From a virus, in the IMG/VR virus record IMGVR_UViG_3300023184_002113, positions 1 through 46,089 of that record: DNA of 46,089 nucleotides. The stretch is one strand, 5' to 3'. How positions within the stretch are numbered: the first letter of the stretch is position 1; every line of letters begins with the position of its first letter. Positions 1-46,089 of this stretch are shown in pieces. The notes below the pieces were generated by a model. The model was not told the origin of the DNA. It made no database searches and saw nothing but the letters and a program-made list of their open reading frames with translations. The position numbers were made by a program, and so were the translations under genes.

Positions 1-337
1 TCACAGCCGTACCACTGTTACCAGTTACATAGTAGGTTAAGTCAATACCATACGCACGACCTACCGCTGTCGTAGCTGTTACACCTAAGCTCAATGTATT
101 CGTTGAACCTATTTGTCTAATATCAACAGCATTGTTATCACCGTAGATCTTAGCTGGAGTTGTATTACTTGACCCAACACCTTGTATACCACGCACCACG
201 TTACCTGCACCTGTCTGCGTGACGTCAATCGTACTATTATCACCACTTTGATCGATGTAGATGCTGTTGTCTGCTGCAAACGCTGTTATCGCAAACAAAG
301 CTAGCATCACTGCCCATAGTTTAATGTAATTGTACAT
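1..337 (-). CDS. Curlin-like secreted amyloid protein (partial, C-terminus beyond window)
   Basis: The first 112 residues are visible and the frame is open at the window edge. A Sec signal peptide of about 20 residues ends near AFAA, followed by two curlin-type repeats in which N-x(5)-Q-x-G-x(2)-N spacing recurs (QSGDNS, QTGAGN, then RQIGSTN). CsgA/CsgB proteins consist of such repeats and polymerise on the cell surface after export through CsgG. The ATG at 337 is preceded by AAGGAG at a good distance and overlaps the end of csgG by 17 nt, so the three genes are translationally coupled. Whether it is a nucleator (CsgB-like) or the main subunit (CsgA-like) cannot be told from the fragment. Confidence 0.75.
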   Translation of the reverse strand, partial: MYNYIKLWAVMLALFAITAFAADNSIYIDQSGDNSTIDVTQTGAGNVVRGIQGVGSSNTTPAKIYGDNNAVDIRQIGSTNTLSLGVTATTAVGRAYGIDLTYYVTGNSGTAV

Positions 338-1337
338 TTACTTGCTCCTTGGCCCGGGGGCCTTTAACTGAAGGTTGTTCTATATCAGAGACCTTCTCTT
401 TCTTCTTTACTGCTTTTGTAGTTGTCACCTTAGAAGTTTCAACTACGGTTGGGGTATCACCGCTGACAGGTTGCTGTGCTGGAGTAGTTTTGATCTCTAC
501 TGGGGTAGGAGCCGAGGGAGTGTCTATCCTAGGTCCAGCACCAACAATGTCATCAGTTTTGAAGTCCCATACACCTTTGAGCTGACCTTCTTTGATCAGT
601 TCAACGACAGCCGCTTCAACTGCTGCCTTGACCGCTTGCGTTCCGGGCTCATTTATAGTGAGTCCTGCTTCTAGTTCAAACGCCTGCGTACCATCTTTGA
701 TAAATTTCAGCATGGCCAAACTATCACTGGTGCTGTAAATTGTTTTCTGCACGTTTACACTGGCTAATACTTTACCTGTGTTAACGCTGATTAATCTCAA
801 ACTTACTGTTACTATATCTTCACTGTATTGTGTCTGTGGACCAATACCTAGTATACGTGCGGCAAAGCCACCGCTCTTAGTACTACTATCATATCCTGTG
901 ATACCACCCTCTACGATCACCCCAGCAAACATCATTGGGCTTAGTGGTTTAGCGTTGGCACCATCATAGGCTTCACGCATCTGACGTATAAGTTGACGTT
1001 CTTTAGTTAGGCTGTCAATGCCCACACGTTCAACTACCACAAACCATTGACCTCGACCTACATCGCTCAAGGCTTTGATAAGGAATGCTTCTGCACCCTG
1101 TGTAACCGCTGTTGACAAGTTAGCGATACTGGCACTAGGACGTCGTTGTCCTGTTTTATCTAAGAAACTGTAGACCGCTACTACCACTGGGCGACCTGCC
1201 GCAGGTGGTGGAATAACGTCAAACTCTTTCTGCATCAAGTTTTTAACTTTTGTAGGCTTTTCAGGACCCGTGACCATACTTGTGGTAGCACAGCCTGTCA
1301 AGCATAACAGTAAAAATAATGTTAATAACTTTTTCAT
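321..1337 (-). CDS. csgG: CsgG-type outer-membrane curli secretion lipoprotein
   Basis: CsgG forms the nonameric outer-membrane pore that exports curlin subunits. This 338-residue protein has a lipoprotein signal with lipobox LTGC (Cys16) and the full CsgG core: the RPVVVAVYSFLDKTGQ strand, the GQWFVVVERVGI segment, VEGGITGYDS, and the SVNVQKTIYS strand-turn. The ATG at 1337 is preferred over one 42 nt upstream because it has an AGAAGG ribosome site, lies 7 nt after the csgF stop, and begins a proper lipoprotein signal. The family is usually about 277 residues; here about 70 extra residues rich in Pro, Thr and Lys follow the core. Lies between csgF and the curlin-like gene. Confidence 0.93.
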   Translation of the reverse strand: MKKLLTLFLLLCLTGCATTSMVTGPEKPTKVKNLMQKEFDVIPPPAAGRPVVVAVYSFLDKTGQRRPSASIANLSTAVTQGAEAFLIKALSDVGRGQWFVVVERVGIDSLTKERQLIRQMREAYDGANAKPLSPMMFAGVIVEGGITGYDSSTKSGGFAARILGIGPQTQYSEDIVTVSLRLISVNTGKVLASVNVQKTIYSTSDSLAMLKFIKDGTQAFELEAGLTINEPGTQAVKAAVEAAVVELIKEGQLKGVWDFKTDDIVGAGPRIDTPSAPTPVEIKTTPAQQPVSGDTPTVVETSKVTTTKAVKKKEKVSDIEQPSVKGPRAKEQVNVQLH

Positions 1338-1344
1338 AGCCTTC

Positions 1345-1794
1345 TTATTGGAATACAAATTGTCCCAATGGTACTTCAATTGTTGTAGTTGATCCTGTTG
1401 GATCTACCACTGTTAAGGTAATGCTATCTAATCCGTTCTTTTGCCAGCTGATAACACTGCCTTCAAAATTAATAGTGCCGTGATCACTACCACCTGTAGC
1501 AAACATAGCAGTTGCTACGTTTTGGCTTATCTGAGCATAGATTCTTGACTCTAAATTGTTCAAAAACTTGGCCAAATTGGTGTTTTTCTTATCGTTTGCT
1601 TCCTTATCTAAGGCCGCTTGTAGGTCTTTTTTGATTTGTTCTTTACGTGTGTGCTCTTGGTTCTCAAGAGTTAAGACGTGAGATGAGTATCCGTTGCCAT
1701 TAAAGCTAGGACTCTTGAATGAATAGTCAGGGAGAGGTTGTGCTACAGCCAGACCTGATATAGATAGAAATAGGAATGAAATACATAGTTTCAT
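1345..1794 (-). CDS. csgF: CsgF-type curli assembly factor
   Basis: CsgF is exported through CsgG, plugs into the pore with its N-terminus and couples nucleation to secretion. The 149-residue product has a cleavable signal peptide ending near LAVA, then the CsgF N-terminal motif F-x-S-P-x-F-x-G-N (SFKSPSFNGNGY), which in the E. coli protein contacts CsgG. The C-terminal half carries the LTVVDPTGSTTTIEVPL strand pair typical of the family. An AAGGAG site precedes the start. It is the first gene of the csgF-csgG-curlin order. No csgE or csgD homologue is seen here. Length and motif agree well with the family (E. coli CsgF is about 138 residues). Confidence 0.9.
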   Translation of the reverse strand: MKLCISFLFLSISGLAVAQPLPDYSFKSPSFNGNGYSSHVLTLENQEHTRKEQIKKDLQAALDKEANDKKNTNLAKFLNNLESRIYAQISQNVATAMFATGGSDHGTINFEGSVISWQKNGLDSITLTVVDPTGSTTTIEVPLGQFVFQ

Positions 1795-1861
1795 TTTCTC
1801 GGCTCCTTATTACTATTTAACAGGAACGGAGATTAATTAACTATGTGTATTGTTGATTAGA

Positions 1862-2188
1862 TTAGTCTGGATTTACTGCTTCTGCAGCTTCTATTCTTTC
1901 TAAAATAATAGAATAAAAACTATCTACTTCCCCACCAAATTTGCCTGTTAAATGCTCAATACATTGGCGGCAGTAGTCATATTGCTGTGTTTGATATCCG
2001 TGTAGGAAATCATTGTGTAGTTTAATCCAATTTTCTAACTGTGGTAGATCACCGATTGATATCTTGTCTGCGGCTATTAGGCAAAATACTTCAATACTGT
2101 GTCCGTCTTTCTCTACAGTTTCTAGGTCCAATACTGTATATTTTTCACGCAATTTTTCAGCGTTTTCTCTACCAAATATAATATCCAT
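1862..2188 (-). CDS. Conserved-looking phage protein of unknown function (108 aa)
   Basis: I do not recognise a domain. The 108-residue product starts MDIIFGRENAEKL, is acidic and mostly helical, and has one C-x-x-C-like spot (CRQC) in the C-terminal half. The start at 2188 is chosen because the ATG overlaps the TAA of the upstream exonuclease gene (TAATG) and has GGAG 9 nt upstream. A longer frame upstream would run into the exonuclease gene. Translational coupling with the exonuclease suggests co-expression, not necessarily a shared function. Confidence 0.6.
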   Translation of the reverse strand: MDIIFGRENAEKLREKYTVLDLETVEKDGHSIEVFCLIAADKISIGDLPQLENWIKLHNDFLHGYQTQQYDYCRQCIEHLTGKFGGEVDSFYSIILERIEAAEAVNPD

Positions 2189-2721
2189 TAACGTTTCTCC
2201 GTAATACCACAACGTTCAAACACTGTTTGAACTGCTTGGGCTTGGCTCACAGCATCTTCTAAGGCATTGTGCAGGCCTGCTTTGTTCTTATCTCTAGGGT
2301 CACCATGTGTGCTTAATAGTGTGCGACTATCACGGATCTGCCAGAACTGCCACGGACAAGGTAAGTCCAATTGCCGATAAAGGTTTTCTAAGATAACGAT
2401 ATCAAACACAGGACCCTGTGCCCAGATGTTATCACACCCTACTATAAATCTATTTAACTGCTTGGTAAACTCATCTAACGAAACGCGATCGCCTTCACCT
2501 AATGCTTCTTCACGGACATCATCTGCTTGTCGGCCCCACCATTCAACAGTGTTATCATCTACATGGCGCCCAAGTGTGATCTGTTCATCAACACTGACAC
2601 GGAAGTAGATACCTTTATCTATAGGTTCCTGATTATAAGGACTAAACTTACAAGCACCAAAGGTTAATATAGTAGCATCTGGTCGTGTGCTTAATGTTTC
2701 TAAATCTAACATTATATCCAT
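2188..2721 (-). CDS. dexA: DexA-like 3'-5' exonuclease (DnaQ/RNase T fold)
   Basis: A DEDDh exonuclease of 177 residues, comparable with T4 exonuclease A (DexA), which degrades single-stranded DNA. Visible motifs are Exo I D6-L-E8, Exo II around D107 (GPVFDIVILENLY), and Exo III H151-N-A-L-E-D156, giving the full D-E-D-D-h set. The start overlaps the stop of the downstream-lying cytidylyltransferase-like gene by 1 nt, and the stop overlaps the next start. Its likely role is DNA turnover or end processing during phage replication or recombination. A host-type oligoribonuclease is less likely given the T4-like setting. Confidence 0.8.
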   Translation of the reverse strand: MDIMLDLETLSTRPDATILTFGACKFSPYNQEPIDKGIYFRVSVDEQITLGRHVDDNTVEWWGRQADDVREEALGEGDRVSLDEFTKQLNRFIVGCDNIWAQGPVFDIVILENLYRQLDLPCPWQFWQIRDSRTLLSTHGDPRDKNKAGLHNALEDAVSQAQAVQTVFERCGITEKR

Positions 2722-3179
2722 TATCGTTTACTTTCCGCTTCTGCTACACGTTTGCGAAGACTGCTGGAACTAAAACTGTGATCACGACTGTTAAAGATTA
2801 ATTTAATGTTGCGTTTGTTACAGATATCTTTACCTGTGAAATCTTTATCTTCGTATTCTATACCTAAGATACGGACATCGATAGGTAAGGTTAATAATAT
2901 GTCTTCAAGATCTTTTTCTGTATTGTAGACCACGATCTCATCTACATAGCGTGTTGCCGCTAGTTGTATTTGACGTTCTACTATACTTTGTATTGGTGCG
3001 TTCTTTTCAGGACGATCCCAGCTGGCATTATTTTGTAATCCAGCGATAAGATAATCACAGTGATTTTTAGCTTCACTTAGCATAGCAACATGACCAGCAT
3101 GCAGCATATCAAACTGGCTGGCTGTAAATCCTATGCGTAGGCCCTGTGCTTTTAATTCCTGGACTTTATTAAATATCAT
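2721..3179 (-). CDS. Cytidylyltransferase-like nucleotidyltransferase
   Basis: The N-terminus GFTASQFDMLHAGHVAML carries the H-x-G-H active-site motif of the TagD/RfaE-C/CoaD nucleotidyltransferase superfamily. Near the end SSSSLRKRV resembles the ISTT/ISSS-x-hydrophobic-R signature. The 152-residue length fits a stand-alone glycerol-3-phosphate or glycero-manno-heptose cytidylyltransferase domain. Such enzymes transfer CMP or AMP to a sugar or glycerol phosphate. The substrate cannot be read from the sequence; change of cell-surface sugar or a nucleotide/cofactor substrate are both possible. It overlaps the clpS end by 4 nt, so it is in the clpS transcript. Confidence 0.78.
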   Translation of the reverse strand: MIFNKVQELKAQGLRIGFTASQFDMLHAGHVAMLSEAKNHCDYLIAGLQNNASWDRPEKNAPIQSIVERQIQLAATRYVDEIVVYNTEKDLEDILLTLPIDVRILGIEYEDKDFTGKDICNKRNIKLIFNSRDHSFSSSSLRKRVAEAESKR

Positions 3180-3508
3180 TCTACTGGTTCTAGTTTAACC
3201 TGTAATGGAAATCCATTGTTACGGGCCAGTTGTGTTACTTCAACACCTTTTTGTTCTGCCATTTCATAAGGAAGTATCGCTGCTGTGCCGCTGCCTTCTT
3301 CATGAATTTTCATAGTAACAGCTTGTGCTTCTTCTGGACTATGATTGAATATTTCAATAAGAGTTTGGACGACAAATTCCATGGTAGTAACGCTGTCATT
3401 GATATAGATCACGCGATACAAGGGAGGTTCTTTCAAGTTGAGATTTGGAGTAGGTTTTACTCTAGTGACCGCTTTGGTGCCCATAAATTCCTTTTCGAAT
3501 GTCGTCAT
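3176..3508 (-). CDS. clpS: ClpS-type N-end rule adaptor
   Basis: ClpS delivers N-degron substrates to ClpAP and blocks other ClpA substrates. The 110-residue protein has the canonical Y-x-V-x-x-x-N-D core (N37 D38), the TTMEFVV helix, H69 in KIHEEG, and the C-terminal hydrophobic LARNNGFPLQVKLE strand. N, D and H are the N-degron pocket residues. No Shine-Dalgarno is obvious in the 40-nt leader, which instead holds a perfect 8-bp hairpin. A sigma70-type promoter sits inside the end of the hsp20 gene upstream. A phage ClpS could redirect host Clp proteolysis. Confidence 0.92.
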   Translation of the reverse strand: MTTFEKEFMGTKAVTRVKPTPNLNLKEPPLYRVIYINDSVTTMEFVVQTLIEIFNHSPEEAQAVTMKIHEEGSGTAAILPYEMAEQKGVEVTQLARNNGFPLQVKLEPVE

Positions 3509-3525
3509 ATTTTAGTTGATTAGTG

Positions 3526-3545
3526 AGGCAGTATCGCTACTGCCT
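3526..3545 (-). other. 5'-leader hairpin of clpS with GCGA tetraloop
   Basis: A perfect 8-bp stem (AGGCAGTA with TACTGCCT) closes a four-base loop that reads GCGA, a GNRA tetraloop, on the minus-strand RNA. It begins about 3 nt after the predicted transcription start of the clpS promoter and is not followed by a T run, so a 5' stabilising hairpin is more likely than a terminator. Confidence 0.55.
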
Positions 3546-3554
3546 ACACTATTA

Positions 3555-3583
3555 ATTATACTACTTCTGAAAGGTGATTGCAA
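3555..3583 (-). promoter_or_regulatory. Sigma70-type promoter for clpS operon
   Basis: Minus strand TTGCAA, 17-bp spacer, TATAAT. The -10 is consensus and the -35 matches 5 of 6. It overlaps the hsp20 stop region and predicts a start near 3548, 40 nt before clpS. Confidence 0.65.
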
Positions 3584-4004
3584 TCTTTTTTGGCTTAGCT
3601 GACTCTGGAACGATATGTTCTAAAGTAACAGTCAAGATACCATTTTTAACTTGGGCACCTTTGACTTCTACGTTGTCTGCTAGAGCAAATGTGCGTTCAA
3701 AGTCACGGCCTGCAATACCTTGATGTAGATACTGTTGTTCCGCTTTGTTTTCCTTGTTGACTGCACCCGTAACGACTAGTTCGTTGTTGACTATCTCAAC
3801 ATCCAACTCACTTTCATCAAAGCCCGCGACCGCTACTTCGATCTTCCAGATAGTTTCTGACTCTTTGATGATGTTGTAAGGTGGATAGTTACTGGCATTT
3901 AATGTGCCAGCTGTTCGGCTGAGCTCATCAAACATGCGGTCAAATCCTACTGCAAATCTTTGGATACTTGGAATATCCAAACTGTTAATATATACTTGTT
4001 TCAT
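3561..4004 (-). CDS. Hsp20 / IbpA-type small heat-shock protein
   Basis: An alpha-crystallin-domain chaperone (147 residues) that would hold unfolded proteins for DnaK. Visible are the domain start (IKESETIWKIEVAVAGFDES), the beta-strand pair ELVVTGAV, the F-x-R-x-F strand (GRDFERTFALADNVEV) and the hallmark G-x-L-T-V-T-L near the end, followed by a short tail ending PKKIAITFQK that may supply the I-x-I anchor. An AAGGAG ribosome site precedes the start. It lies 42 bp after dnaK with no promoter between, so it is probably co-transcribed with dnaK. Confidence 0.9.
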   Translation of the reverse strand: MKQVYINSLDIPSIQRFAVGFDRMFDELSRTAGTLNASNYPPYNIIKESETIWKIEVAVAGFDESELDVEIVNNELVVTGAVNKENKAEQQYLHQGIAGRDFERTFALADNVEVKGAQVKNGILTVTLEHIVPESAKPKKIAITFQK

Positions 4005-4046
4005 AGCTTATTCTCCTTATATAAAGCAAGATTAAATCAAGGACCC

Positions 4047-5963
4047 TTATTCGGCATCCTTTTTAACTTCAGTGAACTCAGCATCTACTACATCGCTGGG
4101 TTTTTCTGAATTCTGTTCAGCACCTGGTTGCACTTCTGCTTTGGCAGCTTCAGCAGCCTGATATGCTTTGAATAGTGGTTCTGCGGCTTTAGTCAATGCT
4201 TCTACTGCATCGGTGATAGCAGGAATGTCATCACCTTCGATAGCAGTTTCGACTGCCTTGACTGCTGTCTCGATAGCTGTCTTTTCATCTGCTGAGATCT
4301 TATCACCCAGATCTTTTAGTGTCTTGTTAACTTGATAAACTTGACTGTCAGCATTATTACGACTATCTACCAAGGCACGTTGTTTCTTATCAGCTTCGGC
4401 GTTGGCTTCAGCTTCTTCAACCATCTTAGCGATTTCGTCTTCACTCAGACCACTATTGGCTTTGATAGTGACTTTGTTTTCTTTACCAGTGTTTTTGTCC
4501 TTAGCTGAGACTTTTAAGATACCGTTGGCATCGATGTCAAGTGTGATCTCAATAGCTGGGATACCACGTGGTGCTGGAGCAATACCTTCTAGATTAAACT
4601 CACCTAGTTTCTTGTTGTCTTTAACAAACTCACGTTCTCCCTGTGCGATATTGACTGTTACCGCAGGTTGATTGTCCTCTGCTGTTGAGAATGTTTGACT
4701 AACTTTAGTAGGGATAGTCGTGTTTTTCTTGATAAGTTTAGTAAACACACCACCCATGGTTTCGATACCTAGACTCAATGGAGTAACGTCTAATAGTAAT
4801 ACGTCAGTCTTATCACCAGCAAGTACCGCACCTTGGATGGCCGCGCCAACTGCCACTGCTTCATCTGGGTTGACATCTTTACGTGGTGCTTTGCCAAATA
4901 GTTGTTCAACTGCTTCTTGCACCTTAGGCATACGTGTCTGACCACCAACTAGGATAACATCACTGATATCGTCTGGTGATACACCTGCATCTTTTAATGC
5001 TACCTTGCATGGCTCAATACTGCGTGTGATCAAGTCTTCAACCAGTGCTTCGAACTTAGCACGACTGATAGTCACGTTCAAGTGTTTAGGACCACTGGCA
5101 TCTGCTGTGATGTAAGGTAAGTTTACCGTAGTTTGATTACTGCTGGATAATTCAATTTTAGCTTTTTCAGCGGATTCTTTTAATCGTTGTAGACTCAGTT
5201 GATCTTTCTTAAGGTCAACACCTGACTCTTTCTTGAACTCATCGATGATGTAGTCCATCAAGCGTTGGTCAAAGTCTTCACCACCAAGGAATGTATCACC
5301 ATTGGTTGACAATACTTCAAATTGGAACTCACCATCTAGGTTGGCAATCTCGATAATACTCACGTCAAACGTGCCACCACCTAGGTCGTATACAGCGATC
5401 TTTTTATCTTTCTTATCAGCTTTGTCCATGCCAAATGCCAGTGCGGCCGCTGTTGGCTCATTGATGATACGCAATACTTCTAAGCCTGCGATCTTACCTG
5501 CATCTTTGGTCGCTTGACGTTGTGCATCGTTGAAGTAAGCTGGAACTGTGATAACTGCCTGTGAGACTTCGTAGCCGAGATAGTCTTCAGCAGTCTTTTT
5601 CATCTTGATCAATACTTCTGCTGAGATCTGTGGTGGTGCTAGTTCTCGATCATCAATCTTGACCCAAGCATCACCGTTTTTGTTTTTAACGATCTCAAAT
5701 GGCATTAGATCGATGTCTTTCTGCACTTCTTTTTCGTCAAACTTACGACCAATTAGTCGTTTAGCCGCATAGACTGTTTTCTTTGGATTAGTTACTGCTT
5801 GACGTTTGGCTGGTGCACCAACTAGGATCTCATCGCCATAGGCAACGATACTAGGTGTAGTTCTAGCACCTTCATTGTTTTCAATTACTTTGGGTTTGTT
5901 GTTTTCTAGGATAGCCACGCATGAGTTTGTGGTTCCTAAGTCGATACCGATGATCTTAGACAT
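4047..5963 (-). CDS. dnaK: Full-length DnaK (Hsp70) chaperone
   Basis: Complete 638-residue Hsp70. The ATPase domain has phosphate-1 [10 protein letters not shown] at residue 5, phosphate-2 [12 protein letters not shown] near 190-200 and the adenosine motif [12 protein letters not shown]; the interdomain linker is [12 protein letters not shown]; the substrate domain and helical lid are intact and the C-terminus keeps an acidic tail ([14 protein letters not shown]). It is host-sized and appears functional. Segments such as [11 protein letters not shown] and KKTAEDYLG look betaproteobacterial, pointing to capture from such a host. No dnaJ or grpE is in the window, so host co-chaperones would be needed. 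The leader is about 80 nt with AAGGAG before the ATG. Confidence 0.98.
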
Positions 5964-6004
5964 ATAGTTTCTCCTTTAATTAAGCAAGATCTAAAATATA
6001 AAGC

Positions 6005-6015
6005 CCTAAATTAGG
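6005..6015. repeat. Perfect palindrome in dnaK leader
   Basis: CCTAAATTAGG is an 11-bp palindrome inside the predicted 5' leader of dnaK, between the promoter and the gene. It could be an operator half-site pair or a small RNA stem. No heat-shock (sigma32) consensus is seen. Confidence 0.35.
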
Positions 6016-6049
6016 CACTCTATACAATTATTTATTTCTTTAAAACTTT

Positions 6050-6078
6050 ATTATATACTAATATAACTTCTTGGGCAA
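6050..6078 (-). promoter_or_regulatory. Sigma70-type promoter for dnaK-hsp20
   Basis: Minus strand TTGCCC, 17-bp spacer, TATAAT; the -35 is weaker than in neighbouring promoters. It lies across the end of the bS21 gene and predicts a start near 6043, giving an 80-nt leader. Confidence 0.5.
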
Positions 6079-6291
6079 CTGTTGGCTCTGTAGTTTCTTT
6101 TGCCAACGGTTTTTGGCTGCTGATGCTTTACGTTTACGTTTGGTAGTAGGTTTTTCGTAGTGTTCACGACCACGCATATCTAATAATAGTCCGCTGTCCT
6201 GTATCTTTTTCTTAAACTTACGCATGGCCTGTTCGACGTTGTCGTTCTTAACGTAGACAGTGCTGCCTTTCAATGAATTTTCAAATGCCAT
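6058..6291 (-). CDS. rpsU: Ribosomal protein bS21
   Basis: A 77-residue bS21 homologue. It has the typical VKNDNVEQAMRKFKKK helix, the L-L-x-x-x-R-x-R-E-x-Y-E-K-P segment (DMRGREHYEKPTTKRKRK) and a basic C-terminal tail (KNRWQKKLQSQQ). bS21 sits at the 30S platform next to the anti-Shine-Dalgarno end of 16S rRNA. Phage bS21 genes are established in aquatic phages and are thought to replace the host protein. It has its own near-consensus promoter and a ribosome site (AAGGAC). Length and basic character match cellular bS21 (about 70 residues). Confidence 0.95.
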   Translation of the reverse strand: MAFENSLKGSTVYVKNDNVEQAMRKFKKKIQDSGLLLDMRGREHYEKPTTKRKRKASAAKNRWQKKLQSQQLPKKLY

Positions 6292-6330
6292 ATAGTCCTT
6301 TATAGTAGTATATTATTTACCATTGTGACT

Positions 6331-6360
6331 ATTATAACATGATTTATTCAACTAGGTCAA
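6331..6360 (-). promoter_or_regulatory. Strong extended -10 sigma70-type promoter for rpsU
   Basis: Minus strand TTGACC, 18-bp spacer, TGTTATAAT: consensus -10 with a TGN extension. Predicted start near 6324 leaves a 33-nt leader. One of the best promoters in the window, consistent with high early expression of bS21. Confidence 0.75.
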
Positions 6361-6685
6361 CCGTAGTTTGTTCAATTTTTTGGAAATACTCTAAAGGATT
6401 GAAGAATTCCTGTCCAAATCCATAGCGAATACCACTGGTAACTTTGACTTGGCTTGAATCATTGATCAAGTAAGCATCAGCTGAATGGCCCAGATGATTC
6501 AACCATTCCAAATCATACATGTCACCTCTATAGGTATAGACATCAAAATTGGTCTTACTAGTTTTAAGGAATACTAACAGATCACCAAAATCTTTGGTAT
6601 CACAGTCTATCAATACCACTGTGTGATGATCAGTTTTTTCTACTGTGCTGGGATAGGTTATTAGCCTATTGTTTTGATTTTCCAT
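6344..6685 (-). CDS. Phage protein of unknown function (113 aa)
   Basis: I do not recognise the family. The 113-residue product has alternating strands and helices (TVVLIDCDTKDFGDLLVFL, FDVYTYRGDMYDLEWLNHL) resembling a small Rossmann-like fold, but without catalytic motifs I can name. Its start lies within the end of the preceding structural gene (20-nt overlap), placing it at the tail of the late transcript that carries the frameshifted membrane protein. The rpsU promoter begins inside its 3' end. Confidence 0.6.
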   Translation of the reverse strand: MENQNNRLITYPSTVEKTDHHTVVLIDCDTKDFGDLLVFLKTSKTNFDVYTYRGDMYDLEWLNHLGHSADAYLINDSSQVKVTSGIRYGFGQEFFNPLEYFQKIEQTTVDLVE

Positions 6686-8365
6686 TTAAATACCTCGATA
6701 TTTGTTCACGTTCAACATCTGTGATCAGATCAACATCATACTCACCCGTGTCAATCTTCTCTATTAGATGTTGTATATATGCTTGATCGTAGGCAAAACT
6801 GTCAGTCTTGGTTTTGTCTACTTCTATCCATTTCTTTTCATTCCATTTAAACAGTTTACTGGGCAGATAATCTACACGTAGATACATGTCACCTTTGACT
6901 GGAGTTACAGGAAAACTAGTGCCAAAGCCTGCGTTCACTGGGGCGGCATCTACAGCACCGATACTGAAATCCGGTATCACCATTTGGTTTTCGTGTATGA
7001 CCACGGCTCTGGGTGTTGGGTTTATGGGTTCTTCATCTGTGGCAGGTGCCTGGCGGCCACGTATAGGTGGAGGGTCAGAGTGAGGAAGTTCAGCTGGGGG
7101 TTCTGGTTCTGTAGGAGGCGGAGCAACTTCAACGATTCTATCAACAAATACTTCTTTAATAACTTCGACTGGGCGGTCAACAAATACCTCTTTGATGACT
7201 TCAACAGGTTTTTCTACTATGACTTCTTTGACGACTTCAACTGGCCTGTCAATAAAAACCTCTTTAACAACTTCAACAGGTCTATCAACAAATACTTCTT
7301 TGATTATTTCTTTAGGAGGTTGCTGAAGGAGTTCACTAACTTTTTTTTTAGAGTTTCAGCTGTGGCTTTAACTGCCTCTAGTTCGCGTGTGAGTGTGGTA
7401 TTTTTTGTTTGTTCTTCTGCGATCTGTTGATCAGCTAGTTCTTGTATTTTATCTAACTGTGTATCAGTCAACGGACCATCATCTGGTTCATACCTAGGTT
7501 CAGGTCTTGGATCAAATTCTTCTGAAACCGGGGGTAGATCATTCCATTCAGGCCATGCTTCGCTATCTGGTTGCCAAACTTGGCTCCACCCTTGTTTCTT
7601 TTTCTTATCTTCACGTGCCCATTCAAATGTTTGATCTGCGGCAAGTATTAATACCAATGCTAGGGGATCAAATACTAGAACGATTAATATGATAACCCAA
7701 CGCACTGCTTTTTCTAATATGTTAGCATCTGGATTGTCACCGTAGATAAGTGCGGCGATATATTTGATAGGTCCGACTTCTGCTTCTACTTTACGTGCTT
7801 GGCTAGCTATAGGTGCACGTTGTTCTTGTAGTGCTGAAATCTTTTTCTGTGCGGAGGAAATTTCGTTTTGGAGATTGGTTCTCTCTTTGGCTTGTGTTCT
7901 ACGGATTTGGACTGCACGTTCTGCTCCTCGATCATCTGTGGTACGACTTAGTTTCTCATCAACCTGTGCGTCCATCTGCTTTAGAGCTCGACGGGCCGCT
8001 TCGATATTGTCACGCTCGGTCTTGATCTTGTCATCAAATATCTGAACTTGACTGCTGATATCGCCTGCTGGTACTGCTTGATCTAGATGTGCTTTTGATA
8101 GGAATCCAAAGATACCCATGCTGGTAATCAACATAAGGATACCAATAGCTGGAACTAGATATAGTTTGAACTGGACTGCGACTCGATCCCAATACTTGTG
8201 TAGCCAAACTGTGGTGATAACTTTACCAAGTTCTAGCACACTGCCCATGATAACTATGGGCCAGAATGCCGCGGCGAATATAGCAGTCAGGCCCGCGATA
8301 CTATAGAAAGCGGCTGTTAAGGATATTGTCAAGGCGACTGCCAGTAATAGGTAACCAAAAAGCAT
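6666..8365 (-). CDS. Virion-type membrane/coiled-coil protein, probably -1 frameshift fusion (342 + 224 aa)
   Basis: The zero-frame part (8365-7304, 353 aa) has two N-terminal membrane segments (about 4-24, 27-46), a third near 72-90, a long coiled coil (about 110-195) and a fourth segment (WVIILIVLVFDPLALVLIL). It ends 11 codons after a run of nine A then G. A second open frame in the -1 register starts exactly at that run and continues to 6666 with no start codon and ribosome site of its own. It holds five 12-residue repeats (type VKEVFVDRPVEV), a Pro-rich linker and a C-terminal domain with GDMYLRVDYLPSKLFKW. Slippage on A-AAA-AAG would yield 566 residues. A transcriptional slip, or a one-base homopolymer error, would give the same fusion. 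Confidence 0.75.
7125..7304 (-). repeat. Five 36-bp coding repeats (12-aa K-E-V-x-V-x-x-P-V-E-V units)
   Basis: Five successive 36-bp units encode (I/V)KEVFVDRPVEV-type dodecapeptides, diverged mostly at third positions, so the protein repeat is selected. They lie just downstream of the slippery run and are only translated if the frame shifts. Confidence 0.8.
7340..7349 (-). other. Candidate -1 frameshift site (A9-G)
   Basis: On the minus strand CTA-AAA-AAA-AAG-TTA contains A-AAA-AAG, the dnaX-type slippery heptamer. A one-base backward slip after the AAG at 7342-7340 continues with GTT-AGT-GAA into the long -1 frame. I see no convincing downstream hairpin or upstream Shine-Dalgarno stimulator, so RNA polymerase slippage on nine A is an equal candidate. 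Confidence 0.6.
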
Positions 8366-8433
8366 AGTAATATATTTAGTGAGTTATACTAGCTATAGTA
8401 GCAAGATATAATGAATAAAGCAAGAGATTTCGA

Positions 8434-9582
8434 TTAGATTGTAGTAACGCTGACGTAGGTATTAGCCGCTGTGCCATCGTAGCAGGTATATACCAACTGC
8501 ATGGTACTATTACTGATATCTGTTGAACCACCACCACTACCATTAAAGCTAGTCGCGGCTGTTGAGCTGTTATCACCTAATGCGACACCATAGTTGATGT
8601 CACGACTGGTAGCACCCAATCTGATGTGTAGTCTAACCACAGCACCTGCGGTATAGTTAGCCAACGTAACTGTGGCAGTGCCGCTAGGTACGTACCAAAG
8701 TATCATGCTGTCTGTGCTGAAATCCACAGTGGCGGCAGTACCACCTGATATAGATCTTACTCCACCATCATTGAATACCACGCGAGGAGCGGTTAAAGTT
8801 CGACCAGCGGATAAAGTTAAACCAGTGCTGTCAAAGGTTGCTGTATTTTGTATAACAGCAGTGCCGATAGCCGTGGTCCAAATGTTAATATTACTGCCTT
8901 GACTGGTGCCAGTCTGGTTTTCTGTGGCTGTCATAGCTATACGTGCTACGCCAGCTGTGGGGAATGTGCCTGCGCTGTTGTATGGATTAGCGCCATAGCG
9001 CACTATGTCATCACCAGCCGATACCGCTGTAGGACTGCCAGCTGTACCATTGACACGACGTCCAACAAATAAAGCATAGTTGTTGATACCATCATTGTAT
9101 AATCTACTGACAAGACTGGGCTGTCCAGTGACGTGTAACATAACACCGGTCAATATTGGTGCTACTATTTCTCCAGTAGGAGTTCCAATGATATCAACAG
9201 CACTGTCGAGACTATTTTGATTGGGGGTATAAAAATTTAGTGTTCCGTTGGGGGTGGTTTCTATGATAATGTTTGCTATGTTAGCGCCTTGATAAACTAC
9301 AAACTCACCTTGGACATTGATCGCTCCACCTACACCAGTGGTTGCTAACGTTATATTGGCATTGGCAGTTAAGGTGCTGATCGTGGTATTAGTGATAAGC
9401 AAGTTACCAATGTTGGCTGAGCCTACAGCTACATAAACAGGTAATCCTTTTGGAGTTTGCCCGTCGCTTATTCGTAGTTCACCTGTGGTAAGATTATAGA
9501 ATAGCCGTCCAACATCACCAACGTAGCTATTGAACTGTGTTTGTGTTATACCACTGCTGATTTTAGCGGCTTGATTGGCCAT
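8434..9582 (-). CDS. Tail-fibre/tropism-determinant-like structural protein
   Basis: The 382-residue product is rich in Thr, Ala, Gly and Asn with beta-repeat character. Its N-terminus has the motif RLFYNLTTGELRISDGQTPKG, the G-E-L-x-x-x-D-G signature of phage fibre N-terminal domains (major-tropism-determinant type), also seen in the proteins at 23338-23976 and 37320-39197. The C-terminal end has short strand pairs ending TYVSVTTI and may be a receptor-binding or trimerisation domain. Ribosome site AGGAG lies just upstream, and the gene follows 9587-9925 by 4 nt. Role inferred: adsorption or baseplate-attached fibre. Confidence 0.65.
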   Translation of the reverse strand: MANQAAKISSGITQTQFNSYVGDVGRLFYNLTTGELRISDGQTPKGLPVYVAVGSANIGNLLITNTTISTLTANANITLATTGVGGAINVQGEFVVYQGANIANIIIETTPNGTLNFYTPNQNSLDSAVDIIGTPTGEIVAPILTGVMLHVTGQPSLVSRLYNDGINNYALFVGRRVNGTAGSPTAVSAGDDIVRYGANPYNSAGTFPTAGVARIAMTATENQTGTSQGSNINIWTTAIGTAVIQNTATFDSTGLTLSAGRTLTAPRVVFNDGGVRSISGGTAATVDFSTDSMILWYVPSGTATVTLANYTAGAVVRLHIRLGATSRDINYGVALGDNSSTAATSFNGSGGGSTDISNSTMQLVYTCYDGTAANTYVSVTTI

Positions 9583-9586
9583 AGGA

Positions 9587-9925
9587 CTAATCTCCTATGT
9601 CGTTGTCTTCGGCTGTGGCGTCAATGACTGCGACAGGAACGCCAGCTGCACGTTTGATAAATGATAATTCGTCTTCTTCACCATCACAACAGCATGGACT
9701 AGCGCCGCATGTTGAACATGTTTCACCTTCAACTGATTTTTTTAATAATTCAAGTTTTTGTTGTAGTGGAGGAACCATCGCAATTGGATTAGTGCCATCT
9801 GTATTATCTACAGCTACAGGCTCAAGTTCAGCGTGCGGCACTGAATTAGTTGGGCGGGATTCTGCACCACCTTCTTGTTGATCGATGACGTCTGCTAATT
9901 TACGTAAGATTTCTGCTGTTTTCAT
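9587..9925 (-). CDS. Cys-rich small phage protein
   Basis: Function unknown. The 112-residue product starts MKTAEILRKLADVID, has an acidic linker, then MVPPLQQKLELLKK and a compact Cys cluster CSTCGASPCCC (five Cys in eleven residues) that could bind zinc or an Fe-S cluster, and a second acidic tail. The first six residues resemble the M-K-x-x-E start shared by virion genes at 26.5-33.6 kb. It sits between two structural genes with 1-4 nt spacing, so it is likely a late virion-associated protein. Confidence 0.6.
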   Translation of the reverse strand: MKTAEILRKLADVIDQQEGGAESRPTNSVPHAELEPVAVDNTDGTNPIAMVPPLQQKLELLKKSVEGETCSTCGASPCCCDGEEDELSFIKRAAGVPVAVIDATAEDNDIGD

Positions 9926-9926
9926 A

Positions 9927-10265
9927 TTAGTCTGCTGTTCTTGAGAAGTCTACACTGCCAATTTCTGTTACACTTACACCTGCTACACCGCTTGAACTTA
10001 TGAAAGCGATCTTTGGATTAGTCACGCTAGTCACGATGTTGCCTAATGCTGTCCAAGTGCTGGTATATGAGCCATCACCTACTATGATATCACGCACGGT
10101 GTTAGCAGGAAGTAGTGCGCAATTACCAGTAGCATAGGCTACAGGATTAGTACCAACAGCATAGAAGCAGGCCACGTTGCTGACCACCTTGACTTTGGTA
10201 CTGTTTAAGGCTGCGCTTTGAGTGCTGGTAGGTGATACTGAAATAACTAATTGTTGTGTTGCCAT
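9927..10265 (-). CDS. Small beta-rich putative virion protein
   Basis: The 112-residue product is Ser/Thr/Val-rich with predicted beta strands and no signal peptide. It contains ACFYAVGTNPVA followed by CALLPANTVRDI, which aligns by eye with VYWTVGENPVA and CALLMAGQTRDL in the upstream gene, so the two are diverged tandem paralogues. The leader of about 22 nt carries AAGGAA and follows a late-type GATAAATA. Likely a decoration, neck or fibre-associated protein; not identified further. Confidence 0.6.
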   Translation of the reverse strand: MATQQLVISVSPTSTQSAALNSTKVKVVSNVACFYAVGTNPVAYATGNCALLPANTVRDIIVGDGSYTSTWTALGNIVTSVTNPKIAFISSSGVAGVSVTEIGSVDFSRTAD

Positions 10266-10292
10266 TTGTTAAATTCCTTGGTATATTTAAGT

Positions 10293-10300
10293 TATTTATC
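10293..10300 (-). promoter_or_regulatory. T4-type late promoter (GATAAATA)
   Basis: Minus strand GATAAATA matches the T4 late consensus TATAAATA at 7 of 8. With the T4 geometry the start is near 10287, 22 nt before the gene at 10265. Confidence 0.55.
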
Positions 10301-10305
10301 TTAGT

Positions 10306-10581
10306 TTACAGAGAACAGCTAGAACTAGCACCGCCACTTTGTTCAGATACGGTAACATAACCTGGGCTATCAACTGCTAGAACTGCAACACGGCTGCATT
10401 TAACAGGCAAGCGTAGATCGCGTGTTTGCCCAGCCATCAATAGTGCGCAACGGTCTGTGGCCACAGGGTTTTCGCCCACGGTCCAATACACAGTGACTTC
10501 AGTGTGTATGCTTATGGGTCCTTTCTGTAGGACTGGTGTGGTTTGGCTAACGTCGTTAGCTGATATTGAGTAGCTGGCCAT
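10306..10581 (-). CDS. Small beta-rich putative virion protein, paralogue of the next gene
   Basis: The 91-residue product MASYSISANDV... carries the shared W-T-V-G-E-N-P-V-A and C-A-L-L-M-A-G-Q-T-R-D-L segments of the downstream paralogue and ends in a Ser/Cys-rich tail. The ATG at 10581 is chosen over an in-frame TTG 18 nt upstream, because the upstream codons coincide with a perfect late promoter TATAAATA (10594-10587). The predicted +1 is the A of the ATG, so the mRNA may be leaderless; no Shine-Dalgarno is present. Confidence 0.6.
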   Translation of the reverse strand: MASYSISANDVSQTTPVLQKGPISIHTEVTVYWTVGENPVATDRCALLMAGQTRDLRLPVKCSRVAVLAVDSPGYVTVSEQSGGASSSCSL

Positions 10582-10586
10582 ATAGA

Positions 10587-10594
10587 TATTTATA
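10587..10594 (-). promoter_or_regulatory. Perfect T4-type late promoter (TATAAATA)
   Basis: Exact match to the T4 late promoter on the minus strand, directly downstream of a terminator hairpin. T4 geometry (-13 to -6) puts +1 exactly at 10581, the first base of the gene. Confidence 0.65.
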
Positions 10595-10604
10595 GCCAAG
10601 AGAA

Positions 10605-10622
10605 AGGGCTCTTACGAGCCCT
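10605..10622 (-). terminator. Terminator-like hairpin ending the early small-gene transcript
   Basis: Perfect 7-bp stem AGGGCTC/GAGCCCT with a GTAA (GNRA) loop on the minus-strand RNA, followed by TTCTCTT. It lies 6 nt after the stop of the gene at 10628-10840 and just before a late promoter, so it probably insulates early from late transcription. Confidence 0.6.
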
Positions 10623-10627
10623 GGATA

Positions 10628-10840
10628 TTAGATACTTTTCAGCGTGTGCTCTGTGATCTTATGTGAGATCATATAGGGTATGCTGAGCCACGGCCATTCG
10701 AGTTCAAATGGGCAACCGTTCTTACCCCAGTTGTTTTTCTTAAGGAAGTGTCTGTAGGCTTTAAGATCCTCAGGATTCTTTGGATCAAAGACTCGCTTGG
10801 CTGGGAACCTACCACGCATCGAAAACAGCGTTGTCATCAT
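10628..10840 (-). CDS. Small early protein of unknown function (70 aa)
   Basis: Unrecognised 70-residue basic protein (MMTTLFSMRGRFPAKRVFDPKNPEDLKAY is split by the motif F-D-P-K-N-P-E-D-L). A strong AAGGAGC site precedes the first ATG, and the start overlaps the upstream gene's stop by 4 nt. It is the last gene of the transcript from the consensus promoter at 11067-11095 and ends at a hairpin terminator, so it is probably an early host-takeover protein; this is inferred only from context. Confidence 0.55.
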   Translation of the reverse strand: MMTTLFSMRGRFPAKRVFDPKNPEDLKAYRHFLKKNNWGKNGCPFELEWPWLSIPYMISHKITEHTLKSI

Positions 10841-11034
10841 TTTTGCTCCTTACGGTTTTCTAATTCAACTTCTGTTAACCACATATCAACCTCACCTGCT
10901 AGGTTATCCGGAATGTCGATGAGATCTTCAGTTTCACCATTGTCCCATTCTACCCGGATACTCCAACTTGAGATATACTTCTTAGGTTTCTCTACTTCAA
11001 GCAGTTTGTCTGCTGTTGGATCGTAAATAGTCAT
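10837..11034 (-). CDS. Small acidic early protein of unknown function (65 aa)
   Basis: The 65-residue product is acidic with a small beta-sheet look (YISSWSIRVEWDNGETEDLID) and no known motif. It is first behind the repeated early promoter (predicted +1 near 11060, 26-nt leader with CGGAG). It overlaps the following gene by 4 nt. Small size, strong promoter and ribosome site fit an early modulator of host functions, but nothing in the sequence names a target. Confidence 0.55.
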   Translation of the reverse strand: MTIYDPTADKLLEVEKPKKYISSWSIRVEWDNGETEDLIDIPDNLAGEVDMWLTEVELENRKEQK

Positions 11035-11066
11035 TTAATCTCCGTTTCTTTATTGTTCATACAAGT

Positions 11067-11095
11067 ATTATAGCATCAATTTACCAAAATGTCAA
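11067..11095 (-). promoter_or_regulatory. Consensus sigma70-type early promoter, repeat copy 3
   Basis: Minus strand TTGACA, 17-bp spacer, TATAAT, with the spacer TTTTGGTAAATTGATGC. It is nearly identical to the promoters at 11967-11995 and 12250-12278, showing duplication of the whole promoter. It directly follows the stop of the 47-residue gene. Confidence 0.85.
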
Positions 11096-11097
11096 TA

Positions 11098-11241
11098 CTA
11101 TTTGGCTGTGGCTAGTGGAGGACCAACCCGACGTTCGAGCTGTTGGACTTCACCACCTTTGGCTAAAAACTCTTTTAAAGCAATCTCAAAATCTGCGTTA
11201 TCCTTGGCCTGCTGTTGCTCTTTGGTTAGTTCTTCAGACAT
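11098..11241 (-). CDS. 47-aa small phage protein with K-G-G-x-V motif
   Basis: A short frame with a strong AAGGAGC site 5 nt before ATG at 11241 and TAG at 11098. The product is a charged helix (MSEELTKEQQQAKDN...) followed by FLAKGGEVQQLERRVGPPL. Short phage proteins with a F-L-x-K-G-G-x-V-x-x-L segment are familiar to me but of unknown function. The stop abuts the next consensus promoter. Supported by ribosome site, dense packing and codon usage like its neighbours. Confidence 0.6.
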   Translation of the reverse strand: MSEELTKEQQQAKDNADFEIALKEFLAKGGEVQQLERRVGPPLATAK

Positions 11242-11683
11242 TGTTGCTCCTTTAAGATTATTGTTAAAGCACTCTGGGTAAAATCAGGCCCCTTAGTTTA
11301 ACCTGCCAAAGTGCTTTAAAAATAATTTTGAGGCACACTCGGCTCCTAAGCCTTTGCTACCGAATACTCGGTCCGGAGTGTGCGTCAAAAAATAGTGCTA
11401 GGTTCTCGCGGAGTAAAGACTCAGTGCACCTAGCGAACGATCGTCTTGCGGCAATTTTATAGCTCTCTTTTAAAGTCATCAGCTAAAGGACGCGACGCCC
11501 TGGGGATGTTGACTTGTTTGGTGGGTGTCAACGTTTGGCTTGCGGTTGATTCAACGTTGCCTTCTGGGTATTTAATCCGGTAAACTAGTATGCTACCACT
11601 AGGGCCTGTGTCTTAGTCTGCATTTAGTTCTGACACAATTTACTGCATAATAACCGGCCTGGCCATAACCCGACCCATTGACC
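11242..11683. ncRNA. Hairpin-rich noncoding stretch (about 440 bp), candidate structured RNA or leader
   Basis: No frame here has both a start and a ribosome site. Three long stems follow one another: 11264-11273 with 11310-11319 (10 bp, perfect); 11333-11340 with 11376-11383 (8 bp) enclosing two 4-bp hairpins as a three-way junction; 11397-11403 with 11428-11434 (7 bp) followed on the minus strand by six T. Further stems are GTTGAC/GTCAAC around 11508-11531 and TGTGTC/GACACA around 11607-11636. No tRNA cloverleaf or T-loop signature is seen. It could be the long leader of the 47-residue gene, a processed phage RNA, or a replication-related structure. Confidence 0.4.
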
Positions 11684-11935
11684 TTATAAATTGAAGCCTA
11701 GTTCTCGTGCTTCTAACTTGATCGCTTCGTTAGCTTCTGCTGTTTTGAACGTATGGTTCAAAAGCTGATCGATAATATCTTCCTTAGGCAACGCTTCTTT
11801 AAGTGTTACAAGTTCGATATTACTATGACCATTTTTAGCCAATACCTTAGCACGGCTTTTATTGTTGGCATAACGAACTTTATACTTGCCATTATGTAAA
11901 CTAATACCTGCTACTTTAAATGTTTTTACTGTCAT
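11684..11935 (-). CDS. Small early phage protein of unknown function (83 aa)
   Basis: The 83-residue basic protein begins MTVKTFKVAGISLHNGKYKVRYAN and continues with KVLAKNGHSNIELVTL, a compact beta-sheet followed by a C-terminal helix. I know similar small proteins from T4-like aquatic phages, without assigned function. It lies behind the second copy of the repeated consensus promoter (predicted +1 near 11960) with AAGGAGC 7 nt before the ATG. Confidence 0.6.
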   Translation of the reverse strand: MTVKTFKVAGISLHNGKYKVRYANNKSRAKVLAKNGHSNIELVTLKEALPKEDIIDQLLNHTFKTAEANEAIKLEARELGFNL

Positions 11936-11966
11936 TTATTGCTCCTTTTTCTTATTGTATGTAAAC

Positions 11967-11995
11967 ATTATACAGCCATTTTACCAAAAAGTCAA
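11967..11995 (-). promoter_or_regulatory. Sigma70-type early promoter, repeat copy 2
   Basis: Minus strand TTGACT, 17-bp spacer, TATAAT. Spacer TTTTGGTAAAATGGCTG closely matches copies 1 and 3. The predicted 25-nt leader has a good ribosome site. Confidence 0.8.
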
Positions 11996-12026
11996 CCACT
12001 TTTTAGGCCTTGTAAGTCATTGATTC

Positions 12027-12215
12027 TTAATCCCAATAATTGCCCGCAGAAGCGTAGTAAGTGCGTGGTAACACGCTATCCATCCAAGCAAAAGGACCCA
12101 TATCTAGTGCATCCATGACGTTACGGTTCATCCATTGCATGGCATCTCCTGCTGTTAGAGCTTTAACTTTGAACTCTTTTTCGCCTACTTTGAAATAATA
12201 TGTCAGTTTTTTCAT
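12027..12215 (-). CDS. Small early phage protein of unknown function (62 aa)
   Basis: The ATG at 12215 has AGGAGC upstream; the longer reading would begin upstream of the leader without a ribosome site. The 62-residue product MKKLTYYFKVGEKEFKVKALTAGDAMQWMNR ends in an aromatic tail; the first half looks like a small ubiquitin-like or beta-grasp strand pair followed by a helix. No family is recognised. It is alone behind promoter copy 1 and is the first leftward early gene from the divergent region at 12.3 kb. Confidence 0.55.
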   Translation of the reverse strand: MKKLTYYFKVGEKEFKVKALTAGDAMQWMNRNVMDALDMGPFAWMDSVLPRTYYASAGNYWD

Positions 12216-12249
12216 GGTTTCTGCTCCTGTTTTGTTATTGTATGTAAAC

Positions 12250-12278
12250 ATTATAGCACCAATTTACCAAAATGTCAA
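12250..12278 (-). promoter_or_regulatory. Consensus sigma70-type early promoter, repeat copy 1
   Basis: Minus strand TTGACA, 17-bp spacer, TATAAT: a full consensus match. Predicted +1 near 12243. Diverges from the plus-strand methyltransferase promoter. Confidence 0.85.
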
Positions 12279-12298
12279 CCAAAAAAGGAGGTATTTTT

Positions 12299-12382
12299 GC
12301 ACTCTTAGAGTGCAGATTTGTGTGGAATAATTCGCTGTTTTTTCCACACAAACTTTCTTGTATCGAAAAAATGCCACACAAA
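12299..12382. promoter_or_regulatory. Divergent control region with inverted and direct CCACACAAA sites
   Basis: GCACTC-TTA-GAGTGC (12299-12313) is a 6-bp hairpin. TTTGTGTGGAA (12317-12327) pairs perfectly over 11 bp with TTCCACACAAA (12342-12352) across a 14-nt loop. CCACACAAA recurs at 12374-12382, just before the -35 of the plus promoter. Three copies of one 9-mer beside a promoter suggest a protein-binding operator. TTTTCCACA also approaches a DnaA box. Confidence 0.5.
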
Positions 12383-12388
12383 ATCCAT

Positions 12389-12417
12389 TTGCTTTTACGG
12401 CAGGTTGATAGTATAAT
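12389..12417 (+). promoter_or_regulatory. Sigma70-type promoter placing +1 on the methyltransferase start codon
   Basis: TTGCTT, 17-bp spacer, TATAAT. The start codon A at 12424 is 7 nt after the -10, so the transcript is predicted to be leaderless. No Shine-Dalgarno precedes the ATG. Confidence 0.6.
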
Positions 12418-12423
12418 ACTAGT

Positions 12424-13560
12424 ATGATTGAAAACTTACACAAAATCTGGGGAGTAGAGCAGTATGCTACTCTGGCACGCTTACAAGGTGAGACTACCTT
12501 TACCTGCTATGAGTCAGTGGCAGAACAATTGGCTGGATATACTAAAGAAAGATATCAAGGTAGTCCAGAGAAGGTTATAGAAGAAGTATTTGCGATCTAT
12601 CGTTCAATAAACGTAGTGCCTATCGACTACTATACTGAACAGGGCTTGATCACTGACATCAAAGTCTTGTATAACAGCATCAGCAATGAAGTCAAAGACT
12701 ATCGTATCGGACTAGGTAATAATCAAGGGCAGACTATCAATAGATTTTTATTCCCAAACATGATGACAGCTGAACCCAAAGGTCGTGGTAGTAATAGTCT
12801 GCGTGATCGCTTCTTAGATGATCGTAAACTGCATCGTGCTATCAAACTCTGCTTTGAATTTCGTGAAGGGCAGAATCTAGTAAGTCCAACTGCCATGCGT
12901 CGAGCCTTAGAACTAGTCACAGGTGAGAATGTGCAGAACTTCAAACCTATGCATGCTCGCACTATCGTAGAATATCTATGTCCTACGCTTTGGGGTAATG
13001 TCTATGACTATTCAGCTGGCTACGGTGGCAGACTATTAGGCATCACTACCAGCAAGATGAACTTTAACTATACTGGCATTGATCCTAATACTGAGACTGT
13101 AGGGCATTTGAAATACTTAAATAGTTTAATACACGAAGCTGTTGGTAATAGTGGACAGATCATACAGAATGTCAGTGAAGAATATGAACCAGAGGACGTC
13201 GACCTGGCGTTTTCAAGTCCACCTTATTTTAATCTAGAAAAGTATTGTGATGAACCCACGCAGTGTATGAATCGTTATACTAATATGGACGAATGGTTCG
13301 AGGGCTATGCGATGCCTACCATGCGGAATATCCACAAGGGATTAAATAGTGATGGTGTGTTTGCTACCAACATCGCCGACTATAAGAGCTATGGTAATAA
13401 AGAATACCTAGTAGTTGATCGTTGGATCAGCACTGCTGAGAGCCTAGGATTCAAGCACAAGCAGACTATCAAGATGATGTTAAATACTCGTCCAGGAGTA
13501 GGTAACGATAAAGTAGCGGGTCGTGAAAAGTTTGAAGGTGTTTATGTCTTCACAAAATAA
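12424..13560 (+). CDS. Putative DNA methyltransferase (SPPY-type)
   Basis: A 378-residue protein with methyltransferase motifs in the order I then IV. Motif I is around D195-Y-S-A-G-Y-G-G202 (SAM-binding loop), followed by TGIDPN (218-222) as the acidic ribose ligand. Motif IV is SSPPY (264-268), typical of N4-cytosine or N6-adenine enzymes that flip the base. The N-terminal 180 residues are helical and may hold target recognition. First gene of the plus-strand block. A role in protecting phage DNA or marking host/phage DNA is likely; the target site cannot be inferred. Confidence 0.8.
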   Translation: MIENLHKIWGVEQYATLARLQGETTFTCYESVAEQLAGYTKERYQGSPEKVIEEVFAIYRSINVVPIDYYTEQGLITDIKVLYNSISNEVKDYRIGLGNNQGQTINRFLFPNMMTAEPKGRGSNSLRDRFLDDRKLHRAIKLCFEFREGQNLVSPTAMRRALELVTGENVQNFKPMHARTIVEYLCPTLWGNVYDYSAGYGGRLLGITTSKMNFNYTGIDPNTETVGHLKYLNSLIHEAVGNSGQIIQNVSEEYEPEDVDLAFSSPPYFNLEKYCDEPTQCMNRYTNMDEWFEGYAMPTMRNIHKGLNSDGVFATNIADYKSYGNKEYLVVDRWISTAESLGFKHKQTIKMMLNTRPGVGNDKVAGREKFEGVYVFTK

Positions 13561-13807
13561 TAATAAACTATACTCAACTCCACAGGACCGAGTGAACACC
13601 GTATTAGGTGACGACGGAAACTGGTGGGATATGTTACGCCGGGCTGAGGTAGATTATCGTGCTACAGGTGGAGAGAAAGCCAACTTCCAGTTCTGGTTAA
13701 CTGAACATTATGGACTCAGGATCTATTATGACTATGATGGTATATTGCCTAATCACGATATAGTTGATGAAAAGAAATATTTACTTTTTAAGTTGAAATA
13801 CGCATGA
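13544..13807 (+). CDS. Small phage protein with C-terminal F-x-L-K-(Y/W) motif (87 aa)
   Basis: The ATG at 13544 has AAGGTG upstream, so it is preferred over an in-frame ATG 21 nt earlier; it overlaps the methyltransferase end. The 87-residue product includes NWWDMLRRAEVDY and ends DEKKYLLFKLKYA. This ending resembles those of three neighbouring small genes (13804-14007, 15025-15249, 15620-15847), suggesting a shared terminal segment. Function unknown. Confidence 0.55.
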   Translation: MSSQNNNKLYSTPQDRVNTVLGDDGNWWDMLRRAEVDYRATGGEKANFQFWLTEHYGLRIYYDYDGILPNHDIVDEKKYLLFKLKYA

Positions 13808-14007
13808 TCTTACAGCTCAGTGATCATCTAGTAGATAAAATCGTCGAGCGATTTGGCCTTGAGAATGGCTACTTTGTCTGGGATGAGATTCCTGGTTGGT
13901 TGCGTGCCCACGGGTATGATGTTAAGATGATGACCGACGATGAACTGTTTTATCTAGAGTTCAAACGAGATGTAGAGTGTAGCAAGTTTCTATTGGAGTG
14001 GACATGA
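13804..14007 (+). CDS. Small phage protein, C-terminal motif family (67 aa)
   Basis: The 67-residue product begins MILQLSDHLVDKIVERFG, continues with YFVWDEIPGWLRAHGYDVKMM and ends LEFKRDVECSKFLLEWT, matching the shared pattern (L/F)-x-F-x(3)-(D/E)-x(3-4)-F-x-L-x-(W/Y). The start overlaps the previous stop (ATGA). Unknown function; likely co-translated with its neighbours. Confidence 0.55.
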   Translation: MILQLSDHLVDKIVERFGLENGYFVWDEIPGWLRAHGYDVKMMTDDELFYLEFKRDVECSKFLLEWT

Positions 14008-14228
14008 AGATAACCATGCAAGAGTTCGAGGAGTTCGAAAAGCGATATATGTTTGAAGTGTTAAAGAATCCTGACTATCGTCTAGGTCAGGCATTTATCA
14101 ACGACTATAGAGATATCAGCCATAGTATGATGGGAGAATACCATGGAGTGTTTGACAACAATCGCTTGTGGGGATCACGTGACCGTGAAGAAGTGTTAAA
14201 GATAATTGAAAGGTATATCGAACAGTGA
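14004..14228 (+). CDS. Small phage protein of unknown function (74 aa)
   Basis: The ATG at 14004 overlaps the preceding TGA (ATGA) and has GGAG 5 nt upstream; a GTG six nt earlier is in frame but badly spaced. The helical 74-residue protein (MKITMQEFEEFEKRYMFEVL...) ends REEVLKIIERYIEQ. It lacks the terminal F-x-L-K-W motif of its neighbours. No known domain. Confidence 0.5.
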   Translation: MKITMQEFEEFEKRYMFEVLKNPDYRLGQAFINDYRDISHSMMGEYHGVFDNNRLWGSRDREEVLKIIERYIEQ

Positions 14229-15028
14229 AGATAGCATTGGGTAGTGACCTACACTTAGAGTTTGGCGCGATAGAATTGCATAACACAGAGGCAGCTGATG
14301 TATTGATCTTGTCTGGTGATATCCTTATGGCACAACATCTAGGAGTTAAAGAAAAACATGACGAACGTTATAGAACTTTCTTTGCTCAGTGTTGTGAACG
14401 TTTCCCACGGGTCATCTATGTTGTGGGCAATCACGAATACTATAACGTTGACTTCCAAACAACTGTGGCAAAATTAAAACAAGAACTTACTCACGATAAC
14501 CTGCACATTTTAGAAAATGAAACAGTGGACATTCTTGGCTATACTTTCATTGGTGCTAGCTTATGGACCAATATGAATGAGGAAGATGGTCTTACCATGC
14601 ACCATATAGACAGCATGATGAATGACTATCGTTTAATTAAAAATAGTGCTAGGATGTTGAATGAGTGGAAGCCTGCACGTTTTACACCTGAAGATGCTGT
14701 AGCTGAACATAAGCGTAGTCTAGACTATATCAATCATGTTACTTACAATCGTCCACATTATAAGTTTGTGGTAGTCACGCATTTCTGTCCAAGTAAGAAA
14801 AGCATACACCCTAAGTATGCTCACGACACTATCATGAATGGTGGCTTTGCCAGTGACTTAGATGACTTTATCGCTTATCGTCCACAGATTAAGTTATGGA
14901 CCCACGGACATACGCATGAGCCGTTTGATTATACTATTGGTACAACAAGGATAGTATGTAACCCTCGCGGCTATATTGGTCACGAACATCGTGCTGATAA
15001 TTTTAAACTACAATATATTGAAGTATGA
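14225..15028 (+). CDS. Calcineurin-like metallophosphoesterase
   Basis: A 267-residue phosphoesterase with all metal-site blocks: D8-x-H10 (SDLHLE), G31-D32, G-N-H-E (68-71), H186 (VVTHFCPS) and G-H-T-H (228-231). Such two-metal enzymes hydrolyse phosphomonoesters or diesters of nucleotides, nucleic acids or proteins. GTG start, overlapping the previous stop by 4 nt. In this nucleotide-metabolism-rich phage a cyclic nucleotide, RNA-end or dNMP substrate is plausible, but the sequence does not decide. Confidence 0.88.
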   Translation: MKIALGSDLHLEFGAIELHNTEAADVLILSGDILMAQHLGVKEKHDERYRTFFAQCCERFPRVIYVVGNHEYYNVDFQTTVAKLKQELTHDNLHILENETVDILGYTFIGASLWTNMNEEDGLTMHHIDSMMNDYRLIKNSARMLNEWKPARFTPEDAVAEHKRSLDYINHVTYNRPHYKFVVVTHFCPSKKSIHPKYAHDTIMNGGFASDLDDFIAYRPQIKLWTHGHTHEPFDYTIGTTRIVCNPRGYIGHEHRADNFKLQYIEV

Positions 15029-15249
15029 GAACTATAAGTTATGATGAAAACGAGTGGCACGGTCTTTGGGATCAACTAGCCAAAGAATACTCAGCATTGA
15101 GTATAGGGCAAGCATTAGGTTTTACTCTGCGTAGGCAAGTTGAGATGATGGAGATGGATGATGCACCGGCTGGCTATGAGCGTATCACCATGCATCTTGA
15201 CTTTGTGCGAGATGCAGACTATACATTATTTTTATTAAAATATCGATGA
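15025..15249 (+). CDS. Small phage protein, C-terminal motif family (74 aa)
   Basis: The 74-residue product (DENEWHGLWDQLAKEYSALS...) ends LDFVRDADYTLFLLKYR, the clearest example with 15620-15847 of the motif (L/F)-x-F-x(3)-D-A-x(3)-F-x-L-K-(Y/W). Start and stop overlap its neighbours by 4 nt, fitting coupled translation. Unknown function. Confidence 0.55.
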   Translation: MRTISYDENEWHGLWDQLAKEYSALSIGQALGFTLRRQVEMMEMDDAPAGYERITMHLDFVRDADYTLFLLKYR

Positions 15250-15620
15250 GATTAATATTACTTGTGTGTTTATTGTTACAGGGTTGCGTGACCATGCTGG
15301 CCAGTAATATGGGTGCCAGTGCTACTGTGGTAGCCACTGCGGAAACTGTTGATCAAGTAAAGACTGCCGCAGATGTAGTCAGCTATGGAACTACACACAA
15401 GACCTTAACTGATCATGCCCTGGATGCTGTCACTGGACGTGATTGTAACCTAGTTAATGTATTTGATAAGTATCATAAAGTATGTCGTGAAAAGATACCA
15501 GATCTCAGCACACCAGAAAAGATCAAGGAATTTCAAAAAGCCAAAGGTATAGAACCTACAGGAACCCTAGGTCCTAAGACACGTATGGCTGTATGGCGCA
15601 TTAAAAACGAGTTAGACTGA
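15246..15620 (+). CDS. Lipoprotein with C-terminal peptidoglycan-binding-like segment
   Basis: 124 residues: an N-terminal lipoprotein signal with lipobox LQGC (Cys14); a middle part (VVSYGTTHKTLTDHALDAVTGRDCN) with conserved-looking Cys; and a C-terminal PG_binding_1-like helix bundle, IKEFQKAKGIEPTGTLGPKT, with the F-Q-x-x-x-G-I-x-x-T-G-x-x-G-x-x-T pattern. It would sit in the outer membrane inner leaflet and touch peptidoglycan. Possible roles are an outer-spanin-like lysis protein or superinfection exclusion; neither is proven. Confidence 0.7.
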   Translation: MRLILLVCLLLQGCVTMLASNMGASATVVATAETVDQVKTAADVVSYGTTHKTLTDHALDAVTGRDCNLVNVFDKYHKVCREKIPDLSTPEKIKEFQKAKGIEPTGTLGPKTRMAVWRIKNELD

Positions 15621-15847
15621 TGGAACAATATGTTAAATGGCCTCCGCCGGCTGAGTGGGAAGAAGTAGTTATAACCTGGGAAGTAATGCTAAAGGGTGGA
15701 CGACATTCTCCACCTGTGATTATCAAATGGTTAGAAACTGCACCGGGTGGTAGATATCATTTACATGGGTGGCGTGCGACAGAAGGATTTGCTTTCCGAT
15801 TTGAGGATCCAGTGGATGCTCTTTATTTTAAATTAAGGTGGTTTTAA
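15620..15847 (+). CDS. Small phage protein, C-terminal motif family (75 aa)
   Basis: 75 residues, Trp-rich (MEQYVKWPPPAEWEEVVITW), ending FRFEDPVDALYFKLRWF, which fits the terminal motif seen in three neighbours. The stop overlaps the nucleotidase ATG (TAATG). Function unknown; the repeated C-terminal tail may be a common docking peptide. Confidence 0.55.
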   Translation: MEQYVKWPPPAEWEEVVITWEVMLKGGRHSPPVIIKWLETAPGGRYHLHGWRATEGFAFRFEDPVDALYFKLRWF

Positions 15848-16353
15848 TGGCAACAATATTTTTAGACATGGATGGGGTAGTAGCAGACTTTGATGGCTAC
15901 GCTGAACCTATAGTAGGATTCCGCACACCGGGTGGCGTCCGTTATGATCAAGAAGGATGGGCTAAGATATCAGCTAATCCTAGATTGTATTCTGAACTTG
16001 GTGAAATGCCCGATGCTCATAGACTGGTAAAAGAAGTTCAGGAACTGGCAAAAGAAAACGACATGGATGTTAAATTCTTATCAGCTATTCCTAGACAGAA
16101 TGACGTGCCTTGGGCATTCTGGGATAAGATCAAATGGATCGAAGCACGTTGGCCTAAGATACCTGTATGGTTTGGTCCACACAGCAATGAGAAATGTCAG
16201 CATTATCGCCCAGGTGACATCCTAATAGATGATCGTCCTAGTAACATAGAAGAATGGCGAGCTGTAGGTGGCAAGGCGATCTTGCACGAAGGTGATGTGG
16301 TTGCTACGATGTTTGACCTGCGTAGTCTAGTGAAGGGTATGAGTATCGAGTAG
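15847..16353 (+). CDS. 5'(3')-deoxyribonucleotidase-like HAD phosphatase
   Basis: A 168-residue HAD-family phosphatase with the nucleophile motif D7-M-D9-G-V-V-A-D-F-D, a threonine/serine block around FLSAIP, and the acidic motif ILIDDRPSNIEEW. This combination matches the NT5C-type deoxyribonucleotidases that dephosphorylate dNMPs. ATG at 15847 with AAGGTGG upstream. Together with ribonucleotide reductase it could shape the deoxynucleotide pool, for example removing unwanted dUMP or dTMP. Last gene of the plus block; its end overlaps the converging gene by 27 nt. Confidence 0.82.
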   Translation: MATIFLDMDGVVADFDGYAEPIVGFRTPGGVRYDQEGWAKISANPRLYSELGEMPDAHRLVKEVQELAKENDMDVKFLSAIPRQNDVPWAFWDKIKWIEARWPKIPVWFGPHSNEKCQHYRPGDILIDDRPSNIEEWRAVGGKAILHEGDVVATMFDLRSLVKGMSIE

Positions 16354-16563
16354 GCTGTCGGGATTATCAACTCCAACAGCTTTAAACACCTTTAGTAGAT
16401 CTGAACTATATTCAAAACTTTCTTCGGCAGGAAAAATCACTGATTTCATTTTACCGTTAGCACCAATGATAAACACATAGTCATCTGGTGCAAGGCCATC
16501 ATCCGTTTCATCGTTTTCGTTTAAGCTGAGGTCTTTTGTGGACTCTTCTGTGATTTTTGCCAT
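16327..16563 (-). CDS. Small acidic phage protein (78 aa)
   Basis: An acidic 78-residue protein (SLNENDETDDGLAPDDYVFIIGANG) without recognisable domain. AAGGAAA precedes the ATG. Its 5' end overlaps the 3' end of the zincin-like gene by 56 nt in another frame and its 3' end overlaps the converging nucleotidase gene by 27 nt. Probably a late gene co-expressed with the upstream protein. Confidence 0.55.
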   Translation of the reverse strand: MAKITEESTKDLSLNENDETDDGLAPDDYVFIIGANGKMKSVIFPAEESFEYSSDLLKVFKAVGVDNPDSLLDTHTLH

Positions 16564-17215
16564 TGTCGTTTTCCTTAAAGTATTTGATATTTTCTTTGAC
16601 TTTTTTAAGTAATTGTTTTGTTACTTCATGATCCTTGCCAAATGCCTTGTAGTATTGCTTTAAGTCTGGGCTATTGATCTTGCTAGCACTAGTAATATTT
16701 AACTTATATTTCATTAAATAGTGTCTAGCCGCTATATTCTGTGCGTAAGCATCTATCTCATCTGGATCACCTAGATATTCTTGGTCGGCTCGGACCTTGG
16801 GATCTTTGTGATGGCTTCTAAACATATTCCTATGCATGCGATATCTACGACTACGATATTGTCGTTGGTGTTCATATTCGTGTATCAGTGTTTCTACTAG
16901 ATCGATAGTGATCTTTTCTGCTAGTTCTTCAGTGAACAGCATGGGAGTAGTTTTAGGATAGTTTAATATGAAATCAATGATGAATTGTTTCTTACGGATT
17001 TCATCTAGGCCCGGATCGTATTCGGCACCGATGGTAAATTCACCTGGGTCAAGACCACCTTTGGCACCACTGTATAATTTAACCCGTATCGGATGATATC
17101 GATTAAGATGTTTGCCAAGTGTTTTAACTAGGTTGCGAGGAGTTATCCTACGGCCAACAAGATGATTAGCCCATTCACTGATATGTTTGTATTCAAGTGT
17201 TGGGTTAAGATACAT
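16508..17215 (-). CDS. Putative zincin metalloprotease (HEYEH)
   Basis: A 235-residue protein with the zinc-metallopeptidase motif LIHEYEHQRQY (H112-E-x-x-H116) within a helix, and E153 in DPDEIDAYAQ as a possible third ligand, as in gluzincins. The C-terminus is very basic (HRRVHKRPQLKRKR). It stands directly after a large structural protein (2 nt spacing), so it may be a virion-assembly or virion-carried protease. It is unlike T4 prohead protease gp21, which is a serine enzyme. Confidence 0.65.
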   Translation of the reverse strand: MYLNPTLEYKHISEWANHLVGRRITPRNLVKTLGKHLNRYHPIRVKLYSGAKGGLDPGEFTIGAEYDPGLDEIRKKQFIIDFILNYPKTTPMLFTEELAEKITIDLVETLIHEYEHQRQYRSRRYRMHRNMFRSHHKDPKVRADQEYLGDPDEIDAYAQNIAARHYLMKYKLNITSASKINSPDLKQYYKAFGKDHEVTKQLLKKVKENIKYFKENDNGKNHRRVHKRPQLKRKR

Positions 17216-17216
17216 G

Positions 17217-18863
17217 CTAACCCCCCAACATCTTGGCGGCCGCGCCAGTTTCTAAACTACTGTCGGATCCTGTATAACTAGGCACACCTTCAAATGGATT
17301 TGTTTTAACTGGACCCATACCATTGGCTGATAATAGATTATTGTTCTTACCTTCTGCCAGGCTGGCTCTGATGCTTTCACCATACTTGGTGCTGGTATTG
17401 GCCATACCATGTAGGACATCTGCTATACCTGATCCACTAGTGTCGGCACCAAACTTGTGTAGGTTAGTGGCAAATGTCATCGAACTACCTAAGCCGTTGG
17501 GTGGTGGGCTAGTGAGATCAACTCCGGCTATATTAGTCCATAGATTAGTAGCATTAGACACTGATCCTTGTAAAGCAAGACAGGAACTATTGCTGATAGT
17601 ATTACCATTGAAAATATTAATATCAGGACCACCGCCTACGTGTTGTGCGAAATCACGTATATTAGGTAAGCCTAGCGGGCCATTACCTGAACCGGTCAAT
17701 GAATCAATATTAGGTTTTAGAGATGACATCAAACTACCAAGAGTTGGATGCGCTGCGTCTGTCAATGGAGTCGATGCTGTTTGTATGCTGCTAAAGAAAC
17801 TAGGTGCTTGGCTGGCATCTACTAGAGATCCAGCACCCATATCTTTAAACTTGCTGGCTATACCTTCAGCACCTCCTGTGAATCCTGTGGTATCGCCTGG
17901 ATTAGCAAGTTTAGTATAATCGCTGAGATCTTTAAGGCTTTGTATACCACCTGCATTTCCTACATCAGGGGCGATATCGGCACCAATACCTGTGGCCTTT
18001 GTTGATGATCCCATGGTAGTTGCCCCAGTGCTGGGTGTGGCTGTACTGGTACCACCTAAGAAAGTCGGAGTATTATATAAACTAGAATCATTGCCTGTAT
18101 AACTAGGTAATCCACCAAATGGATCAGTAATATTAAATTGATCGGCAGAAATATTAATCGCCCTTGGATCTTTAATACTTCCCATGACCTGACTGATCTG
18201 ATCTTTGTAAACAGGATTGTCTAGATCATTTAAGTCTACACCTGCTTCAGTTAATTTTTGATTTACACCAGTGGCATTGGCTAGTTTGTTATTCTGTAAT
18301 GATTGGACTAAGCCTGTTGGTGATCCAAAGTTTTTAATGTCGATTCCATTGAACATCGAACCTGTTGATGCTATGGCAGCACCAGCACCAGATAAACTGC
18401 CAAATTGGCTAGGGATACCGCGATCAACCATACTCGACATACTGGTGATACCACTGCCAAAATCGCTATAGTTGAGATTGGACATGAAGTCGGTACTGCG
18501 TCTTACACTAATACTGTCTTTGATATGACCTTGTGCTTGATTAAGGAACGACCCAAATGCCGCATGATTGGGAGTGCCACCAAATCCTAAACTTGACTGT
18601 AAACTAGTCATAGCATTATAAGCTATATTGGCATTGGCAGCTAGCCCAGGGTCTGTATCTTGAAATCTCGCGGTATCTAATTTTGTCATTGCCGCTTTGA
18701 CAGTATCTTCAAGATTTAATGCTACACCTTGATTGATGCCAATCATGGCTGTGGCTGTGGCTGGAGTGATCGCACTAGATGCTGTGCCCAAGGTGACATG
18801 TTGATTCTCTGCTACTACAGAACCTGCTTGTGATGTTACAAGTTGTATGTCATGTTCAGACAT
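17217..18863 (-). CDS. Large Gly/Ser/Asn-rich structural protein (548 aa)
   Basis: No catalytic motif. The 548-residue protein is rich in Gly, Ser, Asn and Ala. A segment PFGGLPSYTGNDSSL near the middle recurs at the C-terminus as PFEGVPSYTGSDSSL, an internal duplication. A central helical part (SLQNNKLANATGVNQKL) is followed by low-complexity loops. Composition and position suggest a baseplate or tail-associated structural protein. I cannot name the T4 counterpart. Confidence 0.6.
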   Translation of the reverse strand: MSEHDIQLVTSQAGSVVAENQHVTLGTASSAITPATATAMIGINQGVALNLEDTVKAAMTKLDTARFQDTDPGLAANANIAYNAMTSLQSSLGFGGTPNHAAFGSFLNQAQGHIKDSISVRRSTDFMSNLNYSDFGSGITSMSSMVDRGIPSQFGSLSGAGAAIASTGSMFNGIDIKNFGSPTGLVQSLQNNKLANATGVNQKLTEAGVDLNDLDNPVYKDQISQVMGSIKDPRAINISADQFNITDPFGGLPSYTGNDSSLYNTPTFLGGTSTATPSTGATTMGSSTKATGIGADIAPDVGNAGGIQSLKDLSDYTKLANPGDTTGFTGGAEGIASKFKDMGAGSLVDASQAPSFFSSIQTASTPLTDAAHPTLGSLMSSLKPNIDSLTGSGNGPLGLPNIRDFAQHVGGGPDINIFNGNTISNSSCLALQGSVSNATNLWTNIAGVDLTSPPPNGLGSSMTFATNLHKFGADTSGSGIADVLHGMANTSTKYGESIRASLAEGKNNNLLSANGMGPVKTNPFEGVPSYTGSDSSLETGAAAKMLGG

Positions 18864-18873
18864 TGTTACTACC

Positions 18874-19185
18874 CTATGTTATAATACCGCCCGGGCTAAC
18901 TGGTTCAATACCAGTAGTGGTTTTAATGTAATGATTTTCTACATCTTTTACTGTAGGACTATGCATCATCACATGGCGTTTATCTAATGTTATACTCTTA
19001 TTTACATCGCTAGTGAATAAACTCTGCATCAACCCTAGTCCTTTTTGACTGGGCATGACTGTTGTTGGTTTATTAATAACGAAACTGTCGTGTGTTTCTT
19101 CTACGATTTTAGCGACAAGTTCATCACCGTTGACTATTTTAAAACTTACTACTGTATCTTTAGCATATCCTGTTTTTTCAAGCAT
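18874..19185 (-). CDS. Small beta-rich protein, possibly LSm-like (103 aa)
   Basis: The 103-residue product begins MLEKTGYAKDTVVSFKIVNGDELVAKI, two strands that resemble an Sm1-type V-x-F-x-x-x-N-G-D-E-L pattern, then KPTTVMPSQKG and a Sm2-like DKRHVMMHSP. This looks like an LSm/Hfq-related fold by eye only. The start overlaps the glutaredoxin stop and has GGGGAAG upstream, so it belongs to the nrd transcript. RNA binding is speculation. Confidence 0.5.
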   Translation of the reverse strand: MLEKTGYAKDTVVSFKIVNGDELVAKIVEETHDSFVINKPTTVMPSQKGLGLMQSLFTSDVNKSITLDKRHVMMHSPTVKDVENHYIKTTTGIEPVSPGGIIT

Positions 19186-19435
19186 TGACTTCCCCTAGTT
19201 TATTGAATAATTCTTCATCACTTAATTTTACTAATCCTTGATAACCACCTTCTACAAATAGTTCATTACCTTTGTAGATCTGTGGAGCTGATCTGTGTCC
19301 TTGACCAATGAGCCACTCACGGGCATCGGGCACTTCATCGATCTTAACTTCTTTGAATGCGATATTTTTATTTTTTAATAGGTGTTTTGCCTTGTCGCAG
19401 AATGGGCAATTATTTTTACTGTATACTGTTAACAT
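19178..19435 (-). CDS. Glutaredoxin for ribonucleotide reductase
   Basis: An 85-residue glutaredoxin with active site C-P-F-C (NNCPFCDKAK), the cis-proline region SAPQIY and the GGYQGL glutathione-binding loop. The ATG at 19435 is preferred since it has GGAG 8 nt upstream and begins a standard glutaredoxin strand; a longer reading would overlap nrdB. It directly follows nrdB (TAA-G-ATG), the usual place of phage NrdC-type reductants that regenerate NrdA. Confidence 0.92.
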   Translation of the reverse strand: MLTVYSKNNCPFCDKAKHLLKNKNIAFKEVKIDEVPDAREWLIGQGHRSAPQIYKGNELFVEGGYQGLVKLSDEELFNKLGEVNA

Positions 19436-19436
19436 C

Positions 19437-20537
19437 TTATAACTCCGGTAGATCATTGTAGTCAACGTTTTCACCCATGACTCCAATTACATAATTAGTT
19501 GATTCATTTTCTTGTAAGGCTGTTTGTTTTTTACTTGTATCACTGTGTTTATTAAACCAAGGTATAGGTGTAGTCTTAGGTGCTGGTTCTTGATACTTGA
19601 TACCAATTTCTTTAAGTGCGCTGACTGCTGTGTAGTCTACAAACTCTTTTAAGATAGCAGCATTAAGTCCGATCACTGGACCCATTTTAAATAGATAATC
19701 TGCCCAGGATTTTTCTTCGCCGATGACATCGAGATACATTTGATAAACTTCAGCTTCACATTCTGCTTTGATATCTGTAAAGCGTGGATCTTCTTTAACC
19801 ACTTGATTGATCAAGAAAGCTGTCCACTCTTTGTGTAAGAGCTCGTCTTGTAAGATCAAGCTGATGATGTTGCCATTGCCAATAAAGATCTTATTCTCTA
19901 CCATGGCCAGGCTTGTAGCGAATGATACCATGAAACGGAACGCTTCTAGGCCATAGCTGGCATGCAAGGCTAACCATATAGCTTTGATATGATCACGTTC
20001 GTCAATCTTGTGTCCGAGTTCTTTCTTACAATTAATCACATGTAACTTATCATAATAGTTGCCGATGGTGCTGGCCATGCCTACGATTTCTTCAGTGTCA
20101 TGGATAGTGTTGAATACATCTTTAGGCACGTTATAGATATTACGTATGATATGGCTATAGCTCTTGCTGTGGATATTAGTTTCAAAGAAACTCCAGTTAC
20201 TGATAAGTGCTTCTAGTTCTGGAATACTGACCACTGGCCCAAACACTTGATTAGGTGCGCGACCTTGCAGACTATCTAATGCAGTCTGACGTAATAAATT
20301 ACTAGTAAAGATATGTTTAACTGCATCACTGGCATCTTTAAAATCTTGACTGTCTTTGGTCAAGCTGACTTCTTCTGGTTGCCAAAAAAAACCGCGTGCT
20401 GTAGTTTCAAAGTTAGCAATTTTATTATATTTGACTTCTTCAAAACGTTGGATAGTAACTGGACCTGCCGGGTCTAGAAACATCTTACGTTGTAGATAGT
20501 TGGTCTTTGTTGATAAATTATATTGTTCTTTACTCAT
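19437..20537 (-). CDS. nrdB: Class Ia ribonucleotide reductase beta subunit
   Basis: A 366-residue radical-generating subunit. Metal ligands are D88 (LDSLQGR), E119, H123, E198 (GLEAFRF) and E232/H235 (QDELLHKEW), with radical Tyr127 in IHSKSY. E119 and H123 are separated by three residues (E-T-N-I-H), whereas E. coli NrdB has two. The C-terminal tail (NVDYNDLPEL) would dock to NrdA. ATGA overlap with the nrdA stop. Supplies dNDPs for phage DNA synthesis. Confidence 0.96.
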   Translation of the reverse strand: MSKEQYNLSTKTNYLQRKMFLDPAGPVTIQRFEEVKYNKIANFETTARGFFWQPEEVSLTKDSQDFKDASDAVKHIFTSNLLRQTALDSLQGRAPNQVFGPVVSIPELEALISNWSFFETNIHSKSYSHIIRNIYNVPKDVFNTIHDTEEIVGMASTIGNYYDKLHVINCKKELGHKIDERDHIKAIWLALHASYGLEAFRFMVSFATSLAMVENKIFIGNGNIISLILQDELLHKEWTAFLINQVVKEDPRFTDIKAECEAEVYQMYLDVIGEEKSWADYLFKMGPVIGLNAAILKEFVDYTAVSALKEIGIKYQEPAPKTTPIPWFNKHSDTSKKQTALQENESTNYVIGVMGENVDYNDLPEL

Positions 20538-22855
20538 AGTTTACATGCCTCGCAATCGTCATCGGTTTCATCTGGTTGTGCAGCCAATGTTGGCGCAATT
20601 TCCGCATCTGCTTTTGCACCTTGTTTGTTGATCAGGCTATAGTAGAATGTCTTGATACCCCAAGCATGTGCCTGCATTAAGTTTTTAGCGATCAGTGTGC
20701 TCGGAACTTTACGATCTTCCCAATGTGCTGGGTTGTAGAATGTATTTGTTGAAATACTTTGATCTACATAAGCTGCCAACACTGCTGCTGTCTTTAAATA
20801 TCCATCGCAGTCTTTCTGTTCCCACATCAATTGATAACGATTTTTTAATTTGTTGTATTCTGGAACTACCTGTATAAACGAGCCTGCTTTGGATTCTTTA
20901 ACACTGATCAAACTCATTGGCATTTCGATACCGTTGGTCGAACCAATGACCACACTGGAACTTTCTACTGGAGCGATAGCCATCAAGGTAGCATTACGCA
21001 CACCATATGATCTCATGTCGCTACGTAGTTGTTCCCAATCTAGTTCACGTGTTGGAGTAAAGTCGGCTAGTTTGTTTACACCTCGAGCACGATTCTCCCA
21101 GGGGAAGTATCCTTTACCATAACGTGTGTGTTCACTGTGTAAACATGCGCCACGCTCTTTAGCCAGTTCAACTGTTGCTTCTGTTAAGTAGAATGCCTGA
21201 TGTTCCATCCAAGTCTTGACTTCTTGCAAGGCATCTTTCTCACCATAGCGTAGATTCTTTTTAGCATGCCAATAAGCGAGATTAGTGATACCAATACCCA
21301 AGGGTTGTATTTCATCATTGCTCAATTTACTTTGTATGCTTAAGAAATCTTGATAGTCAAGGATGTTACACAAGCTACGTTGTAGGATGCGACAAGCACG
21401 TCGCATGTCCTCTGGATTGCGGAAAGCACCCCAATTTATACTACCTAATGTACACAGGGCAATGCGACCGGAGGCGTCATCTAAGCGTTTGAATGGCTTA
21501 GTGGGTAGTAAAATCTCGCAACACAGATTACTTTGATAGATAGTATGATATTCTGGATCAAATGGTCCTTGTTTCATTACGTTGTCGATAAACACTAGAT
21601 AGATACGGCCTGTGTCTGTGCGTTCTTTCAGTATACCGCCCTTGAATACTTCTTCTGCACTTAGCACTTTCTTACGTAGACCTTTTTGTTTTTCATACTT
21701 AACATATAACTCTTCAAATTGTTTTGTATCTTTGTAGAATGCTTCGTATAAGTCTGGTACTTCATTGGGATCAAAGAATGTGATATTTTCTTTGTTCTTG
21801 AAACGACGCCAGAACATTGCGTTTAATACGACACCATAGTCCATATGACGCACACGTGTTTCTTCTGTACCTTGATTGTTCTTTAATACGATCAAATCAT
21901 CAAACTGATGATGCCATATAGGATAGAATACTGTGGCACTGGCGTTACGTATTCCACCTTGGCTACATGAACGTAAATCACCAAACCATTTCTTAAGGAA
22001 GGGGATCATGCCAGTGTGCATGATTTCCCCGCCTCGTATAGGACTCCCTAATGGGCGCAAACGACCTATCTCTAGACCAATACCAGCACGCTTACTAGCA
22101 TACTTGGCCATCATCTCTCCCGATGCAAAGATACTATCTAAGTCATCATCACTTTTAATCAGCACACATGAACTAAATTGCTTTGTAGGGGTACCTAGGC
22201 CGGCGAGAACTGGAGTGGCGAGCGTGAACAATCCGTCACTGGCGCAGGTATAGTAATCTTTAATATAACGTAATCTTTGACTAGGATTCTCAGCATGGAA
22301 TACTGTTGCCGCAGCGACCATGTATCTGATTTGAGGTGTTTCATAAATTTGTTTTGTGCTACGATTCTTGACTAGATATTTTTCAATCAGTTGTTCGATA
22401 GCCGCATAGCTATAGTCTTCATCTTTACTATGATCAATAAGTTCTTCCATCTTGTTCCACTCTTCTTCAGAGTACCATTCAAGAAGTTCTGCTGTGTATA
22501 ATCCTGTGGCTACGTTTGTTTTTACGATTTCTAATAAGTGTGGGACTTGATAGTCACCATAGATATCTTTACGTAGCATACTTAGGCGTTGCTTGCCTGC
22601 TACGAATTGATAGTTAGTGTGTCCTACTTCTGGTTCGTGTTCTACGTCAATTAGATCAACGATAGCGCGAAGTGTAATCTCATCAATTTCGCGTGTGCTG
22701 ATACCATCGTAGAAGTGTGGTTGGGCTTTGATCTCAATCATACTCTGACTTACGTCAGCTATGCCTTGGCAAACTTTAGCCACTTGCAGTTGCCATTTTG
22801 TAAGATCTAGTGGTACGATTGCACCACTGCGTTTTTTGACTTGAATGTTGCTCAC
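20534..22855 (-). CDS. nrdA: Class Ia ribonucleotide reductase alpha subunit
   Basis: Complete 773-residue catalytic subunit. An N-terminal ATP-cone-like segment (KRSGAIVPLDLTKWQ) is present. Catalytic residues: C230 (FSSC), N443-x-C445-x-E447 (NLCCE), C468 (IALCTLG), the Tyr pair in KTFYYS, and the C-terminal C768-x-x-C771 redox pair that glutaredoxin reduces. GTG start with AGAGG upstream. nrdA-nrdB-grx form one translationally coupled unit. Confidence 0.97.
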   Translation of the reverse strand: MSNIQVKKRSGAIVPLDLTKWQLQVAKVCQGIADVSQSMIEIKAQPHFYDGISTREIDEITLRAIVDLIDVEHEPEVGHTNYQFVAGKQRLSMLRKDIYGDYQVPHLLEIVKTNVATGLYTAELLEWYSEEEWNKMEELIDHSKDEDYSYAAIEQLIEKYLVKNRSTKQIYETPQIRYMVAAATVFHAENPSQRLRYIKDYYTCASDGLFTLATPVLAGLGTPTKQFSSCVLIKSDDDLDSIFASGEMMAKYASKRAGIGLEIGRLRPLGSPIRGGEIMHTGMIPFLKKWFGDLRSCSQGGIRNASATVFYPIWHHQFDDLIVLKNNQGTEETRVRHMDYGVVLNAMFWRRFKNKENITFFDPNEVPDLYEAFYKDTKQFEELYVKYEKQKGLRKKVLSAEEVFKGGILKERTDTGRIYLVFIDNVMKQGPFDPEYHTIYQSNLCCEILLPTKPFKRLDDASGRIALCTLGSINWGAFRNPEDMRRACRILQRSLCNILDYQDFLSIQSKLSNDEIQPLGIGITNLAYWHAKKNLRYGEKDALQEVKTWMEHQAFYLTEATVELAKERGACLHSEHTRYGKGYFPWENRARGVNKLADFTPTRELDWEQLRSDMRSYGVRNATLMAIAPVESSSVVIGSTNGIEMPMSLISVKESKAGSFIQVVPEYNKLKNRYQLMWEQKDCDGYLKTAAVLAAYVDQSISTNTFYNPAHWEDRKVPSTLIAKNLMQAHAWGIKTFYYSLINKQGAKADAEIAPTLAAQPDETDDDCEACKL

Positions 22856-22874
22856 TTGAAACCTCTATTTTTGT

Positions 22875-23336
22875 TTAATATTTTTCTAGCTGTAAATCTG
22901 TGCTTGAATATTGATACAGCAGTTGTAACTGTTTTTCTTCTATTTGTTTTGTATTTACTATTTCGTAGGGCCAGTAATTAAGAATATATTTCCCATGGTC
23001 TAACCAAGCTACGCAGTGTTTGGTTTTGTCTTTATAATCATAATATACTCTTATTTCCATAGCAGTCGATTTATGACTACTAAAATATATAGTATACGCT
23101 ATTCCTAGACTTTTAGCAACGTCACACCAGTAGTTTTCGGCTAACAAGGTCCAAGGGTCTGGCCAAGAGTTTGGATCACTTGGATCCAAATTATAATTGA
23201 CAAATGGAGCAGTGCTCCACATGTTGTTTAGTTCTACTACTGCTGATTCTAAAGGCAGTCTGTCTAATTGATGGCGGAAATCTTTCCACTGCGTTAGCCT
23301 GTCATTAACACGCAGGTTCCAAAAATTTTGCCACAT
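22875..23336 (-). CDS. Phage protein of unknown function (153 aa)
   Basis: An aromatic-rich 153-residue protein (MWQNFWNLRVNDRLTQW; DPWTLLAENYWCDVAKSLGIAYTI). Part looks like an alpha/beta fold with DKTKHCVAWLDHGKYILNYWPYE. I do not recognise the family. It follows the fibre-like gene by 1 nt and precedes nrdA by 19 nt, so it is probably co-transcribed with the late gene upstream. Confidence 0.55.
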   Translation of the reverse strand: MWQNFWNLRVNDRLTQWKDFRHQLDRLPLESAVVELNNMWSTAPFVNYNLDPSDPNSWPDPWTLLAENYWCDVAKSLGIAYTIYFSSHKSTAMEIRVYYDYKDKTKHCVAWLDHGKYILNYWPYEIVNTKQIEEKQLQLLYQYSSTDLQLEKY

Positions 23337-23337
23337 T

Positions 23338-23976
23338 TTAGTAGAAGTTTTTTAGGTAGTAGGTTAAGTTAGCTGATGTGCCAACACCAGTAGTTGTATA
23401 ACCTAATGTAGCAAGATTACCAATGACCGCATTACCAGTGATATTTGCTGTCCAATATAAAGTAACACCTAGATCAGCAGTTTGGCTATAATCTTCATCG
23501 AATACTATGGTATTACCATTCCATTGGGCAACGTGCATAGATCCAACTCTGCTATCAGCACCTCTGGTAATATTGTAATCTACGATTCTTGATGTTGCAT
23601 AAGGATGTCCAGTCGGAGTAACTGAACTTATAGTTAATGTTGTATTGGCTAATGTTGATGTGTTATCTGGCAGTGTAATAGTTTCTGTATATACTCCAGT
23701 TATATTAGCAAGCTGTGATTGTATTAAGGTAACATTGGCAGCTAAATTAGCAACATTAGCTTCTAGTGCCACCAGACCTACATTGATTAAACCAATGCTG
23801 TATTCTGTTAAGATTTCAGTTACACCGACTATCGGTGCACCTTCTGCCAGTGTGCCTTTACCAATAAACAAGCGTTGGGTGTCAACCGACCAACCAAATT
23901 CACCTGTGGCTAGTTGTGGCAAGTCTTCCTGTAGACCACTGCGTACCTGTATTTGAGAGATTTGTATTACAGCCAT
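23338..23976 (-). CDS. Fibre-like structural protein with shared N-terminal domain (212 aa)
   Basis: 212 residues. The N-terminus contains LPQLATGEFGWSVDTQRLFIGKG, the same G-E-(L/F)-x-x-x-(D/T)-x-x-x-(L/I)-x-I/F-x-x-G module as in the two larger fibre-like proteins of the window. The rest is beta-rich with many Asn, Thr and Ile. A late promoter CATAAATA lies about 26 nt upstream and the leader carries AAGGTG. Likely a short tail fibre or adaptor. Confidence 0.65.
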   Translation of the reverse strand: MAVIQISQIQVRSGLQEDLPQLATGEFGWSVDTQRLFIGKGTLAEGAPIVGVTEILTEYSIGLINVGLVALEANVANLAANVTLIQSQLANITGVYTETITLPDNTSTLANTTLTISSVTPTGHPYATSRIVDYNITRGADSRVGSMHVAQWNGNTIVFDEDYSQTADLGVTLYWTANITGNAVIGNLATLGYTTTGVGTSANLTYYLKNFY

Positions 23977-24001
23977 GTTATCACCTTAGTTCAATATCTA
24001 G

Positions 24002-24009
24002 TATTTATG
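24002..24009 (-). promoter_or_regulatory. T4-type late promoter (CATAAATA)
   Basis: Minus strand CATAAATA; 7 of 8 to the T4 late consensus. It contains the TAA stop of the upstream nuclease gene and predicts a 20-nt leader for the fibre-like gene at 23976. Confidence 0.6.
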
Positions 24010-24718
24010 CTAACTTATAATACTGTTCAACTCTATCAAACCAACGGTCCATCCAGATGTTCCATTCATTACCACTTACAGTCCAAGTTTGGAATTCCGG
24101 CCTAGCAAAGGTATTGTCTTCTAGGAGTTTAGGTGCCACAGCCATTAGGATCACACCCTGTTTAATATCAGTTCCGTGGACTTCATTATGTGCGGCAGCA
24201 TAGGCGCATAATTGTAGGAAATAGTCTTCAATCCATTCGGTTTTCTTGGGTTTATTAGTCTGTTTGTAGTCGATAATCGCCGGGCTACCCTTGTATACTC
24301 CGCAGGCATCTGTAGTGCCTGCATACAGGCCCGGAACGTATAAAGGCACTTCGATGCCCCATACTTCGTCTACGTGTTTAAGCCCGTGTTCTACGATCTC
24401 TTGCGCCATGGCATAACTCTGTTGACTATTTGGATTAGTGCCTGGAGTGCCCATTTCACGATCGTTGCGCACATAGTCTTCTAACCATTTGTGCATACGT
24501 GTTCCGCGGCTAGCGGCTTCTGTGGTAATCTCTTGGGCTTGTTGGGTTCCTACTCGTTTACGCCAATTCTCAAGAGCATCTCGCTTCTCTTGTGGTTTGG
24601 TACGATCAAGTATTGTAGTAACACTAGGAACACGTGATCCATCTGGTAAGGTATAAAGCCTTTTACCTTCTACAGTATCACGGTTAATGGGGGTATAGTT
24701 GTATTTTTGTATAAGCAT
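24005..24718 (-). CDS. RecB/Cas4-like PD-(D/E)XK nuclease
   Basis: A 237-residue single-domain nuclease. Motifs: a conserved His-containing helix (RGTRMHKWLEDYV), then GTTDACGVYKGSPAIIDYKQTN, in which D-x(n)-D-Y-K forms the PD-(D/E)XK metal site, and the Q-x-x-x-Y-helix (QLCAYAAAHN). This architecture is that of RecB/AddB-type and phage exonucleases. It has its own TTGACA/TATACT promoter that places +1 on the ATG, suggesting early leaderless expression. Probable role in recombination or host DNA degradation. Confidence 0.82.
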   Translation of the reverse strand: MLIQKYNYTPINRDTVEGKRLYTLPDGSRVPSVTTILDRTKPQEKRDALENWRKRVGTQQAQEITTEAASRGTRMHKWLEDYVRNDREMGTPGTNPNSQQSYAMAQEIVEHGLKHVDEVWGIEVPLYVPGLYAGTTDACGVYKGSPAIIDYKQTNKPKKTEWIEDYFLQLCAYAAAHNEVHGTDIKQGVILMAVAPKLLEDNTFARPEFQTWTVSGNEWNIWMDRWFDRVEQYYKLA

Positions 24719-24724
24719 CTTACT

Positions 24725-24753
24725 AGTATATATTACTAATTATAAGATGTCAA
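24725..24753 (-). promoter_or_regulatory. Sigma70-type promoter placing +1 on the nuclease start codon
   Basis: Minus strand TTGACA, 17-bp spacer, TATACT, with the ATG (24718) 7 nt after the -10. The TGA of the iscA stop is inside the -35. No Shine-Dalgarno precedes the gene. Confidence 0.65.
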
Positions 24754-25076
24754 ACAGTAAATGATTCTCCGCAACCACAACGTGCCTTTTCGTTTGGATT
24801 GGAGAATTCAAAGCCTTCGTTAAGGCCTTTTTTAGCATAGTCAATCTGCATACCTTGTAGGTACACCAGATCTTTTTTATTGATAATGAGATTAACTCCG
24901 CGATCTTCTATTTCAAGATCACCTGGAAATGTTTTGTCGGCGAATTCCAACATGTAGGCAAATCCACTACAACCACTGGTGCGCACACCAATGCGCATGC
25001 CAATACCACGACCGCGATTATACAATGCATCTTGCATGTGTTTAGCGGCATTAGCTGTAAGTGTGATCATATCCAT
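24750..25076 (-). CDS. iscA: A-type Fe-S carrier (IscA/ErpA/HesB family)
   Basis: A 108-residue A-type carrier with the three ligand cysteines: C36 (SGCSGFAY) and C100-G-C102 (CGCGESFTV). IscA proteins pass Fe-S clusters to apo-enzymes. The start overlaps the stop of the small DUF1289 gene (TAATG). Location next to iscU and a radical SAM gene suggests maturation of phage or host Fe-S enzymes. Confidence 0.93.
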   Translation of the reverse strand: MDMITLTANAAKHMQDALYNRGRGIGMRIGVRTSGCSGFAYMLEFADKTFPGDLEIEDRGVNLIINKKDLVYLQGMQIDYAKKGLNEGFEFSNPNEKARCGCGESFTV

Positions 25077-25252
25077 TATTTAAACCAACCTTTAGAATCT
25101 TTTTCTATCCTGTTTAACACTGCTTGTTTTTGTTCATCACTAAAATTATACCACTCAACGATTTCATCTACCGTGCGCCCACAGCCAACACAGACTTCAT
25201 TGTCATAGCGACATACTGATATGCAAGGGCTTTCAATGAGTGACTTCTTCAT
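25076..25252 (-). CDS. DUF1289-family small Cys protein (58 aa)
   Basis: A short gene easily missed: ATG at 25252, TAA at 25078-25076. The 58-residue product has SPCISVCRYDNEVCVGCGRT, the C-x(3)-C-x(6)-C-x(2)-C pattern of DUF1289 proteins, followed by DEIVEWYNFSDEQKQAV, also typical of the family. The four Cys could bind zinc or an Fe-S cluster. The first 20 nt overlap the iscU end in another frame, and the stop overlaps the iscA start. Its place between iscU and iscA suggests a part in Fe-S handling. Confidence 0.85.
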   Translation of the reverse strand: MKKSLIESPCISVCRYDNEVCVGCGRTVDEIVEWYNFSDEQKQAVLNRIEKDSKGWFK

Positions 25253-25622
25253 GTTTCTTTCTATAGTCTGCTATGGCTGATTTGATCGCATCTTCTGCAA
25301 GCACCGAGCAATGAATTTTGACGGGCGGTAGGGCGAGTTCTTCTGCGATATGTGAGTTTTTGATGGTCTGAGCCTCATCCAGCGTCTTGCCCTTGAGGAG
25401 CTCGGTGACAAGGCTAGAACTAGCAATAGCACTGCCACAACCATACGTTTTAAATTTGGCATCTGTTATGATTCCTTCATGCACTTCAATCTGTAGTTTC
25501 ATCACATCACCACAGGCAGGTGCACCAACCATACCTGTACCTACATCTGGACTATCCTTGTCCAAGGTACCCACATTACGAGGATTTTCGTAGTGGTCTA
25601 GAACTTTTTCTGAATAAGCCAT
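25233..25622 (-). CDS. iscU: IscU Fe-S cluster scaffold
   Basis: A 129-residue scaffold with all assembly residues: C37 and D39 (APACGDV), C62 (YGCGSAIASSS), the L-P-P-V-K-I-H-C motif with K102 and C105. Family proteins accept sulfur from IscS and build 2Fe-2S clusters; LPPVK is the recognition site for the HscA chaperone (DnaK-like). The start MAYSEKVLDHYENPRNVG is of the beta/gammaproteobacterial type. Own promoter and GGAG site. No iscS or hscA is present in this window. Confidence 0.96.
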   Translation of the reverse strand: MAYSEKVLDHYENPRNVGTLDKDSPDVGTGMVGAPACGDVMKLQIEVHEGIITDAKFKTYGCGSAIASSSLVTELLKGKTLDEAQTIKNSHIAEELALPPVKIHCSVLAEDAIKSAIADYRKKHEEVTH

Positions 25623-25647
25623 ATATAAACTCCAATAGTATAGTAAA

Positions 25648-25676
25648 ATACTACAGTATTTAGTGTGTTATGTCAA
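25648..25676 (-). promoter_or_regulatory. Sigma70-type promoter for iscU operon
   Basis: Minus strand TTGACA, 17-bp spacer, TAGTAT. The -35 is consensus. Predicted 19-nt leader with a good ribosome site. No IscR-type operator was recognised. Confidence 0.55.
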
Positions 25677-25677
25677 G

Positions 25678-26508
25678 CTATTTGTAGAATTTTAATTCTT
25701 GTTCTGTTACCGGTGGAGCAAAGTTTGGTTTTTCTAAGTTTATCTGATGATCACCTAGAGCAGCATGCCACTCGAGGTTTTCTGGGCAAAATTCGCATTG
25801 TACTATCGGTGTATCTTTATTTTTAACGAATCCTTCTAGTTCTTCTTCTGTGCAAGCTGGTGTTAACGGATAGTAATTGTATAATAACTCTCGTTGTCTA
25901 GGATCTAATTTTAATCCAAATTGACTATCAAAATCTGGTAGGTTACTCATAGCCGGACATTTATATAACTTGCCTTGATACATGGTATGATCATGTTTCA
26001 TATCACAACTATTGAATGCTTTTACAGGATCGCTGGTATGTAAAGTATATGATCCATCTTGTTCTATTACACTACTTTGATGGAATGTAAATGCTTCTAT
26101 AAATCCAGCCATTGGTAATCCATTAAGATGCCATTGGCGTTTAATATCTTCTGCGGTATTTGGATCATGCAGGCTTAGTCCAAATCCTACACGATATTTA
26201 AACCATAGATCAAAATGTATGGGCTTTAAATATGTACCATTTGATTGCACCATGATAACTGCATCAGGCCATAGTCTGCGCAGATTCATAGCCCATAGTT
26301 CTAAATCAGGATTAAGTGTAGGTTCACCGCCTAGGATTGTAATGCGTGGAAGATCTAAACGATGACTCCATGCTTCATACGCAAGTGCATGATCAGCCCA
26401 GCGTTGATGGCCTTTGAAATTGTAGTTATTAAAGCGATTGCATCCACGACAGGTTAGATTACAGACGTTGGTTATGTAGAATTCTACTACAGGAAATAGC
26501 TTGATCAT
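25678..26508 (-). CDS. Radical SAM protein with C-terminal Cys-rich (SPASM-like) domain
   Basis: A 276-residue radical SAM enzyme: C16-x(3)-C20-x(2)-C23 binds the 4Fe-4S cluster, GGEP is the SAM-binding motif, and additional cysteines toward the end (CDMKHDH, YKCPAM, PACTEEE, QCEFCPE) may bind auxiliary clusters. Such enzymes perform radical chemistry on peptides, nucleosides or other substrates. Substrate unknown. It lies upstream of the Fe-S assembly genes, which could supply its clusters. Confidence 0.85.
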   Translation of the reverse strand: MIKLFPVVEFYITNVCNLTCRGCNRFNNYNFKGHQRWADHALAYEAWSHRLDLPRITILGGEPTLNPDLELWAMNLRRLWPDAVIMVQSNGTYLKPIHFDLWFKYRVGFGLSLHDPNTAEDIKRQWHLNGLPMAGFIEAFTFHQSSVIEQDGSYTLHTSDPVKAFNSCDMKHDHTMYQGKLYKCPAMSNLPDFDSQFGLKLDPRQRELLYNYYPLTPACTEEELEGFVKNKDTPIVQCEFCPENLEWHAALGDHQINLEKPNFAPPVTEQELKFYK

Positions 26509-26524
26509 CTAGTATTTAATGGTA

Positions 26525-26908
26525 TTACAGAGCAGCGCCACGTGTCTTGGCGGCACGTTTAGCCATGTTTGAAACTGTGTCCACTGGTGCCTGTGTTGCA
26601 TCACCATCTGGAGTATTTGTAGTTGTAGCATCTGTATCGTCAAGTTCACCAGCTGGTAGTAGTTCGATATAATCTTTGTTGTAGCTTTTGATTAGATTTT
26701 TAAGAGCTGGATTGTTTTCGTTAGCCGCAACCAATGCATCATAATCAAAGGTTTTGTCTGTGTTTAAAACCAAGTTGATTAGACTCTGTGTTGAGATTTT
26801 TGGGGGTTGTTTTTTATCTTTATATCTGTGGCGAATAAGTTCCAGAGCCGTTGTTAAATTTGACTCTGGAGTATTTGTTGGGCCATGTGTAAATTCATTT
26901 AAGCGCAC
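26525..26908 (-). CDS. Putative virion protein with capsid-targeting-like N-terminus (127 aa)
   Basis: A 127-residue protein beginning MRLNEF, one of several co-directional genes whose products start M-(K/R)-(I/L)-x-E. The middle is helical (ALELIRHRYKDKKQPP) and the C-terminal third is low-complexity Thr/Asp/Ala. No enzymatic motif. Likely packaged or assembly-associated by context. Confidence 0.55.
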   Translation of the reverse strand: MRLNEFTHGPTNTPESNLTTALELIRHRYKDKKQPPKISTQSLINLVLNTDKTFDYDALVAANENNPALKNLIKSYNKDYIELLPAGELDDTDATTTNTPDGDATQAPVDTVSNMAKRAAKTRGAAL

Positions 26909-26910
26909 GA

Positions 26911-27603
26911 TTAACGCAATTCACGACCAAGTTCTTCTGCACCACCAACAGCGGCATCAGTAGCACTAAAACCATCAGTTTCATCTTGATCTAAATCACT
27001 ACCTGGAGCTGGAGGTAAACCTGCATCACCACCCGTTAGATCAGCACCTGCATCGCCCGGCATTGCCATTGGGTTGTCAACTTGCTCACCTGATAATACA
27101 CGAACGCCATTGTCAACACCTTCACGTGCTGATTGTAGATTTTGCATTAGTGTGTCTAATGTCGTACCTACTGCGTTTTTAAATGCGTCTGCTTGTTCGC
27201 TACCAATTTGGTCACGGATCGAATCAAGTAGTTGTGGTAATTGCTCATTCTGCATCTTACCTACTTTTTCAATAGCGTCTTGGACGCTATCAACCATATC
27301 TTTAGCAGCCAATAGAACTTCTGCGTTACCAACTTCACCTTCAACAAGTTGTTGACGACGTTCGTCAAGCCAAGCTGTTAATCCTTCTTTGACAGTTAGT
27401 AATTCCATATAACGTGGATTCTTTTCTGCTGTGTGTAGATTTACGCTATAGCGAATCTTATTAAGATTAGCTGAGATAGTTTCGCTGAGCTTTTCTGCTT
27501 TTTCAACAGTTAGATTGCTGTAGTTAATAGCAAAGCCAAAACGACTTTCTAATAACTTATTAATCTTACCTGCTGATTTTACGGACATTTCTGCTAGTTT
27601 CAT
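26911..27603 (-). CDS. Helical virion/prohead-core-like protein (230 aa)
   Basis: The 230-residue product begins MKLAEMSVKSAGK and is almost entirely helical up to about 170 (KINKLLESRFGFAINY; YMELLTVKEGLTAWLDERR; AKDMVDSVQDAIEKV), then has an acidic Gly/Ala/Asp tail. Such long-helix, acidic-tail proteins of T4-like phages act as prohead core or head-associated proteins. The L-A-E near the start fits a prohead-protease cleavage site. Confidence 0.6.
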   Translation of the reverse strand: MKLAEMSVKSAGKINKLLESRFGFAINYSNLTVEKAEKLSETISANLNKIRYSVNLHTAEKNPRYMELLTVKEGLTAWLDERRQQLVEGEVGNAEVLLAAKDMVDSVQDAIEKVGKMQNEQLPQLLDSIRDQIGSEQADAFKNAVGTTLDTLMQNLQSAREGVDNGVRVLSGEQVDNPMAMPGDAGADLTGGDAGLPPAPGSDLDQDETDGFSATDAAVGGAEELGRELR

Positions 27604-27617
27604 GGTTAATTTCCTAA

Positions 27618-28109
27618 TTACAGTTTAATATATTTAGCCAAGTTTAAGTTTTTCTTAATTTCTTTTTTAACTTGTTCTATACGACTCATGGTTTCTGTAT
27701 AGCGTGTAGAATAGAAATCTTCACCCCAACCGTCACCCAATTGCTGTGCTTTTTTATAACGTAGTCTATATAATGTCGCATCAAATTCTAGTTTGTTTAG
27801 CAGGCTATCACTATCTCTGATGTCTTTAGCCAGCTGTGTTTGTTGTTTATGCAGGGCTATACAATAGTAGATAGCATCTTTACGATTAAAAAAGTCAAAT
27901 AGCTGTTGATTTTGTTCCATAACACGCCAGCATTCAGCATTAATTTTAACCACACGATAGTGCCCTACTAGCACATCTGTGCCTAGCTGATAACAAAAAG
28001 GTAAGTCGCTAGGACTATCTGCTAGCCGACCTAGTTCTTCTTGGGTGAAACGCTGGATTTTTTCAACATCAAAGTTATTTGATGATTTTTTTGTAGTAGA
28101 TTTTGCCAT
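27618..28109 (-). CDS. T4-like conserved protein of unknown function (163 aa)
   Basis: The start is set at 28109 (MAKSTTKKSSNNF), since upstream codons overlap the preceding gene and contain an improbable Cys run. The product contains FTQEELGRLADSPSDLPFCYQLG and HYRVVKINAECWRVM, RKDAIYYCIALH and long C-terminal helices (NKLEFDATLYRLRYKKAQQL). I recall close relatives in aquatic T4-like phages without known function. It lies in the virion-gene run. Confidence 0.55.
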   Translation of the reverse strand: MAKSTTKKSSNNFDVEKIQRFTQEELGRLADSPSDLPFCYQLGTDVLVGHYRVVKINAECWRVMEQNQQLFDFFNRKDAIYYCIALHKQQTQLAKDIRDSDSLLNKLEFDATLYRLRYKKAQQLGDGWGEDFYSTRYTETMSRIEQVKKEIKKNLNLAKYIKL

Positions 28110-28284
28110 CATTGTTGGTGCGCAACAACACATCCTTGACTGTTAGATTATGAGCCAATAGTTGTTCTCGCTCATCTAGTTGACCTTTTGCGATAGGGAT
28201 ATCATCTACAAACTGTTCAAGCAGATCTTGCTCTTCGTTGGTGATTGCTAGTAATATTTTGTTTGTGAGTTCAACTATCTTCAT
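28075..28284 (-). CDS. Small phage protein with capsid-targeting-like N-terminus (69 aa)
   Basis: The 69-residue product begins MKIVELTNKILLAITNEEQ and is helical with a basic C-terminus (GKIYYKKIIK). A late promoter CATAAATA at 28290-28297 places +1 exactly on the A of this ATG; no Shine-Dalgarno is visible, so a leaderless late mRNA is predicted. Overlaps the next gene by 35 nt. Confidence 0.6.
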   Translation of the reverse strand: MKIVELTNKILLAITNEEQDLLEQFVDDIPIAKGQLDEREQLLAHNLTVKDVLLRTNNDGKIYYKKIIK

Positions 28285-28289
28285 GCAAG

Positions 28290-28297
28290 TATTTATG
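28290..28297 (-). promoter_or_regulatory. T4-type late promoter (CATAAATA) placing +1 on a start codon
   Basis: Minus strand CATAAATA immediately after the stop of the gene at 28298. T4 geometry gives +1 at 28284, the first base of the following gene. Confidence 0.6.
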
Positions 28298-28561
28298 TTA
28301 CTTGAAGAGAGCGTGTCCGATAAATCCGATGAGTCCTGCTAGGATGACCCCAAAGATGCTGACAATAATGCTGACACTTTGCTTGCCGCGACCTTCAAAT
28401 TTTTCGTCTAGACTGTCCTTGATACCTATTAGGTAGCCTTCAAGTTTATCCATACGATGTTCTAAGTTTTCTAGTTTAGTTTCCAAGTTTGCGTACCTAA
28501 CGGCACATATTTCAACGTGGGCTTCTAGACTCTGTTTTTCAATTTCTGCTGGCTTGGCCAT
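28298..28561 (-). CDS. Coiled-coil protein with C-terminal membrane anchor (XhlA/holin-like)
   Basis: The 87-residue protein has a coiled-coil (ANLETKLENLEHRMDKLEGYL) followed by one hydrophobic segment (SIIVSIFGVILAGLIGFIG) and a short FK tail. This layout matches XhlA-type haemolysin/holin-associated proteins and other phage lysis accessories. A lysis role is possible but unproven, as no endolysin is in the window. It lies behind a repeated leader at 28562-28661. Confidence 0.6.
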   Translation of the reverse strand: MAKPAEIEKQSLEAHVEICAVRYANLETKLENLEHRMDKLEGYLIGIKDSLDEKFEGRGKQSVSIIVSIFGVILAGLIGFIGHALFK

Positions 28562-28597
28562 CTCGCCTTCCTAAGTGAGCGATGCCGTCTTTTGAAT

Positions 28598-28642
28598 GAG
28601 CCTTAACAATGTGCCTTAATATGTGCCTTAATGAATGCCTTT
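28598..28642 (-). repeat. Tandem repeats of about 12 bp (AAGGC core) in the leader of the coiled-coil gene
   Basis: On the minus strand the unit AAGGCACATATT recurs about four times with small changes, so the Shine-Dalgarno-like AAGG reappears every 11-13 nt before the true start. No frame is kept through it. It may bind ribosomes or a repressor, or be simple slippage-born sequence. Confidence 0.5.
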
Positions 28643-28661
28643 GAGCATCTAATATATTTAC

Positions 28662-29105
28662 CTAAACCTTGATACTTTTAAAGTATATGTTATTCCATGG
28701 ACCTTTGGGTTCAAACACTGCAAGTTCAGGTAAAATAGTTTCTGTAAGACCCAGTATTACTGGGGTTATCCTGAAGTCATATTTTACTAGACCGAACCTA
28801 TCTGGTCCTTCTTTATAGATATCTTCATAGTCGACACCAAACTTGAATGTCCAGATCTTGTGTTCACCTTGATACTTGATACCAAAGTTATATTTGATAA
28901 CATCGTCAACGAGATCGTCAGTTTCTAATATAGTAGGCTGAGTGCGCAGGCTCAGGATCTGTTGGACAGTTTCCCAGTTACGTTGTTGATTTCTTTTACG
29001 TTCATTCTGAGGTGACCAGCTGATAACTCCTGTCGGGGTTATATCTACTAGAGTAAAACCTTGATAGAGATATTGTTGAGTGTCCACAGTGATATTTATA
29101 GACAT
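28662..29105 (-). CDS. Putative virion structural protein (147 aa)
   Basis: The 147-residue beta-rich product contains GFTLVDITPTGVISWSP and KIWTFKFGVDYEDIYKEG. I do not recognise the T4 counterpart, though similar proteins occur among T4-like tail/neck genes. TATAAATA coincides with codons 2-4 (29099-29092), so it probably reflects coding sequence and not a promoter. It is downstream of a strong terminator, so it may need its own unseen promoter or read-through. Confidence 0.55.
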   Translation of the reverse strand: MSINITVDTQQYLYQGFTLVDITPTGVISWSPQNERKRNQQRNWETVQQILSLRTQPTILETDDLVDDVIKYNFGIKYQGEHKIWTFKFGVDYEDIYKEGPDRFGLVKYDFRITPVILGLTETILPELAVFEPKGPWNNIYFKSIKV

Positions 29106-29108
29106 AAA

Positions 29109-29135
29109 AAAACGGCACTATAAAAGTGCCGTTTT
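29109..29135 (-). terminator. Strong intrinsic terminator (11-bp stem, T7)
   Basis: AAAACGGCACT pairs perfectly with AGTGCCGTTTT across a 5-nt loop; on the minus strand seven T follow. It lies 26 nt after the stop of the gene at 29162-29530. The A-rich other side would let it act on the plus strand too. Confidence 0.85.
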
Positions 29136-29161
29136 GTTTTACTTGAATACTAAGTTTTAGA

Positions 29162-29530
29162 TTAGTATGTGAATGCTGCTACTGTAGCGCCTGAAACACC
29201 AGAACCATTTACGTATGTGTTGCAATACGCTTGTAGTGATGTACCGCCTGTTGCTGGGCTTGGAGCTGCACCAGATAAAGCCACGTGGAATAAATTACCA
29301 CTTGCTGGTTGACCTAATAGTTCGATAGAACCTACTTGCTCAATAGCTAGAACTAGTTTTTCATAGTCTGAACCAGCTGCTAGGTAGTTGATGTTTAAAC
29401 CGTTACCAAATGTAAATAAACCACCTGATGTTACTGTGTAGTGTGTAAGCGTGCGGCCTGTTACTGCAATATTACCTGCATCAGTACCTAGATTACGTGC
29501 ACCACCGTTTGTTCTTGTAATTGTTGCCAT
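29162..29530 (-). CDS. Small abundant-type virion protein, monocistronic late gene (122 aa)
   Basis: The 122-residue product is rich in Gly, Ala, Thr and Asn (GGARNLGTDAGNIAVTGRT ... LQAYCNTYVNGSGVSG), fitting a head decoration or fibre subunit. It is the only gene between a late promoter CATAAATA (29573-29580) and a strong terminator, with a near-ideal AAGGAGA site. This design is usual for a highly made virion protein. Identity not established. Confidence 0.65.
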   Translation of the reverse strand: MATITRTNGGARNLGTDAGNIAVTGRTLTHYTVTSGGLFTFGNGLNINYLAAGSDYEKLVLAIEQVGSIELLGQPASGNLFHVALSGAAPSPATGGTSLQAYCNTYVNGSGVSGATVAAFTY

Positions 29531-29572
29531 GTTATGTTTCTCCTTAAGTTTTTACGCTTTCGCGCATACTTT

Positions 29573-29580
29573 TATTTATG
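29573..29580 (-). promoter_or_regulatory. T4-type late promoter (CATAAATA)
   Basis: Minus strand CATAAATA overlapping the TAA stop of the upstream gene. It predicts a 37-nt leader holding a small GCGC-GAAA-GCGT hairpin and AAGGAGA. Confidence 0.65.
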
Positions 29581-30808
29581 CTTTCGATGAAAAATTCGTT
29601 CTAGAGAATACTAAACGATCTACCAGCTTGACAGCGCCGCCATTGTGTCCTATAGCTACAAAACCCTCTGGACTAGTTACTTTATAACCATCGTTGGTTT
29701 TTTGGAATGTGCCTATGCCTTCTACCTGTTGTAATTTGTGTAGGAGCATACCTTTCATTTCAACTATGCGTTTATACACAGCTAAAACTCCAGTTAGATT
29801 GTTTTGATTATCAGCCATCCATTGCTCACGTTCTTTGATCTTGGCCACACGATTCTGTGCTTTACGGCTTGTTGGATCTTCGATGTCTTTGGTCATTTCA
29901 CTGTTGTAGTGAGAGATAAAATCTTTAAGGAATGCTATGGGATCCACAGCGTGTGCGCCACTGCGTATCATCTTATTAATAAAAGGTTTAACCATACGGG
30001 CAAATTCTCGATCTTGTAGGACCACATCAAATCGTTGCTGACCAATTTTCTGCATGGTCTTGGCAGTTGCCGCTAGATATTTTTCTATTTTAGCGTTTTC
30101 TGTGGGTGTTAAACTAGCGATACCTGTGTAGTCTTTGTAGGTAGCATCATCAAACCATACAGCTTTGGTCTGTGTAAATCCTGTGACATTTACACCAAAG
30201 TTAGCTGACATGGCTCCAACTGTGTCTGCACCTGAATAGGTAGTATGGAATATGATACCTAGTTGTGCACCAGCGATACGCTGACCTAAATTGCTGTCGA
30301 CTGGCACAGCATAGGTAATAGTATTAGGAGTAAACACATAGCAGTCTTCGTCATTGACATTTACTGTAGAGACCTTGCCCGGAGTAAACATCAAGTCACC
30401 CTGTACCACTCCGCCAATGTTTAATTTGCTGAGGTATTTTAATGCTGACAACAATATTTCTGCTAGCTCAGGTTGATCACCATACCATTGTTCGATATTC
30501 TTAGCTGACTTACAGAGCTTAGGTTCACCTTTGCTAAACACTGCCTTAGTGCCTACAAAGAACTTACTGTCCGCTGGATCTGTGCCGCAGATGATCGCTG
30601 GGCTACCGTCCCACTTGACTGTCAGCTGTGTGGTGGTGCCTGTGCCTTCTGCCAGCATATGGCGTAGGCTGTCGATGTAGTTAAGTGCTTCTTCTGCTCC
30701 AGCATAGCCATTATTGAACACCAGATCTTCTACGTGCTCAAGATGGGTATTCTTGCTTTCTGTTAGCAAGAAATCGGGTGTTTGTCGTTTTATTTCAAAT
30801 AATTTCAT
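29576..30808 (-). CDS. Ligase-like nucleotidyltransferase (K-W-D-G) in the virion gene run
   Basis: A 410-residue protein. LTVKWDGSPAI (K65-W-D-G68) looks like the lysine nucleotidylation motif K-x-D-G of DNA/RNA ligases and capping enzymes; FFVGTKAVFSKG and GGVVQGDLMF (about 133-141) could be further active-site strands. The rest is helical. N-terminus MKLFEI matches the capsid-targeting-like start of its neighbours. It could be a packaged end-healing enzyme, or a structural protein that kept the fold. Motif reading is by eye. Confidence 0.6.
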   Translation of the reverse strand: MKLFEIKRQTPDFLLTESKNTHLEHVEDLVFNNGYAGAEEALNYIDSLRHMLAEGTGTTTQLTVKWDGSPAIICGTDPADSKFFVGTKAVFSKGEPKLCKSAKNIEQWYGDQPELAEILLSALKYLSKLNIGGVVQGDLMFTPGKVSTVNVNDEDCYVFTPNTITYAVPVDSNLGQRIAGAQLGIIFHTTYSGADTVGAMSANFGVNVTGFTQTKAVWFDDATYKDYTGIASLTPTENAKIEKYLAATAKTMQKIGQQRFDVVLQDREFARMVKPFINKMIRSGAHAVDPIAFLKDFISHYNSEMTKDIEDPTSRKAQNRVAKIKEREQWMADNQNNLTGVLAVYKRIVEMKGMLLHKLQQVEGIGTFQKTNDGYKVTSPEGFVAIGHNGGAVKLVDRLVFSRTNFSSKA

Positions 30809-33012
30809 TAAATGCGTGCCTTTATACCATCTACTAAAAATTTAAATTCTTTATAACTTTCTGCTAGTCCAACTTTTTTAGCTAAATCAGCATATCTCGG
30901 ATCATTAGGACCGATGCCGCCAATCTTAGGTTGTTTAGCTCTAGATTTTGGTTGTACTGGTTGTTGAGTAGGTGCAGTCTGTTGAGCAGGTTGTTGTAAA
31001 TTAGGATTGTTTGGGTTAGCCTTATGGATATATCCTGTTGACGTAGGTGTTATTGTTCCGCCAGAACTGGATTGTTTAGCCAATGCAGGATTGTATGCTG
31101 GATCAGCGATCTTCATAGTTGGTGCAGAACCTGTTGGTGCAGAACCTGCAGGTTGTTCTGCGGCGGCTGGTTGCTCTGCAGGGGTATTTGCAGGAGCAGG
31201 TTGTTCAGCAGGTTGTGGCGCTTGTTGTTGTGGCGTCTGTTGTTGTGGCGTCTGTTGGGCACTTGGGTCAGCCGCATCAAGATCATCTAATTGTTTTAGT
31301 ATCAGTTTCTTTTGTTCTGGACTTAGTTTATCAACTTGTATCATCGCGTCAGATGTCATTGAATTTCCAAGATCAGCATCAGTTGGTGGCGGTGGGGGTT
31401 GTGTAAAGCCAGCAGGTTGTTGTGCAGATCCAGCAGGTTGTTGTGCAGATCCTGTAGGTTGTTGTGCAGATCCTGTAGGTTGTTGTGCATCAGCACCTTT
31501 ATTTCCGCTCGGAGTGAATACTGCTGGTTCATCACCTTTATAGATTTCTTTCTCGTCAGTTCCGATGGCTTTAAATGCACCTTGGATCACGTCGAGATTA
31601 ACCCCTGCAGATTGTAATACCTTAGCGATAGCCGCACTGTCAGTTGGCGATCCTGCTGACTTCCATGCTCGTTGTAGTTTGTCAGCTGTGACTTTAGTAG
31701 TAAGATTGTGTCCTACTGTCTGTGCTTTTTGTGCGATTTTTTGTCCGACTTTTTGTGCACCTTGTTTGATTTTCTGACCTACTGTGTTAACTGCTGAACT
31801 TGCCGCTGTTTTAAATTTGTCAAACAAGCCTTCTGCAATGATGATATGTTCAAACAATGATTGGACTTGTTCTGGGGTATAAGTACGACTTTCAAAATTT
31901 TGCACTTCAGGGCTAGCCATTATCTTAGCTGTCTCAGCACCTACTCTAGCCGCTGTTTTTTTGAATGCAGCTATTGCTTGTGGAGTTGTAAGTATATGGC
32001 TTGGGTCTGCACCAGCATCAAGCATGTTTTTAATCATCCCATATCGTTGCATACTCATCTCACCTGCAGGGTGTCTAAATGCTCCTGATGTTACGGCATC
32101 ATACGCTCCACCTTTGGCGGCGTTAGTAGCGGCGTTAGCAATCTGTCCACCTAAATTCTGTATCAACTCATCACTAGGAGACATCGCACCGTTTAACCCT
32201 GCCAATTTATTCAACTGATCCATTACCAAATCAGTATAGGTGTTATCATCAGGATCTAAGCTAGATAATATCTTGTCTAGTTGATCTCCACTGGTGATCT
32301 TACCTGCTTTGATCAATTCTTGAATTTTGCCAACAGTACCATCTAAATTATCCATTGGTATTTGATTAGCAAGACCTGTTGCATCTGCGGCTTGTTGAGC
32401 TTGATCACCCTTCATAGCTTTCCCAATCTGCCCGGCGGCATAGGCCATAGCGCCTGTCTTAGCACCACTGTAGGCTGCACTGGAGAACTTCTCACCCTGA
32501 AGGAGTTTGTCTACCATCTTGAATAGACCCAATGCGGCTGCACCTCCAGCACCAACGCCACTAATACCTGCGGCTGCGATCAGCGCACTGTAGATTAAGC
32601 CCTGTGCTATTGGATGTTTCTTAGCAAAGTCTCTGTACTTTTGTACATACTGCATAGCCCCTTGATCACCGCCAGTTGCCTGTTTAAGTTTTTCAGCGGC
32701 TTGATCGTATAGTGCATCAATGCCTTTAACAGGACCGCTATTGGCAACTTTTGATTTTAAATCATTATAGGCTTTCATCACAGCCGTGCTAGCATCTTTA
32801 CCTTTGCCTATTAGCGTGCGATTGCCGCCTGCAGCTGAAGCACCTTGTTCAATCTGTTGGAATAACTGTGTGATCTGATCAGCAGTAAGTTCAGCTTCCA
32901 TGATAGCACGGCCCGCTGACTCCCATAGCATCATACTGTTTTTATTTTTAGGTGTCAGACCTTCATACAAGTATGCATTTTTAACATTGAGGTTAAGTTC
33001 ATTAATTTTCAT
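30808..33012 (-). CDS. Large Ala/Gln/Pro-rich virion protein with capsid-targeting-like N-terminus (734 aa)
   Basis: Starts MKINELNLNVKNAYLYEGL. Residues about 130-170 have a hydrophobic Ala/Gly stretch (LIYSALIAAAGISGVGAGG) that could be membrane-active. Helical middle, then heptad repeats A-Q-Q-P-(T/A)-G-S and long Gln/Pro-rich low complexity to near the end, which returns to a folded helix (SYKEFKFLVDGIKARI). Possibly an internal or injected protein. Overlaps the ligase-like gene start by 1 nt. Confidence 0.6.
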   Translation of the reverse strand: MKINELNLNVKNAYLYEGLTPKNKNSMMLWESAGRAIMEAELTADQITQLFQQIEQGASAAGGNRTLIGKGKDASTAVMKAYNDLKSKVANSGPVKGIDALYDQAAEKLKQATGGDQGAMQYVQKYRDFAKKHPIAQGLIYSALIAAAGISGVGAGGAAALGLFKMVDKLLQGEKFSSAAYSGAKTGAMAYAAGQIGKAMKGDQAQQAADATGLANQIPMDNLDGTVGKIQELIKAGKITSGDQLDKILSSLDPDDNTYTDLVMDQLNKLAGLNGAMSPSDELIQNLGGQIANAATNAAKGGAYDAVTSGAFRHPAGEMSMQRYGMIKNMLDAGADPSHILTTPQAIAAFKKTAARVGAETAKIMASPEVQNFESRTYTPEQVQSLFEHIIIAEGLFDKFKTAASSAVNTVGQKIKQGAQKVGQKIAQKAQTVGHNLTTKVTADKLQRAWKSAGSPTDSAAIAKVLQSAGVNLDVIQGAFKAIGTDEKEIYKGDEPAVFTPSGNKGADAQQPTGSAQQPTGSAQQPAGSAQQPAGFTQPPPPPTDADLGNSMTSDAMIQVDKLSPEQKKLILKQLDDLDAADPSAQQTPQQQTPQQQAPQPAEQPAPANTPAEQPAAAEQPAGSAPTGSAPTMKIADPAYNPALAKQSSSGGTITPTSTGYIHKANPNNPNLQQPAQQTAPTQQPVQPKSRAKQPKIGGIGPNDPRYADLAKKVGLAESYKEFKFLVDGIKARI
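31411..31490 (-). repeat. Tandem 21-bp coding repeats (about 3.8 copies)
   Basis: The unit agcaggttgttgtgcagatc on the plus strand recurs at 31411, 31432, 31453 and 31474 with a two-base variant in the last two. It encodes heptads AQQP(T/A)GS in the 734-residue protein. High identity suggests recent expansion by slippage. Confidence 0.85.
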
Positions 33013-33014
33013 AA

Positions 33015-33566
33015 TTATGCCTGTTTATTCATCGATGCGTTTATTTTTGCTCTCAATGCATCACGTTGTTGTTTATTCATCTGTTTAATGGCAGCATCAA
33101 TCTGTTGTTTTGATGCGTTCGAATCTTTAGCAGACTGTTTTAATTTCTTTTGATTCTGTTGATCCCAGGCTTTATCTAAGGTTTTAGCATAAGTCGGGGT
33201 AGCTAGCGTGTTTACTACGTTACCTTTGGTATCAGTGGCTAAAATCCACTTGCCACCTTTTTTAACGTATGTTCCTGCTGTAGTAGGAAATTCTGTGCCT
33301 TCTGGAGCAGCATCATATGGCTCTTCTGTGGCTTTTCTAAAACCCATGTTGCCTGCAGAACCAGCGGCTACCGCTGATGCAAGATCATTAAGTGGAGTTT
33401 GTACTGTTGTTGAATGTGGGCCTAGACCAAATGCTGTACCCGGGCGGATAGATCCGCGAGCTGATTGATCTTCAGCGTCTTGCTGTGATTTTAATTGTTG
33501 TTTTTGCTGCGGAGTTAATTTAGACAGATCTAAATCAGCTTCTACTAGCACCTCATTAATCTTCAT
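33015..33566 (-). CDS. Putative virion protein with capsid-targeting-like N-terminus (183 aa)
   Basis: Start set at 33566 (MKINEVLVEADLDLSKL), with AGGAAA upstream and 11-nt overlap with the previous gene. The 183-residue product has helical ends (TPQQKQQLKSQQ; KQQIDAAIKQMNKQQRDALR) and a beta-like centre with GTYVKKGGKWILATD. M-K-I-N-E is identical to the start of the following 734-residue protein. Function unknown, likely virion-internal. Confidence 0.6.
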   Translation of the reverse strand: MKINEVLVEADLDLSKLTPQQKQQLKSQQDAEDQSARGSIRPGTAFGLGPHSTTVQTPLNDLASAVAAGSAGNMGFRKATEEPYDAAPEGTEFPTTAGTYVKKGGKWILATDTKGNVVNTLATPTYAKTLDKAWDQQNQKKLKQSAKDSNASKQQIDAAIKQMNKQQRDALRAKINASMNKQA

Positions 33567-33804
33567 TGTTGATTTTCCTGATGCCTCGTGAGAATTTAGC
33601 AGGATCTTGACCTTTGATCGCATTCAATAAACGATTTTCGAGTTTAGTAGCAGTCTCAACATCATAGTTTTCGTGGATATACTTGATGAGGTTGATAGCA
33701 CCGTTGATGATGTTATTAGCACGTGATTCAAGGAGGTTTTCCTTGTCTTTGTGGGTAAGTAGTTCATCTAACTCAGTGAGTAGACTACGTGTGCGTTTCT
33801 GCAA
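33556..33804 (-). CDS. Small helical phage protein (82 aa, TTG start)
   Basis: A TTG at 33804 with GGAG 8 nt upstream is the likely start; longer readings run back through the radical SAM gene and a late promoter. The product is helical (RTRSLLTELDELLTHKDKE; NIINGAINLIKYIHENY) and ends KFSRGIRKINNED. Follows a GATAAATA late promoter with a 15-nt leader. Unknown role, probably structural or assembly. Confidence 0.5.
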   Translation of the reverse strand: MQKRTRSLLTELDELLTHKDKENLLESRANNIINGAINLIKYIHENYDVETATKLENRLLNAIKGQDPAKFSRGIRKINNED

Positions 33805-34834
33805 GATCTTGCTCCAGTTTAGAGTATTTATCAAAACCGCAATTATCATTACAGCAGATTAACCGACCATTTTCAAATGTATCTTTATTCCAGCTGTCTT
33901 CTACTTTATTAAACCAGCCTATACATTCTTCTAAACTATAGTCTAATGAATTATTCTTGTCAATCATTGGTGCTAGTTGTGCATTTACCGCTTCGTGATA
34001 TTCTCCCTTACCATAAGTTTTGGGATTAAATCCAGTGAAACAACAAGGATATACATCTCCTATTGAACTAATATAAATTGATCGTGCTTGTTTTGTATAG
34101 CAATTTATATTAGAATGTTGAGTCAAATATGGAGCAACATCTTCTAGTAATACCATGTCAGTTTTCTTTTTGTGGAATAGTATTTCAAAATTCTTTTCTC
34201 CTGTGTAGTCACCAAGCACATGAATTAACTTACCATGTTTATCATATACCGGTCCACTATCTCTTCCATGATCTACTAATTCAAACTTTGTAAATCCTAT
34301 TTTTTCAGATAATCGTTTACACTCGTCAATTTGATGTTTATTATGATCAAACCTTATCATTTTCCATACAGCTGACCCACCAGCCGATATAAAAATTTTA
34401 GCATTTTTTATAATAGTCTTCCAATTAGTATTTTGCCTATACAAATGATGTGTATCTTCTAATCCATCTAAACAAAATAAAACATTTGCTTTTGCATGAG
34501 CCAATCGTTGCCAAAACGATTTGTCTCTGGCACTACCGTTAGTGCTGATATCTATTATTAAATCTTTATTATGTGATCTAAAATATTCAACGATATCGGG
34601 AGTTTCTGGATTCATAACAGCATCACCAAAATTACCATTGATGTATATACGTGTGAGTTGTTTTAAAAATGTAGGAATAAAAATATGTTTGGCATCATCT
34701 AATGTTAGGTTAGCCTCAACATATCCATCATTATAAGGATACCCACGGAAATTTCTTGGGCATAACGGACATCGAGCATTACATAGAGATGAGATTTCTA
34801 GATGAACTTCTCGTATCTGATCATAGGATATCAT
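33785..34834 (-). CDS. Second radical SAM / SPASM-like protein (349 aa)
   Basis: C18-x(3)-C22-x(2)-C25 (SLCNARCPLCPRN) forms the radical SAM cluster site. Downstream YINGNFGDAVMNP takes the place of the GGEP motif, and STNGS follows. C-terminal cysteines (NCYTKQ, YPCCF, ICCNDNCG) fit auxiliary clusters of a SPASM domain. Starts with ATGA overlap on the gp41 helicase gene. Differs from the first radical SAM protein in the SAM-binding segment, so different substrates are likely. Confidence 0.83.
   Translation of the reverse strand: MISYDQIREVHLEISSLCNARCPLCPRNFRGYPYNDGYVEANLTLDDAKHIFIPTFLKQLTRIYINGNFGDAVMNPETPDIVEYFRSHNKDLIIDISTNGSARDKSFWQRLAHAKANVLFCLDGLEDTHHLYRQNTNWKTIIKNAKIFISAGGSAVWKMIRFDHNKHQIDECKRLSEKIGFTKFELVDHGRDSGPVYDKHGKLIHVLGDYTGEKNFEILFHKKKTDMVLLEDVAPYLTQHSNINCYTKQARSIYISSIGDVYPCCFTGFNPKTYGKGEYHEAVNAQLAPMIDKNNSLDYSLEECIGWFNKVEDSWNKDTFENGRLICCNDNCGFDKYSKLEQDLAETHT
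33825..33832 (-). promoter_or_regulatory. T4-type late promoter (GATAAATA) inside the radical SAM gene end
   Basis: Minus strand GATAAATACT, in the 3' end of the radical SAM gene at 33785-34834. Predicted +1 near 33819, 15 nt before the TTG-start gene; it would serve the run of virion genes down to about 29.6 kb. Confidence 0.55.
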
Positions 34835-36222
34835 TCTGCAGAGTTCTTAAGACCAGCTAGCATACTCTTAAGTTTGCTACTATCCACACCAGCTTGGATT
34901 TTAGGTTCTTCGCTAGGTGCTACTGTTGATCCTGTTTTAATCTGATTTAGGATATTAGTAGCACCAACACCACGCAATCCGCTTTCTTGTGCTTCTTCTC
35001 CTGGATCTGTAATTCTTAGTGTCTCTAAGTCATACTCTAGATCTACTTTCATACCTACGCCACTCGAACTACGTGTTTTCATAAGTTGTAGTTGGTAACG
35101 ACCACGCTCACGCATGGCTCTCGATGTAAAGATACCAAACACGTTATCAGCTGTGTTGATCTTACTCAACCCACCTGCGATATGACTGTGATCAAATTCA
35201 ATTTCTTCTACTGCTCCACGATTAAGCTGTGATGCTGTGATCATCAATATGTTAAGTTCTTTAGATAAGTTACGTAATTCTTCTGATACGTATTTGTCTT
35301 TGACAAACAGGTCATTTGGGCTGACTTTAGCACTCACTGGCATGACTAAATCTAAATAGTCTACCATGATAAAGTCTAACTTCATACCTGTTTGTATCTG
35401 TAGTTCTTTTAAGTAGCTACGTATCTGATTTACGTTACTCTGTGCTGGCATGTATTTGATCTGTAGCACACCAGATTTCTTACCTACCATCTTGACTTTC
35501 ATTTCGATAGTGTCCAGGTCTTTGAACATTTCTTTAGTCGATACGTTGGCTACCATACTGTCCATACGCATAGCACACAGGCCTTCACTCAACTCTAAAC
35601 TTAGATATACACCATTGAGCCCTTGCGTGACCCAATTGATAGCTATGTTCTGCATGAATAAACTTTTACCACTACCTGATCCGCCTGCAAAGATGTTTAG
35701 TTCTCCACGATTCATACCACCAAATAATCGTTTATCTAACGTAGGCCAGCCAGTGCTGACTTGTCCGTTATTAGATTTAATCGCTAATAATCTAGCACGT
35801 GGATCTAAGAAATAGTCTGTGCCCATGTCTTTGGTTAATGATATTTGAACTGCGTCTTTGATAAGTTTTTCAACAGGATCATAGTCACCTTTTTCTAACA
35901 TGTCTGCGGCTTTAAGGATAGCACGTTCAAGCTCATTACGTTTAGTAAAGCCTTCAAACTCTGCTAGGAACCAACTGTAGTGATCTTCTGTTAGGTCTGG
36001 TACGTGTTTACAGTCTACACCTGTGACTGCCTTGACCTGCTCATGTGTGGGCATGGCTTTATGATCGTCAGTGTGAGTTTTGATAAACTTAGCCACTTCA
36101 CGTAGGCTACGATCAAAGTTTTCTGCATTATAGATGTTCTGCACACGCACATAACTCTGTGCGTCTTCTAGCATCATTTCTAAAAATAGTTTCTGTAGTT
36201 CTGGGGAATATTCTTTGCTCAT
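34831..36222 (-). CDS. 41: Replicative DnaB-type helicase (T4 gp41-like)
   Basis: A 463-residue hexameric helicase. An N-terminal helical domain is followed by a RecA-like core with Walker A GGSGSGKS (180-187), Walker B-type FIMVDYLDLV, the ASQLNRG motif (H3) and the arginine-finger region KTRSSSGVG. It unwinds DNA at the fork with the primase encoded just upstream. A promoter inside the primase end gives +1 at or beside the ATG; no Shine-Dalgarno is seen. Confidence 0.95.
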   Translation of the reverse strand: MSKEYSPELQKLFLEMMLEDAQSYVRVQNIYNAENFDRSLREVAKFIKTHTDDHKAMPTHEQVKAVTGVDCKHVPDLTEDHYSWFLAEFEGFTKRNELERAILKAADMLEKGDYDPVEKLIKDAVQISLTKDMGTDYFLDPRARLLAIKSNNGQVSTGWPTLDKRLFGGMNRGELNIFAGGSGSGKSLFMQNIAINWVTQGLNGVYLSLELSEGLCAMRMDSMVANVSTKEMFKDLDTIEMKVKMVGKKSGVLQIKYMPAQSNVNQIRSYLKELQIQTGMKLDFIMVDYLDLVMPVSAKVSPNDLFVKDKYVSEELRNLSKELNILMITASQLNRGAVEEIEFDHSHIAGGLSKINTADNVFGIFTSRAMRERGRYQLQLMKTRSSSGVGMKVDLEYDLETLRITDPGEEAQESGLRGVGATNILNQIKTGSTVAPSEEPKIQAGVDSSKLKSMLAGLKNSAE

Positions 36223-36226
36223 ATAT

Positions 36227-37258
36227 TTAATTATACAGTTTCTTTTTCATTAGTTCAATCTTGAGTTTACTCGTCTGTTTACTATCTAAGATAGTTTTCA
36301 GCACAAACAACTTGCCATATTTTACCACGGCTTCATTTACGTCTTTACAGGTTTCTAACCATACAGGAAAGCTAACTGACCAACCATATTCAATCGCGTT
36401 ATTGATCATCCGAGCGCCAGCCCGGTCCTTGTCGGCTACTACGATTACTTCACGGCCCAAGGATTCAATAATGTCTGCTTGTGTTTCATTACATTCATTA
36501 TTTAACACTGCTACACCATCTATGCTCATAGCATCAAATGGTCCTTCACAGACTATGACAAACTTGCTGTCTGGCAGTTGATTGTTGGTATTGAATACAA
36601 AATTTGGTTCATAACTACTATAGTATTTTGGTTTAACTCCATCAGTGACAGCACGGGCAGTATAACCAATGGTCCGGCCTTGCCAGATGAACGGAATGAT
36701 CACACGCTGATGTAGGCTGTGTTCTGTCGAGTCTGTCCAAAGAAAGTCATACCTATCATAGTCCATCTTGCGCAGATTGGTATAGTTGACTGCTGAATTT
36801 AATAGTCCTGGAACATTCTTAAAATCATCTAGTAGATGATGTGTCATCATAGCACGGAAGCTGACTGCGGATTCTGGTAAGTCACGAGCTTTGAAATCAA
36901 TTTTTTCTTCTTCGGCTTCTGCTTTTACCTCTTCTGGATTAACCAATTCACGGACACGGATAGCTTCGATAACCAGGCGTTTGATATCAGTGTCATCAGC
37001 ACCCAACCATTTTAGTAGTTTACGGAATTTGAATGTTAGGTGACGACCTGGTTGATAGCTGGCTTTGAAGTTACAGTTGAAACAATGGAAAGACACGCTA
37101 CCATCTGGATTGGCTGTTAGGCCACCACGTCCACGGGTATCTGCTGACTCACCATTATGGACGCAACAAGGTGCGTTGAAACTGGTCCAACCACTTGGTG
37201 TGGTTTTCTTTTTTGCAGGTAAAATACCTTTTATAAAGTCACTTACGATATTCAGCAT
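36227..37258 (-). CDS. 61: DNA primase (T4 gp61-like)
   Basis: 343-residue primase. N-terminal zinc-binding C31/C32-x-H34 with C59-F-N-C62 (CHC2/ribbon type), then TOPRIM elements CEGPFDA (E238) and ADKDRAG (D276, D278), the metal-binding acids of RNA primer synthesis. It lies 4 nt from the helicase gene, as partners in the primosome. Promoter TTGATC/TATAAT puts +1 at or beside its ATG. Confidence 0.94.
   Translation of the reverse strand: MLNIVSDFIKGILPAKKKTTPSGWTSFNAPCCVHNGESADTRGRGGLTANPDGSVSFHCFNCNFKASYQPGRHLTFKFRKLLKWLGADDTDIKRLVIEAIRVRELVNPEEVKAEAEEEKIDFKARDLPESAVSFRAMMTHHLLDDFKNVPGLLNSAVNYTNLRKMDYDRYDFLWTDSTEHSLHQRVIIPFIWQGRTIGYTARAVTDGVKPKYYSSYEPNFVFNTNNQLPDSKFVIVCEGPFDAMSIDGVAVLNNECNETQADIIESLGREVIVVADKDRAGARMINNAIEYGWSVSFPVWLETCKDVNEAVVKYGKLFVLKTILDSKQTSKLKIELMKKKLYN
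36230..36258 (-). promoter_or_regulatory. Sigma70-type promoter placing +1 at the helicase start
   Basis: Minus strand TTGAAC, 17-bp spacer, TATAAT. ATG begins 8 nt after the -10, giving an essentially leaderless transcript. Confidence 0.6.
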
Positions 37259-37265
37259 ATACTAT

Positions 37266-37294
37266 ATTATACACTAAACTTTTGGTTAGATCAA
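37266..37294 (-). promoter_or_regulatory. Sigma70-type promoter placing +1 at the primase start
   Basis: Minus strand TTGATC, 17-bp spacer, TATAAT, followed by ATAGTATATG. ATG is 8 nt after the -10; no ribosome site. Confidence 0.65.
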
Positions 37295-37319
37295 CCTTTA
37301 AGTGTTACATCTTGGATCA

Positions 37320-39197
37320 TCATGATATCTTGACGTAACCGTATGACACAGTAACATTACCGCCGCTGGTGTTGTTGATGCCAAAGTCAAATCTATTGGT
37401 AGTTGCACTTGGAGCAACATTGCTACGAACTATGGTGTTTCCAGTGCCTGTAAACTGATTGGGTATGCTGGTAAAGTCGATGGGCGTTCCACCACCGTTG
37501 TAGACCCAAGCATACTGAGCACCCACAACAGGCACATTGCTGTTGGTAATGGTAGCCGTGGCATTATATGCGATAATTCCATTGGGTATATTTCCAATCA
37601 CCGACAACTGATATGTGCCTTGATCCGGAATAGTGAAACTGTAGGTGTTGGTACCAGTGGTCACTGTCCAGCTACCAGTTGTTTTAGTAGCAACACCAGT
37701 TAAGAGTGTGCCATTACCTAAGAAGTAAGTAGCAGTGACGTTACCGGCCGCTGAGATATTGGCAATATTGCCTGACTGTAGATACGTTGCTACACGAGCA
37801 TTGCTGTAGAATGTTTGGCTGTCAACGTAGCCTTTCATCGCAGTATTAGCTGTGGTTATTCCGGCAGTAACGATAGTATTACCTCTATCAATATAACCAA
37901 TGATACCTACATTTGCCGCTGTAATGGCTAAATTGGCAGCTCCTACTTGAGCTGATTGTATTGAGTTGGCTAGGTCAACATAACCTTTCATACCTACGTT
38001 GGCTGCTGTGATGGCTAAGTTAGCCGCTCCTATCTGAGCTGATTGAATTGTATTGGCTTGATCGATGTAACCAATTATACCTACGTTGGCCGCACTTATC
38101 TGAGCTGACTGGATTGAGTTAGCTAGGTCAACATAACCTTTGATGCCAGTGTTAGCTGTGGTTACGTTACTTGCATAAGCATAGTTAACCAAGTTAGCTG
38201 TATTACTTGTTAGATAACTGTTAGTTGTTAAGTAAGCCGCAACATTGACGTTACTATAAGCACTGGCTTGTAAGTTGCCAATCAGTGCCTGTTGTTGATA
38301 GCTGTTGGCAGTTAATACAGTGATGATAGGTGCTGTGTTGCTGAATGCTGTCTGTTGGACTGTGGTATCTGGGAATGTCAATCTACCATTTTGGCCAAAG
38401 GTCCAATTATAATTAGTGGCGCCACCTGCGGCATTACTAATGAAAGTAAATCCGCCCTGCGTCCCAACGGTCATGTTGGTATCAATGGTCTGTATATAAT
38501 TACTATACGGTAACGACATGATACCATTTTGGCTAAACATCCAATTGTTTCCGGTATTAGCAGTATAATTAGTGCCTATGTATATAGTGCCACCATTGTC
38601 TACCTGCACGTATTGTTTGCCATCTGAGCTGGCGACTCCGCCAGCAATATTGGATGTTACGAACCAACTCTGACCACCGCCAACTTCTCCGTCAGGTCCT
38701 GGGTAACCATTGACGATGCTGGCACCTGTTGGGAATGTCACGTTGCCAACACTGTTTAGGCTCAGTGTTTGTCCAGCATTCCATAGGTTAGCTACGTTGC
38801 CACCACCCGTGCCAGTGACTGCGTTACCACCAACTGTTAGATTACCATTGGCGATCGTTAGTGCTGTACCACCAATATAGATAGTATTACTGCTGACGTA
38901 TAGATGTTTCCATTGGCTGGTGATACTGCCTAGACTGTAAACACTATTAGCACTAGGGCTGATATTACCATCAAATGCTGTTAGGTATACTTTGACATTG
39001 GCGTTACCGTATGATGTCCCACCACTGCCTTGGACTGTGTTGCCACCGGGTGTGACGCCATCGTGTATGCGGATAGTCTTTGCTTCAGTGTCGACTGTCA
39101 GCTCACCAGGCAAACCAGTGTAGCGATTGTTCTGTATGGTATTACCACGTAGAGTTAATACTTTGGTAACTTGAACGTTAGAGTAGGTAATAGCCAT
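37320..39197 (-). CDS. Large tail-fibre-like protein (625 aa)
   Basis: N-terminus GLPGELTVDTEAKTIRIHDG carries the fibre/tropism-determinant signature shared with two other window proteins. The centre has repeated GYVDLANSIQSAQ(I/V)xAANxxI units (about 20-24 residues, at least four), which look like trimeric coiled-coil or beta-helix shaft repeats. The C-terminal 130 residues (GSWTVTTGTNTYSFTIPDQG) form a predicted beta-sandwich, likely the receptor tip. Overlaps the next gene by 1 nt. Confidence 0.75.
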   Translation of the reverse strand: MAITYSNVQVTKVLTLRGNTIQNNRYTGLPGELTVDTEAKTIRIHDGVTPGGNTVQGSGGTSYGNANVKVYLTAFDGNISPSANSVYSLGSITSQWKHLYVSSNTIYIGGTALTIANGNLTVGGNAVTGTGGGNVANLWNAGQTLSLNSVGNVTFPTGASIVNGYPGPDGEVGGGQSWFVTSNIAGGVASSDGKQYVQVDNGGTIYIGTNYTANTGNNWMFSQNGIMSLPYSNYIQTIDTNMTVGTQGGFTFISNAAGGATNYNWTFGQNGRLTFPDTTVQQTAFSNTAPIITVLTANSYQQQALIGNLQASAYSNVNVAAYLTTNSYLTSNTANLVNYAYASNVTTANTGIKGYVDLANSIQSAQISAANVGIIGYIDQANTIQSAQIGAANLAITAANVGMKGYVDLANSIQSAQVGAANLAITAANVGIIGYIDRGNTIVTAGITTANTAMKGYVDSQTFYSNARVATYLQSGNIANISAAGNVTATYFLGNGTLLTGVATKTTGSWTVTTGTNTYSFTIPDQGTYQLSVIGNIPNGIIAYNATATITNSNVPVVGAQYAWVYNGGGTPIDFTSIPNQFTGTGNTIVRSNVAPSATTNRFDFGINNTSGGNVTVSYGYVKIS

Positions 39198-39712
39198 TAA
39201 GGTAGTAGTCCTGGGTCAATGATAGTTTCACCTAGATTTTGGACTGCTACTGTGCTTGAGTAGTAAGCCGGTAACACTTCTAGATCTAAAGGCACACTAT
39301 AGTTGTCGTCAATATACAAAGGAGTTTCTGTGCTGTCTGATGTTTTGATCAATCTTGTAGTAAGTTTGTAAAATCTCTGATCTAGGCTGTTGACCACGTT
39401 GGCTGTAAACAACACTGTGGTGGTTCCTGCAACCAGATTACTATAAGAACTGCTGGCATTAGCAGTGAAGCTGTAAGCAGTCAATTGATTTGCAGGGTCT
39501 TGTATGTCGATACGCACACTGTAGCCTACCAGATTTGCGGGTTTTTGATCCTGATTCTTAACTATTAACTGCATAGGATTATCTATGCCTTGATAAACTT
39601 TTATTGGGCGTGCATACACGGGTCGGTTCCTCGGTTTTAATGTGGGATCAGAGAAGTCCAAAACTTCTATGTTGACTTTTTGAAGATATAAATAACTTGT
39701 GATTGTAGGCAC
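39197..39712 (-). CDS. Beta-rich fibre/baseplate-associated protein (171 aa)
   Basis: A 171-residue product (GTG start) with Ig- or BppU-like pattern: DFSDPTLKPRNRPVYARP, PMQLIVKNQDQKPANLVGY and VRIDIQDP strands resemble N-terminal domains of baseplate upper proteins that adapt fibres. Late promoter GATAAATA lies 25 nt upstream. Translationally coupled to the 625-residue fibre gene. Likely its connector; family not proven. Confidence 0.6.
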   Translation of the reverse strand: MPTITSYLYLQKVNIEVLDFSDPTLKPRNRPVYARPIKVYQGIDNPMQLIVKNQDQKPANLVGYSVRIDIQDPANQLTAYSFTANASSSYSNLVAGTTTVLFTANVVNSLDQRFYKLTTRLIKTSDSTETPLYIDDNYSVPLDLEVLPAYYSSTVAVQNLGETIIDPGLLP

Positions 39713-39736
39713 TTTTGGTCTCGATCTCTTATAAGG

Positions 39737-39744
39737 TATTTATC
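39737..39744 (-). promoter_or_regulatory. T4-type late promoter (GATAAATA) for the fibre pair
   Basis: Minus strand GATAAATACC. Predicted +1 near 39731, 19-nt leader to the GTG at 39712. Lies just before the divergent plus gene, whose ATG is at 39753. A plus-strand TATAAATA at 39687-39694 also exists but falls in the coding sequence of the minus gene. Confidence 0.55.
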
Positions 39745-39752
39745 GCATCTCA

Positions 39753-40127
39753 ATGGAAGACAGTTACAAGACACTCTTAGACCAATACCCGTTTATCAGC
39801 TATATAACCTATGGCGGCAACGATTATATTGGCATCATACAGAATTCAGATGAAATCATCACTACGATCTATGACTATGCGGCTCTACGCACTCTAGCAC
39901 AGAAGACAGCATACTTAGAACTAGCGGATCAATGGTGGTGGGAAAGTAATAGGCTAGTGCCTATCAACGTGTTCCTAAAGCAGGATTGGGTGGAATTCCG
40001 AGTTTGTTTGAAAACATTCAACAGCAAGGACGTGGAAATCAAACATGGTCCTTACATAAGTCTTAAAGAAATATCACAGAAACGCAGTAAACGTCGCAGT
40101 ATCACACTGATTCGCAAAGTAGGTTAA
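39753..40127 (+). CDS. T4-like protein of unknown function (124 aa), sole rightward gene in this part
   Basis: The 124-residue product starts MEDSYKTLLDQYPFISYITYGGNDYIGIIQN and has WWWESNRLVPINVFLKQDW, with a basic end (KRSKRRSITLIRKVG). Similar proteins seem common in T4-like aquatic phages; function unknown. No clear ribosome site precedes it. It converges with the gene at 40102-40677, overlapping by 26 nt. Confidence 0.6.
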   Translation: MEDSYKTLLDQYPFISYITYGGNDYIGIIQNSDEIITTIYDYAALRTLAQKTAYLELADQWWWESNRLVPINVFLKQDWVEFRVCLKTFNSKDVEIKHGPYISLKEISQKRSKRRSITLIRKVG

Positions 40128-40677
40128 GATTTACCACTACTAACTGACTGTAACTAATCGCATGAGCTTTTTTGAAGTAATAATCATCATCACTAGGTTT
40201 AGTCCAAACATCCGCAGCAACTTCCTTCCAAGTCTTACCTATTAAGTGCCGCTTTGCGGGTCTAATCACGGCTAGGAACATGGCCAGTCTAGGAATAGTA
40301 TCCACAGGCTCTGGCATTTTTAATAGTGTATCGTAGTGATTGTTGATGTGGATTAACTGCGCACATATTGAACTATCATATAACTTGGTCCAATCTGGTT
40401 CTTGCATGAGTTTGACTAAGTGTTCTTCACTCTTAACCTGTTTATAAACATGGACGTTCAGCAAGTCTAACTTCATATAACCACGATCTTCTGCCGCTTG
40501 ATAATCCAAACTAGCAGATCCTGAGAATGGATCCACAGGTATATCTGTAGCGTATACTCCTGTATTGTGCTTGACCGACTTCCCATCACGTATGATGCTA
40601 GCTGGTGTGACGTTTAACAAGTCTAATACCTGTTGACGATCAGCAAAGTCTATGTCAATGTCTGATTGGAACTTCAC
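40102..40677 (-). CDS. Miniature DNA polymerase III alpha (DnaE)-palm-like protein (191 aa)
   Basis: SDIDIDFADRQQVLDLL (D6-x-D8-x-D10) resembles the PD(F/I)D(V/I)DF catalytic block of DnaE/PolC. KHNTGVYATDIP matches the K-H-A-(A/G)-G-V-V-I region, and GYMKLDLLNVHVY matches the K-F-D-F-L-G-L block that holds the third catalytic Asp. In DnaE these lie across more than 150 residues of a protein over 1000 long; here all three are in the first 80 of 191 residues. A degenerate palm or accessory factor is more likely than a complete polymerase. Confidence 0.6.
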   Translation of the reverse strand: MKFQSDIDIDFADRQQVLDLLNVTPASIIRDGKSVKHNTGVYATDIPVDPFSGSASLDYQAAEDRGYMKLDLLNVHVYKQVKSEEHLVKLMQEPDWTKLYDSSICAQLIHINNHYDTLLKMPEPVDTIPRLAMFLAVIRPAKRHLIGKTWKEVAADVWTKPSDDDYYFKKAHAISYSQLVVVNLNLLCESV

Positions 40678-40886
40678 ATCATCTCCGGTGGTAGGAAGTC
40701 TGGTGGCGGAGTGCCTGGTGCTATACCTATGCTTTCTTGGGGTTGTCTATTAGCAGTATTCTCGATACGATCTAATTGTTCCCTGATCTGCATTAGATCA
40801 TGATTGAGCAAGGTTATGTCTGTGCGCACTAACATTATTTCACTTTTTATTTCATCAAATAACTCTCGTAATTCATCAGCGATCAT
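40674..40886 (-). CDS. Short coiled-coil protein (70 aa)
   Basis: ATG at 40886 has AAGGAGG, a perfect ribosome site. The 70-residue product is a coiled-coil (ELRELFDEIKSEIMLVRTDI; QIREQLDRIEN) with a Pro-rich tail ending PPDFLPPEMM. Overlaps both neighbours by 4 nt. Unknown partner; perhaps an oligomerisation or adaptor protein for the neighbouring replication proteins. Confidence 0.6.
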   Translation of the reverse strand: MIADELRELFDEIKSEIMLVRTDITLLNHDLMQIREQLDRIENTANRQPQESIGIAPGTPPPDFLPPEMM

Positions 40887-41584
40887 AAGTTCGCCTCCTT
40901 CAATATTTGTTTCACCCATTCAGTGTCCGCCACATAGTCTTTAAATTTTCGTTGCCAATATTCTGGATCTATCCAAGGAAGAATAAGACCAATTTGATCA
41001 TCGTTAAGAGCATCAAGAAAGTCAACACCGGAATCACAATTATAAACAATCCAAGGACTAACCCTACCATTAGCGATGTGATGACAAATCCTATTAGGAT
41101 TGCCAAACCTAAAATAATCACTAAATCCATTTTTAAACTCTCCATGTTCGTCTGCATAATCCTGCATCTCCTTTAGGGCACGTTCAAGTGCATCTTGGAC
41201 TGCTTCCTTACGCATATACTGTTTTAGATATTCTAAATAAACTCGCTCATGGCACCAATGATCAAGTTTTTTATTTTCTTTGATCACCCAGTCAATAAAC
41301 ATCTTAGGATTAACAGCACGTATACCTACCATATGTCGACCAAACTTAACGAACGCACGATAATAAGGACTGGCAACAAAGTCTGTGTATGACTTCATCT
41401 TTGCCGAACCCTGTGTTAGTTCATAGAAGCGTAGATATGCTTGAAGTCCAAACTGCACACCAGTTTCTTTTTCTTCCTGCCAGCGACGTTTTTCTTCGCA
41501 AAGATGCGCGGCCAGGGTCGACTCCTTGCGGAACTCTTTACTACAATATCGGCACTTATAGCTCGGCTTTAATTGATTTGTCAT
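40883..41584 (-). CDS. Zinc-finger T4-like protein (233 aa)
   Basis: Start at 41584 (MTNQLKPSYKCRYC). C11-x(2)-C14-x(12)-H27-x-C29 forms a C2H2/C2HC-type finger (KCRYCSKEFRK...AAHLCEE), followed by a large helical region with KFGRHMVGIRAVNP and CHHIANGRVSPWIVYNCDSG. Similar proteins lie among replication genes of aquatic T4-like phages; DNA or RNA binding is likely. The start overlaps the upstream gene by 29 nt. Confidence 0.6.
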   Translation of the reverse strand: MTNQLKPSYKCRYCSKEFRKESTLAAHLCEEKRRWQEEKETGVQFGLQAYLRFYELTQGSAKMKSYTDFVASPYYRAFVKFGRHMVGIRAVNPKMFIDWVIKENKKLDHWCHERVYLEYLKQYMRKEAVQDALERALKEMQDYADEHGEFKNGFSDYFRFGNPNRICHHIANGRVSPWIVYNCDSGVDFLDALNDDQIGLILPWIDPEYWQRKFKDYVADTEWVKQILKEANL

Positions 41585-42020
41585 CAAGTCCGAGGTTTCG
41601 TGCCATGTCTGCAATATCTCGTTTATCATTGATTTTTGCCATTAGGTCTATTTCATCAGATTTCATATTAGGATATAACTTGGCCAAGAACTTTTGGCTT
41701 TTGTTATCTCCCTCTTTCTTTTTAGCATTAAGCCAATAGTGGAACTGTGCGCCCATCTGTGGACTGACTGTGGTGCAGGTAAGCCATTGTAGTTTAGTAT
41801 GTTTACTGCCCAGCTCAAAGAAATGTTTGTTTACACGTTCATTTGTGGCCATTAGATAGTAGGCCTGTAGATCTTTATTGCCGCCGACGTTAGCCCCATA
41901 TTTCAGCATAAGATAAGTTGAAAACTTCTTTCGATCTTCATCTGTAAAATTGTCATAGTAAGCACGATCTTTGCGATCAAATGCCTGCATCTCATATTTG
42001 ATTTCTAAACTTGAACTCAT
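41556..42020 (-). CDS. T4-like protein, possible small clamp-loader-subunit-like (154 aa)
   Basis: 154 residues, helical: FTDEDRKKFSTYLMLKYG, DLQAYYLMATNERVNKHFFEL, QFHYWLNAKKKE, ending in short helices. The pattern of an N-terminal helix bundle with a Y-L-L/W-L-x-x-K segment loosely recalls gp62-type clamp-loader subunits, but I cannot show it. It lies in the replication gene run. Unidentified otherwise. Confidence 0.5.
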   Translation of the reverse strand: MSSSLEIKYEMQAFDRKDRAYYDNFTDEDRKKFSTYLMLKYGANVGGNKDLQAYYLMATNERVNKHFFELGSKHTKLQWLTCTTVSPQMGAQFHYWLNAKKKEGDNKSQKFLAKLYPNMKSDEIDLMAKINDKRDIADMARNLGLDDKSIKAEL

Positions 42021-42256
42021 TTATTCTTTCTTAGGTAATTAATCAATTGATCTACACTCTGTTGCATACGGTTGTATTTAGATTGTAGGTCATCCAAAGC
42101 AGCCTGTTGTTTGGCCACTAGGTCGTGTAGCTTACCAAATGCTTCAGTGGTCTCACGTAGTTTTTTATCTTGGCTAAGCAAGTTTGGGCGTGGTGGAGCA
42201 TTTGGATCCACGGCTCGTTTCTTTTTCTTCTTAAATTGGTCTGCGTTAAATGCCAT
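42017..42256 (-). CDS. Small basic/coiled-coil protein (79 aa)
   Basis: The N-terminal KKKKKRAVDPNAPPRP is basic and Pro-rich, followed by a coiled coil (FGKLHDLVAKQQAALDDLQ...NRMQQSVDQLINYL). Unknown function; possibly a DNA-binding oligomer. Overlaps the neighbouring frames by 4 and 11 nt. Confidence 0.55.
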   Translation of the reverse strand: MAFNADQFKKKKKRAVDPNAPPRPNLLSQDKKLRETTEAFGKLHDLVAKQQAALDDLQSKYNRMQQSVDQLINYLRKNK

Positions 42257-42503
42257 CTGTATAATCCTCGGAGAGCTTATATATAATTATACATTCTTCC
42301 ACCGCATGTTGTAAAGCAGTATTTCGATTTCTGTGCTTGTAGATATCCGTCCACATACGTTGTTCAACCAATTCTTTAGCCTGCCAGCTTTGCCCGATCA
42401 TTATGCGAGATTCTGGTGGTGCGCCAAACTCACGAGCGTAGGTAGTTAATCCACCATCGGGACTTTCGTAGATATAAGTTGTGTCTGGTTTTAGGTTACC
42501 CAT
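42246..42503 (-). CDS. Small phage protein of unknown function (85 aa)
   Basis: 85 residues, MGNLKPDTTYIYESPDGGLTTY... with helices near the end (ALQHAVEECIIIYKLSEDY). No known motif. Starts within the last codons of the small membrane protein gene (8-nt overlap), so translation is coupled. Confidence 0.5.
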   Translation of the reverse strand: MGNLKPDTTYIYESPDGGLTTYAREFGAPPESRIMIGQSWQAKELVEQRMWTDIYKHRNRNTALQHAVEECIIIYKLSEDYTDGI

Positions 42504-42651
42504 TCCAATGCCTCAAAATACCAGCTATGATAAACAGGTTAGTAACGATATATAGTGCTACTATCGCTGTCCTGATCGCCGCAACAACATCTGCTTCACT
42601 ATCCGTGATACCTTCTTTTTGCCCAAGAGCTTTAGCCCAAAGTCTCCACAT
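42496..42651 (-). CDS. Small single-span membrane protein (51 aa)
   Basis: A short gene: ATG at 42651 with AAGGTG 7 nt upstream, TAA at 42498-42496. The 51-residue product has MWRLWAKALGQKEG then a hydrophobic span TAIVALYIVTNLFIIAGI and ends RHWNG. The M-W-R-L-W-A-x-A-L-G start is, as I recall, common in small proteins of aquatic T4-like phages. Unknown function; likely inner membrane. Confidence 0.65.
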   Translation of the reverse strand: MWRLWAKALGQKEGITDSEADVVAAIRTAIVALYIVTNLFIIAGILRHWNG

Positions 42652-42665
42652 CGTTAACACCTTTC

Positions 42666-43166
42666 TTACCATATTTTACCGTAGTCAACCACTTCGCTTT
42701 GTCGACTGATATCTTTAACGAAATAAGCACACAGTGGATGTGCTCCGTCATTGATTGGCACTGCCAACATCTGTCCTGGGCGTAGTTTTGGGAAATACCA
42801 TTTAACATCTTGATAGATGTCTACGATCTCAATTGGATGGAACTCTGGTTTAAAACTGTCTAAAGGATTAAAACAGAACACGCTGAATCCACGATCGTTA
42901 ATTGATGTTAGTGGAATAACTTCTAGGTCACCAAAGTCCGGTTCGCCGATAAGTATCTGCCAATCCACAGGCATCTTAACTAGATTACCACCAATGCGTA
43001 ATACCAACGCCGGGCTGTTAAAACTTTCTAAAAAGATTAATGGTATAAAGAAGTAGTCTGGATTCTTTGGATCACTATTGTCTAATATAGCGAAACGTAG
43101 ATCCTCGACTTCATCTGGAATCTCATTCATCTCATACGCGGTGTTTTCTAGGGTTAGTATATACAT
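42666..43166 (-). CDS. T4-like protein of unknown function (166 aa)
   Basis: A 166-residue protein with YFFIPLIFLESFNSPALVLRIGG and WYFPKLRPGQMLAVPI, no signal peptide and a beta-rich pattern. It lies 3 nt after uvsW. Not identified. Context in the replication/recombination run suggests a DNA metabolism accessory. Confidence 0.5.
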   Translation of the reverse strand: MYILTLENTAYEMNEIPDEVEDLRFAILDNSDPKNPDYFFIPLIFLESFNSPALVLRIGGNLVKMPVDWQILIGEPDFGDLEVIPLTSINDRGFSVFCFNPLDSFKPEFHPIEIVDIYQDVKWYFPKLRPGQMLAVPINDGAHPLCAYFVKDISRQSEVVDYGKIW

Positions 43167-43169
43167 AAA

Positions 43170-44627
43170 TTACTGCCAATCGGTCTTTTCAACAACGAAT
43201 GGGTAGTTAGCCTCCTTGTAAAATTGCTTTCTTTTGGTTAAGTGCCTTTTGGCAAACTTGCAGGTGCTGGTTATGTCCCAGATTTGGACGAAGTCTTTAT
43301 CTTCCGCTTTACGGATGCCACGCCCGATACTTTGGATGACCCTAACAAAGCTCTTACCGGGCTCAATAAGCACAAGGTTAAAAACACGAGGAATATTGAT
43401 ACCAACAGCAGCAACCCCATAAGTGGCGACAATAACCTTATCGTCCATCGTCGCAATGTCGTCATATTGTTCTTTTCTATCATCTGCTTTAGTGCCTCCT
43501 GACACGAATACTGCATCTTTAATCTTTTCTATTAATGCCCTACCTGGTGCTATACGATCTACTAGGACCAAGGTATTACCTGACTTACGGATCGACTCTA
43601 CCAACTTGGCGATATAATCCAATCGAGCTTCTGTCTCTAATAGATATCGTAACTCACTCTGATAATCTTTATACTCTACATGATCAACTAACTGTAGGAC
43701 GTTTACATGGCAGTTGGCTAATACACCCTGCTCTTGTAATTCACTGGCACTTAACCGGCCAATAACGTCACCTATACTACACTTTAGGCTGACAAATTCA
43801 TAGTCTTCTTTAGGTATTGTGCCGGTTAATCCCCAGCGGATAGGTACGTGTGCCATTACACCAGTAAGCAGAGTTTTAAGCGCATCTGCCTTGGCCATAT
43901 GCACTTCATCAACCATGACGCAGACTACATCCTGTAGGAACTCACCTATGGTGATATCTACTTCGTGGTTACGTGATCCTTTGAGCAGGATATTCAAACT
44001 TTGCCAAGTGCAGATTGTATGTGTCTTACCAAACTCTTTACGGTCTCCAAAGTAGACTCCAACATCTAATCCCATGTTCTTATAGTCATCTTCTGTTTGT
44101 GTAACTAATGATTTGTTTGGAACAATGACAATAGTTCTACCATGTGGCTCACAGCAATAACTCAATGCGGCTGTGATTAATGTCTTACCTGCACCTGTGG
44201 CAATTTCTTGTAGACATTGCGGATTCTCAAGGAACTTGTTAATGATCTCAACTTGATAATCACGTAGGACAATTGGTTGCCCTGCCATAGGATGTTTATC
44301 GGGCCACATGATATGTTTGAATGTGTCTTCAGTCACTTCTTCAAAGTCATACTGTGTTTTATAATCACGTAGATCTTCTAGTTCTAAATGGTATCCTTGA
44401 CTGTCTAGATACGGAATGATCTCTGGTAATAGATTAACATAGGTGCTACCACCCATTTGGAAGAATGCTATCTTGCCATCCCATCTGCCTAATCTTACTG
44501 CGGGCAAGTAACGTGCACCAGGTATCTCATACTTGAACATATTGCTGAGTTCTTTGCGTTCATGTAAGTCTAGGCCTTCTATCTTTACATTAACTTCATC
44601 TTTAATTATCAGTCTAGCTAGTGCCAT
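43170..44627 (-). CDS. uvsW: UvsW-type recombination/branch-migration helicase
   Basis: A 485-residue SF2 helicase. An N-terminal substrate-binding domain (about 1-110) includes GRWDGKIAFF; then LRDYQVEII (Q-motif-like), Walker A ATGAGKT (143-149), DEVH box (240-243), GLTGTI, and C-terminal QSIGRGIR (motif VI). T4 UvsW dissociates R-loops, switches origin use to recombination-dependent replication and restarts forks. Overlaps the upstream gene by 1 nt. Confidence 0.93.
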   Translation of the reverse strand: MALARLIIKDEVNVKIEGLDLHERKELSNMFKYEIPGARYLPAVRLGRWDGKIAFFQMGGSTYVNLLPEIIPYLDSQGYHLELEDLRDYKTQYDFEEVTEDTFKHIMWPDKHPMAGQPIVLRDYQVEIINKFLENPQCLQEIATGAGKTLITAALSYCCEPHGRTIVIVPNKSLVTQTEDDYKNMGLDVGVYFGDRKEFGKTHTICTWQSLNILLKGSRNHEVDITIGEFLQDVVCVMVDEVHMAKADALKTLLTGVMAHVPIRWGLTGTIPKEDYEFVSLKCSIGDVIGRLSASELQEQGVLANCHVNVLQLVDHVEYKDYQSELRYLLETEARLDYIAKLVESIRKSGNTLVLVDRIAPGRALIEKIKDAVFVSGGTKADDRKEQYDDIATMDDKVIVATYGVAAVGINIPRVFNLVLIEPGKSFVRVIQSIGRGIRKAEDKDFVQIWDITSTCKFAKRHLTKRKQFYKEANYPFVVEKTDWQ

Positions 44628-45757
44628 TAGTCATATTCTCTTATTTGTGTTGCGCCATAGTAGATGATCTTTTCTGCTCTACGTGTCCAGTCCATCTTAC
44701 GTCCACCAAACATCATCTCAAATGTTGTGACCATCAACGGCACAGGAAAGTCCCAGGTTGACGGTATCTTTCCAGCATACACTACTTTAACACGATACGG
44801 ATCATAATCGCTAGTCTTTGTTTTACCATTTCTGTCAAATCTGACAATCTCTTCTTCTTCAAAGCGACTAAGATCTATTTCAAACAGGGTAGGATTATAA
44901 ATGCAGATGGGATAACGATCTGTTATCTCAGCATAGTCGAATATCATGTTCAAGTGTGCGGGGCTTGGCGGTAAGTGTATGCTGTGCTTACTACCAATGG
45001 CTACTAATGCAGTAGGATAATGTTCCATGCAGTAGTCTTTAATCTCATCATCTATATCGTATCCACATAAGCCAGCATAGTCGATTAACTTGACCAGGTT
45101 ATCTCGACCAAAACCACCACGAGCTTCTATATACTCGATTAAACTCGTTGATGCATTAGTAATAATATAGTCACTACCCTGTTGGACCAGTTTGATCTCA
45201 TAAAGTTGCTGTTCGCATTCTAATACTTTAGCTAATAGCTCTTGCACCTGATGATCTAGATCAAAGGCCTTAGCTTGTGCCCAAGGCACTATCCAATTGA
45301 CATTGTATTCTGTTATGGCCAAGTTCCATAGTTTTTTATCACGATCATACCAGGCTCGGCCTTGGCTGGCTTCTCTGAAGTTTTGTAGCTCTTTGATCAA
45401 GTCATTGTCATAGGGGAACTTGACTACTATGTGGTCACCATCTAACCAAACTGCTCGAGTCCTATCCATCTTGCGTGGAGCCATGCGGAACACAGGTGCT
45501 TCAACTGGACCTACATCTATACCCATCTTGGCGAACTGACGACGGTACTTTAATACCAGTTTAACCGCTAGTTCTGCTTGTTTATCTGTAAGTGCTGTGC
45601 CAAACACAGTCGTTGATGCCATGCTGTTTACTATGGCTATATCATAGCGAGCCAGGCTTATTCTATTCACGCTGTGCGGGGTTATTAAAGCAGTAAGGCC
45701 CACTTCATAACCACCAAGGTATTCCAAATAGTCTTCGACGTGCGGATAGGTTAACAT
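44627..45757 (-). CDS. UvsW-linked protein with HARP-like segment (376 aa)
   Basis: A 376-residue product. VVKFPYDNDLIKELQNF...GRAWYDRDKKLWNL resembles the HARP/SMARCAL1 annealing-domain pattern (Y/F-P-Y-D ... K/R-x-W-x-x-x-x-x-x-W). The remainder is alpha/beta without a recognisable helicase motor. Coupled to uvsW by a 1-nt overlap, so the two probably form a fork-remodelling pair: a DNA-binding part and a helicase on separate chains. Its promoter puts +1 exactly on the ATG. Confidence 0.6.
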   Translation of the reverse strand: MLTYPHVEDYLEYLGGYEVGLTALITPHSVNRISLARYDIAIVNSMASTTVFGTALTDKQAELAVKLVLKYRRQFAKMGIDVGPVEAPVFRMAPRKMDRTRAVWLDGDHIVVKFPYDNDLIKELQNFREASQGRAWYDRDKKLWNLAITEYNVNWIVPWAQAKAFDLDHQVQELLAKVLECEQQLYEIKLVQQGSDYIITNASTSLIEYIEARGGFGRDNLVKLIDYAGLCGYDIDDEIKDYCMEHYPTALVAIGSKHSIHLPPSPAHLNMIFDYAEITDRYPICIYNPTLFEIDLSRFEEEEIVRFDRNGKTKTSDYDPYRVKVVYAGKIPSTWDFPVPLMVTTFEMMFGGRKMDWTRRAEKIIYYGATQIREYD

Positions 45758-45763
45758 ACTATT

Positions 45764-45792
45764 ATTATACCTTCAATGGAATTGGATTGCAA
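45764..45792 (-). promoter_or_regulatory. Sigma70-type promoter placing +1 on the start codon (UvsW operon)
   Basis: Minus strand TTGCAA, 17-bp spacer, TATAAT, then AATAGTATG. The start codon is 7 nt after the -10, i.e. +1; no Shine-Dalgarno. It is preceded by a terminator. Confidence 0.7.
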
Positions 45793-45802
45793 CCTGAAAA
45801 AG

Positions 45803-45828
45803 AAGCCCGGGTATTTCTACCTGGGCTT
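45803..45828 (-). terminator. Intrinsic terminator before the uvsW operon
   Basis: AAGCCCGGGTA pairs with TACCTGGGCTT (11 bp, one G.U) across TTTC; on the minus strand it is followed by C-T5. It would stop transcription entering from the right before the uvsW promoter. Confidence 0.75.
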
Positions 45829-45889
45829 TGAGGTCACCGCACTAGGAGCTAGACAATAGATAAGTGCAGTGAAAACTGTTACTAATATA

Positions 45890-45909
45890 TATCCTACCTT
45901 CGTAGGATA
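45890..45909. other. Perfect 8-bp hairpin in the spacer
   Basis: TATCCTAC and GTAGGATA flank a 4-nt loop. No T run follows on the minus strand; possibly an RNA processing site or weak terminator after the small membrane gene. Confidence 0.4.
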
Positions 45910-45925
45910 CGATTAGGTTTTGATA

Positions 45926-46087
45926 TTAGATCTTTCTTAATAGATAGTTGATCCAAGCTAGACCAAAATTAACACCAGCGCCAATTAAACTGCCAGTGGC
46001 TAAAGAATCAAGCCCGAATGCTATAAACAAACCGATTAAAAACCAAGTGATTTCTACTTTGTTTATCACTGTCCATGTTCTAAATTT
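45926..46087 (-). CDS. Small two-span membrane protein (5' end uncertain or beyond window)
   Basis: The frame stays open to the window edge and ends with TAA at 45928-45926. Visible residues: TWFLIGLFIAFGLDSLATG and LIGAGVNFGLAWINYLLRKI, two hydrophobic helices separated by a short polar turn. A GTG at 46069 could start it but has no ribosome site, so the start may lie outside. Function unknown; resembles small phage inner-membrane proteins. Confidence 0.45.
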   Translation of the reverse strand, partial: KFRTWTVINKVEITWFLIGLFIAFGLDSLATGSLIGAGVNFGLAWINYLLRKI

Positions 46088-46089
46088 GT

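Follow-up and report, generated by a model that had tools for sequence, protein, structure and literature searches.

In 2020 csgG and csgF were reported in pelagimyophages (PMC7029224). A 2022 paper described full modules, in which CsgA/B repeats are accompanied by FecR, adenylate cyclase and histidine kinase (PMC9599517); the methylophage Melnitz, which is cultured, carries both curlins and was not seen to clump, dates from the same year (PMC9004378). The GenBank record of HTVC008M has a 'curlin-associated protein, CsgB' adjoining csgG, and that of Melnitz lists two curlin repeat proteins together with FecR and adenylate cyclase; the latter contradicts the Melnitz paper's own statement that fibre genes are lacking. 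A fibre observed for any phage curli operon was not found reported in the literature; sibling capture, superinfection defence and a pore are candidate explanations for the presence of curli genes in lytic phages that infect free-living aquatic bacteria.

The window analysed here, the whole 46,089 bases of a linear IMG/VR virus record, has such a locus at its first positions. It is best read, with a probability of roughly 0.6, as the start of the type VIII secretion operon of a jumbo phage, encoding an extracellular amyloid adhesin, with a leak pore not its main purpose; that the genes are expressed, the products exported, fibres formed and partners bound, and that the phage benefits, are all predictions of that reading. 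The features on which the argument turns are the following.

2..337, minus strand: curlin-repeat protein (curlin 1, the first substrate); PF07012, 33.7 bits, E 3.6e-8, two Curlin_rpt repeats
321..1337, minus strand: csgG, outer-membrane lipoprotein pore; PF03783, 157.7 bits, E 3.3e-46
1345..1794, minus strand: csgF, secreted pore-associated/nucleation factor; PF10614, 55.9 bits, E 6.5e-15, profile positions 12-132 of 132
1862..2188, minus strand: small protein, start at ATG 2188; hit to a viral adenylate cyclase profile (positions 567-657, E 1e-8)
3176..3508, minus strand: ClpS-like adaptor; PF02617, E 1e-26; linked to csg
3561..4004, minus strand: Hsp20 small heat-shock protein; PF00011, E 4e-19; linked to csg
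4047..5963, minus strand: DnaK (Hsp70), full length; PF00012, E 3.5e-256
33556..44627, minus strand: replication/recombination block (helicase through primase and DnaB-like helicase); collinear with PA5oct and Atu_ph07 at ~27-55%, and partly with Phosso

The preliminary description had placed CsgF, CsgG and a curlin-like substrate at positions 1-1794, and all three pass the Pfam gathering scores that served as the criterion. Ribosome sites were indeed found upstream of all three ATGs. With the pore lipoprotein, CsgF and a secreted curlin-repeat subunit all present, a type VIII (curli) secretion cassette bearing its own repeat-containing substrate is confirmed at the level of sequence. The csgG gene starts at ATG 1337, not at TTG 1379, which leaves 7 nt between csgF and csgG; of the overlaps claimed among the three genes, only that of csgG with curlin 1 (17 nt) stands. 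Residues 1-260 of the window CsgG align with E. coli CsgG (PDB 3x2r, E 6e-47), lipobox (LTGC) included, and are followed by a C-terminal tail of ~80 aa that is absent in the E. coli protein and has no Pfam match. Some other phage CsgGs end in a bacterial SH3 domain (loci L022, 8013-9113, and L035, 8031-9176), possibly a peptidoglycan anchor. In the alignment the constriction loop of the window CsgG, RRPSASIANLST, stands against KPYPASNFST of E. coli CsgG; the aromatic residues of the constriction seem to have been lost in the window protein. The window CsgF is 41-43% identical to its counterparts in HTVC008M and Melnitz, and has no sequence match to solved CsgF. Its gene is 98% identical to that of L002 and ~70% to those of L003, L009 and L012, whose csgG stand at 80-87%, and it looks recombined.

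Curlin 1 is cut by the contig end after its first 112 residues, a signal peptide (judged by eye) and ~91 mature residues. It had been proposed that the gene be followed past the window edge, a lack of further repeats counting as refutation; three near-identical relatives (L004, L007, L009) complete it as an intact protein of 262 aa with 6 QxG motifs, so that this refutation fails. When the mature fragment was shuffled, 0.8% of the shuffled sequences had at least 3 QxG motifs. A profile of the family picks up a curlin of known structure (8c50, E 3.6e-12) as well as CsgA of E. coli (8enq, E 0.0023). AlphaFold predicts a regular run of strands (pLDDT 79); a Foldseek comparison of curlin 1 with the PDB gave no significant match, which tells against the adhesin reading and leaves the curlin assignment to rest on sequence. 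Purifying selection acts on csgF (several of its dS values are saturated), on csgG (dN/dS 0.11-0.13) and on curlin 1 (0.15-0.22 for the fragment; 0.03 for the full gene of L007 against L009). The small gene at 1862-2188 resembles the C-terminal tail of viral CHASE2-adenylate cyclase and lies 5' of csgF in many relatives.

Searching IMG/VR with CsgG yielded 47 loci. Curlin 1 follows csgG in all 31 that have sequence past csgG, a FecR-like gene comes next in 26 of the 26 that reach that far, and a second curlin is present in every one of the 22 that extend to it; Pfam often places a CHASE2 adenylate cyclase after curlin 2. The order expected for the operon of the window phage is accordingly that of its relatives, csgF - csgG - curlin 1 - FecR-like - curlin 2 - CHASE2 adenylate cyclase; the window itself stops inside curlin 1, and that FecR, curlin 2 and the cyclase have to be taken from relatives counts against the adhesin reading. 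No CsgC or CsgD counterpart was identified. CsgE, which the preliminary description had also not seen, was absent by PF10627 from the 11 records searched (the phage records being mostly fragments), with a positive E. coli control. The same gene trio, for which a search of phage genomes had been proposed, occurs in the IMG/VR loci, HTVC008M and Melnitz; the operons of PMC9599517 and the HTVC008M and Melnitz annotations precede this work and rule out novelty of the trio and of the substrate gene, the latter having been offered as the new element. A first scan of genome contigs with CsgG alone returned nothing. A CsgG search of the isolated-phage collection matched 7 records, PA5oct, Atu_ph07 and Phosso not among them; a match in OR851715.1, a 1.5-kb record named 'Salmonella phage S.Kent 1-2-1', is possibly a bacterial fragment.

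That the cassette might be bacterial DNA misjoined to a phage contig, a possibility raised at the outset, is refuted: the same flanking gene order recurs in independent assemblies (L002, L003, L009, L012, L040), and the CsgG tree places the window within a phage-only clade of 24 IMG/VR phages (support 100/99). The marine clade of HTVC008M and Melnitz adjoins it, the grouping of both being weak (87/42), and Hyphomonas TMED17 joins both phage clades at 97/99, on a long branch and apart from all other bacteria sampled. The Hyphomonas locus (L056, a 706-kb bacterial contig) runs csgF-csgG-curlin, then FecR and adenylate cyclase, and is the only long bacterial contig here with those two genes after the trio; its placement and gene order agree with the published alphaproteobacterial origin. 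Phage-type curli genes also occur on six short contigs in bacterial MAGs assigned to Pelagibacter, Flavobacteriaceae, Rhodobacteraceae and Pirellulales (L053, L054, L055, L057, L060, L065); their CsgGs branch with phage CsgGs, so these are probably misbinned phage contigs.

The phage itself had been called T4-like, which holds only loosely. By its collinear replication block it is a relative of jumbo phages: the best isolate matches of two window helicases (~49-55%) are PA5oct (287 kb), Atu_ph07 (490 kb) and Phosso (469 kb), and the UvsW-like helicase is 51-56% identical to jumbo-phage homologues against 31% to that of HTVC008M. The block and this helicase rule out a pelagimyophage/Kyanoviridae identity. 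One other window protein resembles cyanophages and, beside helicases of jumbo-phage type, marks the genome as mosaic. Among the relatives with both this helicase (78-85%) and a dnaK-csg locus are two records 202 kb and 329 kb long, as against 46 kb for the window record; the 329-kb record holds helicase, dnaK, csg and gp23 together (the PF07068 search included a positive control). An exact-match extension of the window found only short relatives. A search for the host by way of the window DnaK gave a best match of 72% (274 genomes, class of Onishia, L071) against 64% for Hyphomonas and 63% for Sphingomonas, and no host is assigned. Elsewhere in the window are a 734-aa protein (30808-33012) that matches neither PHROG nor the phage collection, two radical-SAM proteins (25678-26508 and 33785-34834), and a homologue of ribosomal protein S21 (6058-6291) near dnaK, as it is in several relatives; tRNA and Rfam scans of the whole window came back empty. 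A curli operon in giant phages appears to be new, and would make these a third kind of phage to carry one, after pelagimyophages and the HTVC023P podophages.

This identity, a chaperone cassette upstream of the operon and, past the window edge, a second curlin with swappable domains all go beyond the preliminary description. The dnaK, hsp20 and clpS genes lie 1.4-4.2 kb upstream of csgF. When IMG/VR was scanned with DnaK, so that loci were not chosen by curli, and counting was confined to those that extend 3.5 kb or more downstream, csgF/csgG followed dnaK in 32 of 37 phage loci, a count that overstates independence (near-duplicate loci, overlap with the CsgG set, and search patterns drawn from the window lineage). 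In bands of falling DnaK identity from 96 to 73% the linkage is 4/4, 10/10, 9/10 and 9/13. In most of the distant loci an exonuclease homologue stands on the opposite side of dnaK, and dnaK-hsp20-clpS-csg keeps together. A non-exhaustive look through the annotated window genes found neither dnaJ nor grpE, a point against the adhesin reading. Chaperone genes next to a phage curli operon appear, from these gene maps, to be new. They may nevertheless serve general phage proteostasis or counter-defence, adjacent to curli only by inherited gene order, to which we give somewhat less than an even chance. Moraphages, other aquatic jumbo phages, Bacteroidota-linked, have DnaK in a report that does not mention curli (PMC12619734), and csg is absent downstream in 5 of the 37 loci, three dnaK loci (L198, L199, L205) having no csg within 7.5-8 kb downstream; these five loci, and the chance of inherited order, also count against the adhesin reading. 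Set against general proteostasis are the persistence of linkage across 73-96% DnaK identity while the exonuclease homologue changes sides, and the finding that E. coli DnaK binds the signal peptides of CsgA and CsgB, two proteins whose transport depends on it (PMC6123696). The linkage connects an Hsp70 carried by phages with a specific client, one that E. coli work had established before.

Curlin 2, encoded in relatives by the gene after FecR, starts with a signal peptide, continues with an N-terminal region that varies from 0 to ~540 residues in length, and ends in a curlin-repeat half. All 153 pairs of repeat halves can be recognised as related; for the N-terminal regions the figure is 49 pairs of 91, a generous one since the low-complexity filter was off. 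Of 18 distinct curlin-2 proteins, 7 carry a PA14 domain that passes the gathering score, among them that of HTVC008M, which is recorded as 'hypothetical protein'; L026 has an F5/8 type C domain, to which the L009 region is related; the regions of L016, L023, L024/L025 and L040 have no Pfam match; and L027, L036, L043 and Melnitz have no N-terminal domain. Among proteins of known structure, a Lap biofilm adhesin is one of those closest to the PA14 domains. AlphaFold models the C-terminal repeat half of the L009 protein confidently and its N-domain not, and BFVD holds a similar phage 'PA14 domain-containing protein'. Loci L024 and L027 are 90% identical through the end of FecR and again past curlin 2, the curlin-2 gene itself being replaced; L007 and L009 diverge near the curlin-2 start, the L007 contig ending shortly after with its gene incomplete. 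Domain type changes at least 10 times on the 18-row CsgG tree (floor 7 for 8 types). Neither PA14 nor lectins are mentioned in PMC7029224 or PMC9599517, supplements aside, and an exchangeable N-terminal domain on curlin 2 (PA14, F5/8 type C, an unassigned type, or none) appears, by these comparisons, to be new.

Domains that are adhesin-type and exchanged favour adhesion over a pore. On the pore reading, CsgG-CsgF would mainly open the outer membrane, for lysis timing (in the manner of a pinholin or secretin) or nutrient uptake, with the curlins as accessories or plugs. It has been proposed for Melnitz (PMC9004378), with uptake an option in PMC7029224, and is helped by the absence of CsgE, the gate in E. 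coli, which weighs against the adhesin; it nevertheless seems improbable, since every locus of sufficient length has curlin genes after csgG, and these genes are under purifying selection, and since a pore has no need of swapped adhesin-type domains on curlin 2. Among the roles originally offered, surface adhesion or aggregation fits best, whereas a pure leak pore leaves the selected curlins and adhesin-type domains unexplained. A further alternative is that amyloid on the infected cell would mask receptors and exclude competing phages, as suggested in PMC9599517; an arms race would fit secreted surface proteins with variable domains, yet domains of carbohydrate-binding type are not specifically predicted by it and the machinery would be the same as for an adhesin, and we consider it an unlikely main function.

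On the adhesin reading, the infected cell would make curlins with signal peptides, which the phage DnaK, perhaps with Hsp20, would hold export-competent in the cytoplasm. After crossing via Sec they would travel, with no help from CsgE, through the outer-membrane pore of CsgG and CsgF and polymerise at the cell surface. Curlin 1 would form the bulk of the fibre, and curlin 2 would add a carbohydrate-binding or adhesin-like domain that decides to what the infected cell adheres. The phage may benefit because the cell, until it lyses, is kept near new hosts or on particles, or because it is shielded from competing phages. That Melnitz, cultured and with both curlins, showed no clumping (PMC9004378) weighs against this reading; with the exchangeable domains of curlin 2, the idea of adhesion gains a definite object of study. 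A stronger version, doubtful at present, is a jumbo-phage amyloid-adhesin superlocus in which the phage's own Hsp70, small heat-shock protein and ClpS would be dedicated to making and exporting curlins, and a tip protein would carry a lectin-like domain exchanged like the tip of a tail fibre; the virus would then programme the adhesion partners of the host cell that it infects.

The closest described system is the pelagiphage type VIII secretion module (Myoviridae HTVC008M and HTVC023P-type Podoviridae; PMC7029224, PMC9599517), in which the gene order is again csgF-csgG-curlin-FecR-curlin 2-adenylate cyclase, CsgE is likewise missing, and the CsgG is 51% identical to that of the window over 205 aa. 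It belongs to another phage lineage, the window having a PA5oct-like replication block; HTVC008M has no DnaK match, whereas the window has dnaK-hsp20-clpS upstream; and variety in the curlin-2 domain is not discussed in the two pelagiphage papers. The Methylophilales phage Melnitz (PMC9004378) has the same order with both curlins annotated, its curlin 2 being of the form without an N-terminal domain. Alphaproteobacterial curli operons, represented by Hyphomonas TMED17, share csgF-csgG-curlin-FecR-adenylate cyclase and a CsgG that branches with those of phages, and differ in the long branch and in a single detected curlin, before FecR. The jumbo phages PA5oct, Atu_ph07 and Phosso share the collinear helicase-primase-DnaB block, and their records have no CsgG match. 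With E. coli csgBAC/csgDEFG the phage operon has in common homologous CsgG and CsgF, curlin repeats and, on the E. coli side, a known dependence on DnaK; it differs in that no CsgE was found, in the extended tail of CsgG, and in the FecR and adenylate cyclase of its relatives.

Follow-up and report, generated by a model that had tools for sequence, protein, structure and literature searches.

What does a phage gene make when its reading frame closes eleven codons after a run of nine adenines and a long second frame, with no start codon of its own, opens at that very run? The window, a stretch of 46,089 nucleotides from a 46-kb virus record (G000), holds such a gene on its minus strand, with the following parts:

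7304..8365, minus strand: zero-frame open reading frame with ATG start, the putative short isoform, 353 aa; four predicted membrane helices, a periplasmic coiled-coil hairpin, a cytosolic linker and a short basic tail (helices from the AlphaFold2 model of L030, topology from the positive-inside rule; weak DUF4407 match)
7356..7358, minus strand: TGA that blocks the -1 (long) frame, six bases 5' of the run
7340..7351, minus strand: candidate slippage site CTAAAAAAAAAG, nine A at 7349-7341 with a capping G at 7340
7304..7339, minus strand: dual-coding overlap, the short tail LVNSFSNLLKK and its stop in the zero frame, the beginning of the extension in the -1 frame (codon-position test)
6666..7340, minus strand: extension of the putative long isoform in the -1 frame, 224 aa and stop, with homology to the C-terminus that 57 relatives read in frame
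7125..7301, minus strand: five 12-residue repeats, KEV(F/I)(V/I)(D/E)(R/K)(P/I)VEV(V/I/A), as read from the -1 translation
6669..6935, minus strand: conserved C-terminal domain, GFGTxFPxxPxKGDMYLRVDYLPSxLYKWNxxKWIEVDK...EKIDxGEYDxDLLTDxExEQI, from the alignment and folded in two models
6344..6685, minus strand: following gene of 113 aa; its ATG lies inside the -1 frame, giving an overlap of 20 bases with the end of that frame

The split gene and its product

The initial annotation had described this arrangement from the window alone, and its coordinates and frames are confirmed. The 353-residue frame continues past the run for the eleven sense codons LVNSFSNLLKK and ends at a TAA (7306-7304), while the -1 frame, which lacks ATG, GTG and TTG from its TGA to the run, carries the repeats and the conserved domain. 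Joined by a -1 shift at the run, 342 and 224 residues would make a protein of 566, with the junction LKKKVSELLQQPPK. The heptamer A_AAA_AAG (7346-7340) lies in phase with the zero-frame codons CTA AAA AAA AAG (7351-7340). The repeat has the consensus KEVFVDRPVEVx over its five copies in the window; copy number differs between relatives, and a coiled-coil type takes its place in L004-L006, L008, L015 and L017. A gene of similar pattern to the 113-aa neighbor also lies 3' of the membrane gene in distant relatives, as judged by eye.

Judged by its sequence, the protein is a DUF4407-like inner-membrane protein. The match to DUF4407 (PF14362) is partial and below the curated cut-off (20.9 bits against 31.3; best relative E 4.6e-6), spanning the coiled coil and the last membrane helix in 22 of 38 relatives; the tails described here are phage-specific, unlike those of that family. 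The AlphaFold2 model of the in-frame relative L030 (pTM 0.43) places helices at residues 2-27, 34-57, 64-81 and 216-256, with a long antiparallel helical hairpin at 84-208, beyond which come a disordered linker and, at the C-terminus, a small folded domain. Taken with the positive-inside rule, this model suggests that the hairpin is periplasmic and the two tails cytosolic. The initial annotation had called the protein a virion-type membrane protein; the membrane part of this designation stands with the DUF4407-like N-terminal portion, whereas the virion part is not supported beyond a match of 46 residues between the C-terminal domain and phrog_11591 (virion structural protein), found in 27 of 27 relatives and covering only positions 416-463 of 497 rather than most of the profile. 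A Foldseek search against the PDB with the models of L030 (pTM 0.43) and of the -1 part (pTM 0.38) gave no convincing match to a solved structure. As a working guess, the protein would serve as a membrane anchor during infection, each of its two cytosolic tails recruiting a partner of its own.

The run and its frames among relatives

Scans of 2.9 million viral contigs yielded several hundred relatives, the best of which were fetched and read frame by frame; frame states were assigned among 153 distinct 3' ends, the remainder being other or incomplete. The clade of the window (state A, n=17) has the A9 run, a short form in the template frame and, in the -1 frame, a long form with the GFGTxFP...W(I)EVDK domain. 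The same domain is read in frame, with no run of nine, in 57 relatives (state H). In the second branch of the family A9 is found in 32 further sequences, 16 with the short form as template and 16 with the long form. The former (state B, n=16) have a short tail such as KTTYIVKENNNQITKTKE* and, in the -1 frame, a long form with a different C-terminal motif, YxQNxEQxxxxxW. The latter (state C, n=16) template the long form with this motif; their -1 frame stops after 0-3 codons, and their +1 frame encodes a tail of the same kind as that of state B, for instance SYIMKQQNQQIKKKR* or TVSWIEREGKQQVKKTKDQ*. Finally, state D (n=12) is devoid of A9 and carries the short tail followed by the C-terminal motif in one frame (SWMEHDEQGNQIKRIKENYTQNAEQSESTIWQRI). 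The short frame is thus +1 relative to the long frame in states A, B and C alike.

The A9 is the only run of at least nine A or T in the window, and in 620 kb of related loci we counted 14 such runs against about 35 expected under an order-2 Markov model, 13 of them in this membrane-protein gene (the loci having been chosen for holding that gene). Runs of eight or more are likewise rarer than expected in these phages. Run length is nine in 45 of 46 distinct family cassettes and ten in one, with no eights, in either codon phase, and codon phase differs between relatives through bases outside the run and not through its length. CTA followed by nine A is invariant in 20 of the 20 sequences listed, with G next in 19.

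State A forms one clade (support 97/87 in the careful tree and SH-aLRT 94 in the quick, larger one) nested inside the H branch of plain fusions, and therefore a single gain, or a single introduction, accounts for the site within that branch. States B, C and D are interleaved in the other branch, where label B needs 7 changes, at least 4 of them forced by starred branches; recombination of 3' ends could be the source of this pattern. Over the 16 bases past the run, clade A and state C cassettes are identical at up to 13 positions, beyond the maximum of 12 reached in 2,000 random AAA|G-site samples, so that the A and C cassettes are probably homologous, the A cassette perhaps having been acquired by recombination.

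Some members of the family deserve separate mention. In L253 (state B) the template frame ends one codon past the Lys codons of the run and the -1 frame carries both tail and motif; it is a possible intermediate between states D and B. A third group has A9 in the same linker (L177 4302, L179 2600, L181 4914, L186 4605), with a long template frame and, in the -1 frame, a 13-residue tail, (S/T)SFRVTGRIKPKQ*, SKIKVTGRIKPRR* or RYKIIGTFNRRRT*; here a short form made by slippage may have arisen independently. Just 5' of the run, a segment of about 45 bases (RELEAVKATAENLKKK; 7340-7390 in the window and the same place in L002-L048) is nearly invariant, and the linkers farther upstream and downstream belong to unrelated types, making the surroundings of the cassette a mosaic hot spot. 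Among isolated phages only 13 distant records were found (27-42% identity, e.g. Pelagibacter phage Mosig), none with the cassette, and the two relatives in genome contigs gave no firm host. In Mosig (L235, MT647606.1) a tmRNA is annotated at 10290-10628, a few genes downstream of the distant membrane-protein relative.

Selection on the two overlapping frames

If the long frame alone mattered, changes in the overlap should fall at long-frame third positions. We therefore counted substitutions by codon position along nearest-neighbor edges, in the overlap and in a downstream control zone that only the long frame reads; these tree edges are not fully independent. Over all states, changes in the overlap fall at short-frame third positions 92 times against 53 for the long frame (p 8e-4), while in the downstream zone the usual long-frame wobble pattern returns (101 against 259). 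In the clade of the window the counts are 19 (short-frame wobble) against 13 in the overlap and 67 against 186 downstream (Fisher p 2.6e-4); 19 against 13 is not significant by itself, apart from the downstream contrast. The same overlap-versus-downstream contrast gives Fisher p values of 7e-6 for state C and 2e-13 overall. By this comparison, both overlapping frames are shown to be under protein-level selection, and since overlap substitutions track short-frame wobble and downstream substitutions long-frame wobble, both products are probably made. Two products with a common membrane and coiled-coil part, one extended by the repeats and the domain, had been proposed from the window; this part of the proposal is supported, while the notion of the short product as a by-product is not supported, its tail being itself under selection in the codon-position test.

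Two other measures were set aside. The count of synonymous and nonsynonymous changes in the overlap of the window clade was uninformative, and the codon-position contrast with its downstream control was used instead; simulations with the long-frame amino acids fixed showed that an open short frame and a closed third frame are both expected without selection, and these were not used as evidence.

The short frame of state C is of particular value here, with selection seen on a tail that no templated frame encodes and that is accessible only through a shift at the run or close to it (a possible start codon lies a little upstream in the short frame in 7 of 16). When a profile of the state D tail, built from relatives free of A9, was compared with 16,481 open reading frames of A9-bearing loci, the five best matches were all in the +1 frame of state C, 4-10 bases past the run. 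Their E-values of 0.03-3.2 are individually weak, and the weight of the result lies in their shared position and frame.

Probable slippage on the run and its alternatives

We consider it probable, from the sequence comparisons, that the gene gives rise to two isoforms of an inner-membrane protein through slippage at the conserved A9, with RNA polymerase the most likely agent. Mechanistically, a transcript with nine A would yield the 353-residue form with its short basic tail, and one with an extra A (or two fewer) would place the ribosome in the long frame, yielding the 566-residue form with repeats and C-terminal domain. The main route would be slipping of the polymerase on the run during transcription, to which ribosomal -1 slippage on A_AAA_AAG may contribute. 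The two tails would then meet different cytosolic partners; the set ratio between the products suggested from the window can be inferred only, slippage efficiency in comparable cases being 15-55% (PMC4256274). In many bacteria, selection against A/T runs begins to show at a length of nine (PMC1088944). The run shows the traits of A9-class slippage, namely a conserved coding-sequence homopolymer of at least nine and indifference to codon phase and direction.

The main competitor, which we regard as unlikely though worth serious attention, is programmed -1 ribosomal frameshifting on A_AAA_AAG, of the dnaX/IS type, with the ninth A merely a helper. A shift of dnaX type had been the first proposal for this locus, and part of it holds: both the window clade and state B carry the heptamer in phase, a G follows the run in nearly all family cassettes, and a ribosomal shift is possible. 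Given a stimulator, this heptamer ranks with the most efficient ones in E. coli (PMC4066793). It could also act without a stimulator, and some tailed phages shift without any (PMC5009743). The family as a whole fits less well. States A and B need -1, whereas state C keeps the same A9 yet needs +1, its second conserved frame, the -1 frame there stopping after 0-3 codons; the second product is therefore not always in the -1 frame. Transcripts that gain or lose one A (or gain two) account for A, B and C, while a ribosomal -1 shift explains A and B but not C. In clade A every member has CTA as the Leu codon that precedes the Lys codons; among 27 conserved Leu columns this one alone lacks synonymous variation, and the final A of this CTA lies outside the heptamer. 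We found no conserved downstream RNA structure, fold z-scores being inconsistent (mean about -0.9, range +2.0 to -5.4, for folds without pseudoknots), and the DNA past the overlap is of two unrelated types among relatives. Inspection of the alignment revealed no SD-like stimulator 10-14 nt upstream, the nearest AGAGG lying about 27 nt upstream and not being invariant. Polymerase slippage is favored because conserved RNA structure is missing, the non-heptamer A is invariant and state C needs +1.

Phase variation at the DNA level, in which replication slippage would give virions with 8, 9 or 10 A and one isoform per lineage (a contingency locus), appears very unlikely. A9 tracts can mutate, and the templated frame does differ among related phages with many changes on the tree; the nearly fixed run length and the setting of phase by bases outside the run speak against it, as does the recurrence of identical cassettes across contigs of separate metagenomes (L002/L003; L284-L288).

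We find it hard to credit an assembly or sequencing artefact, or a broken gene, even if ten A would read as an in-frame fusion like that of the 57 relatives. The run is no chance feature, because it is kept in all 17 close relatives, which show the same split and come from many metagenomes (16 with A9, one with A10 of equal length), and it recurs in the 32 more distant sequences; moreover, both frames are under protein-level selection, and synonymous variation is the lowest in the gene at the run (0.24 against 0.575). The identical cassettes from separate metagenomes argue against an error as well. The recoding site is real and not an assembly error. An independent gene in the -1 part, started at the GTG at 7004 or the ATG/GTG codons near 6987, is the least probable reading of all: no start codon lies between upstream stop and run in any of the 17 clade members (15 of which close the -1 frame 6 nt upstream of the run), relatives have Ile in place of the internal Met, conservation of the repeat part 5' of the GTG is confined to the -1 frame, and the more distant relatives are plain in-frame fusions.

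Bacterial dnaX, IS elements and secretion genes already provide cases of RNA polymerase slippage on A9, and the tssM pair shows both directions (PMC1088944, PMC4256274). In that pair, tssM1 of Citrobacter rodentium and tssM3 of Yersinia pseudotuberculosis, slippage on A11 was shown experimentally at about 20% (PMC4256274). As here, an inner-membrane protein with an A run shortly before the stop (28 nt there, about 36 here) comes in two length variants, and slippage yields the long form in one species and the short form in the other, comparable to states A/B against C; unlike here, the run is A11 and not A9, the gene belongs to a bacterial T6SS and not to a phage, and there are two examples against about 49 in the phage family. 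Thermus thermophilus dnaX and the IS elements with A9 transcriptional slippage (PMC1088944) share nine sense-strand A, two products per gene and no need for a stimulatory structure, but the gene is different, and the alternative tail of the phages is a conserved overlapping coding sequence. The C-terminal extensions made by frameshifting in phages (Ig-like domains on coat and tail proteins, lambda G-GT; PMC5009743) resemble the present case in their minor extended form and in a shift direction that is indifferent between phages; they are ribosomal and sit in virion or tail-assembly proteins, in contrast to a membrane protein with a homopolymer run. The phage examples that we met in the open-access literature searched are ribosomal. 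In E. coli dnaX, the -1 frameshift on A_AAA_AAG is assisted by an SD-like stimulator and a stem-loop. The heptamer is likewise in phase here; neither stimulator was found, and direction differs among relatives.

We met no A9 cassette in the open-access literature searched that is conserved across a phage family, flips in phase and has an overlapping tail under its own selection; such a cassette appears to be new. On balance, and with a little less assurance than for the single gene, we lean towards a broader reading: a programmed polymerase slippage, indifferent to direction, would operate in a widespread membrane-protein family of tailed DNA phages, in which A9 feeds two separately selected C-termini and the templated isoform flips between short and long over evolution at fixed run length, the single-frame tail and motif of state D being split into two isoforms. 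If true, these phages would use polymerase slippage instead of their known ribosomal shifts. The family is also a natural experiment on recoding, with the same run and swapped frames, in which polymerase and ribosome are separable by A8 or A11 versus A10 transcripts. In practice, gene callers that read one frame truncate or split these genes, and the long isoform is missed.

Elsewhere in the window, a CsgG homologue (321-1379, minus strand; PF03783, E 3e-46) adjoins a CsgF homologue (1345-1794, minus strand; PF10614, E 6.5e-15), a phage-encoded pore pair of the curli outer-membrane type; in L035 and L046 a CsgF-like frame likewise lies just 3' of the membrane gene. A homologue of ribosomal protein bS21 (6058-6291, minus strand; PF01165, E 5e-18) is encoded two genes past the recoded one, and the region 3176-5963 (minus strand) holds a chaperone and proteostasis set comprising ClpS, Hsp20 and a 638-aa DnaK-like protein, the latter recognized by sequence.
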